Shown here piece after piece: positions 1 through 46,437 of a stretch of 46,437 bases of DNA. This stretch comes from Bacteroidales bacterium (GTDB lineage: Bacteria > Bacteroidota > Bacteroidia > Bacteroidales > ML635J-15), in the NCBI GenBank assembly GCA_027858835.1, contig JAQIBY010000179.1, positions 1 through 46,437 of the forward strand, written 5' to 3'. Both the position numbers and the translations under genes were made by a program. Below the pieces are notes generated by a model that did not search any database, was not told the DNA's origin, and worked only from the letters and a program-made list of their open reading frames with translations. Positions within the stretch are counted from its first letter, which is position 1. The number at the start of each line of letters is the position of its first letter.

Positions 1-1417
1 CTTTTACATAATGTAAGCCCAGCCCAAATCCTTTGACGTTGTGAATATTGATGTTACTTGCTCTGTAAAATTTCTCGAAAACTTTTGTCAGGGTCGCCTG
101 ATCCATTCCGATTCCATGATCTTTTACCGCAATATAAATCCACTTATTTTTATTGTAGGTAGTAATCGTCATGTCAGGTTCAGATTCAGAATATTTAATG
201 GCATTGTCAATCAAATTGCTGACAACATTCATCATGTGTTCTTTATCGATAAGATATTGTGTGTGTTCAGCATTAAGCGCTGTCATGATTTTTCCTTTCC
301 GTTGCTTTAATGATAAATCAAAAGTTTTTACCACCTCTTCAATCATAGCATGGATGTCGTGATTTTGCAACTTAAGCTTCATCTCACCACGGTCTAATGA
401 TGAGATTTCCAGTACCTTTTCAACCTGATTATTGAGTCTGCTTGTTTCTTGCGAAATAATACCGATAAATTGCTCCCGCATTTTTTGATTTGACAGAATT
501 TTATCGTTTTTCAAGGAATCGCCAGCTAAACGGATTGTTGCAATGGGCGTTTTAAATTCATGTGTCATGTTGCTGATGAAATCTGTTTTCATTTCGTTAA
601 GCCGCTTTTGCCTTAATATAATATAGGTTGAAATGAAAAAAGTGATTAATATTATCAGAACGAATATAATTGAAAGGGAAATTTGCATTGATAAGCTGTC
701 CATTAAAAATGCCTTGCGTTTCGGTAGTTTTATGTAAAGCAGCTCAGGATAATTGAAAATTGCTCTGGGTTGTAAATTAATTTTATAAGCATCATCCAAA
801 TCTGATTTTGAGAAATTTGCACTGCGCAAACTGGGATGAATGTTTTTGTTTTGAACGATTGCGTAATCAAACGGTTGATAAATACCCTGATTTTTAAGCT
901 CTTCAGATAATATGCTTTGGATGGAATGGTTGGTGTAGATGCGTGACAAGGGTTGTTTTCTCAGATTAATTTCATGTTCCATTTTGCTGAGAATCTGATA
1001 TAAATCGGATTGCTGTTTCACCATGATTTCATCGAAAAACTGCTCAATATTATTGATGTTAACATTACTGCCGGGAATCACTTGATTTCTGCTTTGTGGA
1101 TAATCCGGTCCCTGGTTTCGCATTTGAAATTCGATGTTCAGCCGGCTGCCATCAGCATAATTCAACGAAAACATGGTCGGGTCAACCGGTTTGATGCTGT
1201 CTTGAGGACTTGCATTCAAGCGTTCGTAAATGTACATTACCGATTGGCGAGATTTTAATCGTTCGGTCGTGTTTTGTAATGCCTGATAAATGTGTTGATT
1301 GTAAATTTCTTGTTTCTCTTCGTAAGAAATTCTGATGAATGAGTATTGCAATGCAATCAATCCGACAATCACAATTGCCATGAAGTAAATTAATCCGCTG
1401 ACTGCCCGTTTTTTCAT
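1..1417 (-). CDS. sensor histidine kinase, C-terminus cut by window edge
   Basis: Reading leftward from an ATG at 1417 gives 472 codons that stay open to the edge of the window. The product is a membrane sensor kinase of a two-component system. A first membrane segment lies near residues 8-24, an extracytoplasmic sensor region of about 210 residues follows, and a second membrane segment lies near 240-262. The H-box reads NMTHEFKTPIATI, with the phospho-accepting His at residue 286. The N-box (NLIDNAIKYS), G1 (DHGIGM) and G2 (GFGLGLHYVK) motifs follow, so the catalytic ATPase domain is nearly complete and only its last part is missing. I infer an active kinase; the sensed signal is unknown and the sensor region matches no domain I recognise. 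A response regulator would be expected off the left edge. A TAnnTTTG box lies 23 bases upstream of the start. Confidence 0.93.
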   Translation of the reverse strand, partial: MKKRAVSGLIYFMAIVIVGLIALQYSFIRISYEEKQEIYNQHIYQALQNTTERLKSRQSVMYIYERLNASPQDSIKPVDPTMFSLNYADGSRLNIEFQMRNQGPDYPQSRNQVIPGSNVNINNIEQFFDEIMVKQQSDLYQILSKMEHEINLRKQPLSRIYTNHSIQSILSEELKNQGIYQPFDYAIVQNKNIHPSLRSANFSKSDLDDAYKINLQPRAIFNYPELLYIKLPKRKAFLMDSLSMQISLSIIFVLIILITFFISTYIILRQKRLNEMKTDFISNMTHEFKTPIATIRLAGDSLKNDKILSNQKMREQFIGIISQETSRLNNQVEKVLEISSLDRGEMKLKLQNHDIHAMIEEVVKTFDLSLKQRKGKIMTALNAEHTQYLIDKEHMMNVVSNLIDNAIKYSESEPDMTITTYNKNKWIYIAVKDHGIGMDQATLTKVFEKFYRASNINIHNVKGFGLGLHYVK

Positions 1418-1439
1418 GTTTTCAAATTTTCATCCTAAT

Positions 1440-1447
1440 CAAAGATA
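1440..1447 (-). promoter_or_regulatory. candidate -7 promoter box of the histidine kinase gene
   Basis: On the minus strand this reads TATCTTTG, an exact match to the Bacteroidota -7 consensus TAnnTTTG, 23 bases before the kinase ATG. I see no clear -33 TTTG at the usual 19-21 base spacing. The same TATCTTTG word sits at nearly the same distance before the AAA ATPase gene (10590-10597). Confidence 0.4.
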
Positions 1448-1694
1448 CACTTAAGTTGAATTGAAATGTTCTGATTAACACTTTTTTAAATTCATTTAAG
1501 TTCATTTTAACAAATAAAACTCAATATTGCACGTTATAGTATCAAAATGATTGATTTTAAATCATGCAATATTTGAAGCAGTTAAGTTAATTATTTTTTT
1601 GAAAGTCAAAAAAAATAATTTAACACAATGTTTGGCACATGTTTTGATAAATTAACAGAAAGCTTACCCTAATACCCCTTATACACAACCCTGT

Positions 1695-1719
1695 AGCCCC
1701 CATCCCCCGGGGGCTTTTT
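1695..1719 (+). terminator. orphan GC-rich hairpin followed by a T run
   Basis: AGCCCCC at 1695-1701 pairs perfectly with GGGGGCT at 1709-1715 around a 7-base loop, and T residues follow (1715-1719). It has the shape of a rho-independent terminator on the plus strand, but no plus-strand gene lies to its left. It may be a relic, act in antisense to read-through, or be a chance structure. Confidence 0.35.
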
Positions 1720-1898
1720 CTTTCAATTCTGCCGTCTTTTTTCTTCGTAGTTTTTCCTTCTTTCTTCGACATTCAAAACCTCAAATATTAACGGTATAAC
1801 AAAGCTCCTGACTCCTAACTTACAAAAAAACTTTCTCCCCCAGATTTTTGGCTTGATCCGTTTTTTCCTTCATCATTCGATGTTCGATGGAAGAAACC

Positions 1899-3701
1899 TT
1901 AAGCTTTTTTATACACCTTGAAAAAATCGGTTTCAAATAGTAAGTCACATTCACTTGTGATGTAATGAAAATAGTAGTATTTCCAGTTTTTTAGTTCGGT
2001 GAAGCCTTCATACATGGTTTTTGTGTTGAATTTCTGAATAGCAAAAACCACTCCCTCATCAATCTTCCATTGGATGGATTTATTGAACGGTTCATCCGGA
2101 TTCAGCGGTTTTGCTAACTCCTGTAAAGGCATTTCTCCGGTTTGAGCCCAATCTAAAGGCAAGGGATTCTCAATCCGATACAAAGGATAAATGATTGCAT
2201 TGTCAGGAATGAAAACAAAGCGCTCATTCGTTGTTTGAAAAACCTGAATAAGTGAGTCAATTTCATTGAAATACGAATAGGAGTATTCATTTGTCGTAAT
2301 GTTTCCGTATGCAGGATGAATGTCGGAAAGATTATGCGTGTGTTGCGATTTTCCTAAGTCACGGTAGTTTACCTCAAATTGGCTTTTTATTGCAATGATT
2401 GTGATAATTAATGCGAGGGCAGGAAAAGCAATTCGCAACCAGTTTTGTTTCAGTAATAAAGCATCTTGATATTTTTGCAGATACAGCCAAATAATAGCAG
2501 TTGTTAATATTCCAAACGCAAAAACTGGGGTATTGCATCCGTAGCTGATTGCCGATACCCATGCAACAAATAATGCAGCCCAAGCCGGTACACAATATTT
2601 CAGTTTGTTTCCCTGAATGGAAATGCGAAGTAAGAGCATATCAAGCAATATCCAAAAAGCAAGAAAGGGTAGGAGATAGTTTTCACTTTGATTTCCGGCA
2701 AAATAAGTAATCGTTCTGTAAAATAGATATAATACGAGTCCGGTTTCCAGAATAAAGATTATTCGCATGCTCGGTAATGCGGAAAAAAATGCTCTGACTT
2801 TATGCGATATGGTTTTTGCAATGCCGCCAAATAACGAAATGGCAATGATTCCAAGATTCACCCATAGTATTTCGCTTGATTTAAAGCGTAGCCAAAATGT
2901 ATTTATCGCTGTGTCGTAAAAATCGGTGCGTCCGGACATCTGGGTTATAAATGCTTTCCCGGCATCGTTTGCCGCTATCATTATCGCGTAAGCGAAAAAT
3001 GGAATTAAACCAATTAAAAGCGCAATGATTGCAGTTTTGTATTTTTTGCTAAGATAAATCCGCCAACCAATCCAAATTACTCCAAAAATAAAGCTTAGGA
3101 AAAATGTTTGTCTCGATAAAGCAGCCATGCTGAATGCGAAAATTCCGAATGTCAGCATGAGCCATGATCGCCGGATATGAAATGCTCTTTCGCTGAAATA
3201 AAATCCTAGGGATGTCCAGAAAACTGCATCAATTGTTGTCCAACTGAATAAATTGTAGTTGTATGTGCCGAACATCCATGCAATTAGCAGTATGCTGAGT
3301 TGGTAGGATATGGGAAGATTATGTTTGAAATTTGATTTCAGACGGAAAAACTGCACCCATGAAAAGGCAATGATGAAAAACTGAAAAAGTACAAAATAGC
3401 GGGCAGTAATTTCTAAAGGGAAAGGTGATATAAAATGTACGGAATGCAAGATGGCAGACCCTACTGGCCGAATTGAGATAAAATCAATATGTGGAATTTC
3501 TCCTTGAATAATTCTCCATGCCTGAGCAAGTACAACGCCATCGTCTGTTGGGTTAAGCCCTTCACTACCGGCATAATTTAAAGCAATTAATATTCCCGTC
3601 AACACGATGAAAATCAGCCATGCCCACGGACTAAATCGTTTATGAAGTATCGTTTTTGGTCGCTTATTTACTTTCATGGTATTCGGTTTCAGTATTGACA
3701 T
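1899..3701 (-). CDS. multi-pass membrane protein, GT-C glycosyltransferase-like
   Basis: A 600-residue protein with roughly ten to twelve hydrophobic spans and a soluble C-terminal part of about 170 residues. The first predicted external loop contains [13 protein letters not shown], an acidic pair just after the first membrane span. That is typical of lipid-phosphosugar-dependent GT-C (PMT/ArnT-like) enzymes, which transfer sugars outside the membrane. The assignment rests on topology and this motif only. The frame begins at 3701 (MSILKPNT), but a second ATG at 3677 (MKVNKRPK) is an attractive alternative: it overlaps the end of the upstream oxidoreductase gene by only 14 bases and puts a basic stretch directly before the first membrane span. 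The overlap indicates co-transcription and probably translational coupling, so the two proteins may serve one cell-surface glycan step. It could also be a flippase-like or polymerase-like membrane protein. Confidence 0.7.
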
Positions 3702-5172
3702 TCCAAATATTGGTTTTGTCAGTTCGGTTTTTTACAATGTTTTCAACGGCTGTCATCGCTGAAAGCATGCTGTGATCCTGATTATTGTATTTATGCATTC
3801 CATTACGGCCGATTAAAAATAAATTCGGAAACTTATCGGTATATTCTCGAATCAAATGGATTTGATCGTAACTGCCAAAATATGCCGGATAGGCTTTTGG
3901 AACGCGATGCATTACTGCATCCTGTACATCAGATTTCTGTATGATTTTAATTTTCTCTAATTCCGATTTTGCAATCTCAATAATCGCATCATCAGATTTA
4001 TTCCAGAAATCATCGCCTTCATAACAGAAATACTCAAGCCCCATCCAATATTTTGTTTGATCTTTCACCAAATATGGCGACCAATTATTGAAAATTTGCA
4101 ATCTCCCAAGCATTACATCGTTTTCCTGAATGTATATCCAGTTGTCTTTGATTCTCCTGTCATTTTTGTCAATCAGCAGCTTATCCACAAGCAATCCAAC
4201 CGTAATAAAATCGCGATAAATCAGGTTTTCTGCAATCGTTTTTATCGACCCTTCTGTTTTCATTCCCCGAATTAAATCAACGATGGGCATACTTGAAAAG
4301 ACATAATCTGCTTGCATGCTTATACTTTCACCGGTTTCGTTGTTTTTTACGACAACACCGGTTGCAAAATTGTCTTTATGTAAAATTTCTGTCACTTTGT
4401 GTTGCAACAAAACTTCTCCTCCCTTTTGCAGGATTTCATCAGTAACAATTTCCCACATTTGACCGGGTCCGAATTTTGGATATAAAAAGCGTCGAATCAA
4501 ACTGGTTTCTGTCGCTTTCTGCTGAATGTCTTTTTTGCTTTTAAGGCTTTGTGAGATTGCATCTTTAAGCGCTTTGCTGATGGAAAGTCCTTTGATGCGC
4601 TGTCCGCCCCATTCAGGTGAGATTTCTTTGCAGGGAACGCCCCAAACTTTTTCTGTATAATCTTTAAAGAAAGTGAGATAGAGTTTTTTCCCGAAACGAT
4701 TAATGAAAAAGTCCTCCAGATTATTCTCCTTTTTAATCGGGAAAATGCGGGCTTTAAAATAGGATAATCCCAGCGCAGCACTTCGAAAGAAGCCAAGTGC
4801 ACGGATTGTATTCCATGTCAGGCTAATCGGGTAATTGAAGAATTTTCTTCGGTGATATATTCGGGACAAACGATTTCGCAACAGCATCACTTTGTTATGG
4901 GATTCCGGATCCCGAATTTCTTCTCCTTCATCTGAAAATTGCGGCGGCATTTTATCCATCCACCATTGCATCACTTTGTCGGATTTTGAGAAAAACCGAT
5001 GTCCGCCAAAATCCATGCGGTTACCATTATGTTGCACGGTTTTTGAAATTCCGCCGACATAAGTATCTGCCTCTATCACAATTGGTTTAATTTGCGTGTG
5101 TGCAAGAAGCTGCTCTGCTGCTGTGAGTCCTGCCGGACCAGCTCCTATTATGATGGCGGTTTTGTTATTCAT
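3664..5172 (-). CDS. FAD-dependent oxidoreductase (NAD(P)-binding amine oxidase / UDP-galactopyranose mutase-like)
   Basis: A 502-residue soluble protein with an N-terminal Rossmann dinucleotide site: GAGPAG at residues 10-15 and an acidic residue at the end of the second strand (E34). A GGHRFFSK segment follows near residue 56, and [12 protein letters not shown] sits in the middle. This layout is typical of COG1232-like FAD proteins found beside glycosyltransferases in cell-surface polysaccharide loci. Some relatives are called protoporphyrinogen oxidase or UDP-galactopyranose mutase-like. I cannot choose the substrate. A role in modifying a nucleotide- or lipid-linked sugar is inferred from the overlapping membrane GT-like gene downstream. 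The start at 5172 ([10 protein letters not shown]) places the nucleotide-binding strand at the very N-terminus, as expected. The gene is divergent from mqnE. Confidence 0.8.
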
Positions 5173-5176
5173 GATA

Positions 5177-5184
5177 CAAAATTA
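5177..5184 (-). promoter_or_regulatory. possible -7 box for the oxidoreductase operon, leaderless geometry
   Basis: TAATTTTG on the minus strand matches TAnnTTTG and ends four bases before the ATG at 5172. If used, the transcript would start at or within the start codon. No convincing -33 element is visible, and the region is AT-rich, so chance is a real alternative. The divergent mqnE promoter must also lie in this 62-base gap; TACTTTTA at 5205-5212 is a one-mismatch candidate. Confidence 0.22.
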
Positions 5185-5234
5185 AAAAACTCCTGAGAAT
5201 TGTTTACTTTTATGGCAAAATAAAGCAAAGAATC

Positions 5235-6317
5235 GTGCGAAATATTTCAGATAAAGACCAAAAGATCAAAGATACTGTCATGTCGGGAAAACGAATTTCA
5301 GCCGAAGATGCTGTTCGTTTATTTGATTTCCCCTTGTCGGAACTGGCGGTGATGGCAGATGTGCGAAAGCGAAAAGTGTCCGGTGACCTGGTGTTTTTTA
5401 ATCGTAATATCCATATTGAACCGACAAATTTATGCGTTAACCACTGTTTGTTTTGTTCTTACCGTGCCCGGAAAGGCGATGCGCATGCCTGGGAATATTC
5501 TCATGATGAGATGGAGTCTCTGGCAAAAAAAGGAATTCGGAATGGTGTTACAGAAATCCATGTGGTTGGAGGCGTACACCCCGATTGGGATATTAATTAC
5601 TATGCGGAAATTTTGCGACGCATCCGGAAATTATCTAAAAAAGTGCATATTAAAGCGTTTACTGCCGAGGAAATTGTGCAAATGTCAAAAAATGCCGGGC
5701 TAAGTGTTGAAAACGGATTAGAGCAACTCATTCGTGCCGGTTTGAATTCCATTCCGGGCGGAGGCGCAGAAATTTTTGATCCTACAATCCGCAAAAAAAT
5801 CTGTCCCGATAAAATTGATGCCGAAACCTGGTTGTCCGTGCATGAAGCGGTTCATACTTCCGGATTAAGCTCAAATTGTACCATGCTTTACGGACATATG
5901 GAAACGCTTGAAAATCGAGTTTCACATATGTTGGCATTACGCGATTTGCAGGATAAAACAGGCGGTTTTAATGCATTTATTCCCTTGAAATTTAAAGCCG
6001 GGAATAATAAAATGTCACATTTGGGAGAAACACCGGTAAGCGACGATATGAGAACTTATGCGGTAAGTCGGATTTTCTTGGATAATATTCCGCATCTGAA
6101 AGCTTATTGGCCGATGATTGGGAAAGACAATGCAAGTGTGAGTTTGGGCTTTGGTGTGGATGATCTTGACGGAACTATTGATGACAGCACAAAAATTTAT
6201 TCGCTTGCGGGTGCTGATGAGCAAAATCCCGGAATGCGAATTGCGGAAATTCAGCAAATTGCCCGTGTGGCGGGATTGCGTGCTGTCGAAAGGAATTCAG
6301 TCTATCGTGAGATTTGA
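5235..6317 (+). CDS. mqnE: aminofutalosine synthase MqnE, radical SAM enzyme
   Basis: This 360-residue radical SAM enzyme joins the enolpyruvyl-benzoate product of MqnA to adenosine from SAM to form aminofutalosine, in the futalosine route to menaquinone. The Cx3Cx2C iron-sulfur motif is at C67, C71 and C74 (NLCVNHCLFC). The full-length match to MqnE, rather than to the related MqnC, rests on IKAFTAEEI, the long central GGGAEIF segment, and the C-terminal FGVDDLDGTIDDSTKIYS. The length is normal. The start used here is GTG at 5235. An in-frame ATG at 5280 would remove the first 15 residues, which look like the usual N-terminal helix of the family, so the GTG is preferred. The gene stands alone on the plus strand and borders the accessory island downstream. 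The organism presumably respires with menaquinone. Confidence 0.93.
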   Translation: MRNISDKDQKIKDTVMSGKRISAEDAVRLFDFPLSELAVMADVRKRKVSGDLVFFNRNIHIEPTNLCVNHCLFCSYRARKGDAHAWEYSHDEMESLAKKGIRNGVTEIHVVGGVHPDWDINYYAEILRRIRKLSKKVHIKAFTAEEIVQMSKNAGLSVENGLEQLIRAGLNSIPGGGAEIFDPTIRKKICPDKIDAETWLSVHEAVHTSGLSSNCTMLYGHMETLENRVSHMLALRDLQDKTGGFNAFIPLKFKAGNNKMSHLGETPVSDDMRTYAVSRIFLDNIPHLKAYWPMIGKDNASVSLGFGVDDLDGTIDDSTKIYSLAGADEQNPGMRIAEIQQIARVAGLRAVERNSVYREI

Positions 6318-6334
6318 TTTTTTGTATGAATCGA

Positions 6335-6369
6335 GAACTAATAATCTAAATATTTTAGATTATTAGTTC
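6335..6369. repeat. perfect 16-bp palindrome with a 3-base loop after mqnE
   Basis: GAACTAATAATCTAAA (6335-6350) is followed by TAT and then its exact reverse complement (6354-6369). It begins 18 bases after the mqnE stop, so a role in 3'-end formation is possible, but there is no T run after it. Its right arm plus two bases (6355-6370) resembles the bases overlapping the AbiE inverted repeat at 12283-12298, TTAGATTAnnAGTTCG in both. It may therefore be a protein-binding site or a trace of the island boundary. Confidence 0.6.
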
Positions 6370-6418
6370 GTGAAAACTAGTTTTAGTTTTGAAACTGGTT
6401 CGAATAAACGTTTCGATA

Positions 6419-6665
6419 ATAAAATTTAGAAAAAGGCAAACAGTCTATTTATCCGGAATTTTTTATTGTACCGCAAAACACGCAAAAAAGCAAAGAGCCG
6501 CAAAGTTTTAAAAAAAGATACGCCACAGATGCACGAATAAAATACTTTGTTTTTCATTCGTGCATTTGTGGCTAATTTCTTGCGCGACAAACTCATTTTT
6601 CATACGAATTAGCAAACTCTTATGCCTCTTCTATGTGTTTGCATGCGTGGAAGAAAGTGAGGTCA
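6419..6665 (+). repeat. island repeat copy A
   Basis: First of four same-orientation copies of a mosaic non-coding repeat. Its left part (6419-6590) matches copy B (8711-8880) with only about nine differences by eye. The core contains CCACAGATGCACGAAT and, after a short A/T loop, the near-perfect reverse complement ATTCGTGCATTTGTGG, a stem of about 16 pairs. Its right part (about 6588-6665, from CAAACTCAT through GAATTAGCAAACTCT) matches copy C instead. It lies between mqnE and the nuclease gene. The rest of the gap from 6318 holds only the palindrome and AT-rich sequence. No transposase frame is present. I recall similar CCACAGATGCACGAAT palindromes dispersed in other bacterial genomes, but cannot check that here. 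Confidence 0.8.
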
Positions 6666-6692
6666 TGCGTTTAGAAAATGTTTGTTTTCGTG

Positions 6693-8546
6693 CTATTTGT
6701 TAATCGCTTTTAAAATTCGTTCTTCCTTAATTAACACATCTTTCATTAATAGTTGATAGGGAAATTGTTTGAGTTTTGAAGTTTTAAAGCCTTCTAATAT
6801 ATTTACTAAAGACCCTGCAGTTATTAAAGACAGATTAATTTCAAACTGTAAATCACACTCATTAATAAAATCATCACTGAATTCAGGAGCGATAAGTAAT
6901 GTTTTTACAACTTTATATTGATTTTTTGTTGCTGTGTCAACATAGGATTTAATTTGTCTTGACACTGAGCTAAATTTGTTGTATCCTTTTTCTTTTACGG
7001 TTTTACATTCTACAATTATTAAATCATTATTTCCCAGATTTAAAATCACATCAATTTTATTCTTTGCTGTGTTTAATTCTTTTTTGAGATCTTCATCAAC
7101 ATTGAATCCGAGTTTTTCAAAAATTGATTTTGTGACATCTTCAAATTTTAGTCCTAATTCACTTTCTTTTATAATCAATCCATTTTCTTTGAGTTCCGAA
7201 AGATTTCTAAACCCGATTGCTTCATAATTTTCGATGAGTAAATTTTCGGCATCTTTATACGCGTCAAGTATGTTAAGTACGAGATTTCCTCTGAATTTCA
7301 GTGCTTGTTCAGCAATGAATTTTTTCAATATATCTTCCGGAAGAATATCTAAAATATCTCTTGGTTTAATGTTAAAGTCTAGTAAGTTGATGCTATTTAA
7401 TGTAATGTCTTCCGGCATTTCAAATGCTTTAAGTAATATTGTTTTATACTGCGGAAGTGTTGATTCGAGATCAATGAGTAAGCGTTCATACCCTTCAACA
7501 GATATTCCAACTTTTTCATCTTTTTCTAATTCTTCAAAATAGTCAATCATATTGGAAATTTTTTCTCCAATGGTTACTCCGCGCAAGGACGACTCAATTT
7601 TTAAACCTTTTTCCCAAATTTCATTGATGACTTTCTTTTTCTCTGTGAGGTTTGTACCCTCTTTGTGTATTTCGTTTCCCAGGAGATTAGTAAATGAAAT
7701 TCCTTCTTGAATGATTATTTTTATTTTTTCTTCGTAATTCAATTCTTTAATATCGATATTGTGTTTTCGACAAACGAAGTTTACTTGAGACACTTTAAAT
7801 GTTTTTAAAACTCTGCGGTAAAATTTATCTGCAATTTGTTTTTTGCGAACTTTTCTTAAAACCCGTACAACTTCATCTGCAACATAAATTAAATTATTTT
7901 TTCTGGAGTAAAATATGATTCCTGTATTTTTTAATGAATTTATTAGATTGTCAATCTGGAGCTTTTCAGGGGGAATGATGATGTAATTGATTAATTTGAT
8001 TTCTTCTTGGGACAGTTCTAATTCTTGAGATAAAGTTATCAGGATGGACAATTCATCGTTGGTCACTTTACAATCTCGATTGTTTTCGGCATCGTTAGTG
8101 TAGGCTGTTTCCACGCAGGCTTTATAAATGAGATAATCACGTTTTCGATTCTCCTCAATATTAGATTTTTCAGATTCTAATTCAGTTTTTAATTGTTGGG
8201 TTTTTTGTTTTAAGTTTTTTAATTCTTTAGTATATAGCGTATTGAGCCAATCTTGCCTTAAGATATTATTTCCGTCTTTAATTAAAATGTCAATTAAAAT
8301 GTCAAGCTGTGAGCTAGTGTTGACAAATTCTGCATTTATAGTTTCTGCAAATTCATCCTCTATTAAGCTGAAAACTTTGGCAATATTGATGCTGTCAGCA
8401 TTTTTTAAGTCATAACTGACATCTGAAAGAATCTTTTCAATTTTTTTGCTGTTTTTTGGATTACAGGCTTTTATGTTGTCAATAATTTTTAAAAATGAAT
8501 TCTTTTCTAGAGAATTGAGGTTTTCTAAAATTCTTTCAAGTTTCAT
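6693..8546 (-). CDS. coiled-coil protein with C-terminal PD-(D/E)XK (Mrr-like) nuclease domain
   Basis: A 617-residue, very Lys/Ile/Asn-rich protein that I cannot match to a named family over its full length. Residues 100-135 are strongly charged with coiled-coil character. Residues about 140-300 look helical and may contain a helical bundle or winged-helix DNA-binding part. The C-terminal 150 residues fit a restriction-endonuclease fold: an acidic residue in GLKFEDVTKSIFEKLGF (E469), then D499 in KNKIDVIL, E513 and K515 in IIVECKTVK, and Q531 in RQIKSYVD. That D...ExK...QxxxY spacing is typical of Mrr-like nucleases, so metal-dependent DNA cleavage is plausible. A defence role is inferred from this domain and from the neighbouring AbiE pair and ATPase in a repeat-bounded island. 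It appears monocistronic. No methyltransferase is adjacent, so it is not an ordinary type II system. Confidence 0.7.
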   Translation of the reverse strand: MKLERILENLNSLEKNSFLKIIDNIKACNPKNSKKIEKILSDVSYDLKNADSINIAKVFSLIEDEFAETINAEFVNTSSQLDILIDILIKDGNNILRQDWLNTLYTKELKNLKQKTQQLKTELESEKSNIEENRKRDYLIYKACVETAYTNDAENNRDCKVTNDELSILITLSQELELSQEEIKLINYIIIPPEKLQIDNLINSLKNTGIIFYSRKNNLIYVADEVVRVLRKVRKKQIADKFYRRVLKTFKVSQVNFVCRKHNIDIKELNYEEKIKIIIQEGISFTNLLGNEIHKEGTNLTEKKKVINEIWEKGLKIESSLRGVTIGEKISNMIDYFEELEKDEKVGISVEGYERLLIDLESTLPQYKTILLKAFEMPEDITLNSINLLDFNIKPRDILDILPEDILKKFIAEQALKFRGNLVLNILDAYKDAENLLIENYEAIGFRNLSELKENGLIIKESELGLKFEDVTKSIFEKLGFNVDEDLKKELNTAKNKIDVILNLGNNDLIIVECKTVKEKGYNKFSSVSRQIKSYVDTATKNQYKVVKTLLIAPEFSDDFINECDLQFEINLSLITAGSLVNILEGFKTSKLKQFPYQLLMKDVLIKEERILKAINK

Positions 8547-8632
8547 GATTGTTTAGTTTTAAACATGCATTAAGATTTCCGATTTAGCTGCTATTCTATT
8601 TTAATAGTAGTATTTTATTTAAAACACTTTAT

Positions 8633-8668
8633 CAAATCTACAATTTTCTTATTGCAATATGAAATTTT
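8633..8668 (-). promoter_or_regulatory. candidate promoter of the nuclease gene
   Basis: On the minus strand TAGATTTG (8640-8633) matches the -7 consensus TAnnTTTG. Twenty bases upstream lies TTTC (8664-8661), one mismatch from the -33 TTTG. The start codon is about 87 bases downstream, leaving an AT-rich leader in which I see no strong structure. Confidence 0.4.
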
Positions 8669-8710
8669 GTTTTAAAATTCTATGTATTGTGTAAAAAGTG
8701 TTTCTCTGGA

Positions 8711-8944
8711 ATAAAATTTAGAAAAAGGGAAACAGTCTATTTATCTGGAATTTTTATTGTACCGCTAAACACGCAAAAAAGCAAAGAGCCGCAAAGTTTT
8801 AAAAAAAGATACGCCACAGATGCACGAATAAAATACTTTGTTTTTCATTCGTGCATCTGTACCTAATTCTTGTGCGACAAATTTCTTGACTCAAAGTCTC
8901 GACTTTCCTACACAAATCCTTCGCTTAGCGAGTGCTTGCGAAGA
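8711..8944 (+). repeat. island repeat copy B
   Basis: Second copy of the mosaic repeat, between the nuclease and ATPase cassettes. 8711-8880 matches copy A closely, including the CCACAGATGCACGAAT palindrome. From GCGACAAATTT at about 8872 to 8944 it matches copy D (about 12490-12564) with about four differences. That right-hand module contains the hairpin CTTCGC-TTAGCGAGTGCTT-GCGAAG (8919-8943). Short plus-strand frames through copies B and D translate to similar peptides only because the DNA is repeated; I do not consider them genes. Confidence 0.8.
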
Positions 8945-9398
8945 AAATCAGCGGGATGCGCTAGCAGACCGGGCTTGTTTTTCTGAATTACCCCCACTTG
9001 GGGATCACGCAAGGCGATAGCCGAAGCGTAATCCATTAACAGTGTGAGAGTGAGCCCGCCTGCCGGACGGGCAGGTAAGGAGTTTTCTAACTCTGTACTT
9101 CGTTCTCACTCTCTAAACTGACATCCCGTAGGTGGTCGCATATTGGTAAACCGGGATGGAATGCAGATGCCTTAGCATCAAATGAAATCCCGGTGAAAAA
9201 ATACAGAATCAGAAAAACCTTTTGGCGGGATATTTGATGCGATAGCTTGCTAGCCGTGAGGATGGCACTCAAATATCGTGACAAAAGAACAATTCGAATT
9301 AGCATGCTCCTTAAGCTTTCACTAAGCAACTGCATGTGTGTGTGAAATTGAAGTTCTGAGTAAAAAAAAACGAGCTTGCGAGTTTGGAAAAAAACATT
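8945..9398. other. non-coding composite of small hairpins between nuclease and ATPase genes
   Basis: About 450 bases without a credible gene. Several inverted repeats are visible: CCTGCC/GGCAGG near 9060-9075; CCGGGAT/ATCCCGG (about 9152-9195) enclosing GATGC-CTTA-GCATC; and GATATTTGA/TCAAATATC (about 9230-9280). The stretch from about 9121 (CCCGTAGGTGG, then CATATTGGTA and CCGGGATGGAAT) recalls a dispersed intergenic repeat type I have seen in Bacteroidota genomes; that is memory, not a search. Near 9296-9345 a GAATTAGCA segment again resembles the right ends of copies A and C. A run of nine A residues at 9362-9370 (T on the minus strand) could end ATPase transcription. Confidence 0.5.
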
Positions 9399-10568
9399 TT
9401 AGTAATTCAAGCCAAATGCCCAAAGTGGAATAATATTTCGGTAACCAAATTCGATATCATCTTTTACAACAAACGCATTACTGTCTTTTCTAATTTGCTG
9501 TTGTTGCTTATTTTTACCTCCTACTTCAAATGTATAATTATCAATGATAAAATCAGCTTTTTTTGATGATATTACTTCGTTTTCAACACGCATTTGATTG
9601 AGAAAGAAAGTTTCTCTCAAATTACCTTTGTTTGAATGCTCTCCAACTAAGTTGAAAATAATGTTTGTGTTTTCTAAATATACTTTGTCAACTTTTCCTA
9701 AACCACGTATGCCGCTTGTCTCATTACGTAATTGAGCAATCAGTCCTGCTTTCTCCATTAAGGTAAAATAGTCATCTAAGGAATTTCGACTAACATTAAT
9801 TATTTCTGATATTTTGGAGAAATTGGGCTTGAAGGGAACGCTTTCGGCAATAATTGAGAGCAAGTGTTTAAGCTTTTGACTTGTTCCAATACTTAAATTC
9901 GCGTATTGCGGAATGTCTGTTTCTAAGGTTTGAATAATAACTTGACCTAAACGTAAATTCATTTCATTTTCTATCGCAAAAGGATAGTAGCCACGTTCTA
10001 AATAATCATTGAATAATGGTAATGGGTGTTGTATATTCGCAAGTTTCACTTCATTATTCAGAATCTGTTCTAATGTGTATATCTCTGTTTCATAGTTGTG
10101 AAAAAACTTTAAATACTCTCGAAATGAGAGCCCATGTAATTTGTAGATTATTGCTCGCCGACTTAAATCAGACGTCCCTTTAAGAATGTCAAGAACTGAA
10201 GAGCCTGTGAAAACAATTTTCAATTTCGGAAATGAATCGTACATATTTTTTAATTCACGAGACCAGTTAGCATATTTGTGGATTTCATCAATAAACAAAT
10301 ACTCTCCCGCATTTTTATAGAAATCATCAGCTAAATCCAGCAAGCTGTTTTCTCCAAAATATATATCGTCTGCTGAAACATATAGAGCTTTTGAGCTATC
10401 TAAATTTTCTTTGATATATTGTAAAATCATTGTTGTTTTACCGACTCCACGAGCGCCAATTATTCCAATCATTCTGCTATTCCATGCGATTTTTTCGTAT
10501 AAATAACGTTTGAAATCGGTTCTAGTACTTTGTAAAAGTGTTTCGAATTTCTGATAAAGTGTTACCAT
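9399..10568 (-). CDS. AAA family ATPase, DUF4143-type
   Basis: A 389-residue ATPase. Walker A is GARGVGKTT (residues 38-46), Walker B is LFIDE (91-95) with the following HKYANW typical of the family, and a sensor-like TGSS is at 121-124. After the ATPase core comes a helical region and then the C-terminal DUF4143-like part (ends near FEVGGKNKQQQQI), which has a nuclease-like fold in some members. These proteins are common, often stand alone in variable regions, and have no firmly known function; a defence or toxin-antitoxin-like role is often suspected. The start at 10568 puts the P-loop at a normal distance from the N-terminus, and a TAnnTTTG box lies 22 bases upstream. It is isolated between repeat copies B and C, so it appears to be its own cassette. 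Confidence 0.85.
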   Translation of the reverse strand: MVTLYQKFETLLQSTRTDFKRYLYEKIAWNSRMIGIIGARGVGKTTMILQYIKENLDSSKALYVSADDIYFGENSLLDLADDFYKNAGEYLFIDEIHKYANWSRELKNMYDSFPKLKIVFTGSSVLDILKGTSDLSRRAIIYKLHGLSFREYLKFFHNYETEIYTLEQILNNEVKLANIQHPLPLFNDYLERGYYPFAIENEMNLRLGQVIIQTLETDIPQYANLSIGTSQKLKHLLSIIAESVPFKPNFSKISEIINVSRNSLDDYFTLMEKAGLIAQLRNETSGIRGLGKVDKVYLENTNIIFNLVGEHSNKGNLRETFFLNQMRVENEVISSKKADFIIDNYTFEVGGKNKQQQQIRKDSNAFVVKDDIEFGYRNIIPLWAFGLNY

Positions 10569-10589
10569 AATTTTATAAGTGATTTTTCA

Positions 10590-10597
10590 CAAAGATA
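10590..10597 (-). promoter_or_regulatory. candidate -7 box of the ATPase gene
   Basis: TATCTTTG on the minus strand is an exact TAnnTTTG, 22 bases before the ATG at 10568. A TTTG lies 22 bases further upstream, slightly wider than the usual 19-21 base spacing. The word and its distance to the start match those at the histidine kinase gene. Confidence 0.42.
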
Positions 10598-10747
10598 CAA
10601 AAATGCACAACATAATCAACAAAATTTATTAAAAATGCTCAACGAGTTGTGCAATGTGAGGTTTCTAGGTCGAGTTTTGATCGTCACGTAAAATTTGAGT
10701 TGCCACTTTCCTTAGCGACAGGTTGCACTTTAGCATAGCTTAGCGGT

Positions 10748-10912
10748 ATTTTTTATTGTACCGCAAAACACGCAAAAAAGCAAAGTGCCGCAAAGTTAAA
10801 AAAAAAGAATTGCCACAGATGATTTGTCAAACTCATCCTTCATGCGAATTAGCAAACTCTCAGGCCTTCACTGCGTGCTGGCATGTGCACCAGAAAGTGA
10901 AGTCTTGAATAA
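10748..10912 (+). repeat. island repeat copy C, palindrome deleted
   Basis: Third repeat copy, between the ATPase and AbiE cassettes. ATTTTTTATTGTACCGCAAA through GCCACAGAT (10748-10830) matches copies A and B, but the CACGAAT...ATTCGTG palindrome is missing. The sequence passes straight into the right-hand module CAAACTCAT...GAATTAGCAAACTCT shared with copy A. The remaining gap sequence (10598-10747 and 10913-11004) shows no gene; GCGGTA (10743-10748) can pair with TACCGC (10759-10764). Confidence 0.75.
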
Positions 10913-11004
10913 AGATGCTATTTTCCTACGCGTCAAATTCCTTTTTTCATTTAAGCTTGCGAGCATAGGAAACAGAAGTCTTGAGTGAAAATAGTTGCTG
11001 GTCG

Positions 11005-11703
11005 TCAAAGCTTAATCGGAAATTGTTTGTAAAACTTAAATAGACTAATTACTTCCTGACGTAATTTATTACGGACGAATGTTTTTAATTCTGGATTTAC
11101 AAGTTCCCCTAATCCATCAAGAAGGTGTCTGTTTGGCATTTTTTCAATAGTTTGTATGCATGTGTCTAAGTACTCCGTTAGATTTTGATTCATGCGGTTT
11201 TGAATGATTTTCTCATTAATCGGTGTTTGTTGGCTCATCAAAAACCATATATCGAAAATATCCCGATTTGTAATGCTTGCTCGATCTGTAAGTGCACAGA
11301 GTTTGTGGGAAAACATATCGCTTTTTGTCATTACTTTAACATGAATTCCCAATAGATTTTTTATTTCATACTTATCCTCAAATTGTCGATGTGATACTTC
11401 AATTTTTAATTTTCGCTCATGTTGACCATAATCTAAAACAAGAATATCTCCGTAAAACTTTTTTGCTTCATCATGAATCTTTCCATGTTTGTGACACAAT
11501 TGTCGCAGTTTATTATAAACCGAAACGCTTTTGGTTATATCCAACAAATTGAAATCTAAATCAACGGAAAACCTTGGTAAGTCATAAAAAAACATAAGCG
11601 CAGTTCCTCCTTTAAATCCAAGGTTTTTGCTCAATTCAGCATCCGAATATATGGCTTTTAGGAGCTGAACGAGATAGAATTTATGCTTATTAATATCCAT
11701 CAT
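11005..11703 (-). CDS. AbiEii-type nucleotidyltransferase toxin
   Basis: A 232-residue member of the AbiEii/DUF1814 nucleotidyltransferase family, the toxin of type IV toxin-antitoxin pairs first known from phage abortive infection. The signature is visible: GGTAL at residues 32-36, followed by RFSVDLDF, with the metal-binding aspartates D48 and D50. Family knowledge suggests it transfers nucleotides to an RNA target, in studied cases tRNA, stopping growth until the antitoxin prevails. The length is slightly shorter than many AbiEii proteins (about 250-300 aa). It is the second gene of a pair, its start overlapping the AbiEi stop by four bases (11700-11703), with another in-frame ATG directly after the first. 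The catalytic motif looks intact, so activity is expected. Confidence 0.88.
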   Translation of the reverse strand: MMDINKHKFYLVQLLKAIYSDAELSKNLGFKGGTALMFFYDLPRFSVDLDFNLLDITKSVSVYNKLRQLCHKHGKIHDEAKKFYGDILVLDYGQHERKLKIEVSHRQFEDKYEIKNLLGIHVKVMTKSDMFSHKLCALTDRASITNRDIFDIWFLMSQQTPINEKIIQNRMNQNLTEYLDTCIQTIEKMPNRHLLDGLGELVNPELKTFVRNKLRQEVISLFKFYKQFPIKL

Positions 11704-12269
11704 AGTTCAAATGTTAATTTTGCTTGTTTGTTAAGCGTTTGCGAGTTGTAAACCGGCAAAAGTTGAGTGATTTTTTGTTTGTTTAAGGGATTTATATTGT
11801 CAAAATAAAAAGCTTTATTGAGATATAGCATATCTAAGGCAGCTCGTTCCGGAGTAGCGATATTGATGCCATTTGCTTTTCGGTTTATGCCGGATAAGTT
11901 GCTTAATATTTCACCTTTAAACTGTCTATATTTATAAAGCTGATTGTCTATAATTATTTCACGAGAAAGGTAACTTGCATTTGTTATTGCGGAATCAAAT
12001 TGAAAGATAATTCCGGTACGTTGTAGTACATATTCCAGCGATATGTAATTGGGTGTGAATAACAAACAGGCCAACTCTTCAGGATTGTATTTGATTTTTG
12101 TGTATATGCCTCTGCGTGGATTTCGAAGTTTGCCAGTCTTAACATAATAATGCAGTTTTTTTGCCAATTTGGAGTCTTTTTCCACATCAGAGAGCATTGC
12201 AATGTCATTGATTCTGTACACGGTTTTTGAATCCTGCAAAATACGATATATAATATTGTCGCCAACCAT
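11700..12269 (-). CDS. AbiEi-type antitoxin, winged-helix transcriptional regulator
   Basis: A 189-residue protein upstream of and overlapping the AbiEii toxin, as in type IV toxin-antitoxin operons. Residues about 5-60 form a winged helix-turn-helix, with the wing segment LRNPRRGIYTK (48-58) that is typical of AbiEi/AbiEi_4 antitoxins. The remainder matches the C-terminal antitoxin domain, including TPNYISLEYVLQ and TPERAALDML. Family knowledge says AbiEi opposes the toxin without forming a stable complex and represses its own promoter by binding inverted repeats. A suitable inverted repeat lies immediately before the start codon (12271-12289). The pair sits alone between repeat copies C and D. 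Confidence 0.87.
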   Translation of the reverse strand: MVGDNIIYRILQDSKTVYRINDIAMLSDVEKDSKLAKKLHYYVKTGKLRNPRRGIYTKIKYNPEELACLLFTPNYISLEYVLQRTGIIFQFDSAITNASYLSREIIIDNQLYKYRQFKGEILSNLSGINRKANGINIATPERAALDMLYLNKAFYFDNINPLNKQKITQLLPVYNSQTLNKQAKLTFEL

Positions 12270-12270
12270 A

Positions 12271-12289
12271 AATCTAATTTTATTAGATT
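12271..12289. promoter_or_regulatory. candidate AbiEi operator, inverted repeat
   Basis: AATCTAAT (12271-12278) and ATTAGATT (12282-12289) are perfect inverted repeats around TTT, placed between the AbiEi start codon and the candidate -7 box. The position fits autorepression by AbiEi, whose relatives bind inverted repeats at their promoters. A related but longer palindrome lies at 6335-6369. The binding itself is inference. Confidence 0.5.
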
Positions 12290-12305
12290 AACAGTTCGCA
12301 ATATA

Positions 12306-12313
12306 CAAAAATA
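12306..12313 (-). promoter_or_regulatory. candidate -7 box of the AbiE operon
   Basis: TATTTTTG on the minus strand matches TAnnTTTG, 37 bases before the AbiEi start. The inverted repeat at 12271-12289 would lie just downstream of the transcription start, a good place for repression. No clear -33 box is seen, and the region is AT-rich. Confidence 0.35.
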
Positions 12314-12351
12314 TTTTTTATTTGTGCTTAACATTTTTGCAACTCTTCTTG

Positions 12352-12564
12352 TTGTTTTACCGCAAAGCTTTTATCAATTCATTTTGAGAATGCCACAAAA
12401 AAAAAGATACGCCACAGCCTGTTCCGAGGTATCGGAAAATGCACGAATAAAATACTTTGTTTTCATTCGTGCATCTGTGGCTAATTTTTGCGCGACAAAT
12501 TTATTGACTCAAAGCCTCGACTTTCCTACGCAAATCCTTCGCTTAGCGAGTGCTTGCGAAGAAA
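12352..12564 (+). repeat. island repeat copy D
   Basis: Fourth and last repeat copy, between the AbiE promoter and the TPR operon. The left part is partly rearranged (TTACCGCAAAG, then GATACGCCACAG), with about 20 unrelated bases inserted before TGCACGAAT. The right half of the palindrome, ATTCGTGCATCTGTGGCTAATT, is intact. From GCGACAAATTT to 12564 it matches copy B, including the CTTCGC/GCGAAG hairpin. It marks the far edge of the accessory island. Confidence 0.78.
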
Positions 12565-12597
12565 TTTGTAGCCCGTTCTGAGTAAAGTAAAAACTTT

Positions 12598-13782
12598 TTA
12601 CTCACACCACTTATACAAATATTGATTGGCTTGTGAATGTTTATAGTGCAATGCGCGTTTCCAGAGGTAGCAAGCGCCTTCTCGGTCTCCGTTTTCCAAG
12701 CGACAGATGCCGTAATTAATGTAAACTTGCGGTAAATCGGGATTAATATCCAGCGCCATGGCATAGTCTTTCATGGCATTTGTCCAGGAGCGGGTTGCCA
12801 TAAATGCATCTGCACGTACAATAAAATATTCTGCTTTTGCTGTGGATTTTTCTAGCACTTTGTTCATTAAAATAATCGCATCGGTATGATTTCCGCGTTT
12901 CTGCTCGGCTTCGGCTATCATATACATGCTTTCAATGTCATCCGTAAAGGCTGCATATGCGCTTGCCGATTGAATGAGCATATCTTGAGCACCAATTTGT
13001 TGAGCAATTTTAATTTGTTGTTTTTTTGCCGCAAAATTGTAAGGATTGATTTTTTCAGCAGTTTCTAAGGCTGACAGTGCTTTTTTGTCATTGCCTGTTT
13101 CGGCGTAGGCTTCTGCCGCAGTTAAGTAATAATTAGCAATGCAACTGTTCTCTGAAAGTGCGGTTTCAATATCGCGAATTGCCAGTTCCGACTGGGCAAG
13201 CTTTAAGTATATATCTGCCCGTAGTGCATAATACAAATGCCGATTCGGAAACTGCTGAATTAGCGCATTAATTTCTTCCAATGCCCATTGATAATGTGTG
13301 TTGTTGTAATAATTCAGCGCAGATTCATAACTTAAGTCAGACTCTTTATAAAAATTATTGTTCCACAGATTTTGCCATTCGTTGCTGTTCCGTATTGGAT
13401 CAAAATCTGAGCACGCACGAATCTCTGAGCGCAGGGCTCTGTTTTTGCTATTCATGTGTTTAGTTAAAAATGCACAGGCTGTTTTTGCATCGTTTTGCAA
13501 GGCAGCTTCTCTTGCCAGAAAAAAGCTTGCCCAAATTGTATTTTGATGTAGAGTTGCAATGTGAAAAGCTGCAAATTTTTCTCCTTCCGCATCTATGGCC
13601 AATGCAAGATTTTCGGCTAATAGTTCATCATTTCGGACTTGTGTTTCGTAATTTTGAATGATATCCGTTTGCGGATTGTTTTTGACCTCTGACAATATTT
13701 GATAAAACAAATCCTGTTGCTGAGCAAATCCGGAGATGCTCAGTAAGACAATCATGGCAATATGGAGAGCGTGTTTTATCAT
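12598..13782 (-). CDS. secreted tetratricopeptide-repeat protein
   Basis: A 394-residue protein with a signal peptide (residues 1 to about 20, ending SGFAQ). Several TPR-like helical pairs follow, clearest from about residue 165 to the C-terminus: PNRHLYYALRADIYLKLAQ, NYYLTAAEAYAETGNDKKAL and YINYGICRLENGDREGACYL. These repeats hold proteins together, and the signal peptide points to the periplasm. The start codon overlaps the stop of the 876-aa CHU_C gene by four bases (13779-13782), so translation is probably coupled, and the protein is a candidate periplasmic partner of that cargo or of T9SS. TPR proteins of this kind are frequent near T9SS cargo genes, but I recognise no named homologue. 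Confidence 0.85.
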   Translation of the reverse strand: MIKHALHIAMIVLLSISGFAQQQDLFYQILSEVKNNPQTDIIQNYETQVRNDELLAENLALAIDAEGEKFAAFHIATLHQNTIWASFFLAREAALQNDAKTACAFLTKHMNSKNRALRSEIRACSDFDPIRNSNEWQNLWNNNFYKESDLSYESALNYYNNTHYQWALEEINALIQQFPNRHLYYALRADIYLKLAQSELAIRDIETALSENSCIANYYLTAAEAYAETGNDKKALSALETAEKINPYNFAAKKQQIKIAQQIGAQDMLIQSASAYAAFTDDIESMYMIAEAEQKRGNHTDAIILMNKVLEKSTAKAEYFIVRADAFMATRSWTNAMKDYAMALDINPDLPQVYINYGICRLENGDREGACYLWKRALHYKHSQANQYLYKWCE

Positions 13783-16409
13783 TCGTCTTGTATTGGTCGT
13801 CCGGATGATTTTTTATCTGGATAAACGTGAATAAATCCGTGCAAATGTCTCGGTTCAATTCCTGTTAGGCGGTATTCGTAAACTTCACAAATGTAATAAT
13901 ATACGCCCGGGGATACCATGCGGTCATTTTTTTGATATCTGCCGTCCCACATAATGTCGGGGTCGGTGGTTTCAAACATGACTTGTCCCCAACGATTGAA
14001 AATTTGCATCTCAATATGACTGACAAAATAATAGGGCATTTTCGGATGGTAAAAATCATTGATGCCGTCGTTATTGGGTGTAAAAATGTTCGGCAATTCG
14101 TAATATGAGCAATTGTCAACACAAAGTTTGGCAGGTTTTGGAGACTCATTATAGAAGGAGTCAACAGCAGTTACATAATAGCAACCGGCTATGCTGCGCT
14201 CCGGATAATGCTTATAGCTGAATTGATTAAATGCTGCAGGAATGCTGTCCAGAATTCTTAAATCGCTTGATAAATCGGGAGCAAAGTGAATGTAATACTG
14301 ATAAACATCATCGCGGCAGGAATCCGGCATTGTCCAGCTTATTTCATTGTATAAACTATCGCAAAGCGAAACGACATTGAAATTTGGTGGGCATGGTGGA
14401 ATGGTATCGGAAGGAGTTCCGCAATTAATTTGTGACCAATTGATAATCGGATCCACAAATCCATCAGACACATAACTGCCGGTGCTTCTTACTTTGTAGC
14501 AATAATTTTTCCCATTTATCAGCAGAGAATCGAGAAAATATTGGTCAGATGAAGTTCCTATCGAGTCAAAACTCATTTCATCCTCAGCTTGTCGAAAAAA
14601 GGTGTATTCATGATTTTGCCAGGGCACATTTTTGGTCGCATCGATTGATAATTCATTGTCTCCTGACAGAATTTCCAGAAAAATTGATGATGCAACATGT
14701 GGAGTTCCTAGTAAAATCCGGTTTCCGGGCTCGTTATTCCACATTTCAACAAGATATGAATGGCTGGAATCCCTTGTGTTAATGTTGTTGTGATAGAAAA
14801 TCGTATCGTTAATGTTTGTTGTGGAATCGATGAGTTGAAGATTTTCTCCCCATTGTCCGGTGGAATGGTAAATTAGATAATGATAAGGTCCCGGAAATTC
14901 TACGGTATCAAATTCTATGGGTTTTGACCATGCCAGATAAATTTCTCCTGAATTTTCATCGGTGTTTTCAACGGAGACATTGGTAATTGTTGGAATGCCG
15001 CGAATCAGCTCTGTGCAGATTTCCTCACTTGCATAAGATTCAGCTCCATCCGGGAAACGGGCAACAATTCGATAGCAATAATTATAACCTTGCGGTAATC
15101 CGGCTTCGTTATTGTTATCGAGAAAACTCGTTGAATTTCTGCCTTCAACATTTCCCACGAGTTGATATCCGAGACTGTCGGGAATTCCTGTGTCACAAAT
15201 TCCGGGTGTCCAGTCCACCGATTCAGTGTTTCGGTAAATGTCGTAAGAAACAACGTTCTGACAACGATTGGGCTCCCATGTTAAGCTAATGCTGTTGGTG
15301 GTCGATTGAATATCGGTGATTTCGGTTTTCGGCCCGATGACATAAATAAGTACATTTTCAATGTCCACAAGATTAACAGGAGAGGCATTATCTTGTGCTT
15401 TAAAATTCACGACATAAGGCTGTCGTCTGACGTAATCACAGGTTGTTTGCCAGACAAATGTTCCTTCTGCGCTGCCGTTTCCGAAATCTTCGTATTCGAA
15501 AGTGGCGTAAGAATCGGGAATGAGAAATGGCGCCCCGTAAGCAGACATAGTGATTGCATCTCCGTCAGAATCGGTTGCAGGAATTATGAGTTGCAACAAA
15601 GAGTCAGCTTCTACACAATGTTTTCTTTCAGCCGTTATAACTGGCGGATTATCATCGCTTTCATACACTTCAATCTGCATGTCACGAATAATCTGCCCGA
15701 TTTTATGGCCGTTTCGCCATTCTTCAATACGAATTGCGATGTTGTAAACGCCGACCTGTGTCGGGCTGTCCCAAACCAAATCTCCGTTAAGGGCATTCAG
15801 CGTTATTGAATTGGAGGCGGGTGGGAGGCTGTATCCTTCGATGGGTTCGCCGTTTTCGCCGCGACAAATATCAAGTTTATAAGAAATACTGTCACCATCC
15901 GGATCATAAGCACCCGGGTTGTGAATAAATATTTGACCTACAGCGGCTTTGTCGATAGGGGGTTGGGTTAAGATTGGGGTGTTATTTGTGCCGTCTTCAG
16001 GACTGATTCGCAGAATGGTTGAAATGCTAAAAACAACATTTACCGAATTTGGAATATTGTCCACACCTTGGTTTCGGTTTGGATCTTCAACAACCAATTC
16101 GTAAATTCCGGGACCGGGAAAGGTATGAGTGCCCTGATAACGATTGCGTCGGTAATATCCGGGCAAATCAACCTTCTCATTTCTCGGTAAGATACTACTG
16201 GTATTGTCTCCCCAAAAAATTTCAAGTTCAGGTCGGTCGGCTGTCCATCCTGGGCCGGTTGCAGTGTAGGTGATGATTGTAACTTTGTAAGTTAATTCAG
16301 AAATTTGTTCATAGGTAATTTCTCCGGCACGATTGTGAGTTGCCGTGGCTGAAATGCTGAGTGCCAGCATTCCTGTCAACAGGAGGAAATATGTAAACAG
16401 CCTATTCAT
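13779..16409 (-). CDS. secreted multidomain protein with type B (CHU_C) T9SS sorting domain
   Basis: An 876-residue surface or secreted protein. A signal peptide (1 to about 23) is followed by THNRAGEITYEQ, an N-terminal domain start common in Bacteroidota T9SS cargo. Next come PKD/cadherin-like beta domains to about 360 (GAYDPDGDSISYKLD; PATDSDGDAITM), then fibronectin-III-like domains (from about 364, SISLTWEP, with Cys residues). The C-terminal type B sorting domain spans about 768-860: NIFTPNNDGINDFYHP, IFNRWGQVMFE, WDGRY and SPGVYYYICEV. About fifteen extra residues follow where most family members stop. Established knowledge: such domains direct export through T9SS and need a PorP/SprF-type partner. 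No PorP/SprF gene is adjacent here, so a partner would act in trans. It overlaps neighbours by four bases on each side. Confidence 0.92.
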   Translation of the reverse strand: MNRLFTYFLLLTGMLALSISATATHNRAGEITYEQISELTYKVTIITYTATGPGWTADRPELEIFWGDNTSSILPRNEKVDLPGYYRRNRYQGTHTFPGPGIYELVVEDPNRNQGVDNIPNSVNVVFSISTILRISPEDGTNNTPILTQPPIDKAAVGQIFIHNPGAYDPDGDSISYKLDICRGENGEPIEGYSLPPASNSITLNALNGDLVWDSPTQVGVYNIAIRIEEWRNGHKIGQIIRDMQIEVYESDDNPPVITAERKHCVEADSLLQLIIPATDSDGDAITMSAYGAPFLIPDSYATFEYEDFGNGSAEGTFVWQTTCDYVRRQPYVVNFKAQDNASPVNLVDIENVLIYVIGPKTEITDIQSTTNSISLTWEPNRCQNVVSYDIYRNTESVDWTPGICDTGIPDSLGYQLVGNVEGRNSTSFLDNNNEAGLPQGYNYCYRIVARFPDGAESYASEEICTELIRGIPTITNVSVENTDENSGEIYLAWSKPIEFDTVEFPGPYHYLIYHSTGQWGENLQLIDSTTNINDTIFYHNNINTRDSSHSYLVEMWNNEPGNRILLGTPHVASSIFLEILSGDNELSIDATKNVPWQNHEYTFFRQAEDEMSFDSIGTSSDQYFLDSLLINGKNYCYKVRSTGSYVSDGFVDPIINWSQINCGTPSDTIPPCPPNFNVVSLCDSLYNEISWTMPDSCRDDVYQYYIHFAPDLSSDLRILDSIPAAFNQFSYKHYPERSIAGCYYVTAVDSFYNESPKPAKLCVDNCSYYELPNIFTPNNDGINDFYHPKMPYYFVSHIEMQIFNRWGQVMFETTDPDIMWDGRYQKNDRMVSPGVYYYICEVYEYRLTGIEPRHLHGFIHVYPDKKSSGRPIQDE

Positions 16410-16894
16410 TCTACCTCCAAAGTTATCACATTATTTTCACCTGTCAAACTAAAACTTTGTTGTTCGCCTGAAATGTTGATAATTAACAGGTTTGACTGGT
16501 CGGCAAAAAGCTCGGTTAAAATTTGATTTTCAATTTTTAGCGATTCCGGTTTTTCTGTTTTTAGCGATAAAAATACCCGCATTGCCATTTCACTTCGTTC
16601 TGTTTTATCAAGCTGAATTTCGTCTGGTGAAATTGCTTTCCCGTTGATGCTGATTTTAAAATTCTGCACAAACCAGGCTTCAATGTATTGTTCCGTGTCC
16701 GGATGTTGTGTTTCGCTACCGAGACCTAAATCTACCTCAAGTTGTTCTTTGACAGATAATTCCATGTCATTCCAAAAAATACGACTTGCAATGAGTAATT
16801 CCTGCTTGTCTTCATTATATTCCACATTAGTAAATGAGACATGCACAGGATGCAATGACGCGAACAAGAGGCTTATGATAATAAGAAAATGCAT
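16406..16894 (-). CDS. DUF6702-like secreted protein
   Basis: A 162-residue protein with an N-terminal signal peptide and then HPVHVSFTNVEYN and SRIFWNDMEL. That pattern resembles DUF6702 proteins (HPxHVSxTEIxYN...RIFxDDLE), which are small beta-rich periplasmic proteins of unknown function in Bacteroidota. The conserved HPxHVS start of the mature protein is intact. Its stop overlaps the CHU_C gene start by four bases, so the two are probably translated together. The preceding RmlD-like remnant ends 12 bases upstream. Confidence 0.75.
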   Translation of the reverse strand: MHFLIIISLLFASLHPVHVSFTNVEYNEDKQELLIASRIFWNDMELSVKEQLEVDLGLGSETQHPDTEQYIEAWFVQNFKISINGKAISPDEIQLDKTERSEMAMRVFLSLKTEKPESLKIENQILTELFADQSNLLIINISGEQQSFSLTGENNVITLEVE

Positions 16895-16906
16895 TGTCTT
16901 TTTGCT

Positions 16907-17560
16907 TTAATCAATCCGTGCTTTTATAACATCAAACCCTTGTGAAATGTTGTGTGGCGGAAGCCCTAATTCACGATTTGCATAGTTTGAATTAAGATAG
17001 GTTTTTGCAGGACGTCGTGCAATCTGATTTAAGTCTGCTGATGACACAGGCTGAATGAGCTTTTTATCTAGATTGAAATGTTCTGCGATTTTTACCCCGA
17101 ATTCATAAACTGACATTTTTTCGTTTCCGGCATAATGCCAAATTCCTTCTTTCTCCAGAATGGAGATTTTTAGCAAAACAATTGCCAAATCATCCACAAA
17201 AGTTGGTGTTCTATATTGGTCGTTTGCTTGTTTAATCTGCTGATTATCTGAGAGTGAGTTGTGTATCCAGCGAAAAATATTTGAACGCTTAATATGCTGC
17301 GGATAATCATAAATTATGGCTGTACGAACAATTGAATGTCTGCAATTTGATTGTTTCAGCGCTTGTTCAGCCATAAGTTTGCATGTGCCGTAATAATTAA
17401 CCGGATTTGTATTGTTAAATTCAGCATCACTAGCATCCGAAAGTCGGGATTTTAAAAAGCTCTCAGAATCCTGTATTTTTGAGTTCGACAAAAAACTATG
17501 TAGAAATACGTTAAAAATTTGAAAGAGGTTTTCAAATTGCAAACTTTTTCTTACATTCAT
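16907..17560 (-). pseudogene. N-terminally truncated dTDP-4-dehydrorhamnose reductase-like (RmlD family) remnant
   Basis: The open frame gives 217 residues, but the recognisable part begins only near NPVNYYGTCKLMAEQ (about residues 52-66), which holds the catalytic YxxxK of short-chain/extended reductases. It continues normally through RTAIIYDYP, the substrate-side YRTPTFVDDLA and HYAGNEKMSVYEF to the C-terminus. Whole family members are about 290-305 aa. The GxxGxxG NAD-binding strand and roughly 80 further residues are missing, and the first 45 or so residues do not look like the family. There is no space upstream for the missing part, because pepD starts 23 bases away on the other strand. 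Without the nucleotide site it should not work as a reductase. The frame downstream is intact, so decay may be recent. Confidence 0.72.
17450..17481 (+). promoter_or_regulatory. candidate pepD promoter inside the truncated gene
   Basis: On the plus strand TATTTTTG (17474-17481) matches TAnnTTTG, and TTTT/TTTA (about 17450-17454) lies about 19 bases upstream, close to the -33 TTTG. It would give a leader of roughly 100 bases before pepD. It falls in the part of the RmlD-like frame that does not resemble the family, supporting the view that this part is not coding. Confidence 0.35.
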
Positions 17561-17583
17561 GGCTGTATTTAAAAATTAGTATT

Positions 17584-19044
17584 ATGAGCGTATTATCACA
17601 TTTAGAGCCGGAAAAAGTCTGGCAGTATTTTGAAGATATTTGTCAAGTCCCTCGTCCGTCGAAGCAAGAGGATCAGATTATTGCCTTTTTGCTAGATTTT
17701 GCAAAAAAGCACAATCTTGAAGTAAAACGTGATGAAATTGGGAATGTTTTGATTAAACGTGCTGCGAGCCCTGGTTATGAAAATCGGAAAACGGTTGTTT
17801 TGCAATCCCATATGGATATGGTTTGTGAGAAAAACAAGGATGTCGAAATTGATTTCAATACCGACCCGATTCAACCCGTTGTGGACGGTAATTGGGTGAA
17901 AGCAAAAGGAACAACTTTGGGTGCAGATGATGGAATTGGCATGGCCGTTGAGATGGCTTTGCTTACTTCTAATGACTTGGAATTTCCGGCACTTGAGTGC
18001 TTATTTACCGTGGATGAAGAAACTGGTTTAACCGGAGCATTTGCTTTGCAACCCGGCTTTTTTGATGGGAAAATTTTGATTAATCTTGATTCTGAAGATG
18101 AAGGAGAAATCTTTATTGGTTGTGCCGGTGGTATTGATACAAATGCACGTTTGAAATATAGAGAAAAGTCTGTGCCAAAGGATCATGTTGCTTTGAGGCT
18201 TGAAGTTGAGGGACTTAGAGGCGGACACAGTGGGGATGAAATCCATAAAGATCTTGGAAATTCAAATAAAATTCTGAATCGTTTTTTGAAGCAAATCGGA
18301 GAGGATTACAATATTCGTCTTAATGTTTTTGATGGTGGAAACAAACGGAATGCAATTCCGCGCGAGGCATATGCTATTATTACAGTGAAGGAAAAATATG
18401 TTGAGAAGTTAAAAGCTGATTATCATGACTTTGCTGAAGTATTAAAGCGAGAAAATGGCAAACGTGAACCGAATATGAAATTTACAGTGAGTGATGTGAC
18501 TTTGCCGGATTTTGTTATTAATAAGAAAACACAAAGAAATCTTGTTAATTCAATTTATGCGTGTCCTCATGGGGTGCATGCATGGAGCCCGGATATTGAT
18601 GATATGGTTGAAACATCAACAAATTTGGCATCTGTAAAATTTATTGGTGATAATGAGATCGAGATTGTTACCAGTCAGCGTTCATCAAAAGAATCAGGGA
18701 AAACTGATATTTCGACAATGGTCGCATCGGTTTTTGAAATGGTTGATGCCGATATTCAGCATTCAGATGGATATCCCGGTTGGGCGCCAGATCCGGACTC
18801 TGAGATTTTGACGATTTCAGAAAAATCTTACGAGCGGATATTTAATAAGAAACCTGTCGTGCGTGCAATTCATGCCGGTTTAGAGTGTGGTTTGTTTTTG
18901 GAAAAGTATCCATATCTGGATATGATTTCTATTGGACCAACAATTCGAAATGCACATACTCCTGAGGAGAAAATTGATGTTGAAACCGTTCAGATGTGGT
19001 GGGATCATCTTTTGGATATCTTTAAAAACATTCCGGAAGCTTAA
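17584..19044 (+). CDS. pepD: aminoacyl-histidine dipeptidase (M20C peptidase)
   Basis: A 486-residue cytosolic metallopeptidase of the PepD type, cleaving dipeptides such as Xaa-His. It begins with the family's LEPEKVWQYFEDICQVPRPS. The two-zinc centre is complete: H76 with D78 in SHMDMV, the bridging D115 in TLGADDGIG, the catalytic E145 and adjacent E146 in DEETGLTGA, D169 in LINLDSEDEG, and H458 in NAHTPEE near the C-terminus. The dimerisation/lid domain lies between about 185 and 390 (GLRGGHSGDEIH). The length is typical. It is transcribed away from the truncated RmlD-like gene and ends at a strong terminator, so it is likely monocistronic. Confidence 0.95.
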   Translation: MSVLSHLEPEKVWQYFEDICQVPRPSKQEDQIIAFLLDFAKKHNLEVKRDEIGNVLIKRAASPGYENRKTVVLQSHMDMVCEKNKDVEIDFNTDPIQPVVDGNWVKAKGTTLGADDGIGMAVEMALLTSNDLEFPALECLFTVDEETGLTGAFALQPGFFDGKILINLDSEDEGEIFIGCAGGIDTNARLKYREKSVPKDHVALRLEVEGLRGGHSGDEIHKDLGNSNKILNRFLKQIGEDYNIRLNVFDGGNKRNAIPREAYAIITVKEKYVEKLKADYHDFAEVLKRENGKREPNMKFTVSDVTLPDFVINKKTQRNLVNSIYACPHGVHAWSPDIDDMVETSTNLASVKFIGDNEIEIVTSQRSSKESGKTDISTMVASVFEMVDADIQHSDGYPGWAPDPDSEILTISEKSYERIFNKKPVVRAIHAGLECGLFLEKYPYLDMISIGPTIRNAHTPEEKIDVETVQMWWDHLLDIFKNIPEA

Positions 19045-19065
19045 AACGTGATTTTATAAAATAGA

Positions 19066-19097
19066 AAGCGGCTGTCCTTTAGAGGGCAGCCGCTTTT
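19066..19097 (+). terminator. rho-independent terminator of pepD, probably bidirectional
   Basis: AAGCGGCTGTCCT (19066-19078) pairs with AGGGCAGCCGCTT (19083-19095) over 13 pairs with one G-T pair and a 4-base loop, followed by a T-rich tail. The minus strand also has T residues after the stem, so the same hairpin can end the convergent surface operon. Confidence 0.88.
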
Positions 19098-19120
19098 CTT
19101 ATGTGGTATTTTAATAATTT

Positions 19121-20032
19121 CTAAAAGAAACTTCGTCCGCCTTTAATGCGCTCGCCAACATTGATTCCAAGTACTATCTCTTGAGATCCAATTGTATAGC
19201 TTGATAAGTCGCTAAATGTGAAGTCATATGCATAGCCAAAGTAATAGTTGTCAATTTTCAAACCGATTGCAGCGATGAATGCGTCATTTGGTCTAACACT
19301 AAATGCTGCCCAATAATCATCATCGTAAAAGAATTTTACATTAAAATCAATTTGTGGAGTAACGGTTTCAATAGTTTTCACAAGAATTGAAGGCTCAATA
19401 TCAATTAATGGTGTATTTCTAAACTCGAAACGGTAACTGCCAAATAAGAAATAGTGCCTTACCATAATGTTTTCATCCAGGTTTTGATTGATTTTCAATT
19501 TTGATTGGAATAGGTGAGCAGCGCTAATTCCTGCGGCATAATTGGGTCCATACACATAAGCCCCAAAATTTGCATCCGGCACAAAAGTTTTTTCAATTTG
19601 GTAAGAAATTGAGTTGTCATCAGGGTTTGTTAGGGTGAAAAACCGTTGATCCATTTTATATTGAAAGCCTAATGCGGATAATCCAAGTGAAATACGATTC
19701 AGTCGATTGATATAAAAGTGGTAGGCATAACTTACCTGAATTCCGGTGTGACTTGTTGGGCCGAAATTATCATTAAAAATGATCGCTCCCAGTCCGACCA
19801 TGTCATTTTCCAGCATCATATGTCCACTAACAACCTGAGTAGATGGCGAATCTTTAATTCCGAGCCATTGTTTATGCACACTAAGTTTTACCGGTGCATA
19901 TTCTTTTGAGCCAGCTACTGCGGGATTAATATAGTACGGGTTCATTAGGTACTGACTGTAAAGCGGCAGTTGTTGACCCATTGAAAAGAGGCTTGCAAAA
20001 ATGATTGGTAGAATTATTAAAAGTTTCTTCAT
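19121..20032 (-). CDS. PorP/SprF family type IX secretion system membrane protein
   Basis: An outer-membrane beta-barrel-like protein of the PorP/SprF family. The frame opens at 20065, but the start taken here is ATG at 20032 (MKKLLIILP), because it begins a clean signal peptide ending near SMGQQ; that gives 303 residues. The mature N-terminus has the family signature LPLYSQYLMNPYYINPAVAGS and then VKLSVHKQWLG. Family knowledge: PorP/SprF proteins are needed for export and surface attachment of type B T9SS cargo. It is the last gene of the adhesin operon and is clearly paralogous to the gene upstream (LSVHKQWLG and SPSTQ in both), suggesting a tandem duplication. Confidence 0.9.
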   Translation of the reverse strand: MKKLLIILPIIFASLFSMGQQLPLYSQYLMNPYYINPAVAGSKEYAPVKLSVHKQWLGIKDSPSTQVVSGHMMLENDMVGLGAIIFNDNFGPTSHTGIQVSYAYHFYINRLNRISLGLSALGFQYKMDQRFFTLTNPDDNSISYQIEKTFVPDANFGAYVYGPNYAAGISAAHLFQSKLKINQNLDENIMVRHYFLFGSYRFEFRNTPLIDIEPSILVKTIETVTPQIDFNVKFFYDDDYWAAFSVRPNDAFIAAIGLKIDNYYFGYAYDFTFSDLSSYTIGSQEIVLGINVGERIKGGRSFF

Positions 20033-20104
20033 AATACGGTTTTTTGGCAATGAAAAATACAACAATTTTTAATGAAAACAAAAAAAATATTAAATCAGTT
20101 AATC

Positions 20105-21037
20105 TTATTCGAAAAAAGAACGTTGCCCTATTCTTGCATCCTCGATATTCCAACCGAAAGATATCTCTTCAGAGCCTGTAGTTACATTGCTTATGTCGCT
20201 AAATGTAAAATCATGGGAAATTGCAAAGTAATACTTGTCAAAAGTTAATCCCATCATTGCGACAAAAGAATCATCCGGTCTTAAGCTAAATGCGAACCAA
20301 AAGTCACCATAAAAAACCAATTTAATGTTGAAATCTGTTTGTATCGGTGTAACCTCGGTTGTTTTTATTAATACGGATGGAATGAGTTCAAAGTTTCTAT
20401 TATAGGGAAATTTAAAATTATATCCTGCGGATGCAAAGTAATGTCTTACCAATTGATTTGACTCTTCTTCCCAAGTTCCGGTGAGTTTCATTTTTGATTG
20501 AAATAATTGCGTAATGGAGAGTCCGACCCAGTAATTGTCATGGTACAAGTATGTGCCAAAATGTGCATCGGGAATTACAATTTGCAAACGTTCACTCATT
20601 AATATTGGTTCAAAACCATAGAAGTCTTCTTGTTCCAAACTCAAGCGGTAATGCATGAGTTGGGCAGAAAGTCCTAAGCCCAATTTTAATTCACGGTTTA
20701 ACTCCAAATGATACGCATAAGTAAAATTTGCACCGATGATTTCAATAGGTCCGAATTTATCATGGAACAGTTGACCACCAATTCCAATGTTTTCTTGTTT
20801 TAATTGCTGATGATAAGACACATATTGGGTTGAAGGAGATTCATTGACCCCCAACCATTGCTTATGTACGCTAAGTCTTAATGGTGAATGATCAGACACT
20901 GTCCCGGCAACGGCAGGATTCAAAATAAACATATTTTGGTAATACTGACTGTATAAAGGAAATTGTTGTGTAAACCCTGCCTTTGCAAGCATCAGAATTC
21001 CCAAAATTAATATGATATGTCTTATTTTATTTGTCAT
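20105..21037 (-). CDS. PorP/SprF family type IX secretion system membrane protein
   Basis: 310 residues, signal peptide ending near AGFTQQ, then FPLYSQYYQNMFILNPAVAGT and LRLSVHKQWLG. It lies 12 bases downstream of the 5216-aa adhesin gene, the position sprF holds after sprB, so it is probably the cognate export partner of that adhesin. The C-terminal half shows alternating beta-strand patterns (FWFAFSLRPDDSFVAMMGL) shared with the paralogue downstream. Outer-membrane localisation is from family knowledge. Confidence 0.9.
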   Translation of the reverse strand: MTNKIRHIILILGILMLAKAGFTQQFPLYSQYYQNMFILNPAVAGTVSDHSPLRLSVHKQWLGVNESPSTQYVSYHQQLKQENIGIGGQLFHDKFGPIEIIGANFTYAYHLELNRELKLGLGLSAQLMHYRLSLEQEDFYGFEPILMSERLQIVIPDAHFGTYLYHDNYWVGLSITQLFQSKMKLTGTWEEESNQLVRHYFASAGYNFKFPYNRNFELIPSVLIKTTEVTPIQTDFNIKLVFYGDFWFAFSLRPDDSFVAMMGLTFDKYYFAISHDFTFSDISNVTTGSEEISFGWNIEDARIGQRSFFE

Positions 21038-21049
21038 GTTTTATCAAAA

Positions 21050-24000
21050 CTATCGGATTACAGTGACTGTTCCGGTTAAAGGTTTTCTGCTATTTGTGCC
21101 TAGATTCACATAATAGATATACGCACCAGTTGGCACAGGGTTCCCATTATATGTTCCATCCCAGAACGGATCATTCCATCCGCCTTCGTACAGGAGTTGT
21201 CCCCAGCGATTGTAAACTTGTATCAGACAACGTCTGTATAAATCCAAATGATCAATTTGCCAAACATCGTTAAAGCCGTCTCCATTAGGTGAAAATGCTG
21301 CCGGAATGCGAATGCAATTTTCTTCAGATTCCACCAGTGTTAAGATGATCACATCGTTGTTTTGTAAGCATCGATTTACATCATACACATTAATAATATA
21401 CTGTCCTGATGGCATACTGTCAATGTATGGATTTTGCTGTGTCCAACTTATTCCGCCACCATTCAAGTGAATTGAATATGGTGGGGTTCCTCCTGTGATG
21501 CTGTCAAGTTGTATCCAACCATCTTCAAGTCCACTGCAACTTGGGTTTCCAGAACCTGAAACATTAATATAAATTGGGCTTGGCTGGCGTATTTTAATGA
21601 TTGTATCGTATTTACATCCGTTGTCATCAGTTACAAGCAGTGTGTAATTTCCGGGAAATAAAGTTGCGCCTGTTTGTTGTTGATATATGGTATCAGTTCC
21701 GGGTCCGTACCATATGTATTGAAATGGAGCTTGTCCACCAAATCCTTGCGCAATTCCACTACCGTTATTAAAGCCATAACAAGTGACGTCTCTTGCTTCT
21801 GCTAAGGCATAAATTGCACTGTCGGGTTGATCAATATAAACAGTTTCCATTCCTGAGCATCCTTCTTGATCTGTTGCAATTACCGTGTAGTATCCTTCAG
21901 ATAGATTTGTGTATGGATTTCCGTAGAAATCTGCATCCCACGCATAGGAGAAGTTTCCGTTTCCACCGTTAGCAATTGCCTGTGCCCAACCCGATGAGCC
22001 GCCTTTACATAAAACATCTTGTGTGATGAAATCGACGGTTACTCCTTCAGGTTGAGTGAGTGTAAGTGTGTCATTTCCAATACATCCCCATGCATCGATA
22101 ACCTGAACAAAGTAGGTTCCTGACATTAACTCATCAATGCTTTGAGTTGTGTCACCGGTATTCCAGTCAAAATTGAAAGGAAGTGCCCCATCATCTAATA
22201 TTGCTGTTAATTCACCGTCGCGTGCACCGTAGCAAGAGATTGGCTCGGTAATTTCAATTTCTGGATGAATATTACCTATGGATTCAATCATTACTTGTTG
22301 TGCCCAGGTACAGCTGTGTGAGTCTGTGACTGTTACTACATGGATGCCTGCAGGAATATTCGGAACAATGCCTGTCGAGTCGCCGGTTGACCATTCGTAT
22401 GAATAGGATGGTGTTCCACCAATTGTTGAAATCACTGCACTTCCGGGAACGTTATTACATTGTACCGGAGTTATCGTAAAACTCATATGCAATGAATCCG
22501 GTGAAAAGACTTCAACAGAATCTAAGTAAATACAGTTGTTATCATCTGTTACTGTAACATACCACCATCCGGCATTTAGGTTGATTGCCGTATCGGTAAC
22601 AGAATGCTCCGGATTGTTCCAATCGTATGAATATGGTGGCGTTCCTGCTCCCGGATCCATGTTAATCACTGCATATCCGTCAGCTGATGCTGGACAGGAT
22701 GTTAAAAAGCTTTCCGTACTTGCGGATAGCGCATTGGGTTCGTAAACTAGGAGTGAATCTGAAAAACTACAACCGTTTGCATCTGTTACATTCAAGTAAT
22801 ACATTCCCGCTCCAAGATTTGTAATGTAAGGAGTATTGTGAATTGTGTCTCCGGTTTCATTTGTCCAAATCGCTTGATATGGGATACTACCACCGCTTAT
22901 TATAGGGAATGTAGAGGCATTTTCATCTCCATAACAATTCAGGAATAAGCTGTCTCGAAGTTCAACCAATAAAGAGTCAGGTTGATAGATGTAGCTGGAG
23001 TCAATCTGTGTGCATCCGTTTGCATCCGTGATTTCGAGTGTGTGCCAACCGGGTATCAGGTTATTTGCAGCAGTATCTATTCCGGCAGGATTTCCATCCC
23101 ACGAATAAAAATATGGTGATGTGCCACCGCTTACTACGGATTGAATTTGACCATCATCTGCTCCATTACAGGAGATGTTATTACTGAAAAGATCAATAAT
23201 AATTTCTTCAGGTTCCGGCACAAAAATAGATTCAATTACAGAACATCCATAGCCATCGCTTAATTGGAAGATGAAGTTTCCGGCTTCAATGCCTGTAATA
23301 ATGTGAATGCCTGCTGAAATGTCTTCAAGTTCTCCATCTCCGCCTGTGCCATTTGACCAAATTAAATGATAATCGGGTGTTCCGTCATTGATTTGTGCGG
23401 TAATTTCACCATTGGAAAGGCCGAAACAATCAAGTGAATCAGTTAGGTCAATGCTTAAGCTCGGATACGATGCTGGTTCATGCACTGTAAGTGTTGTGTC
23501 ATAAAGACAAGTATTTGCATCGTTGACAAATATCTCATAATCGCCTGCTTCGAGATTGAATAATGCAGGGAAATTGCTGTCAATAATTGTGTCTCCTTCG
23601 AATATCCAAACATAATCAAATGCAGGTGTTCCTCCGGCTGGGTTAAGTTGTACACTTCCGGTGCTATCTCCAAAGCAAAATACTGAATCAATTCCGGCGT
23701 TGAATATAAATTCTTCCGGTTCAGTAATAAAGAAATTCATGGTATCCGATGAACAGAAATTCGCGTCTGATACAAGTACTGCATAAGCTCCCTGTCCAAG
23801 ATTTCCGATGCTGTCTGTTCCGGTTTCAAATACAGTGTTTGTGTCGTCTAACCACTCGTATTGATAGGGCGGTGTTCCACCAATTACATCAATATTAATA
23901 AATCCATTGTTATAACTGTAACAGGTAATATCACCTTGTGCCTCCAGAATAACTTCAAGACTGTCAGGTTGCGTAATTGTGATGATTGTATCATAAACAC

Positions 24001-27000
24001 AAGTGCTATCGTCAACGATAGTAAATAGGTATTCTCCTGCAAAAATATTTTCAATAAAATCGTCATTGTCGAGAATTGTTGCGGGATCATCTGTCAGAAT
24101 CCATTCCATATTATATGGTGGTGTGCCTCCGTTTGGATTCAAATCAATATAGCCTGAATTATCACCATTGCAAAGTATATTTTGTACGCTGTCGAGTCCA
24201 AAATAAAGGGCAGGTGGTTGTATTATGGTGATAGAATCATTGGTTGTGTATCCGTTAGCATCGGTTGCTGTGACATAATAAGTTCCTGCCGGGATAAAAA
24301 TCATGACACTGTCTGTCCAGATTTCTGTGCCGCTTTCGTCTTCCCATGAGTAGGAGTAAGGTTGAACTCCGCCGCTAACTTGCAGCCAAGCACCGCCTGT
24401 TGTATCTCCGTTACATTGCACATTGCTTCCGATAATTGTATGTATCAGTTCGTCCGGTTGATTCAATGTAATTTGATCTTCTATCGTACATCCGTTATCA
24501 TCGGTTAATGTCAGGCTGTATGTTCCTGCCGGGACATTCAACAGAGTATCCTGATTTGATAGGATATTTCCGGGATCAGTAATGTCTTCCCATTGATAGT
24601 AATAAGTGGGAGTTCCACCGGATTCAATTGCCCAAGCATAAGCATCTGAGGCGCCAAATCCTGTTGCATCAACTCCACTGAGGCTTAAAGCCAATGGGTC
24701 AGGTTCCGGTAGGAAAACGGAATCGTATTGCATGCATCCATTTACGTCGGTTACGGTAAGATAATAATTTCCGGTTTCTAATCCGGTGACAGTATCTGTG
24801 TTTGAGATATTAGTGTTGGCTTCATCTTCCCAATAATAACTGAATGGATTAGTTCCTCCTGTCATTGTAACAAATAATGACCCTTCATTGCCTCCGTTAC
24901 AAAGTGGCATTGCTGTAACAAGGAAATTCATCTCAAGGGAGTCATTGGTTTCAATTTTTATTAAGGTATCAGCCATGCAGCCATTGAAATCGAAAACAGA
25001 AACATAATAAACGCCTTCGGGGAGATTAAATAGTGTGTCATTTGTTGATGCAAAACCATCCCATACATAATTATATGGTATTGTTCCTCCGCTTACATCA
25101 ATGCTAGCTGAAGCGGTTGAGTCGCCGTAACAAGTAACAACAGTTTGATAGGTGTCGGTGATTTCTAATACCGGAGGTTGTGAAATGATAACGGCTGTGT
25201 CCCAGGTATAACCTAGCGCATCTGTAATTGTTAGGAAGTAAGATCCGGCAGGTAAATCGTTAAAGTCTGCTTCATCAGAACTAAGAGTTACTACTGCATT
25301 TTCCCAATAGAATGAGTAAGGAGGTGTTGCTCCAAACGCTTCAGCTTCAAGCATCCCGGTTGAATCTGGTGCACATAAAACATTCTGATGAACAATGATA
25401 TTTCCACCAAGTGGATCGTTGGGTTCGGTTATTGTCACAGAACCATACCATTCGCAGCCATTTGCATCCGTTACGGTAACAGAATAATTGCCGGCATATA
25501 AATTGTCTGCAGTTTGATTTGTGGAAATTATTGTTCCGGGATCTGAGTCATTAACCCATTCATAAGTATATGTTGGTGTTCCACCGGTAGGATTTGCTGT
25601 TGCCGATCCATCATTATTTCCCCATGTTGAGACATTTGTATTTGTGGTTGTGGCATTGAGCACTGTAGGATCTGTAATTTCAATGCTGTCATTGATGAAA
25701 CAGCCGTTGTCGTCAGTAACCGTTAAATAATAATAATCAGAACCGACATTGACGAGTGTATCACTTAATGATATTAAACTTCCCGAGCTGTTTTCCCAGC
25801 TGTAGTTGTAATTTGGTGTGCCTCCACTAATTTCAATTCCGGCAGATGCATTGTTGTCGCCAAAGCAAAGTGGTTCTGCCGTTACAATCATATTAAGATC
25901 CAGCTCGTTCGGTTGGGTGATTGTAATACTCGTATCAGCCGTACATGCATTTTGGTCAGTGACAATTACGGTATAAGTTCCTGCCGGAGCATTTGCAATA
26001 TTATCAGTTATAGATAGTGTCGGGTCATCCCATTGATAGATATAGGCGAAAATCCCTCCCGATACATTTATACTTGCAGTTCCCGTACTGTCGCCAAAGC
26101 AAAGCACATTGGTATGATTGCCTGCAGTGATTATAAGTTCGGCAGGTTGAGTAATGATAACGGTTGTATCCCACTCGTATGCATTTGCATCTGTAATGGT
26201 AAGAAAATATGTGTCAGCCGGAAGTCCTGTAATTACGGATGAGTTGGATGACCATGTTGCGCTTGAATTTTCCCAATAATATGAATATGCAGGGGTTCCT
26301 CCGTAGCCGGATGCAGTGAGTTGTCCGGTTGAATCCGGTGCACATAAAACGTCATCATGGTTTGTGATATTTCCTCCTAGAGGATCATTTGGTTCTGTAA
26401 TTGTAATAGAACCATACCATTCACATCCATTGGCATCTGTTACGGTAACATTATAAGTGCCGGCATATAAATTGGTAATAGCAGCATTGTTCGAGATACT
26501 AACTCCTGGATTTGCATCGTCTTCCCAATTGTATGAATATGTGGGTGTTCCGCCGGCAGCAAGTACAGATGCAGAGCCATCGTTATTTCCCCAAGTTGTT
26601 ACATTCGTGTTGTTAATGCTTGCTGTTAATTCGCTGGGCTCAGTTAGTGTATATACGGTTTGTGTTTCACATCCGTTTGCATCTGTAACAGTCAGATAAT
26701 AATCTCCTGCCGGGATATCAATGACAGTGTCCGTTACTGAAATAAGCGTAGATGCATCATTTTCCCAGATGTAATTGTAAGCGCCTGTTCCTCCTGAAAT
26801 GTTTGCGCTTAGTGATCCGTCGCTGTCTCCAAAGCAAGTTGGATTTGCAGTAGTCGTGATGGAAATCTGAATTTCATCAGGTTCCGTGATTGTGATTGTG
26901 GTATCAGCAGTGCATCCGTTTTGGTCAGTGACCAGTACGAGATAAGTTCCTGCGGGAGCATTGGAAATGTTGTCGCTTGTTGAGTTGGTCGGATCATTCC

Positions 27001-30000
27001 ACAGATAATTGTATGGAGGGACACCTCCGTTAACAACTATGCTTGCAGTTCCTGCAGAATCACCGAAGCATAAGTTGTTGGTATGGTTTCCGCCGGCAAT
27101 AATGAGTTCTGCCGGTTGAGTAATTGTTACTGTTGTGTCCCATTCATAAGAGTTCGCATCGGTGATTGTTAAAAAGTAGGTGTCGGCCGGAAGGTTTGTA
27201 ATTGCTGCCGTATTTGCATTCCATGTTGCCCCGCTATTTTCCCAGTAATAGGAATATGCTGCTGTTCCTCCGTAAGCCTGAGCGGTAAGTGCTCCCGAGC
27301 TGTCCGGTGCGCATAAAACATTCTGATGCGTAATTATATTTCCTCCAAGTGGGTCGTTGGGTTCAGTTATTGTTACAGAACCTGTCCAAATGCATCCGTT
27401 TGCATCGGTTACAGTAATATTGTATGTTCCAGCACTTAAATTGTTTGCCGTTTGATTTGTACTGATAATTACTCCCGGATTTGAATCATCTTCCCATTCA
27501 TAGGAGTAGGTCGGAGTTCCGTCGCTCGGATTGACTGTTGCAGAACCGTCATCATTGCCCCAAGTTGATACATTGACCTGTGATATTGTCGCTGTGAGTT
27601 CGTCAGGTTGAGAAATGTTGACATTATCAATTTGATTGCACCCGTTGGCATCGCTTACCGTCAGGAAATAATCGCCAACGCCAAGATTTGAGGCAGTATC
27701 ATCAAGTGAAACAGGATTGTTGAGTGCGTCTTCCCAGAGATATGTATAGCCCGGAGTTCCGCCACTTACCACTGCAATTGCTTCTCCGGTATTGTCTCCG
27801 AAGCATAAAACATCTGTGCTGTTAATATTTATTGAAATGGCTGTCGGTTCGTTCAGTATAATGTTCTGTTGTGCAGTACAATTGTTTGCATCTGTCACGG
27901 TCAGCTGATAACTACCGGCACTTAAACCGGTTTGTGTCGAATTTGTATTTCCTGCGATTGGTGCATCCCAAAGATAGGAGTAAGGTGCTGTTCCTCCAGA
28001 TGCCGTTGCGGTTAATCCTCCATCAGATAAGCCTGAACATGATGGCATGCTATCTACTGAAATATTAAGTGTCAGTGAATTTGCAGGTTCTGTAATTGTA
28101 AAGTTTTGCGAAACGGGACCGCAATTATTATCATCAGTAAGGAAAAGCGTGTAATCACCTGCGCTTAGTCCTGAAATATTGTCTGCATTTACTCCCAAGT
28201 CTGTTCCTGAAGCATTTTCCCATGTGTAACTGTAAGGTATTGTGCCTCCACTCGCGGTAGTGAATATTTCTCCGGTATTATCTCCGTAACAGAGTATGTC
28301 GGTAATACTATCACCGGTAATTACTAGTGGTGTCGGTTCGTTGAGCGTTTGGCTTAAAATAATTTCACAGCCAAGATTATCCGTTACAATGACTTCATAA
28401 TTTCCGATGCTGAGATTACTCAATGTGTTTCCTGTTTCCAGCGGATAACCTGTCCAGCTAAATGTGTAAGGCGGATATCCATTGCTTGCAGTGACTGTTA
28501 TTTCTCCATCATTGCCACCGTTGCAGCTAATGTGCGTAGTGTCTGTAATTTCAGCACTTAATGTGTTTGGATCTTCGGGAACATTGATCGTGAGGATTAA
28601 TTCACAGGTTCCATCATCATTAATGGTGACATCGTAATCGCCGGCAGCGAGGTTTATTGCGGTTTCTCCGGATGAAACATTTGGATCCCAAGTATATGTG
28701 TATGGTGCTGTTCCTCCTGCAGTATTCAATGTAATGCTACCATCGCTATTTAACAGACAGCTGACGGGAGTAACATCAGGGGAGGCTGACAGGCCATTAG
28801 CCGGTTGTCCGATTGTGACAATAAATTCGACTTCACAGCCCCAGTCATCAGTGACAGAAACGGTATAATCACCGGCAGTAACATTTGTAATTTGTGTTCC
28901 TGATCCGTTGGGATGATCCCATGCATAATTATAAGCAGGAACTCCTCCGCTAACTTGAATTTCTGCAGTTCCGTCATTAACACCAACACATGATGCATCT
29001 GTAATGCTGAGGATGCTAACTTGTAATTCGGTTGCAGGTTCTATAATGACTGCATTTTCAATGCTCGTGCAAGCATTGTTGTCTGTTAGTGTGATGCTGT
29101 AATTTCCTGCGGGTAATCCGGTGATATTTTGTGTTCCTGCAGAAAGTCCGTTTTGTGTGCCGGAAGTGGTTCCGTTATCCCAAGCCAAGTCATAATCAGG
29201 TGTTCCTCCTCCTATATCTACGGTAATTATTCCGTCTGCTCCATTGTAACAGGAAACATTATCCGTTGAATTTACACTGAAACTTAGGTCGGTTGGTTCA
29301 ATCAGTGTGAAATTGTCAAAAACTTCACATCCGTTTGCATCTGTGATTGTTAAATTATAATTTCCAGCTTCAAGGTTGGATAATGTGTGTGATCCACTGC
29401 TGAGTCCTGAAATAAGGTCGTTGTTTAACCCATTATCCCATTGGAGTTCAAAGTCTGCAGTTCCTCCGCCAATCGTGTAATCAACAGAGCCGTTTGTTTC
29501 ACCAAAACATAAGATATCATTAATGGCATCTAAATTAATGCTAAGCACATTGGGTTGATTGATGGTGAAGTTGTAAGTTTCTGTGCATCCTGCTGCATCC
29601 GTAACATCAATTTGATAATTTCCTGCCGGAATGGCATTTATCGTATGTGGTCCACCAGCCGATGCGGGGAAATTTCCGTTGTCTGTGCCGTTTGTCCAAT
29701 CGATAGTATAATTTGGGCTACCTCCTGAAACGGAAAGTTCAAAGGATGCATTTGTATTTCCGTTGCAATCCGGTTCTGTAATATTATTGACAGTAATCAG
29801 AATTTCCGGATTGACGTTAATTGTGACATCGTCAGTTCCCTGGCATCCATTAATGTCTTCAACGGTAACAAAATATGTGTCGGTTGCTGTAAGTGTCACT
29901 GTATGTGATGCTTGGTCTGAAAGGCTATGACTCCAAAGATAGGTGTATGCCGGAGTTCCTCCCACAACATTGGTTGAAAGGTTTGTGTTTTCGTTGTAAC

Positions 30001-33000
30001 AGATTGGATTTGGAGCTGCATCAAGTGCGACTGTCGGATTTTCGTTGACAGTAACAATTACCTGATCTTCATTTGTACAACCGTTTGCATCCGTAACTGT
30101 GACAGTGTAGCTTGTTGATGCTGCCGGGCTAACCGGATAACTGTCATTTGGTCCCAATGCGGGAGTCCATGCATAATTGTAGGGTGGTGTTCCATCCGTT
30201 GTATTTGCTGTCAGGGTACTACTTTCGCCATCACAAATAACTTGTGGGCTTGCAGTTAAGTTAAGATTGGGGTTTTCGTTGATAATGAGCTCAACACTGT
30301 CATTTGCTGTACAACCGTTGAAATCAGTAATTGTGACATGATAATAGGTTGATGTTGCTGGACTGACAATGTGCGTGCTGCCATTACCAAGTCCGTTATC
30401 CCAGTTAAAGCTGTATGGTGCTGTTCCTGCAGCGCCAATTGCTTCCAGATCACTTGTAAAACCTTCGCAAATCGGATTTGGATTTGCTGAAGCCGTAACG
30501 CTCGGGGCAGGATACGCATCTAATGTAACAGAACCTTCAACCGTGCAGCCGTTTGCATCTGTTGCTATCACAGTATAGATTGTTGTTATTAATGGATTTA
30601 CCGTATGTGATTGTCCGAGACCGAGCCCGTTGTCCCAATTGTATTCGTAGGGAGGAGTTGTGCCATTTGCTGTTGCATTGATAATAGCATCTTCTCCGCC
30701 GCATACAGGGTTTGGAGCGCCTGTAACGACAATTGTGGGAATTGGATTGATTGTTACGTCAACAGTTGCTGTATTTGAACAGGAGTTATCATCCGTAATT
30801 GTGACTTCATAAGTTTCATCAACAATTGGGCTTACAGTATGTGTACTGCCGGCTCCCAGTCCGTGATCCCAGTTGTAGGAGTAGGGAGCAGTGCCGTTAC
30901 TGCCGCTCACGGATAAATCTGTACTTTCTCCGAGACAAAGTGGGTTAGGTGTTGCAATCGGGTTTGCTTCGGGAAGTTCGTGGACATTTACTGCCAAGCT
31001 TCCTGTTCCCATACAACCATTGGCATCGGTTACACTGACATAAAATATTGTGTCTGAAGCCGGTGTTACGCTTTGATTTTGTCCGGGACCTATGCCATCG
31101 CCCCAAAAATAAGTATAAGGTGCAATAGTTCCTGAACCGGTTGCACTAATGTTTGTTGTTTCGCCGATACAAACTGGGTTTGGTAAGGCATTTGTAGTTA
31201 CTGTCGGGATATCGCCGACGATGACATCAATAAAATCTTCAGCCGTACATCCATTAGCATCTGTTACCGTTACTGTATAGGTTTCATCGCTAATTGGTGT
31301 CACTGTGTGACTATCTCCGACACCAAGTCCATTATCCCATGAATAGGAATAAGGTGCGAGTCCGTTTGCACTGCTGGCGTTCAGATTGACAGGTTCTCCG
31401 TTACAAACCGGATTTGGAGTTGCGTCGGCAGTGACTACCGGAAGTTCATTGACAACAACTTCTATGCTGTCAATATCCTGACATCCTGTGTTATCAGTAA
31501 CTGTTACAACATAGGTTGTGTTACCGACCGGATTATCCCAGTGGGTTGCTCCAGCACCCAGACCGTTATCCCAATCAAAAATGTAGGGAGCAGTTCCATC
31601 GGTTGCAAAAGCTGATAAAAACACGGATTCAAGGCTACAAATCGGATTCGGATTTGCAGTTAAAAGTAAATTCGGTGAATCTGTGACTGTGACAGTTACC
31701 TGATCTGTGTTTTCACATCCATTTGCGTCTGTAATGCTCACTGTGTAAGTTGTCGTGTTGACCGGGTTTACCGTGTGGCTATTACCGGCTCCCAATCCAT
31801 TGTCCCAAGCGTAAGTATAGGGTGGAGTTCCATTACTGCCTACAGCTGAAAGTACTGAGTTTTGTCCCCCACATATTACATTCGGACTTGCAGAGGCGTT
31901 TACATCCGGTTGTTCATTAACCAATACCATCACATTATCTTCGACTGTACAGCCAGATGCATCAGTAACGGTGACGATATAATTCGTATTTACCGTTGGC
32001 GTAACATTCGGATTTTGCATGTTTCCCAAACCTTGGTTCCACACAAAATTGTATGGTGGAGTCCCATTGGAAACAGTAAGGTTCATGCTACTGGTTTCTC
32101 CTTCGCATAGTGGATTTGGATTCGCAGTGAGGTTTGTTGTCGGTAAGTCACTGACATTTATTGTTATATCATCTTGAGCTTGACACCCATTGTCATCAGC
32201 AATTGTGACTGTGTAAGTTGTTGCAATAAGCGGATTTACGGGATGCGATTGTCCTGCTCCTAAACCTTGATTCCATATGTAAGTGTAAGGTGCAGTTCCA
32301 TTATTTCCTGTTGCTGAAACGGTTGCATTTTCTCCGGAACAAATTGGGTTTGGATTAGCAGTTGCAACGACAGTGGGCTCTTCAAATGTGTTTACTGTGA
32401 CGCTGTCTTCTGCTGTACAGCCGTTTCCGTCAGTTACTGTCAGGTAGTAAGTTGTGGTGTCAGATGGTGTTACGGTGTGATTTTGTCCGTTACCTAATCC
32501 TGCGCCCCAGAAATATGTGTATGGTGCTGTGCTGCCGTTTGCAGTTGCACTTATTGTTGATGCAGTGTTTGGACAAATTGGATTTGGAATTGCATCTGTA
32601 ATAATGTTTGGTGCCGGTTCAACATCGACTGTAACTTGATCTGTGATACTGCATCCATTATTATCGGTTACAGTAAGGTTATAAGTTGTGCTTGAAACCG
32701 GAGTAACAATCGGATTTTCTATTGCAGGCAAACCATTATCCCAGGTATAGCTGAAGGGGGCTGTTCCGTTGGTGATATCCGGAAATAAAACCGCATTGTT
32801 GTCTTCGCAAATCGGATTTGGATTTGAATATAAATTTGAAACCGGGTTTTCATTGACATCAACAGTAATGTTATCAGAATTTGTACAAGCATTGTTGTCC
32901 GTTACTGTTACTTCATAATTCGTTGTTATTAACGGATTGTCTGTTTGGTTTTGTCCGGCTCCAAGTCCTTGGTTCCATTGATACGTATAGGGAGCTGAAC

Positions 33001-36000
33001 CATCAATTGCAATTGCTGAAAGATTTACTGTTTCTCCTTCGCAAATCGGATTTGGGCTTGCATCGGCAGTGACATTTGGTAAATCTAAGGTGTTTACGAT
33101 GATAGATTCTTCGGCAGAACATCCGTTTCCGTCAGTTACTGTTACTGTGTAAGTTGTTGAACTACTCGGATTGTCTGTTTGATTTTGTCCAGTTCCAAGT
33201 CCTTGATTCCAATCATAACTGTATGGCGCCGTTGTTCCAAAACCCAGTGCAGATAAATCAACGGTTTCTCCTGAACAAACAGGATTTGGAATCGCATTTA
33301 CAGTAATGGTAGGGGCAGGTTCGATCGTAACATCAACAAAATCTTCAACTGTACATCCATTGGCATCAGTAACTGTAACAAAATAAGTAGTTGCAGTAAC
33401 TGGTGAAGCTACCGGATTTTCTATCGGAGGTAATCCATTGTCCCAGACAAATGAATAAGGTGTGGTTCCATCTGCAGGATTCGGATACAATGTAGTACTT
33501 CCTGTTTCACAAATTGGATTAGGGTCAGCAATTAAGTTTGCTGTCGGATTTTCATAAATGTCAACTAAAATGCTACCTTCGGTTGTACAACCAGTAGCGT
33601 CAGTAACGGTTACTGAATAAGTTGTCGGGATTGTTGGATTGACAATATGGGTTTGTCCTGCACCTAATCCATTATCCCAAACATAGGAGTAAGGTGCTGT
33701 GCCATCAGTTCCCGTGATTGAGAGTGTTACATTTTCGCCGGAACAAACCGGGTTTGGTGCTGCCGTTGGGCTTGCTGGTGGCATATCTGTTACAATCACA
33801 TTTACAGCTTGACTTGCCGTACATCCGTTGCCGTCTTGAACGGTTACGGTATAAGTATTATCGGAAGGAGGAGTCACCGTGAAGTTTGTGCCTAATCCTA
33901 ATCCATTGTCCCAAATATAAGTGTAGGGAGGAATTGTTCCTCCTGCAATTGCTGCTAAATCTGTATTGTCTCCAACACAAATCGGATTTGGCGTTGCATC
34001 TGCCGTAATTGTCGGAAGGTCCCAAACGGTTACTGTTACCATATCTTGTGAAGTACAGCCGTAATCATCGGAAATTGTTACCGAATAATCTGTGGTCATG
34101 GTGGGACTGATTGTATGATTGCTGCCAACTCCTAAACCCTGATCCCATGAATAAGAATAAGGTGACTGCCCTTGATTACCGATTGCATTAAGTGTGACAT
34201 TTTCTCCTTCGCAAATTGGATTTGGAATGGCATCGGCAGTGACTACCGGTAGCTCTGTGACTTGAACAAAGATGCTTGCATAATCTTCGCAGCCGTTTGC
34301 ATCGGTTACAGTTGCTGAATAAGTTGTACTTGATGCAGGTGTAATAACGTGATTCGCTCCATTTCCTAAACCATTGTCCCAGAAAAATAAATATCCCGGA
34401 GTTCCACCGCTTGCAGAAGCTGAAACATTGCTAATTTCAAGTGCGCAAATTGGATTTGGAAAAGCGTCCAGACTTATTACCGGTTCATCGTGCACTGTCA
34501 ATGTGATCTGATCTTCACTTGTGCAACCGTTTGAATCAGTTATTGTTACTGAATAAGTTGTTGTCGATGCCGGACTGACCGTATGATTTGCACCCGGACC
34601 GATTCCATTATCCCATTGATATGAATATCCGGGAGATCCACCTGCACCAACAGCAGATAAGTTACTTGTTTGCCCCGGGCAAATAGTGTTTGGTGTTGCG
34701 TTTGCTGTTACTGTCGGTGTGTCATTGACATTTACTGTAATTGCTTCCTCAGTTGTACAACCATTGTTGTCCGTTACTGTTAAAGTGTAGGTGGTTGTTA
34801 CCAATGGTGATGCACTTGGATTTTGTGCATTTCCGAGTCCATTGTCCCAACTGAACATAAAGGGACTGGAACCACCGGTTAAAGTTGTTGTGATATCAGT
34901 ATTTTCTCCACTGCAAACAGGATTCGGATCTGCATCTAAGGTGATGTTGGGCAGTGAGCTAAAGTCAAGTAGCACGGAAGCTTCTCCGGTACATCCTGTA
35001 TCATCAGTTACAGTAACAGTATATGTTGTTGAACTTGCCGGTGATACAGAATGACTGTCACCTGCACCTAATCCGTTATCCCAAAAATAGGTGTAGGGGA
35101 CGGTTCCTCCACTTGAGGTGACAGAAAGGTTGGATGAGCCTCCGGGACAAATTGGATTTGGACTTGCAACAGGATTCGGAATCGGATTGTCAGTGGTGTT
35201 TAATAATACTGCATCGGATGCGGTGCAGCCATTTCCATCTGTAATTGTCACGGAATAAGTTGTTGAGCTGCTGGGGTTGTCAGTTTGATTTTGTCCGGCA
35301 CCGAGCCCATTATCCCAAAAATAGGAATAAGGAGCAATTGTGCCACCACCAATCGCTGTCAGATTGACAGTTTCTCCGCTACATATAGGGTTTGGTGATG
35401 CGTCTGCTGTTATATTGGGGAGTGAATTAACGGTAACCGTAATTGCATCTTCTGCAGTACAGCCATTGTCGTCGGCGACACTCACTGTATATGTCTGGTC
35501 GCTTAAAGGAAACACTGTGTGAGAATCACCCACACCGAGCCCGTTTGACCAATCGTATGCATATGGTGGAGTGCCATCAGTTGAGGTGACGTTTAAATTA
35601 GTGCTTGTATTTTCGCAAATGGTTAGCGGGCTGGCTGTTGCAGTGGGAATAGGTAGTTCCCATACATTTACAGTGACATCATCAGTCCCCGTACATCCAT
35701 TGGCATCTGTTACAATAACGGTATAAGTTGTTGTGTCGGCCGGTGAAATAATGTGAGAATCTCCGGCACCTAACCCATTATCCCAAATGTATGAATACGG
35801 CGATGATCCACCGACACCACTTGCAGAAAGTGTACCAGTTTCCAGCGCACATAATGCACTCGGAAACGCATCCGCGCTAACGCTTGGCAGATCAAAAACC
35901 TGTACATCAACTTGATCTTCTGCAGTGCAACCATTAATGTCGGTAACGGAAACGGAATATGTGTAATCCACAGTTGGGTTGATGAGATGAGATTGACTGT

Positions 36001-36700
36001 TTCCAAGACCACCATTCCAATTGTAGTTATATGGAGAGCTGCCGTTAATAGCATTTGCTTCGAGGTCAACAGTTTCTCCGCTACATACCGGATTTGGATT
36101 TGCAGTTGCAGTTACTGTGGGGTTTTCAAAAACGGTTAAGGAGATGTTATCTTCTACCGTACACCCATTTGCATCGGTAATCGTTACTGAAAAATTTGTA
36201 TTTCCTGAAGGAGAAACGGTATTTGTTTGATTGCCGGGCAAGCCATTGTTCCAGCTGTAGTTGTATGGAGTCGCACCACCGGAAGGATTCGCATCAATAA
36301 GTGCAGATTCGCCTTCGCAGATTTCTGTAGGGGATAAGTAGAGACCGGAAACCGGCAACTCAAATACTGTGACCGTTATTTGGTCCGTTGCAGAAAGCCC
36401 ATTGTCATCAGTAATTGTTACAGTGTAAGTTGTCGAAATGGCAGGGGTGACATTTTGTGTATTCCCGTTTACGCCATTGCTCCAGGCGAAAGTGTATGGA
36501 ACTGTTCCTAAACTGCCACTTGCACTTAATGTTGATTGTTCTCCCTGACAGATATTCTGTGGTGCAGCAGCAGCAGTAACTGTTGGACCTCCTTTATATA
36601 TCTGATTGTTTGATTCCTGACTTTGTGCAAGTACAAGATTCACAGACATTAAGTATGCCAGTGTAACAGAAATCAAGTGTATTAATTTTAACCTCATCAT
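21050..36700 (-). CDS. 5216-residue SprB-like surface adhesin with type B T9SS sorting domain
   Basis: A giant secreted protein of about 540 kDa. A signal peptide (residues 1-26, ending LVLAQ) is followed by 29 back-to-back Ig/PKD-like repeats of exactly 78 residues (about 37-2298). About 35 SprB-type repeats of 72-88 residues follow (about 2299-5125), and then a type B CHU_C sorting domain (5126-5216): AAFSPNGDGFNDVW, VYNRWGQLLYE, WDGTYNG and PTGAYIYYV. The 78-residue unit has P-P-I-C-x-G-E near its start, APYSYxWDNGLG in the middle and TDxNGC near its end, so each unit has two Cys that may form a disulfide. SprB-type repeats read CxGxxDG...GGTPPYxYxW...L.AGxYxxTVTDxNGC. Known SprB proteins are moved along the cell surface or mediate adhesion; which applies here is unknown. 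The next two genes encode PorP/SprF partners. The frame is intact throughout. Confidence 0.93.
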   Translation of the reverse strand: MMRLKLIHLISVTLAYLMSVNLVLAQSQESNNQIYKGGPTVTAAAAPQNICQGEQSTLSASGSLGTVPYTFAWSNGVNGNTQNVTPAISTTYTVTITDDNGLSATDQITVTVFELPVSGLYLSPTEICEGESALIDANPSGGATPYNYSWNNGLPGNQTNTVSPSGNTNFSVTITDANGCTVEDNISLTVFENPTVTATANPNPVCSGETVDLEANAINGSSPYNYNWNGGLGNSQSHLINPTVDYTYSVSVTDINGCTAEDQVDVQVFDLPSVSADAFPSALCALETGTLSASGVGGSSPYSYIWDNGLGAGDSHIISPADTTTYTVIVTDANGCTGTDDVTVNVWELPIPTATASPLTICENTSTNLNVTSTDGTPPYAYDWSNGLGVGDSHTVFPLSDQTYTVSVADDNGCTAEDAITVTVNSLPNITADASPNPICSGETVNLTAIGGGTIAPYSYFWDNGLGAGQNQTDNPSSSTTYSVTITDGNGCTASDAVLLNTTDNPIPNPVASPNPICPGGSSNLSVTSSGGTVPYTYFWDNGLGAGDSHSVSPASSTTYTVTVTDDTGCTGEASVLLDFSSLPNITLDADPNPVCSGENTDITTTLTGGSSPFMFSWDNGLGNAQNPSASPLVTTTYTLTVTDNNGCTTEEAITVNVNDTPTVTANATPNTICPGQTSNLSAVGAGGSPGYSYQWDNGIGPGANHTVSPASTTTYSVTITDSNGCTSEDQITLTVHDEPVISLDAFPNPICALEISNVSASASGGTPGYLFFWDNGLGNGANHVITPASSTTYSATVTDANGCEDYASIFVQVTELPVVTADAIPNPICEGENVTLNAIGNQGQSPYSYSWDQGLGVGSNHTISPTMTTDYSVTISDDYGCTSQDMVTVTVWDLPTITADATPNPICVGDNTDLAAIAGGTIPPYTYIWDNGLGLGTNFTVTPPSDNTYTVTVQDGNGCTASQAVNVIVTDMPPASPTAAPNPVCSGENVTLSITGTDGTAPYSYVWDNGLGAGQTHIVNPTIPTTYSVTVTDATGCTTEGSILVDIYENPTANLIADPNPICETGSTTLYPNPADGTTPYSFVWDNGLPPIENPVASPVTATTYFVTVTDANGCTVEDFVDVTIEPAPTITVNAIPNPVCSGETVDLSALGFGTTAPYSYDWNQGLGTGQNQTDNPSSSTTYTVTVTDGNGCSAEESIIVNTLDLPNVTADASPNPICEGETVNLSAIAIDGSAPYTYQWNQGLGAGQNQTDNPLITTNYEVTVTDNNACTNSDNITVDVNENPVSNLYSNPNPICEDNNAVLFPDITNGTAPFSYTWDNGLPAIENPIVTPVSSTTYNLTVTDNNGCSITDQVTVDVEPAPNIITDAIPNPICPNTASTISATANGSTAPYTYFWGAGLGNGQNHTVTPSDTTTYYLTVTDGNGCTAEDSVTVNTFEEPTVVATANPNPICSGENATVSATGNNGTAPYTYIWNQGLGAGQSHPVNPLIATTYTVTIADDNGCQAQDDITINVSDLPTTNLTANPNPLCEGETSSMNLTVSNGTPPYNFVWNQGLGNMQNPNVTPTVNTNYIVTVTDASGCTVEDNVMVLVNEQPDVNASASPNVICGGQNSVLSAVGSNGTPPYTYAWDNGLGAGNSHTVNPVNTTTYTVSITDANGCENTDQVTVTVTDSPNLLLTANPNPICSLESVFLSAFATDGTAPYIFDWDNGLGAGATHWDNPVGNTTYVVTVTDNTGCQDIDSIEVVVNELPVVTADATPNPVCNGEPVNLNASSANGLAPYSYSWDNGLGVGDSHTVTPISDETYTVTVTDANGCTAEDFIDVIVGDIPTVTTNALPNPVCIGETTNISATGSGTIAPYTYFWGDGIGPGQNQSVTPASDTIFYVSVTDANGCMGTGSLAVNVHELPEANPIATPNPLCLGESTDLSVSGSNGTAPYSYNWDHGLGAGSTHTVSPIVDETYEVTITDDNSCSNTATVDVTINPIPTIVVTGAPNPVCGGEDAIINATANGTTPPYEYNWDNGLGLGQSHTVNPLITTIYTVIATDANGCTVEGSVTLDAYPAPSVTASANPNPICEGFTSDLEAIGAAGTAPYSFNWDNGLGNGSTHIVSPATSTYYHVTITDFNGCTANDSVELIINENPNLNLTASPQVICDGESSTLTANTTDGTPPYNYAWTPALGPNDSYPVSPAASTSYTVTVTDANGCTNEDQVIVTVNENPTVALDAAPNPICYNENTNLSTNVVGGTPAYTYLWSHSLSDQASHTVTLTATDTYFVTVEDINGCQGTDDVTINVNPEILITVNNITEPDCNGNTNASFELSVSGGSPNYTIDWTNGTDNGNFPASAGGPHTINAIPAGNYQIDVTDAAGCTETYNFTINQPNVLSINLDAINDILCFGETNGSVDYTIGGGTADFELQWDNGLNNDLISGLSSGSHTLSNLEAGNYNLTITDANGCEVFDNFTLIEPTDLSFSVNSTDNVSCYNGADGIITVDIGGGTPDYDLAWDNGTTSGTQNGLSAGTQNITGLPAGNYSITLTDNNACTSIENAVIIEPATELQVSILSITDASCVGVNDGTAEIQVSGGVPAYNYAWDHPNGSGTQITNVTAGDYTVSVTDDWGCEVEFIVTIGQPANGLSASPDVTPVSCLLNSDGSITLNTAGGTAPYTYTWDPNVSSGETAINLAAGDYDVTINDDGTCELILTINVPEDPNTLSAEITDTTHISCNGGNDGEITVTASNGYPPYTFSWTGYPLETGNTLSNLSIGNYEVIVTDNLGCEIILSQTLNEPTPLVITGDSITDILCYGDNTGEIFTTASGGTIPYSYTWENASGTDLGVNADNISGLSAGDYTLFLTDDNNCGPVSQNFTITEPANSLTLNISVDSMPSCSGLSDGGLTATASGGTAPYSYLWDAPIAGNTNSTQTGLSAGSYQLTVTDANNCTAQQNIILNEPTAISININSTDVLCFGDNTGEAIAVVSGGTPGYTYLWEDALNNPVSLDDTASNLGVGDYFLTVSDANGCNQIDNVNISQPDELTATISQVNVSTWGNDDGSATVNPSDGTPTYSYEWEDDSNPGVIISTNQTANNLSAGTYNITVTDANGCIWTGSVTITEPNDPLGGNIITHQNVLCAPDSSGALTAQAYGGTAAYSYYWENSGATWNANTAAITNLPADTYFLTITDANSYEWDTTVTITQPAELIIAGGNHTNNLCFGDSAGTASIVVNGGVPPYNYLWNDPTNSTSDNISNAPAGTYLVLVTDQNGCTADTTITITEPDEIQISITTTANPTCFGDSDGSLSANISGGTGAYNYIWENDASTLISVTDTVIDIPAGDYYLTVTDANGCETQTVYTLTEPSELTASINNTNVTTWGNNDGSASVLAAGGTPTYSYNWEDDANPGVSISNNAAITNLYAGTYNVTVTDANGCEWYGSITITEPNDPLGGNITNHDDVLCAPDSTGQLTASGYGGTPAYSYYWENSSATWSSNSSVITGLPADTYFLTITDANAYEWDTTVIITQPAELIITAGNHTNVLCFGDSTGTASINVSGGIFAYIYQWDDPTLSITDNIANAPAGTYTVIVTDQNACTADTSITITQPNELDLNMIVTAEPLCFGDNNASAGIEISGGTPNYNYSWENSSGSLISLSDTLVNVGSDYYYLTVTDDNGCFINDSIEITDPTVLNATTTNTNVSTWGNNDGSATANPTGGTPTYTYEWVNDSDPGTIISTNQTADNLYAGNYSVTVTDANGCEWYGSVTITEPNDPLGGNIIVHQNVLCAPDSTGMLEAEAFGATPPYSFYWENAVVTLSSDEADFNDLPAGSYFLTITDALGYTWDTAVIISQPPVLEITDTYQTVVTCYGDSTASASIDVSGGTIPYNYVWDGFASTNDTLFNLPEGVYYVSVFDFNGCMADTLIKIETNDSLEMNFLVTAMPLCNGGNEGSLFVTMTGGTNPFSYYWEDEANTNISNTDTVTGLETGNYYLTVTDVNGCMQYDSVFLPEPDPLALSLSGVDATGFGASDAYAWAIESGGTPTYYYQWEDITDPGNILSNQDTLLNVPAGTYSLTLTDDNGCTIEDQITLNQPDELIHTIIGSNVQCNGDTTGGAWLQVSGGVQPYSYSWEDESGTEIWTDSVMIFIPAGTYYVTATDANGYTTNDSITIIQPPALYFGLDSVQNILCNGDNSGYIDLNPNGGTPPYNMEWILTDDPATILDNDDFIENIFAGEYLFTIVDDSTCVYDTIITITQPDSLEVILEAQGDITCYSYNNGFINIDVIGGTPPYQYEWLDDTNTVFETGTDSIGNLGQGAYAVLVSDANFCSSDTMNFFITEPEEFIFNAGIDSVFCFGDSTGSVQLNPAGGTPAFDYVWIFEGDTIIDSNFPALFNLEAGDYEIFVNDANTCLYDTTLTVHEPASYPSLSIDLTDSLDCFGLSNGEITAQINDGTPDYHLIWSNGTGGDGELEDISAGIHIITGIEAGNFIFQLSDGYGCSVIESIFVPEPEEIIIDLFSNNISCNGADDGQIQSVVSGGTSPYFYSWDGNPAGIDTAANNLIPGWHTLEITDANGCTQIDSSYIYQPDSLLVELRDSLFLNCYGDENASTFPIISGGSIPYQAIWTNETGDTIHNTPYITNLGAGMYYLNVTDANGCSFSDSLLVYEPNALSASTESFLTSCPASADGYAVINMDPGAGTPPYSYDWNNPEHSVTDTAINLNAGWWYVTVTDDNNCIYLDSVEVFSPDSLHMSFTITPVQCNNVPGSAVISTIGGTPSYSYEWSTGDSTGIVPNIPAGIHVVTVTDSHSCTWAQQVMIESIGNIHPEIEITEPISCYGARDGELTAILDDGALPFNFDWNTGDTTQSIDELMSGTYFVQVIDAWGCIGNDTLTLTQPEGVTVDFITQDVLCKGGSSGWAQAIANGGNGNFSYAWDADFYGNPYTNLSEGYYTVIATDQEGCSGMETVYIDQPDSAIYALAEARDVTCYGFNNGSGIAQGFGGQAPFQYIWYGPGTDTIYQQQTGATLFPGNYTLLVTDDNGCKYDTIIKIRQPSPIYINVSGSGNPSCSGLEDGWIQLDSITGGTPPYSIHLNGGGISWTQQNPYIDSMPSGQYIINVYDVNRCLQNNDVIILTLVESEENCIRIPAAFSPNGDGFNDVWQIDHLDLYRRCLIQVYNRWGQLLYEGGWNDPFWDGTYNGNPVPTGAYIYYVNLGTNSRKPLTGTVTVIR
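21326..29806 (-). repeat. array of about 35 SprB-type repeats
   Basis: Units vary from about 72 to 88 residues, each ending in a (T/N)(E/Q)P hinge. The change from fixed-length 78-residue units to SprB units is sharp at VNP-EILITVNNITEPDCNG. Toward the C-terminus the units diverge and become richer in Trp and acidic residues. The array ends at the CHU_C domain. Confidence 0.8.
24701..27604 (-). repeat. higher-order repeat, three copies of about 969 bp (four SprB units each)
   Basis: Equivalent codons at the beginning of successive blocks fall at 27604, 26635, 25666 and 24700, giving periods of 969, 969 and 966 bases (323, 323 and 322 residues). Each block starts with a unit lacking the usual Cys and reading TWGN(N/D)DG, and next has a VLCAPDS unit. 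A fourth, decayed block runs from 24700 to about 23718, where TWGNNDG has become GFGASDA. Confidence 0.85.
29807..36592 (-). repeat. 29 in-frame 234-bp repeats coding 78-residue Ig/PKD-like domains
   Basis: Every unit I counted is 78 residues with no insertion or deletion across about 6.8 kb, although the amino-acid sequences differ considerably. A phase check on DNA agrees: the conserved Cys-codon region at 36161 and the next at 35927 are exactly 234 bases apart. The first unit has the early Cys (NICQGE) but has lost the late one (NGL instead of NGC), unlike the other 28. Confidence 0.85.
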
Positions 36701-36882
36701 TCAAAAACCCCTTGCGTTCTTTGCAAATTAGTAAAATGCAATCATAAATACAAATCGTCAGTTAAACTAATGACGAATGCATTTCCCTTAAAGTTGCTTA
36801 ATTAAAAGCTAATTGCTCACAAAATACGGAAAATTTGGTTAAAACTTGAAGGATATGTAAAGAAAAAGAAAAACTATTGCTT
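36701..36882 (-). other. operon spacer with a weak hairpin
   Basis: This 182-base gap between PorP/SprF and the giant adhesin gene is the largest inside the surface operon. CGTCA-G-TTA (36756-36764) can pair with TAA-TGACG (36768-36775) with one bulged base; AT-rich sequence follows in the transcription direction. It could be an attenuator or processing site. I see no TAnnTTTG match in the right orientation, so the giant gene is probably transcribed from upstream. Confidence 0.35.
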
Positions 36883-37806
36883 TTAAAACATAGGTTGGTA
36901 TTGATTTCCTGTTTTTGAGCCTAAATCATAAGCAATTGAAATTTCATGACCACCTTTTGCTGCACTCATTAATTGATTAATGATAATATCATATGAGTAC
37001 ATGAAAGTAAGGTTTTGATATTTGTAGCCAAGGTTCAAAGCAATGGCATCTAAATGGCTGTAACTAAGCCCTGCAAGCATTGATTCATTATATTCCCACA
37101 AACCCCCGAATTCAAAAGTAAAAGGTGCACCGCCAACGATTTCCATATTTATATAGGGATGAATTACTGAAATAGCTTGTCTGCCTAGTGGTATGTGCGC
37201 TCCTGATTGAATGAAAAAATGTCGAACCGATTGAATACCACTGTCGTGATTGTCGTATAGGCGATATTTTGATTTGAATAGTTGCATGATTGAAAATCCG
37301 ACATAATAATTGTCACTAAAAGCAAGTAAGCCGGCATTTGCATCGGGTTTCCAAACTTTGTCAGATAAATTTTCAATCACAACTTCATCGGTATCATCGT
37401 ATAAATCAATTAAACTGCCGTCAATTTTTGATTGCATGATTGTCCAAGCCATGCCGAATGACAAATTCCATTCCTGATTAATATTTAATAGATAGGCATA
37501 ATTAATCATGAAAGCATTTCGGGTATTTGCTCCGGTTTTATCATTCATAATGATAAGCCCTGCAGCCATATCATCTCTGAAAAGGTAGGAGCCGCCCAAG
37601 CTTGAAGTTGTTGGGCTGCCATCAAATCCAACCCATTGTGACCGATGATTTAAAACAATGTTCGGTTTTTCTGGGTCAGCAGCAAAGGCAGGATTGTAAT
37701 AATAATTGGAAAATATGGTATGCCTGAATTGCGGAATTTGCTGCGCAAAACTGCTTCCTGCCAGAATAATTAATAATATGATTAGTCCTGTATGTTTTGT
37801 TTTCAT
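36883..37806 (-). CDS. PorP/SprF family type IX secretion system membrane protein
   Basis: 307 residues with a signal peptide ending near GSSFAQQ and the mature signature IPQFRHTIFSNYYYNPAFAAD, a variant of the family's YNPAxAG start. NHRSQWVGFDGSPTTS then corresponds to the HKQWLG...SPST block of the two paralogues downstream. It begins one base after the stop of the 1319-aa adhesin, so it is most likely that adhesin's partner. It is more distant from the other two PorP/SprF copies than they are from each other, as expected if each tracks its own cargo. Confidence 0.9.
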   Translation of the reverse strand: MKTKHTGLIILLIILAGSSFAQQIPQFRHTIFSNYYYNPAFAADPEKPNIVLNHRSQWVGFDGSPTTSSLGGSYLFRDDMAAGLIIMNDKTGANTRNAFMINYAYLLNINQEWNLSFGMAWTIMQSKIDGSLIDLYDDTDEVVIENLSDKVWKPDANAGLLAFSDNYYVGFSIMQLFKSKYRLYDNHDSGIQSVRHFFIQSGAHIPLGRQAISVIHPYINMEIVGGAPFTFEFGGLWEYNESMLAGLSYSHLDAIALNLGYKYQNLTFMYSYDIIINQLMSAAKGGHEISIAYDLGSKTGNQYQPMF

Positions 37807-37807
37807 C

Positions 37808-40800
37808 TTATCTAATTATTGTCAAATGCCCTTTATGGACATCTCTTCCATTTCCTAGATCGAGTAAATAATAATAGGTTCCTTCGGGGAGATTATTTTC
37901 TTTGAATTTCCCGTTCCAGTCATTGTTGTATCCTGTTTGATGATACACCTGATTCCCATTTCGATTGAATATCCAAACCTTTGAGAAAGGAAATTCTTCA
38001 ATGTTTTCAATAATCCAAACATCATTTTTCCCGTCACCATTTGGGGTAATGGTATTGTGAATAATGACGCAATATTCCGATTCTATTAATTCAATCTCAT
38101 AATCAAAATAACAATCATTAAAATCGGTAATGCTTAAATAATAAAAGCCGTCAGTAATGTCTGTTATTTCCGGGTTTGTGCTACCGGTTGACCAAGCATA
38201 GTAATATGGTTCTGTACCACCACCGGTATGCGTTATTATTTGTCCGTCAGCGATAGAAGAGCAGGAGGGTTGAATGATTTCAACATTCGGATTAATGCTG
38301 TCGGGTTGTATCATGGTGATTTTGACAGTGTCTCTGCAATTAAAGCGGTCTGCTGCGTAAATTGTATAATGTCCGGCTATAAGATTTCTCACTGTATCGA
38401 GTGTTGAAATCTGTTCCCCTTTGTGTACCCATTCAAAATTAAGTGGAGTAAATCCAAGTGGAATATCTGCAAAAGCAATTCCTGTTGAATCTCCAAAACA
38501 CTTAATGGATTGAATGATATTTACCTCCGCATCTATTTGTCCAACTTTATCGACAATGATTTCGGTTGAATCCTGACATCCATGATCATCAGTAACAGTC
38601 ACTCCGCCTTCACCGGTTTCTAATTCAAGCGCATCCGCAGCATTTTCTCCACTCGACCATATGAAATTGTAAGGTAGAGTTCCTCCTGTTGCTTGTGCTT
38701 CTCCTGAACCTGCACTAACACCACATTCTACAGGGTCTGTAGTTGCAGAAATTTCTAGACGGTCAGGTTCTGTTAGCGTGATTTCATTTTGCACATTGCA
38801 TCCATGAGCATCTGTCACTGTAAGGCGATATAGATGGTCAGCATCCAGATCGTATGCCAAGCTATCATTGTAAGTTGTTCCTGATGACCAGTTGTAGTTG
38901 TAAGCTTGTGTTCCTCCTTGAACCTGTGCAGTGACACTTCCGTCTTCCAATCCGAAACATGAAATATGTTCAATGTTTGTGAAGCTTATGCTTAAATTGT
39001 CCGGTTCATCGATAACAATAGGTTCTACGAGTTCACATCCATTGGCATCGGTAAGTGTTACCGTATAGGTTCCTGTGTTGAGTAGTGGTATAGTATCAAC
39101 ATTTGTTGGATATCCATTCCATTCGAGCGTATATGGGGATGTTCCGCCAAATGGTTCAACGGCAAGCCATCCGTCACTTAATCCCTGACAGCTTGGTTCT
39201 CCAATACTTACGTGTAATCCGAGACTGTCGGGTTGTGTGATATATTGTGTGACAGTATCTTCACATCCGTGTGAATCAGTGATGCTGCAAACATAAAGCC
39301 CCGGTGGTAAATTGGATATTGAATCATTGGTTTCGCTGAAATTATGAAACCATTGATATTCGTATGGTGGTGTTCCGCCTTCAGGATGAATCGCAATGTT
39401 TCCATTCGAAGCATTGTAGCAATCAATTATTGTCGCATTTGCCGTGGCGATTAGTGTATCCGGTTGGATTACCTCTATATCTTCGGTAAGCAGACAATTA
39501 TTTTGATCAGTTACTGAAACAGTATAAATGCCTCCGGGAACATTTTCAACATGAGTTCCGGTAAATCCGGCTGCCCACTCAATATTATATGGAGGAGTGG
39601 CACCGCTAATTTGTATGTCAATGCTGCCATCGCTATCGCCATGACAATCGGTTGGACTTGTTGTGGCATTAATACTTAATGCTGTTGGCGGTTCATTTAT
39701 ATATATTGAATCTACAATTGAGCAGCCCATCCAGTCAGTAATTGTAACATAATGCAAACCGGCCGGTAAATTATTTGCGGTGTTATGATTCATTCCATCG
39801 GTTGCGTAAGGATGTGACCAATCATAATAAAACGGATACTGCCCGCCGCTTGTTGATGCTGTGATGGAACCAGTATTTTCTCCGTGGCATAACACTTCTT
39901 CAGCCTCCATGCTGTTGATAATTGGAGGATTGATTTGTATGGAAATATCATCAGAGGTTGTGCAGCCATAGTCGTTTGTTGCCGTTACAGCGTAATAACC
40001 AGGTTCAACTTCTAAGGAATCAACTGCATCCATCATACCGGTATGTATATCACCGGTGCTCCACATAAATGTCAAGGGTGCCAGACTGTCTGTTACTTGT
40101 GCGTAAATGGTATTAATGGTATCTCCGTAGCAATAACTGCCTGGAGGTGCATAAAGATTCATTTGTAATTCTGATTTTGGTTGAGGCTTAATATAAGTTC
40201 CCGGAAATGCAGTGTCCTGAATGAAATTTTCCATTTCCCAGGTTTGGTCAAACCAGGTTAAATCAGCATGTCCTAGCGGGATTTCCCACGAAAAGAGCGG
40301 TCCTATTTCAAAGGGTCCAATATCTTTTTCTTGACTTTCATTTTGATTTTCTTCGCCTGTTGAAACTCCTGGCGATTGTACTGCCGGCGATGTCAGTGAG
40401 ATAATTTGACTGCTGTTTGTTTCAACATCAGGTAGTGTAAATTCAGGCAATGTTGCCGGCTCAATGGCTTGTTTAAACGGTGTTTCAATTTCGATTGACA
40501 CCGAAAGTGCATTAATGGTGAGCACGAAAGCAATGGAATCCCATGTATGGTTTCTGATGGTAGGAGATATGTCATAGGCGACATCAATGTACATTGAATC
40601 CCATTCATGACATGGATAGGTGATGGTTAAATCGTGTCCTACCGGGACATGGATGGTGTCTTCAATGCCTTGTTCATATAAAAAATCGCTATTTTCCGGG
40701 TCGGTTATTTCATATGGTAAATCCAATGGAAATGCCAGTTTTGCCCAGATTGTCGGACAGAATTCAATATCCTGAACCATGTAATTATAGACATCAAAAT

Positions 40801-41767
40801 CGGCACCGAGCAATTCGTAAGCGATAACTGCATTTATATCTCCCAGTGGTGTTTCGATGGGATATATAATTGTGTCTGCGAGAAATTCAAGTGCTTGTTG
40901 GATTGTCTCACCATCAGGAGGAGGAATTAATCCGGCCGCTGAATGTAAAAAGTGAATGATGTCGATGTTGACATTCATGTATAGGCTATCTCCGTGAGCG
41001 ATTAAGCAATTGGTTTCCGTATCTACATAATCTTCGGTTTCAACATAAGGTAATGTAACAAATGCAGTCATTCCAATATCAAACCAGTCTTCAATAACGA
41101 TTGGGACATCATAATCATGACAAAAATGAAAAGTTCCACCTTCCCAGCAGGGATAGACAGCATATTCTTCTCCCGGGTTTCCATTCAAATGAAATAAGGT
41201 GTCTAAAGTATGCGGAACCTGAACATCTGATGGAATCAGATTCACGGTATCGCAACCAAATACACAGAAAATAATATCCATAAAGGGATTAAATTCGTAC
41301 TCTAAATCAAGTGTCATCACACCGACGGGAGGAAATTCAGTACTTAAATCCCATCCATCAGAAACCATATAAGAGGTGTGAATTGTCGCCGGTCCGCCAA
41401 AATCAAATGCAAAATCATTTGGGAAATCCAGTGTGATTTCAACAGGGTAATCTAAATCAAATGAGCCGGTATAAAAACCATGTGCTTCATAAGTTGAACG
41501 CAGATAAGCAAAAATTCCGGTTTGGAAGCCAACGCCAAATTCTTGTCCGAAAATTTCCGTAATTTCCGTAAAGCCCCAATTTTCATCGATGGTCACATCA
41601 AAAAAGGTATGTTCAACATCAATCCCGTATGCATCATCCGGACCCCACATATTTTGGTCGTATGCAGAGTAATGGATGTTATGTTGCAAAATATTTTCTT
41701 GTGCAATGAGAGCAGTGACACCGAAAAGCAGCAAAATGCTTGTAATTGTGATTTTTTGCTTTATCAT
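37808..41767 (-). CDS. 1319-residue SprB-repeat adhesin with unrecognised N-terminal head and type B sorting domain
   Basis: A signal peptide (about 1-22, ending ALIAQ) is followed by about 500 residues I cannot assign. They are beta-rich, acidic and aromatic (YSAYDQNMWGPDDAYGID; FPPVGVMTLDLEYEF), with several scattered Cys. A low-complexity acidic linker (about 455-481, GEENQNESQEKD) and a Pro/Lys segment lead to one atypical and eight typical SprB repeats (about 540-1231), for example CHGDSDGSIDI and CQGLSDGW. The CHU_C sorting domain closes the protein (about 1232-1319): NTITPNGDGKNDVW, IFNRNGNQVY and PEGTYYYLLDL. It should be exported by T9SS with the PorP/SprF encoded one base downstream. 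The N-terminal region is probably the functional part displayed on the repeat stalk. The start overlaps the 179-aa gene by four bases. Confidence 0.92.
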   Translation of the reverse strand: MIKQKITITSILLLFGVTALIAQENILQHNIHYSAYDQNMWGPDDAYGIDVEHTFFDVTIDENWGFTEITEIFGQEFGVGFQTGIFAYLRSTYEAHGFYTGSFDLDYPVEITLDFPNDFAFDFGGPATIHTSYMVSDGWDLSTEFPPVGVMTLDLEYEFNPFMDIIFCVFGCDTVNLIPSDVQVPHTLDTLFHLNGNPGEEYAVYPCWEGGTFHFCHDYDVPIVIEDWFDIGMTAFVTLPYVETEDYVDTETNCLIAHGDSLYMNVNIDIIHFLHSAAGLIPPPDGETIQQALEFLADTIIYPIETPLGDINAVIAYELLGADFDVYNYMVQDIEFCPTIWAKLAFPLDLPYEITDPENSDFLYEQGIEDTIHVPVGHDLTITYPCHEWDSMYIDVAYDISPTIRNHTWDSIAFVLTINALSVSIEIETPFKQAIEPATLPEFTLPDVETNSSQIISLTSPAVQSPGVSTGEENQNESQEKDIGPFEIGPLFSWEIPLGHADLTWFDQTWEMENFIQDTAFPGTYIKPQPKSELQMNLYAPPGSYCYGDTINTIYAQVTDSLAPLTFMWSTGDIHTGMMDAVDSLEVEPGYYAVTATNDYGCTTSDDISIQINPPIINSMEAEEVLCHGENTGSITASTSGGQYPFYYDWSHPYATDGMNHNTANNLPAGLHYVTITDWMGCSIVDSIYINEPPTALSINATTSPTDCHGDSDGSIDIQISGATPPYNIEWAAGFTGTHVENVPGGIYTVSVTDQNNCLLTEDIEVIQPDTLIATANATIIDCYNASNGNIAIHPEGGTPPYEYQWFHNFSETNDSISNLPPGLYVCSITDSHGCEDTVTQYITQPDSLGLHVSIGEPSCQGLSDGWLAVEPFGGTSPYTLEWNGYPTNVDTIPLLNTGTYTVTLTDANGCELVEPIVIDEPDNLSISFTNIEHISCFGLEDGSVTAQVQGGTQAYNYNWSSGTTYNDSLAYDLDADHLYRLTVTDAHGCNVQNEITLTEPDRLEISATTDPVECGVSAGSGEAQATGGTLPYNFIWSSGENAADALELETGEGGVTVTDDHGCQDSTEIIVDKVGQIDAEVNIIQSIKCFGDSTGIAFADIPLGFTPLNFEWVHKGEQISTLDTVRNLIAGHYTIYAADRFNCRDTVKITMIQPDSINPNVEIIQPSCSSIADGQIITHTGGGTEPYYYAWSTGSTNPEITDITDGFYYLSITDFNDCYFDYEIELIESEYCVIIHNTITPNGDGKNDVWIIENIEEFPFSKVWIFNRNGNQVYHQTGYNNDWNGKFKENNLPEGTYYYLLDLGNGRDVHKGHLTIIR

Positions 41768-42303
41768 AATGATTGCTGTTTGACAGTTTTTAAACTAGCA
41801 ATTATGGGCTTTTGAAGCAAGCCTTTTACAATCGCCGGAAAATTTACATTTATCCAAATTGTCTTTTCATTTCCGGTAAAAAAGAATAAGCGGTAAAATT
41901 CTTCTCCGTTTACATTAAAATATGTGACATAAACGGTGGCACTTCCGCCGTCGTTGAGTTGAATTTCTTGTTTAGATTCCAGTTTAAATCCTTGATTTTC
42001 AAAATATTCAGCATTCAGGGATTTCGTAATGCTTTCTGCACTGACATTGTTGATTTCCATGATTTGGATTGTAGTTGCGGAACCCTCATGAATGAATCCG
42101 TTTGTTGTCGGATTTAGCTCGAAATTTTCTGGAGGAACCATAGAAACATTTGTGTTTGGCGCTTGCAGAGCATCTTCCTTAGAAAGGTCTAATTTTGCGT
42201 TTTGGCGCTTCACAAAGTCAGATAATTCGTCCTGAGCGTGGCTTGCAGGGCTAATTACCATCAGCGTGCTTACAATGAATAAAATATGTAAAAGTAGCCT
42301 CAT
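41764..42303 (-). CDS. small secreted protein heading the adhesin operon
   Basis: A 179-residue protein with a signal peptide (about 1-23, ending SHAQ) and no lipobox. The mature part has an alpha/beta pattern: MVPPENFELNPTTNGFIHE, then AESITKSLNAEYFENQGF, GGSATVYVTYFNVNGEEFYRLFFFTG and a C-terminal helix. The PPxxF...GF.....I.....Y...G..YR.F.F pattern recalls small PsbP/DUF1795-like periplasmic proteins, but I am not confident. Its stop overlaps the start of the 1319-aa adhesin by four bases, so the two are very likely made together and may act together in the periplasm or on the surface. First gene of the 23-kb surface operon. Confidence 0.72.
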   Translation of the reverse strand: MRLLLHILFIVSTLMVISPASHAQDELSDFVKRQNAKLDLSKEDALQAPNTNVSMVPPENFELNPTTNGFIHEGSATTIQIMEINNVSAESITKSLNAEYFENQGFKLESKQEIQLNDGGSATVYVTYFNVNGEEFYRLFFFTGNEKTIWINVNFPAIVKGLLQKPIIASLKTVKQQSL

Positions 42304-42595
42304 GGTTTGGGTTTTTTAATTCGTTAAATTTAAACTTCTTTATAAAAAATATCAAGTCTTTTTTATAATTCTATAATATTCATTTGTCTTTTTTGAATTT
42401 GATTTAAATGTATTTACAATCCAATCAGTTATTAATCTCAATAGTATATAACATCAATGCAGCACACACATTGTTTTTGTCCATTGATAAATTTATTTTG
42501 TCCCTGTAACTATCTATCTTAATTAAACTGTGTTTAAATAAGTTTCAATTGCAAATATAAGCAAATAAATCTAAAGGAAATATTATTTTTGCACT
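42304..42595. promoter_or_regulatory. divergent promoter region between the surface operon and the ClC genes
   Basis: A 292-base AT-rich region. For the ClC genes, TATTTTTG at 42584-42591 (plus strand) matches TAnnTTTG and ends four bases before the ATG, which would give a leaderless message; an AAGGAAA at 42574-42580 is 15 bases from the ATG, too far for a normal ribosome site. For the surface operon, TATATTTG on the minus strand (42559-42552) is a match but would leave a leader of about 245 bases. No firm -33 box was found for either. Confidence 0.35.
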
Positions 42596-44371
42596 ATGAA
42601 TTTTAAGCATCTACTTAAACGGTTCTTGATATGGCGCATACGGCACATTAGTGATCGTAGTTTTGTGCTGATTTTATCTGTTTTTGTAGGGATTTCTGCT
42701 GGATTAGTGGCCGTGATCATTAAAAACTCCGTGCATTTCATCCAATATTTATTAAAAGACTGGATTTCTTCAGAAGTAGAAAGTTTACTGTATATTTTTT
42801 ATCCCTTAGTTGGGATATCTTTGGCCGTTTTGTTTGCCCGATATATTATTCGACAACATGTAGGACATGGAATTCCGACTGTCTTATTCTCAATCAGTAA
42901 AACCAAAGGACGAATTCGGCAACATAACATGTTTTCGTCAATTGTATCTTCTGCATTAACCGTAGGATTTGGCGGTTCGGTTGGATTGGAGGGGCCTACG
43001 GTTGCTACGGGTGCGGCATTTGGTAGTAATATTGGTCGAATGTTTCATCTCAATTACAAACAGATTATTTTATTGCTTGGTGCAGCGTGTACAGGTGCAA
43101 TGGCGGCAATATTTAAAGCCCCAGTGGCTGCGATAGTCTTTGCGCTTGAAGTAATTATGCTCGACTTAACAATGGTTTCATTAATACCTTTGTTACTTGC
43201 CTCGGTTTCTGCTATCTTGACATCTTACTTGTTTCTCGGGCAAAATGTGCTTTATCCGGTTGATATTTCCGCTGCTTTTCAAATCCGCGAAGTCCCCCTG
43301 TTTATTATTCTTGGTGTGTTAAGCGGCTTACTTTCCGTGTATTTTACGAAAATGTATATGTATGTCGGTCGGGTTTTTGCCTTAATTAAAACACGTGGCG
43401 GGAAACTTGTTGCAGGCGGTTTAGTGCTCGGATTACTCATTTTTTTAATTCCGAGTTTGTACGGTGAGGGTTATGAAGTAATTAACTCTGCCCTGAGCGG
43501 TAATGCCGACTATTTATTTGAAGGAACCATTTATTCATCATTAAGCAATAATTTCTGGGCAATTATTATCGTATTTGTTGTTGTATTACTTGCAAAAGTT
43601 GTCGCAACAAGCGCCACATTCAGTGCCGGAGGTGTGGGTGGTATTTTTGCTCCCTCACTGTTTCTCGGTTCCAATTTAGGTATGATGTTTGCTTTCGTGG
43701 CAAATCAGCTCGGATACGGAGTGTCTGTCACAAACTTTGCCTTGGTCGGTATGGCCGGAGCAATTGCAGGAATTATTCACGCACCGTTAACATCCATCTT
43801 CCTTATTGCGGAAATTACCGGTGGTTATCAACTTTTTATTCCGCTGATGATTGTCTCGACAATTTCATATGTTACCGTGAAACTCTTTTCTAAAAACTCT
43901 GTTTATACAATTCAGCTTGCAAAGCGCGGACACCTTATAACTCATCATAAAGATAAAGCAGTTTTGTCCATGTTGCATGTCGATGAATTGGTTGAAACAA
44001 ATTTTAAAAAATTGCATGAAGATGATAAGTTGCAAGATATCGTGCATGCAGTGTCAAGTTCAAAACGAAATATTTTCCCAGTACTTGACGCTGAAAATAC
44101 CTTGGTTGGAATTGTGGTGTTGGATGATATTCGGGATATTTTGTTTAAACCCGAACTTTATGAGCAAATATCCGTTCGTGAATTGATGATATCTCCGACA
44201 CCCTATTTGGTTTCACTGGATGATAATATGGAGCACGTTGCCGAAAAATTTCAACAAACTGGGAATTTTAATTTGCCGGTGGTTGACCATGGGAAATATG
44301 TCGGATTTGTATCACGAGCAAAAGTGTTTTCTCATTACAGACGTATGTTAAAGCGATTTTCTGACGATTAA
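42596..44371 (+). CDS. ClC-family chloride channel/transporter with CBS domains
   Basis: 591 residues: a ClC membrane domain (about 20-430) and a cytosolic pair of CBS domains (about 455-585). The ion-path motifs are recognisable: VGHGIP (89-94), GLEGP with the gating glutamate E132, E185 in VFALEV at the position of the internal proton glutamate of the E. coli exchanger, and GGIFAP (348-353). Keeping both glutamates favours H+/Cl- exchange over simple channel activity, though this cannot be proved from sequence. CBS pairs in this family bind adenine nucleotides or regulate gating. Its stop codon shares a base with the start of the second ClC gene (TAATG at 44369-44373), so the two are translated together. 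Confidence 0.92.
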   Translation: MNFKHLLKRFLIWRIRHISDRSFVLILSVFVGISAGLVAVIIKNSVHFIQYLLKDWISSEVESLLYIFYPLVGISLAVLFARYIIRQHVGHGIPTVLFSISKTKGRIRQHNMFSSIVSSALTVGFGGSVGLEGPTVATGAAFGSNIGRMFHLNYKQIILLLGAACTGAMAAIFKAPVAAIVFALEVIMLDLTMVSLIPLLLASVSAILTSYLFLGQNVLYPVDISAAFQIREVPLFIILGVLSGLLSVYFTKMYMYVGRVFALIKTRGGKLVAGGLVLGLLIFLIPSLYGEGYEVINSALSGNADYLFEGTIYSSLSNNFWAIIIVFVVVLLAKVVATSATFSAGGVGGIFAPSLFLGSNLGMMFAFVANQLGYGVSVTNFALVGMAGAIAGIIHAPLTSIFLIAEITGGYQLFIPLMIVSTISYVTVKLFSKNSVYTIQLAKRGHLITHHKDKAVLSMLHVDELVETNFKKLHEDDKLQDIVHAVSSSKRNIFPVLDAENTLVGIVVLDDIRDILFKPELYEQISVRELMISPTPYLVSLDDNMEHVAEKFQQTGNFNLPVVDHGKYVGFVSRAKVFSHYRRMLKRFSDD

Positions 44372-46152
44372 TGCCTGCACACAGAAATATCTTTCAACGA
44401 TTATTGACTTGGCGATTTCAACACAAATCAAGTCAAAATTTCTTCTTTATCTGTTCCGTTTTAGTTGGGTTAATTGCCGGATTTCTGGCATTAGGACTTA
44501 AAACAGTTGTTTATTATTTGCGTGAATTTTTCTTGTCGGATAGCATGGCAGATTCTCGATTTCTATTATTGTTGTTGCCTGCAATCGGGATTTTTATTAC
44601 CGTTTTATTTACGCAAATAGTCCTGAAGGATCGTATTTTACATAATGTTAGCTCCATTTTGCATGCCATCTCTAAGCGAAAATCACTGATGCGCAGACAT
44701 AAAATTTACAGTTCTGTGATTGGTGCTGTTTTTACTGCCGGATTTGGTGGTTCCGTAGGACTCGAGTCACCAATTATTAGTTCTGGTGGTGCGCTTGGTT
44801 CAAATTTGGGGCGGTATTTGAAAATGAATTATAAAGAAATCACTGTCTTATTGGCTTGTGGTTCTGCAGCAGGAATTTCTGCAATTTTTAATACCCCGAT
44901 TGCCGGTATTATTTTCGCTATCGAAGTGTTGATGATTGACTTGACACGTTTTTCTCTTATTCCACTCTTGCTTTCATCTATGACGGGGACTATGGTGACA
45001 TTTTTGTTTTATGGAGAAGGAATTTTGTTCCAATATAGCATAAAAGAAGGCTTTGAGGCCGGAGACATTCCGTATTATATCATTTTTTCAATACTTGCCG
45101 CGCTCATTTCGCTGTACTTTACTCGCACCTATTTATGGGTCGAAGGTTTGTTTCAAAAACTCCAATCATCTTACTTGAAATTGATGATTGGAGCCGCGGT
45201 GTTTGGTGTTATGTTGTATCTGTTTCCCCAGCTTTACGGTGAGGGATATTTGAATGTTACACATTTGCTGAATCATGATATAAATGCTTTTGTCGGAAGT
45301 ATGATGTTTCATGAGCAAATTCTGTCATCATCCGTACTTTTTATTGTATTTGTTTTGGTATTGGTCATGCTGAAAGTTGTAGCAACCAGTATTACGATTT
45401 CAGCTGGTGGGATAGGAGGTATATTTGCCCCTTCAGCGGTTACCGGGGCCTTTGCAGGATATGTTTTTGCATTGTCTGTAAACCTGGTGGCCGGCGAACA
45501 GATCATTTCCCCGGGGAATTTTGCTTTAGTCGGTATGGCTGCTTGTTTAAGTGGAGTGTTACATGCGCCGCTTACCGGATTGTTCCTGATTGCTGAAATT
45601 ACGCAGGGATATCATCTTATCGTTCCTTTGATGATTGCTGTAACGCTTGTGTTTATCATCGTTAAAGCAATTGAGCCAAATTCAATTTTTACTATGCAAT
45701 TGGCAAAACGCGGAGAACTGATTACACACGATAAGGATAAAGCTGTATTAACCTTTTTGAAACTCGAAAAAGTGATTGAAAGAGACTTCGTAAACGTTCC
45801 TGTTGATTCCAATCTTGGACAACTGACTCAGTACATTGCAGAATCAAAACGAAATATTTTTCCGGTGCTTAATCATAATGGGGATTTTGAGGGAATTATT
45901 CATGTTGAGGATATCCGTGAAATTATGTTTCACAAGGAATCATACGATTTAATTTTTGTGCGAAATCTCATGCGTATCCCCGATGAAATTATTCAGGCGG
46001 AAGATTCTATGCAAGAAGTAATGGATAAATTTCACCGAAGCAATGCTTGGAATTTGCCTGTTGTCAGCCACAATAAATTTGTCGGGGTAATTAGTAAATC
46101 CTCCTTATTCTCAGCGTATCGAAAACAACTGATTAATATTACAGATGAGTAA
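44371..46152 (+). CDS. second ClC-family protein with CBS domains, divergent selectivity motif
   Basis: 593 residues, a paralogue of the preceding protein along its whole length with the same layout of membrane domain and C-terminal CBS pair. The gating-glutamate motif is GLESP (E132, with the usual Gly changed to Ser) and E185 is kept (IIFAIEV), as is GGIFAPSA near 350. The first motif is lost: where the upstream copy has VGHGIP (89-94), this one has ILHNVS, without the glycines and proline that shape the central chloride site. ClC proteins work as dimers, each subunit with its own pore, so a heterodimer with the coupled upstream product is an attractive inference. Alternatively it forms a homodimer with altered ion preference. 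Confidence 0.9.
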   Translation: MPAHRNIFQRLLTWRFQHKSSQNFFFICSVLVGLIAGFLALGLKTVVYYLREFFLSDSMADSRFLLLLLPAIGIFITVLFTQIVLKDRILHNVSSILHAISKRKSLMRRHKIYSSVIGAVFTAGFGGSVGLESPIISSGGALGSNLGRYLKMNYKEITVLLACGSAAGISAIFNTPIAGIIFAIEVLMIDLTRFSLIPLLLSSMTGTMVTFLFYGEGILFQYSIKEGFEAGDIPYYIIFSILAALISLYFTRTYLWVEGLFQKLQSSYLKLMIGAAVFGVMLYLFPQLYGEGYLNVTHLLNHDINAFVGSMMFHEQILSSSVLFIVFVLVLVMLKVVATSITISAGGIGGIFAPSAVTGAFAGYVFALSVNLVAGEQIISPGNFALVGMAACLSGVLHAPLTGLFLIAEITQGYHLIVPLMIAVTLVFIIVKAIEPNSIFTMQLAKRGELITHDKDKAVLTFLKLEKVIERDFVNVPVDSNLGQLTQYIAESKRNIFPVLNHNGDFEGIIHVEDIREIMFHKESYDLIFVRNLMRIPDEIIQAEDSMQEVMDKFHRSNAWNLPVVSHNKFVGVISKSSLFSAYRKQLINITDE

Positions 46153-46437
46153 ACCAATGAAATGCATTGGATGAACTATTAACATACTGCTGTTTGCATT
46201 TTTTGAAAATCACAGATCATTAATCAATGAAATCAACGTTTTATCTTTATCTTTGAGAAATAAAATGATAATGTCCGATAAAAATCAAATATTGAATTAT
46301 AGTTTAGCGAGATTTCTCACCGTCGGTATGCGGTTCGAAATGACAGCTTGTTGCTTTGCTGAGGAGTGGGGGTGTTTGGGGGGTTAGCCGCCAAACCCCA
46401 ACACAAACAAAAAAACTAATTGGGGGGTTAATTTTAT
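46153..46437. other. non-coding right edge with dispersed-repeat-like sequence
   Basis: No gene is visible. From about 46300 the sequence (GAGATTTCTCACCGTCGGTATGCGGTTCG in part, then AAATGACA) resembles a short intergenic repeat that I recall as frequent in Bacteroidota. Near the end GTGTT-T-GGGG (46352-46382 region) can pair with CCCCAACAC, and the AAACCCC there can alternatively pair with GGGGGGTT at 46424-46431. Neither has a clear T tail on the plus strand. A terminator for the ClC operon is not obvious. Confidence 0.35.

What the first reader, a model, noticed from the sequence alone, without database searches (positions are those of the whole stretch)
29807..36592. 29 repeats of exactly 78 residues with zero length variation
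Units differ a lot in sequence but none has gained or lost a codon over 6.8 kb, while the SprB units that follow vary in length freely. Strict length with loose sequence suggests selection on rod geometry (a fixed rise and twist per domain), or homogenisation by recombination followed by drift. Two Cys per unit could add one disulfide per domain, making a stiff stalk.
Basis: seen in the sequence. Interest (0 to 1): 0.6.

Follow-up and report, generated by a model that had tools for sequence, protein, structure and literature searches.

The report
Disulfide-stapled rod of 29 Ig-like domains
A giant bacterial surface protein carries 29 old, very different copies of one small domain whose length almost never changes, and the pattern of lost cysteines suggests that each domain is bolted by a disulfide bond to its neighbour rather than to itself, which would make a stiff stalk.

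Summary
The array is real: 29 Ig-like units (window 29804-36586, minus strand) in a 5216-residue T9SS type B surface protein. 28 of 29 units are exactly 78 residues; unit 1 has 77 and lacks its second cysteine. The strictness is unusual: about 1,005 inferred substitutions against 2 length changes (one at the array's edge), versus one change per about 84 substitutions in 57 control arrays. Arrays at the same locus in four other genomes of the family hold 2-8 complete units, all 78. Recent homogenisation is rejected here. Instead there is a hidden 3-unit period, and a 3-unit block duplication is visible in a relative. The following SprB units do not vary freely: they contain a 323-residue four-unit super-repeat. 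The main new inference is that the cysteines pair between domains, C13 of unit n with C65 of unit n+1: losses co-occur across junctions (phi 1.00 in the window, 0.64-0.83 in three other sets, with exceptions) and within a unit in only 1 of 2,108 units. The nearest solved fold is the Aureispira grappling-hook protein GhpA. The bond was not seen in coordinates.

The parts
21050..36700 (-). giant ORF, 5216 aa: signal-peptide-like N-terminus (by eye), 29 Ig-like units, about 35 SprB-type units, C-terminal sorting domain
   Evidence: ORF; translation; Pfam; anchors
29804..36586 (-). array of 29 Ig-like units; units 2-29 exactly 78 aa
36356..36586 (-). unit 1: 77 aa, has first Cys (C13) but not second (C65)
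29804..30037 (-). unit 29, last of the strict array
   Evidence: longest end branch
30974..31909 (-). units 21-24, modelled (pLDDT 95.3, pTM 0.64)
   Evidence: PDB matches
21311..29803 (-). SprB-type units, W-to-W steps 75-87
25166..28072 (-). three copies of a 323-aa four-unit super-repeat (27104-28072, 26135-27103, 25166-26134), each with one junction where C13 and the next C65 are both absent
21062..21310 (-). CHU_C / TIGR04131 T9SS type B sorting domain
20105..21037 (-). PorP/SprF-family carrier next to the giant's C-terminus; no cysteine
19121..20065 (-). second PorP/SprF-family carrier; no cysteine
36883..37806 (-). PorP/SprF-family carrier between the 1319-aa SprB protein and the giant; no cysteine
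37808..41767 (-). 1319-aa SprB-repeat protein with type B sorting domain, syntenic partner

Best explanation
The 29 units are the stalk of a giant T9SS type B cell-surface protein. Each unit is a compact Ig/PKD-like beta-sandwich. Cys13, in the A-B loop at the C-terminal pole of domain n, most likely bonds to Cys65, in the F-G turn at the N-terminal pole of domain n+1, so that every junction is covalently stapled and the stalk is stiff. A compact domain held at both poles tolerates substitutions but hardly any change of length. The array grew mainly in three-unit blocks long ago and has since diverged to near synonymous saturation. Shown: unit lengths, divergence, three-unit period, conserved locus, sorting signal, carriers, fold prediction, cysteine co-loss. 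Inferred: the bond itself, the stiffness, and the reason for the length constraint.
For: Length: 28 of 29 units 78 aa; 21 of 21 complete units in four other genomes; about 1005 substitutions against 2 length changes, one of them at the array edge, versus 47,400 against 562 in 57 control arrays. Age. Three-unit growth: permutation p 0.0014 (period 3) and 0.0004 (period 6), 11 periods tested; relative G004 units 3~6, 4~7, 5~8 at 0.78, 0.99, 0.79 nucleotide identity; four of the five starred two-row sister pairs in the tree are three apart (few columns, bootstrap not settled). Staple: across-junction co-loss phi 1.00 / 0.79 / 0.83 / 0.64 in window, relatives, named loci and phylum set, in each set above all of 1,000 within-array shuffles; within-unit double loss 0 of 73, 0 of 710, 0 of 802, 1 of 523. 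In the window giant the model pairs all 59 C65 with 59 of 60 C13, against 55 pairs and 9 lone cysteines for within-domain bonding. Unit 1, with no predecessor, lacks only C65. At 12 of 12 lost junctions listed for this giant's family C65 has become Tyr or Phe and C13 Thr or Gly. Fold: GhpA fragments are the best PDB matches over the whole four-domain model (Z 14.0-15.8, rmsd 3.5-4.8 over 291-294 residues). Sorting and carriers; SprA in the genome.
Against: No coordinates were available, so no S-S distance was measured. Co-loss has exceptions: 11 of 651 junctions in relatives, 6 of 713 in named loci, 9 of 482 in the phylum set; counted by locus, co-loss / exception is 1/0, 5/5, 5/4 and 2/6, so in the phylum set more loci show an exception than a co-loss. 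Some exceptions trace to masked letters or to one protein with extra cysteines (made with an earlier model), others are unexplained. The cysteine test only asks for a Cys in a stretch of 19 or 31 residues. Co-loss lineages number roughly nine, not the raw counts; the window's four are copies of one or two ancient events. The alternative C65(n)-C13(n+1) pairing also correlates in two sets, through alternating arrays (phi 0.36, 0.56), but not in the window or phylum set (-0.07, -0.02). SprB units carry the same cysteines and still vary in length, so the staple alone does not explain the strictness. pTM 0.64 leaves inter-domain angles uncertain.
Confidence: 0.64

Rival explanations
1. The units are equal in length because recombination between repeats keeps homogenising them, or because they are young copies.
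For: G004 units 4 and 7 are 99% identical in DNA and the block 3-5 matches 6-8; another array in the same genome consists of near-identical copies (70-residue steps at 0.91 residue identity).
Against: In the window array the highest nucleotide identity between units is 0.64; pS averages 0.70 and lies between 0.68 and 0.78 at every separation, no lower for neighbours; same-codon frequency is 0.425 against 0.401 at saturation.
Confidence: 0.07
2. There is no special selection on rod geometry: this is a compact subtype of Ig-like domain with no loop that tolerates indels, and the array is the most extreme of many.
For: Other strict runs exist at similar identity (7 steps of 76 at 0.42, 6 steps of 86 at 0.46); L171 has 49 units with lengths 74-77 and 190 substitutions per change, L090 352.
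Against: Pooled controls expect about 12 length changes for 1005 substitutions and 2 are seen (Poisson about 5e-4 by my arithmetic, before allowing for selection of the extreme among 58).
Confidence: 0.3
3. The two cysteines form one bond inside each domain.
For: Two cysteines per unit at fixed spacing; exceptions to the across-junction rule exist.
Against: Units losing both cysteines: 1 of 2,108, while 145 lost one only; losses pair across the junction. In canonical Ig topology the A-B loop and F-G turn lie at opposite poles (recalled; strand order).
Confidence: 0.08
4. The giant is the moving gliding adhesin (SprB role), its stalk acting as a lever on the gliding track.
For: SprB repeats, type B sorting domain, PorP/SprF neighbours; GldJ and GldB above cut-off in the genome.
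Against: None of the three neighbouring carriers has any cysteine, whereas the F. johnsoniae SprF C-tail Cys-Xaa-Cys is required for normal continuous movement (PMC12635249, passages read). No C-X-C tail in any of the 16 PorP-family proteins found in the genome; one has two tail cysteines.
Confidence: 0.15

Closest known systems
GhpA, grappling hook protein A of Aureispira sp. CCB-QB1 (PDB 9flp, 9fls, 9flu-9fly, 9g8b)
   Same: Giant protein with long tandem Ig-like arrays; best fold match of both modelled parts of this protein; profile match of the units; C-terminal stretch alike.
   Different: Sequence identity of the aligned domains 20-27%; assembly into a hook was not tested; the paper was not held and not read.
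SprB of Flavobacterium johnsoniae
   Same: SprB repeats, type B sorting domain, PorP/SprF carrier next door (SprB itself from passages of PMC12635249 and PMC9870892).
   Different: 29 near-exact 78-residue units ahead of the other SprB units; carriers lack the cysteine tail needed for movement.
SasG / Aap of staphylococci
   Same: Single-chain stiff surface rod from repeats of fixed length (128 residues) whose number varies by strain (passages of PMC4458895).
   Different: Single-layer sheets, no covalent cross-links, attached to a Gram-positive cell wall; here beta-sandwiches with a probable disulfide at each junction.
Pfam Ig_7 (PF19081), PKD (PF00801) and SprB (PF13573)
   Same: The scanned 900-residue stretch of the array scores above all three cut-offs.
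   Different: At E <= 1e-22 the strict 78-residue subtype was seen in three or more copies only in this family (in one search only 14 candidates per genome were scored).

Membership tests
T9SS type B surface protein | C-terminal CHU_C / TIGR04131 sorting domain | tested here: met
   71.6 bits against cut-off 35; PF13585 72.2 against 27
T9SS type B surface protein | dedicated PorP/SprF carrier encoded nearby | tested here: met
   three PF11751 genes flank the ORF; synteny in G004, G012, G041
T9SS type B surface protein | T9SS translocon in the genome | tested here: met
   SprA 2714.4 bits
SprB-type moving gliding adhesin | SprB repeats (PF13573) | tested here: met
   100.9 bits in 34001-36700 and 108.4 bits in 21050-23050, cut-off 28
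SprB-type moving gliding adhesin | carrier with periplasmic Cys-Xaa-Cys C-tail | tested here: not met
   no cysteine in any of the three carriers
SprB-type moving gliding adhesin | gliding genes in the genome | tested here: met
   GldJ 475.8 bits, GldB 252.2 bits, both over cut-off; other gliding genes not searched
SprB-type moving gliding adhesin | helical movement on the cell | not testable with these tools
   needs live cells; the named relatives are uncultured assemblies
GhpA-like grappling hook | tandem Ig-like domains of the GhpA kind | tested here: met
GhpA-like grappling hook | assembly into a multi-chain hook | not testable with these tools
   assembly was not predicted; this feature is recalled, not from a call
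PF19081 Ig_7 | score above curated cut-off | tested here: met
   81.6 bits against 27.3 for 34001-36700, 7 stretches

The most novel reading that the evidence does not exclude
Giant T9SS surface proteins across Bacteroidota are covalently stapled beta-sandwich rods: one disulfide crosses nearly every domain junction (C13 of n to C65 of n+1), a general way of turning flexible Ig-domain chains into stiff stalks. In this protein the rod is so regular that one residue of length is not tolerated, and the three-unit period marks its turn (every third domain facing the same way) as well as its way of growing.
Probability: 0.2. Interest if true: 0.75.

Novelty: new variant of a known kind. Interest (0 to 1): 0.55.

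Why it matters
Tandem beta-sandwich proteins such as titin and fibronectin are strong but do not form highly elongated structures (stated in PMC4458895, passages read). A disulfide across each junction would be a simple answer to how Bacteroidota build very long stiff stalks from such domains, and it is directly testable. It would concern a large class: among loci chosen for resemblance, 61 of 73 named loci and 19 of 20 phylum loci hold arrays of at least three such units, and 752 of 802 and 493 of 523 scorable units there carry both cysteines. It also warns that two cysteines per repeat need not mean a bond within the repeat.

Tried and rejected
Rejected: recent homogenisation; within-domain disulfide; 'SprB lengths vary freely'. 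A second alternative pairing, C65(n) with C13(n+1), fits alternating arrays only. I also considered that an aromatic pair replaces the bond at lost junctions: C65 does become Tyr or Phe, but the Trp, Tyr or Phe that follows the C13 position is often aromatic in units that keep the cysteine too, so I do not claim it.

Led nowhere: profile A3 against PDB gave no hit at 1e-6; a single unit against PDB gave only a chance NHL-repeat hit, so GhpA cysteine positions could not be read; a PorP query found no named relatives; the tandem repeat finder reported no row in the array. End effects point the expected way but weakly: first units lacking only C65 16, only C13 10; last units lacking only C13 14, only C65 7; run ends are not always true array ends. 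Literature searches touching such proteins or a junction disulfide showed none in the listings seen; several listings were capped, and the GhpA paper is not held and may already show it.

Rows dropped: L043 (duplicate contig of G005), L044, L074, L075 (own-genome repeat proteins) were left out; L100-L104 are the relatives again and were left out of the named set; one search dropped L043 and one L044 ORF; one search dropped one unit identical to another; one search kept only arrays with at least 13 anchors and no masked letters (57 controls plus this array; the controls include the SprB part of this protein and the whole giants of its relatives). Control arrays are not phylogenetically independent, and the length-change counts are parsimony minima. 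In one search only 14 candidates per genome were scored. The 20 phylum loci were chosen from the best SprB hits.

Change after checking: confidence in the best explanation was lowered from 0.68 to 0.64 and that of the within-domain rival raised from 0.06 to 0.08, because the aromatic-pair argument was withdrawn and the by-locus count of exceptions in the phylum set is now told.

Full report
What is there. The window holds an uninterrupted 5216-residue ORF on the minus strand (21050-36700). After a signal-peptide-like start (by eye) come 29 tandem units (residues 39-2299; 29804-36586), then about 35 SprB-type units, then a CHU_C / TIGR04131 type B sorting domain. Three PorP/SprF-family genes and a 1319-residue SprB-repeat protein flank it. 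The genome (3.6 Mb, 184 contigs, 99.07% complete) has the T9SS translocon SprA and the gliding genes GldJ and GldB. The four genomes with the same array are, by matching contig lengths, uncultured Bacteroidales / Marinilabiliales assemblies.

The observation. Units 2-29 are each exactly 78 residues; their cysteines lie at alternating steps of 52 and 26 without exception. Unit 1 is 77 residues and lacks the second cysteine. Mean pairwise identity is 0.46, range 0.29-0.68. So the claim 'zero length variation' is right for 28 of 29. A 900-residue stretch of the array scores best as SprB (100.9 bits), then Ig_7 (81.6), then PKD (44), all over cut-off.

Is it unusual? I compared arrays of the same domain superfamily. 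At pairwise identity 0.42-0.50 only 18-25% of unit pairs in control arrays (orthologous arrays left out; 19-28% with them) have equal length, against 90-93% here, every mismatch here being due to unit 1. Counting inferred substitutions on a tree of units against the fewest length changes, this array has 1005 against 2 (one of the two is the step onto the first SprB unit), the best ratio of 58 arrays; 57 controls pooled have 47,400 against 562, or 84 per change; the next best are 352 and 190; the SprB part of the same protein has 120. At the pooled rate about 12 changes would be expected. By my arithmetic the Poisson chance of 2 or fewer is about 5e-4, to be discounted because the array was chosen as extreme.

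Relatives. Of 31 genomes of the family, 5 carry units of this kind at E <= 1e-22, the one same-genus genome (83% complete) not among them. At the syntenic locus (in G005 only part of the neighbourhood was fetched) G004 and G012 have 8 units each, G041 two, and G005 three complete ones in a broken assembly; all 21 complete units are 78 residues. In relatives the array follows a head of roughly 800-930 residues with a glycine-rich stretch and other parts, which the window protein lacks: there the array starts soon after the signal peptide. Copy number thus ranges from 2 to 29 at constant unit length. Of 395 genomes of the class, 13 had any hit at that threshold and, apart from the window genome, none more than two (14 candidates scored per genome).

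History. pS averages 0.70 and lies between 0.68 and 0.78 at every separation, no lower for neighbours; the best nucleotide identity between two units is 0.64; the same codon is used at shared residues in 0.425 of cases against 0.401 expected at saturation. There has been no recent homogenisation. But similarity has a hidden period: pairs three or six units apart are more alike than others (permutation p 0.0014 and 0.0004 among 11 periods tested), 21 of the 40 most similar pairs by rare shared residues are a multiple of three apart against 126 of 406 overall, and adjacent units are slightly less alike than expected (p 0.047 by identity, 0.010 by the weighted score). In G004 units 3-5 match 6-8 at 0.78, 0.99 and 0.79 nucleotide identity. 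In the tree four of the five well supported two-row sister pairs are three apart (G004 3/6 and 5/8, G012 3/6, window 14/17; the fifth is G004 1/2), and the identical G004 4/7 is also three apart; most forks are unresolved and the bootstrap had not settled. Amplification in three-unit blocks explains this; a rod in which every third domain faces the same way could add to it and cannot be excluded.

The SprB part. W-to-W steps there run 78, 80, 84, 81 three times as a 323-residue super-repeat (the other two copies are 57 and 61% identical to the reference copy). In this stretch length differences between SprB units are fixed by position.

Fold. Units 21-24 were modelled with 36 sequences: pLDDT 95.3, pTM 0.64, all-beta sandwich-like strand pattern. 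The best PDB matches are fragments of GhpA, the grappling-hook protein of Aureispira: Foldseek E down to 1.4e-17, and in the second look Z 14.0-15.8 with rmsd 3.5-4.8 over 291-294 residues across all four domains. The next chain, ICAM-5, has Z 13.6, tied with the lower GhpA rows, but rmsd 11.1; among the rows shown, other chains with 200 or more aligned residues have rmsd 5.7 or more. The SprB quartet (pLDDT 86.5, only three sequences) has a like strand pattern and the same best matches, with rmsd 8.9-10.4.

Disulfides. In Ig topology the A-B loop, where C13 sits, is at the pole where the chain leaves the domain, and the F-G turn, where C65 sits, is at the pole where it enters (recalled topology; strand order). 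Two cysteines of one domain would then be far apart, while C13 of n and C65 of n+1 would meet at the junction. The losses agree. In the window giant four units lack C13 and each is followed by a unit that lacks C65; no mismatch occurs in 63 junctions, and unit 1, which has no predecessor, lacks only C65. That leaves all 59 C65 paired with 59 of 60 C13. With one uniform method the across-junction table (both, only C13, only C65, neither) is 67/0/0/4 in the window, 621/0/11/19 in relatives, 693/5/1/14 in 61 named loci with arrays (of 73 scanned), and 465/6/3/8 in 19 of 20 loci from a phylum-wide search; within-unit double loss is 0 of 73, 0 of 710, 0 of 802 and 1 of 523. The observed across-junction co-loss exceeds all of 1,000 within-array shuffles in each set. 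Against this: loci with at least one co-loss / one exception are 1/0, 5/5, 5/4 and 2/6. The exceptions of an earlier run are printed: some are masked letters, five come from one protein with extra cysteines, others remain unexplained. At the 12 lost junctions listed for this giant's family C65 is Tyr or Phe and C13 is Thr or Gly; other lineages show various residues. Co-loss was seen in this giant's family and in L090, L132, L158, L164, L170, L177, L187 and L194, so roughly nine lineages.

What it probably does. A T9SS-exported, carrier-anchored stalk. Taking about 4 nm per Ig domain (recalled), 29 units would span about 115 nm and the whole protein perhaps 250 nm. Whether it glides is doubtful: in F. 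johnsoniae the SprF C-tail Cys-Xaa-Cys is needed for disulfide attachment to GldK and for normal continuous movement (PMC12635249, passages read); the three carriers here have no cysteine at all, and of 16 PorP-family proteins found in the genome one, beside GldJ, has two tail cysteines, not in C-X-C spacing. A static or differently driven adhesin, or a part of a larger assembly as in GhpA, is more likely. With the head missing, the first Ig units would be at the tip (inference).

Limits. No coordinates were returned, so neither bond lengths nor twist and rise were measured. Co-loss counts are not independent events. The GhpA paper could not be read and may already describe such bonds; my claim is only that the searches listed did not show it.

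Noticed in passing
L074 (G000:C42:32000-38695) and L075 (G000:C105:30000-36466): Two further repeat proteins of the same genome with steps of 70 and about 71 residues; the 70-residue array is near-identical (0.91) and both run close to contig ends, so true copy numbers are unknown.
   Followed up: partly
window 25166-28072: Four-unit, 323-residue super-repeat inside the SprB region, each copy with one junction lacking both cysteines and Tyr in place of C65.
   Followed up: yes
L040, L041, L066 (relatives of the giant): Relatives carry a head of about 800-930 residues, glycine-rich in part, before the array; the window protein has lost it or never had it.
   Followed up: partly
L090 (G027:C52) and L177: Arrays in which cysteines alternate so that only every second junction would be stapled.
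   Followed up: partly
L071 (G228:C10:14000-30000): Repeats with an extra cysteine pair and no C13 in the usual place; they break the across-junction rule.
   Followed up: no
G000:C64:118031-120725 (L214, L200): A PorP/SprF-family gene directly before GldJ is the only one of 16 with two C-tail cysteines.
   Followed up: no
window 42596-46152: Two adjacent CLC-type chloride channel genes with CBS domains in tandem.
   Followed up: no
L042 / L043 (G005): Two contigs share the same upstream genes and break inside or near the array; probably an assembly fault in the repeats.
   Followed up: no
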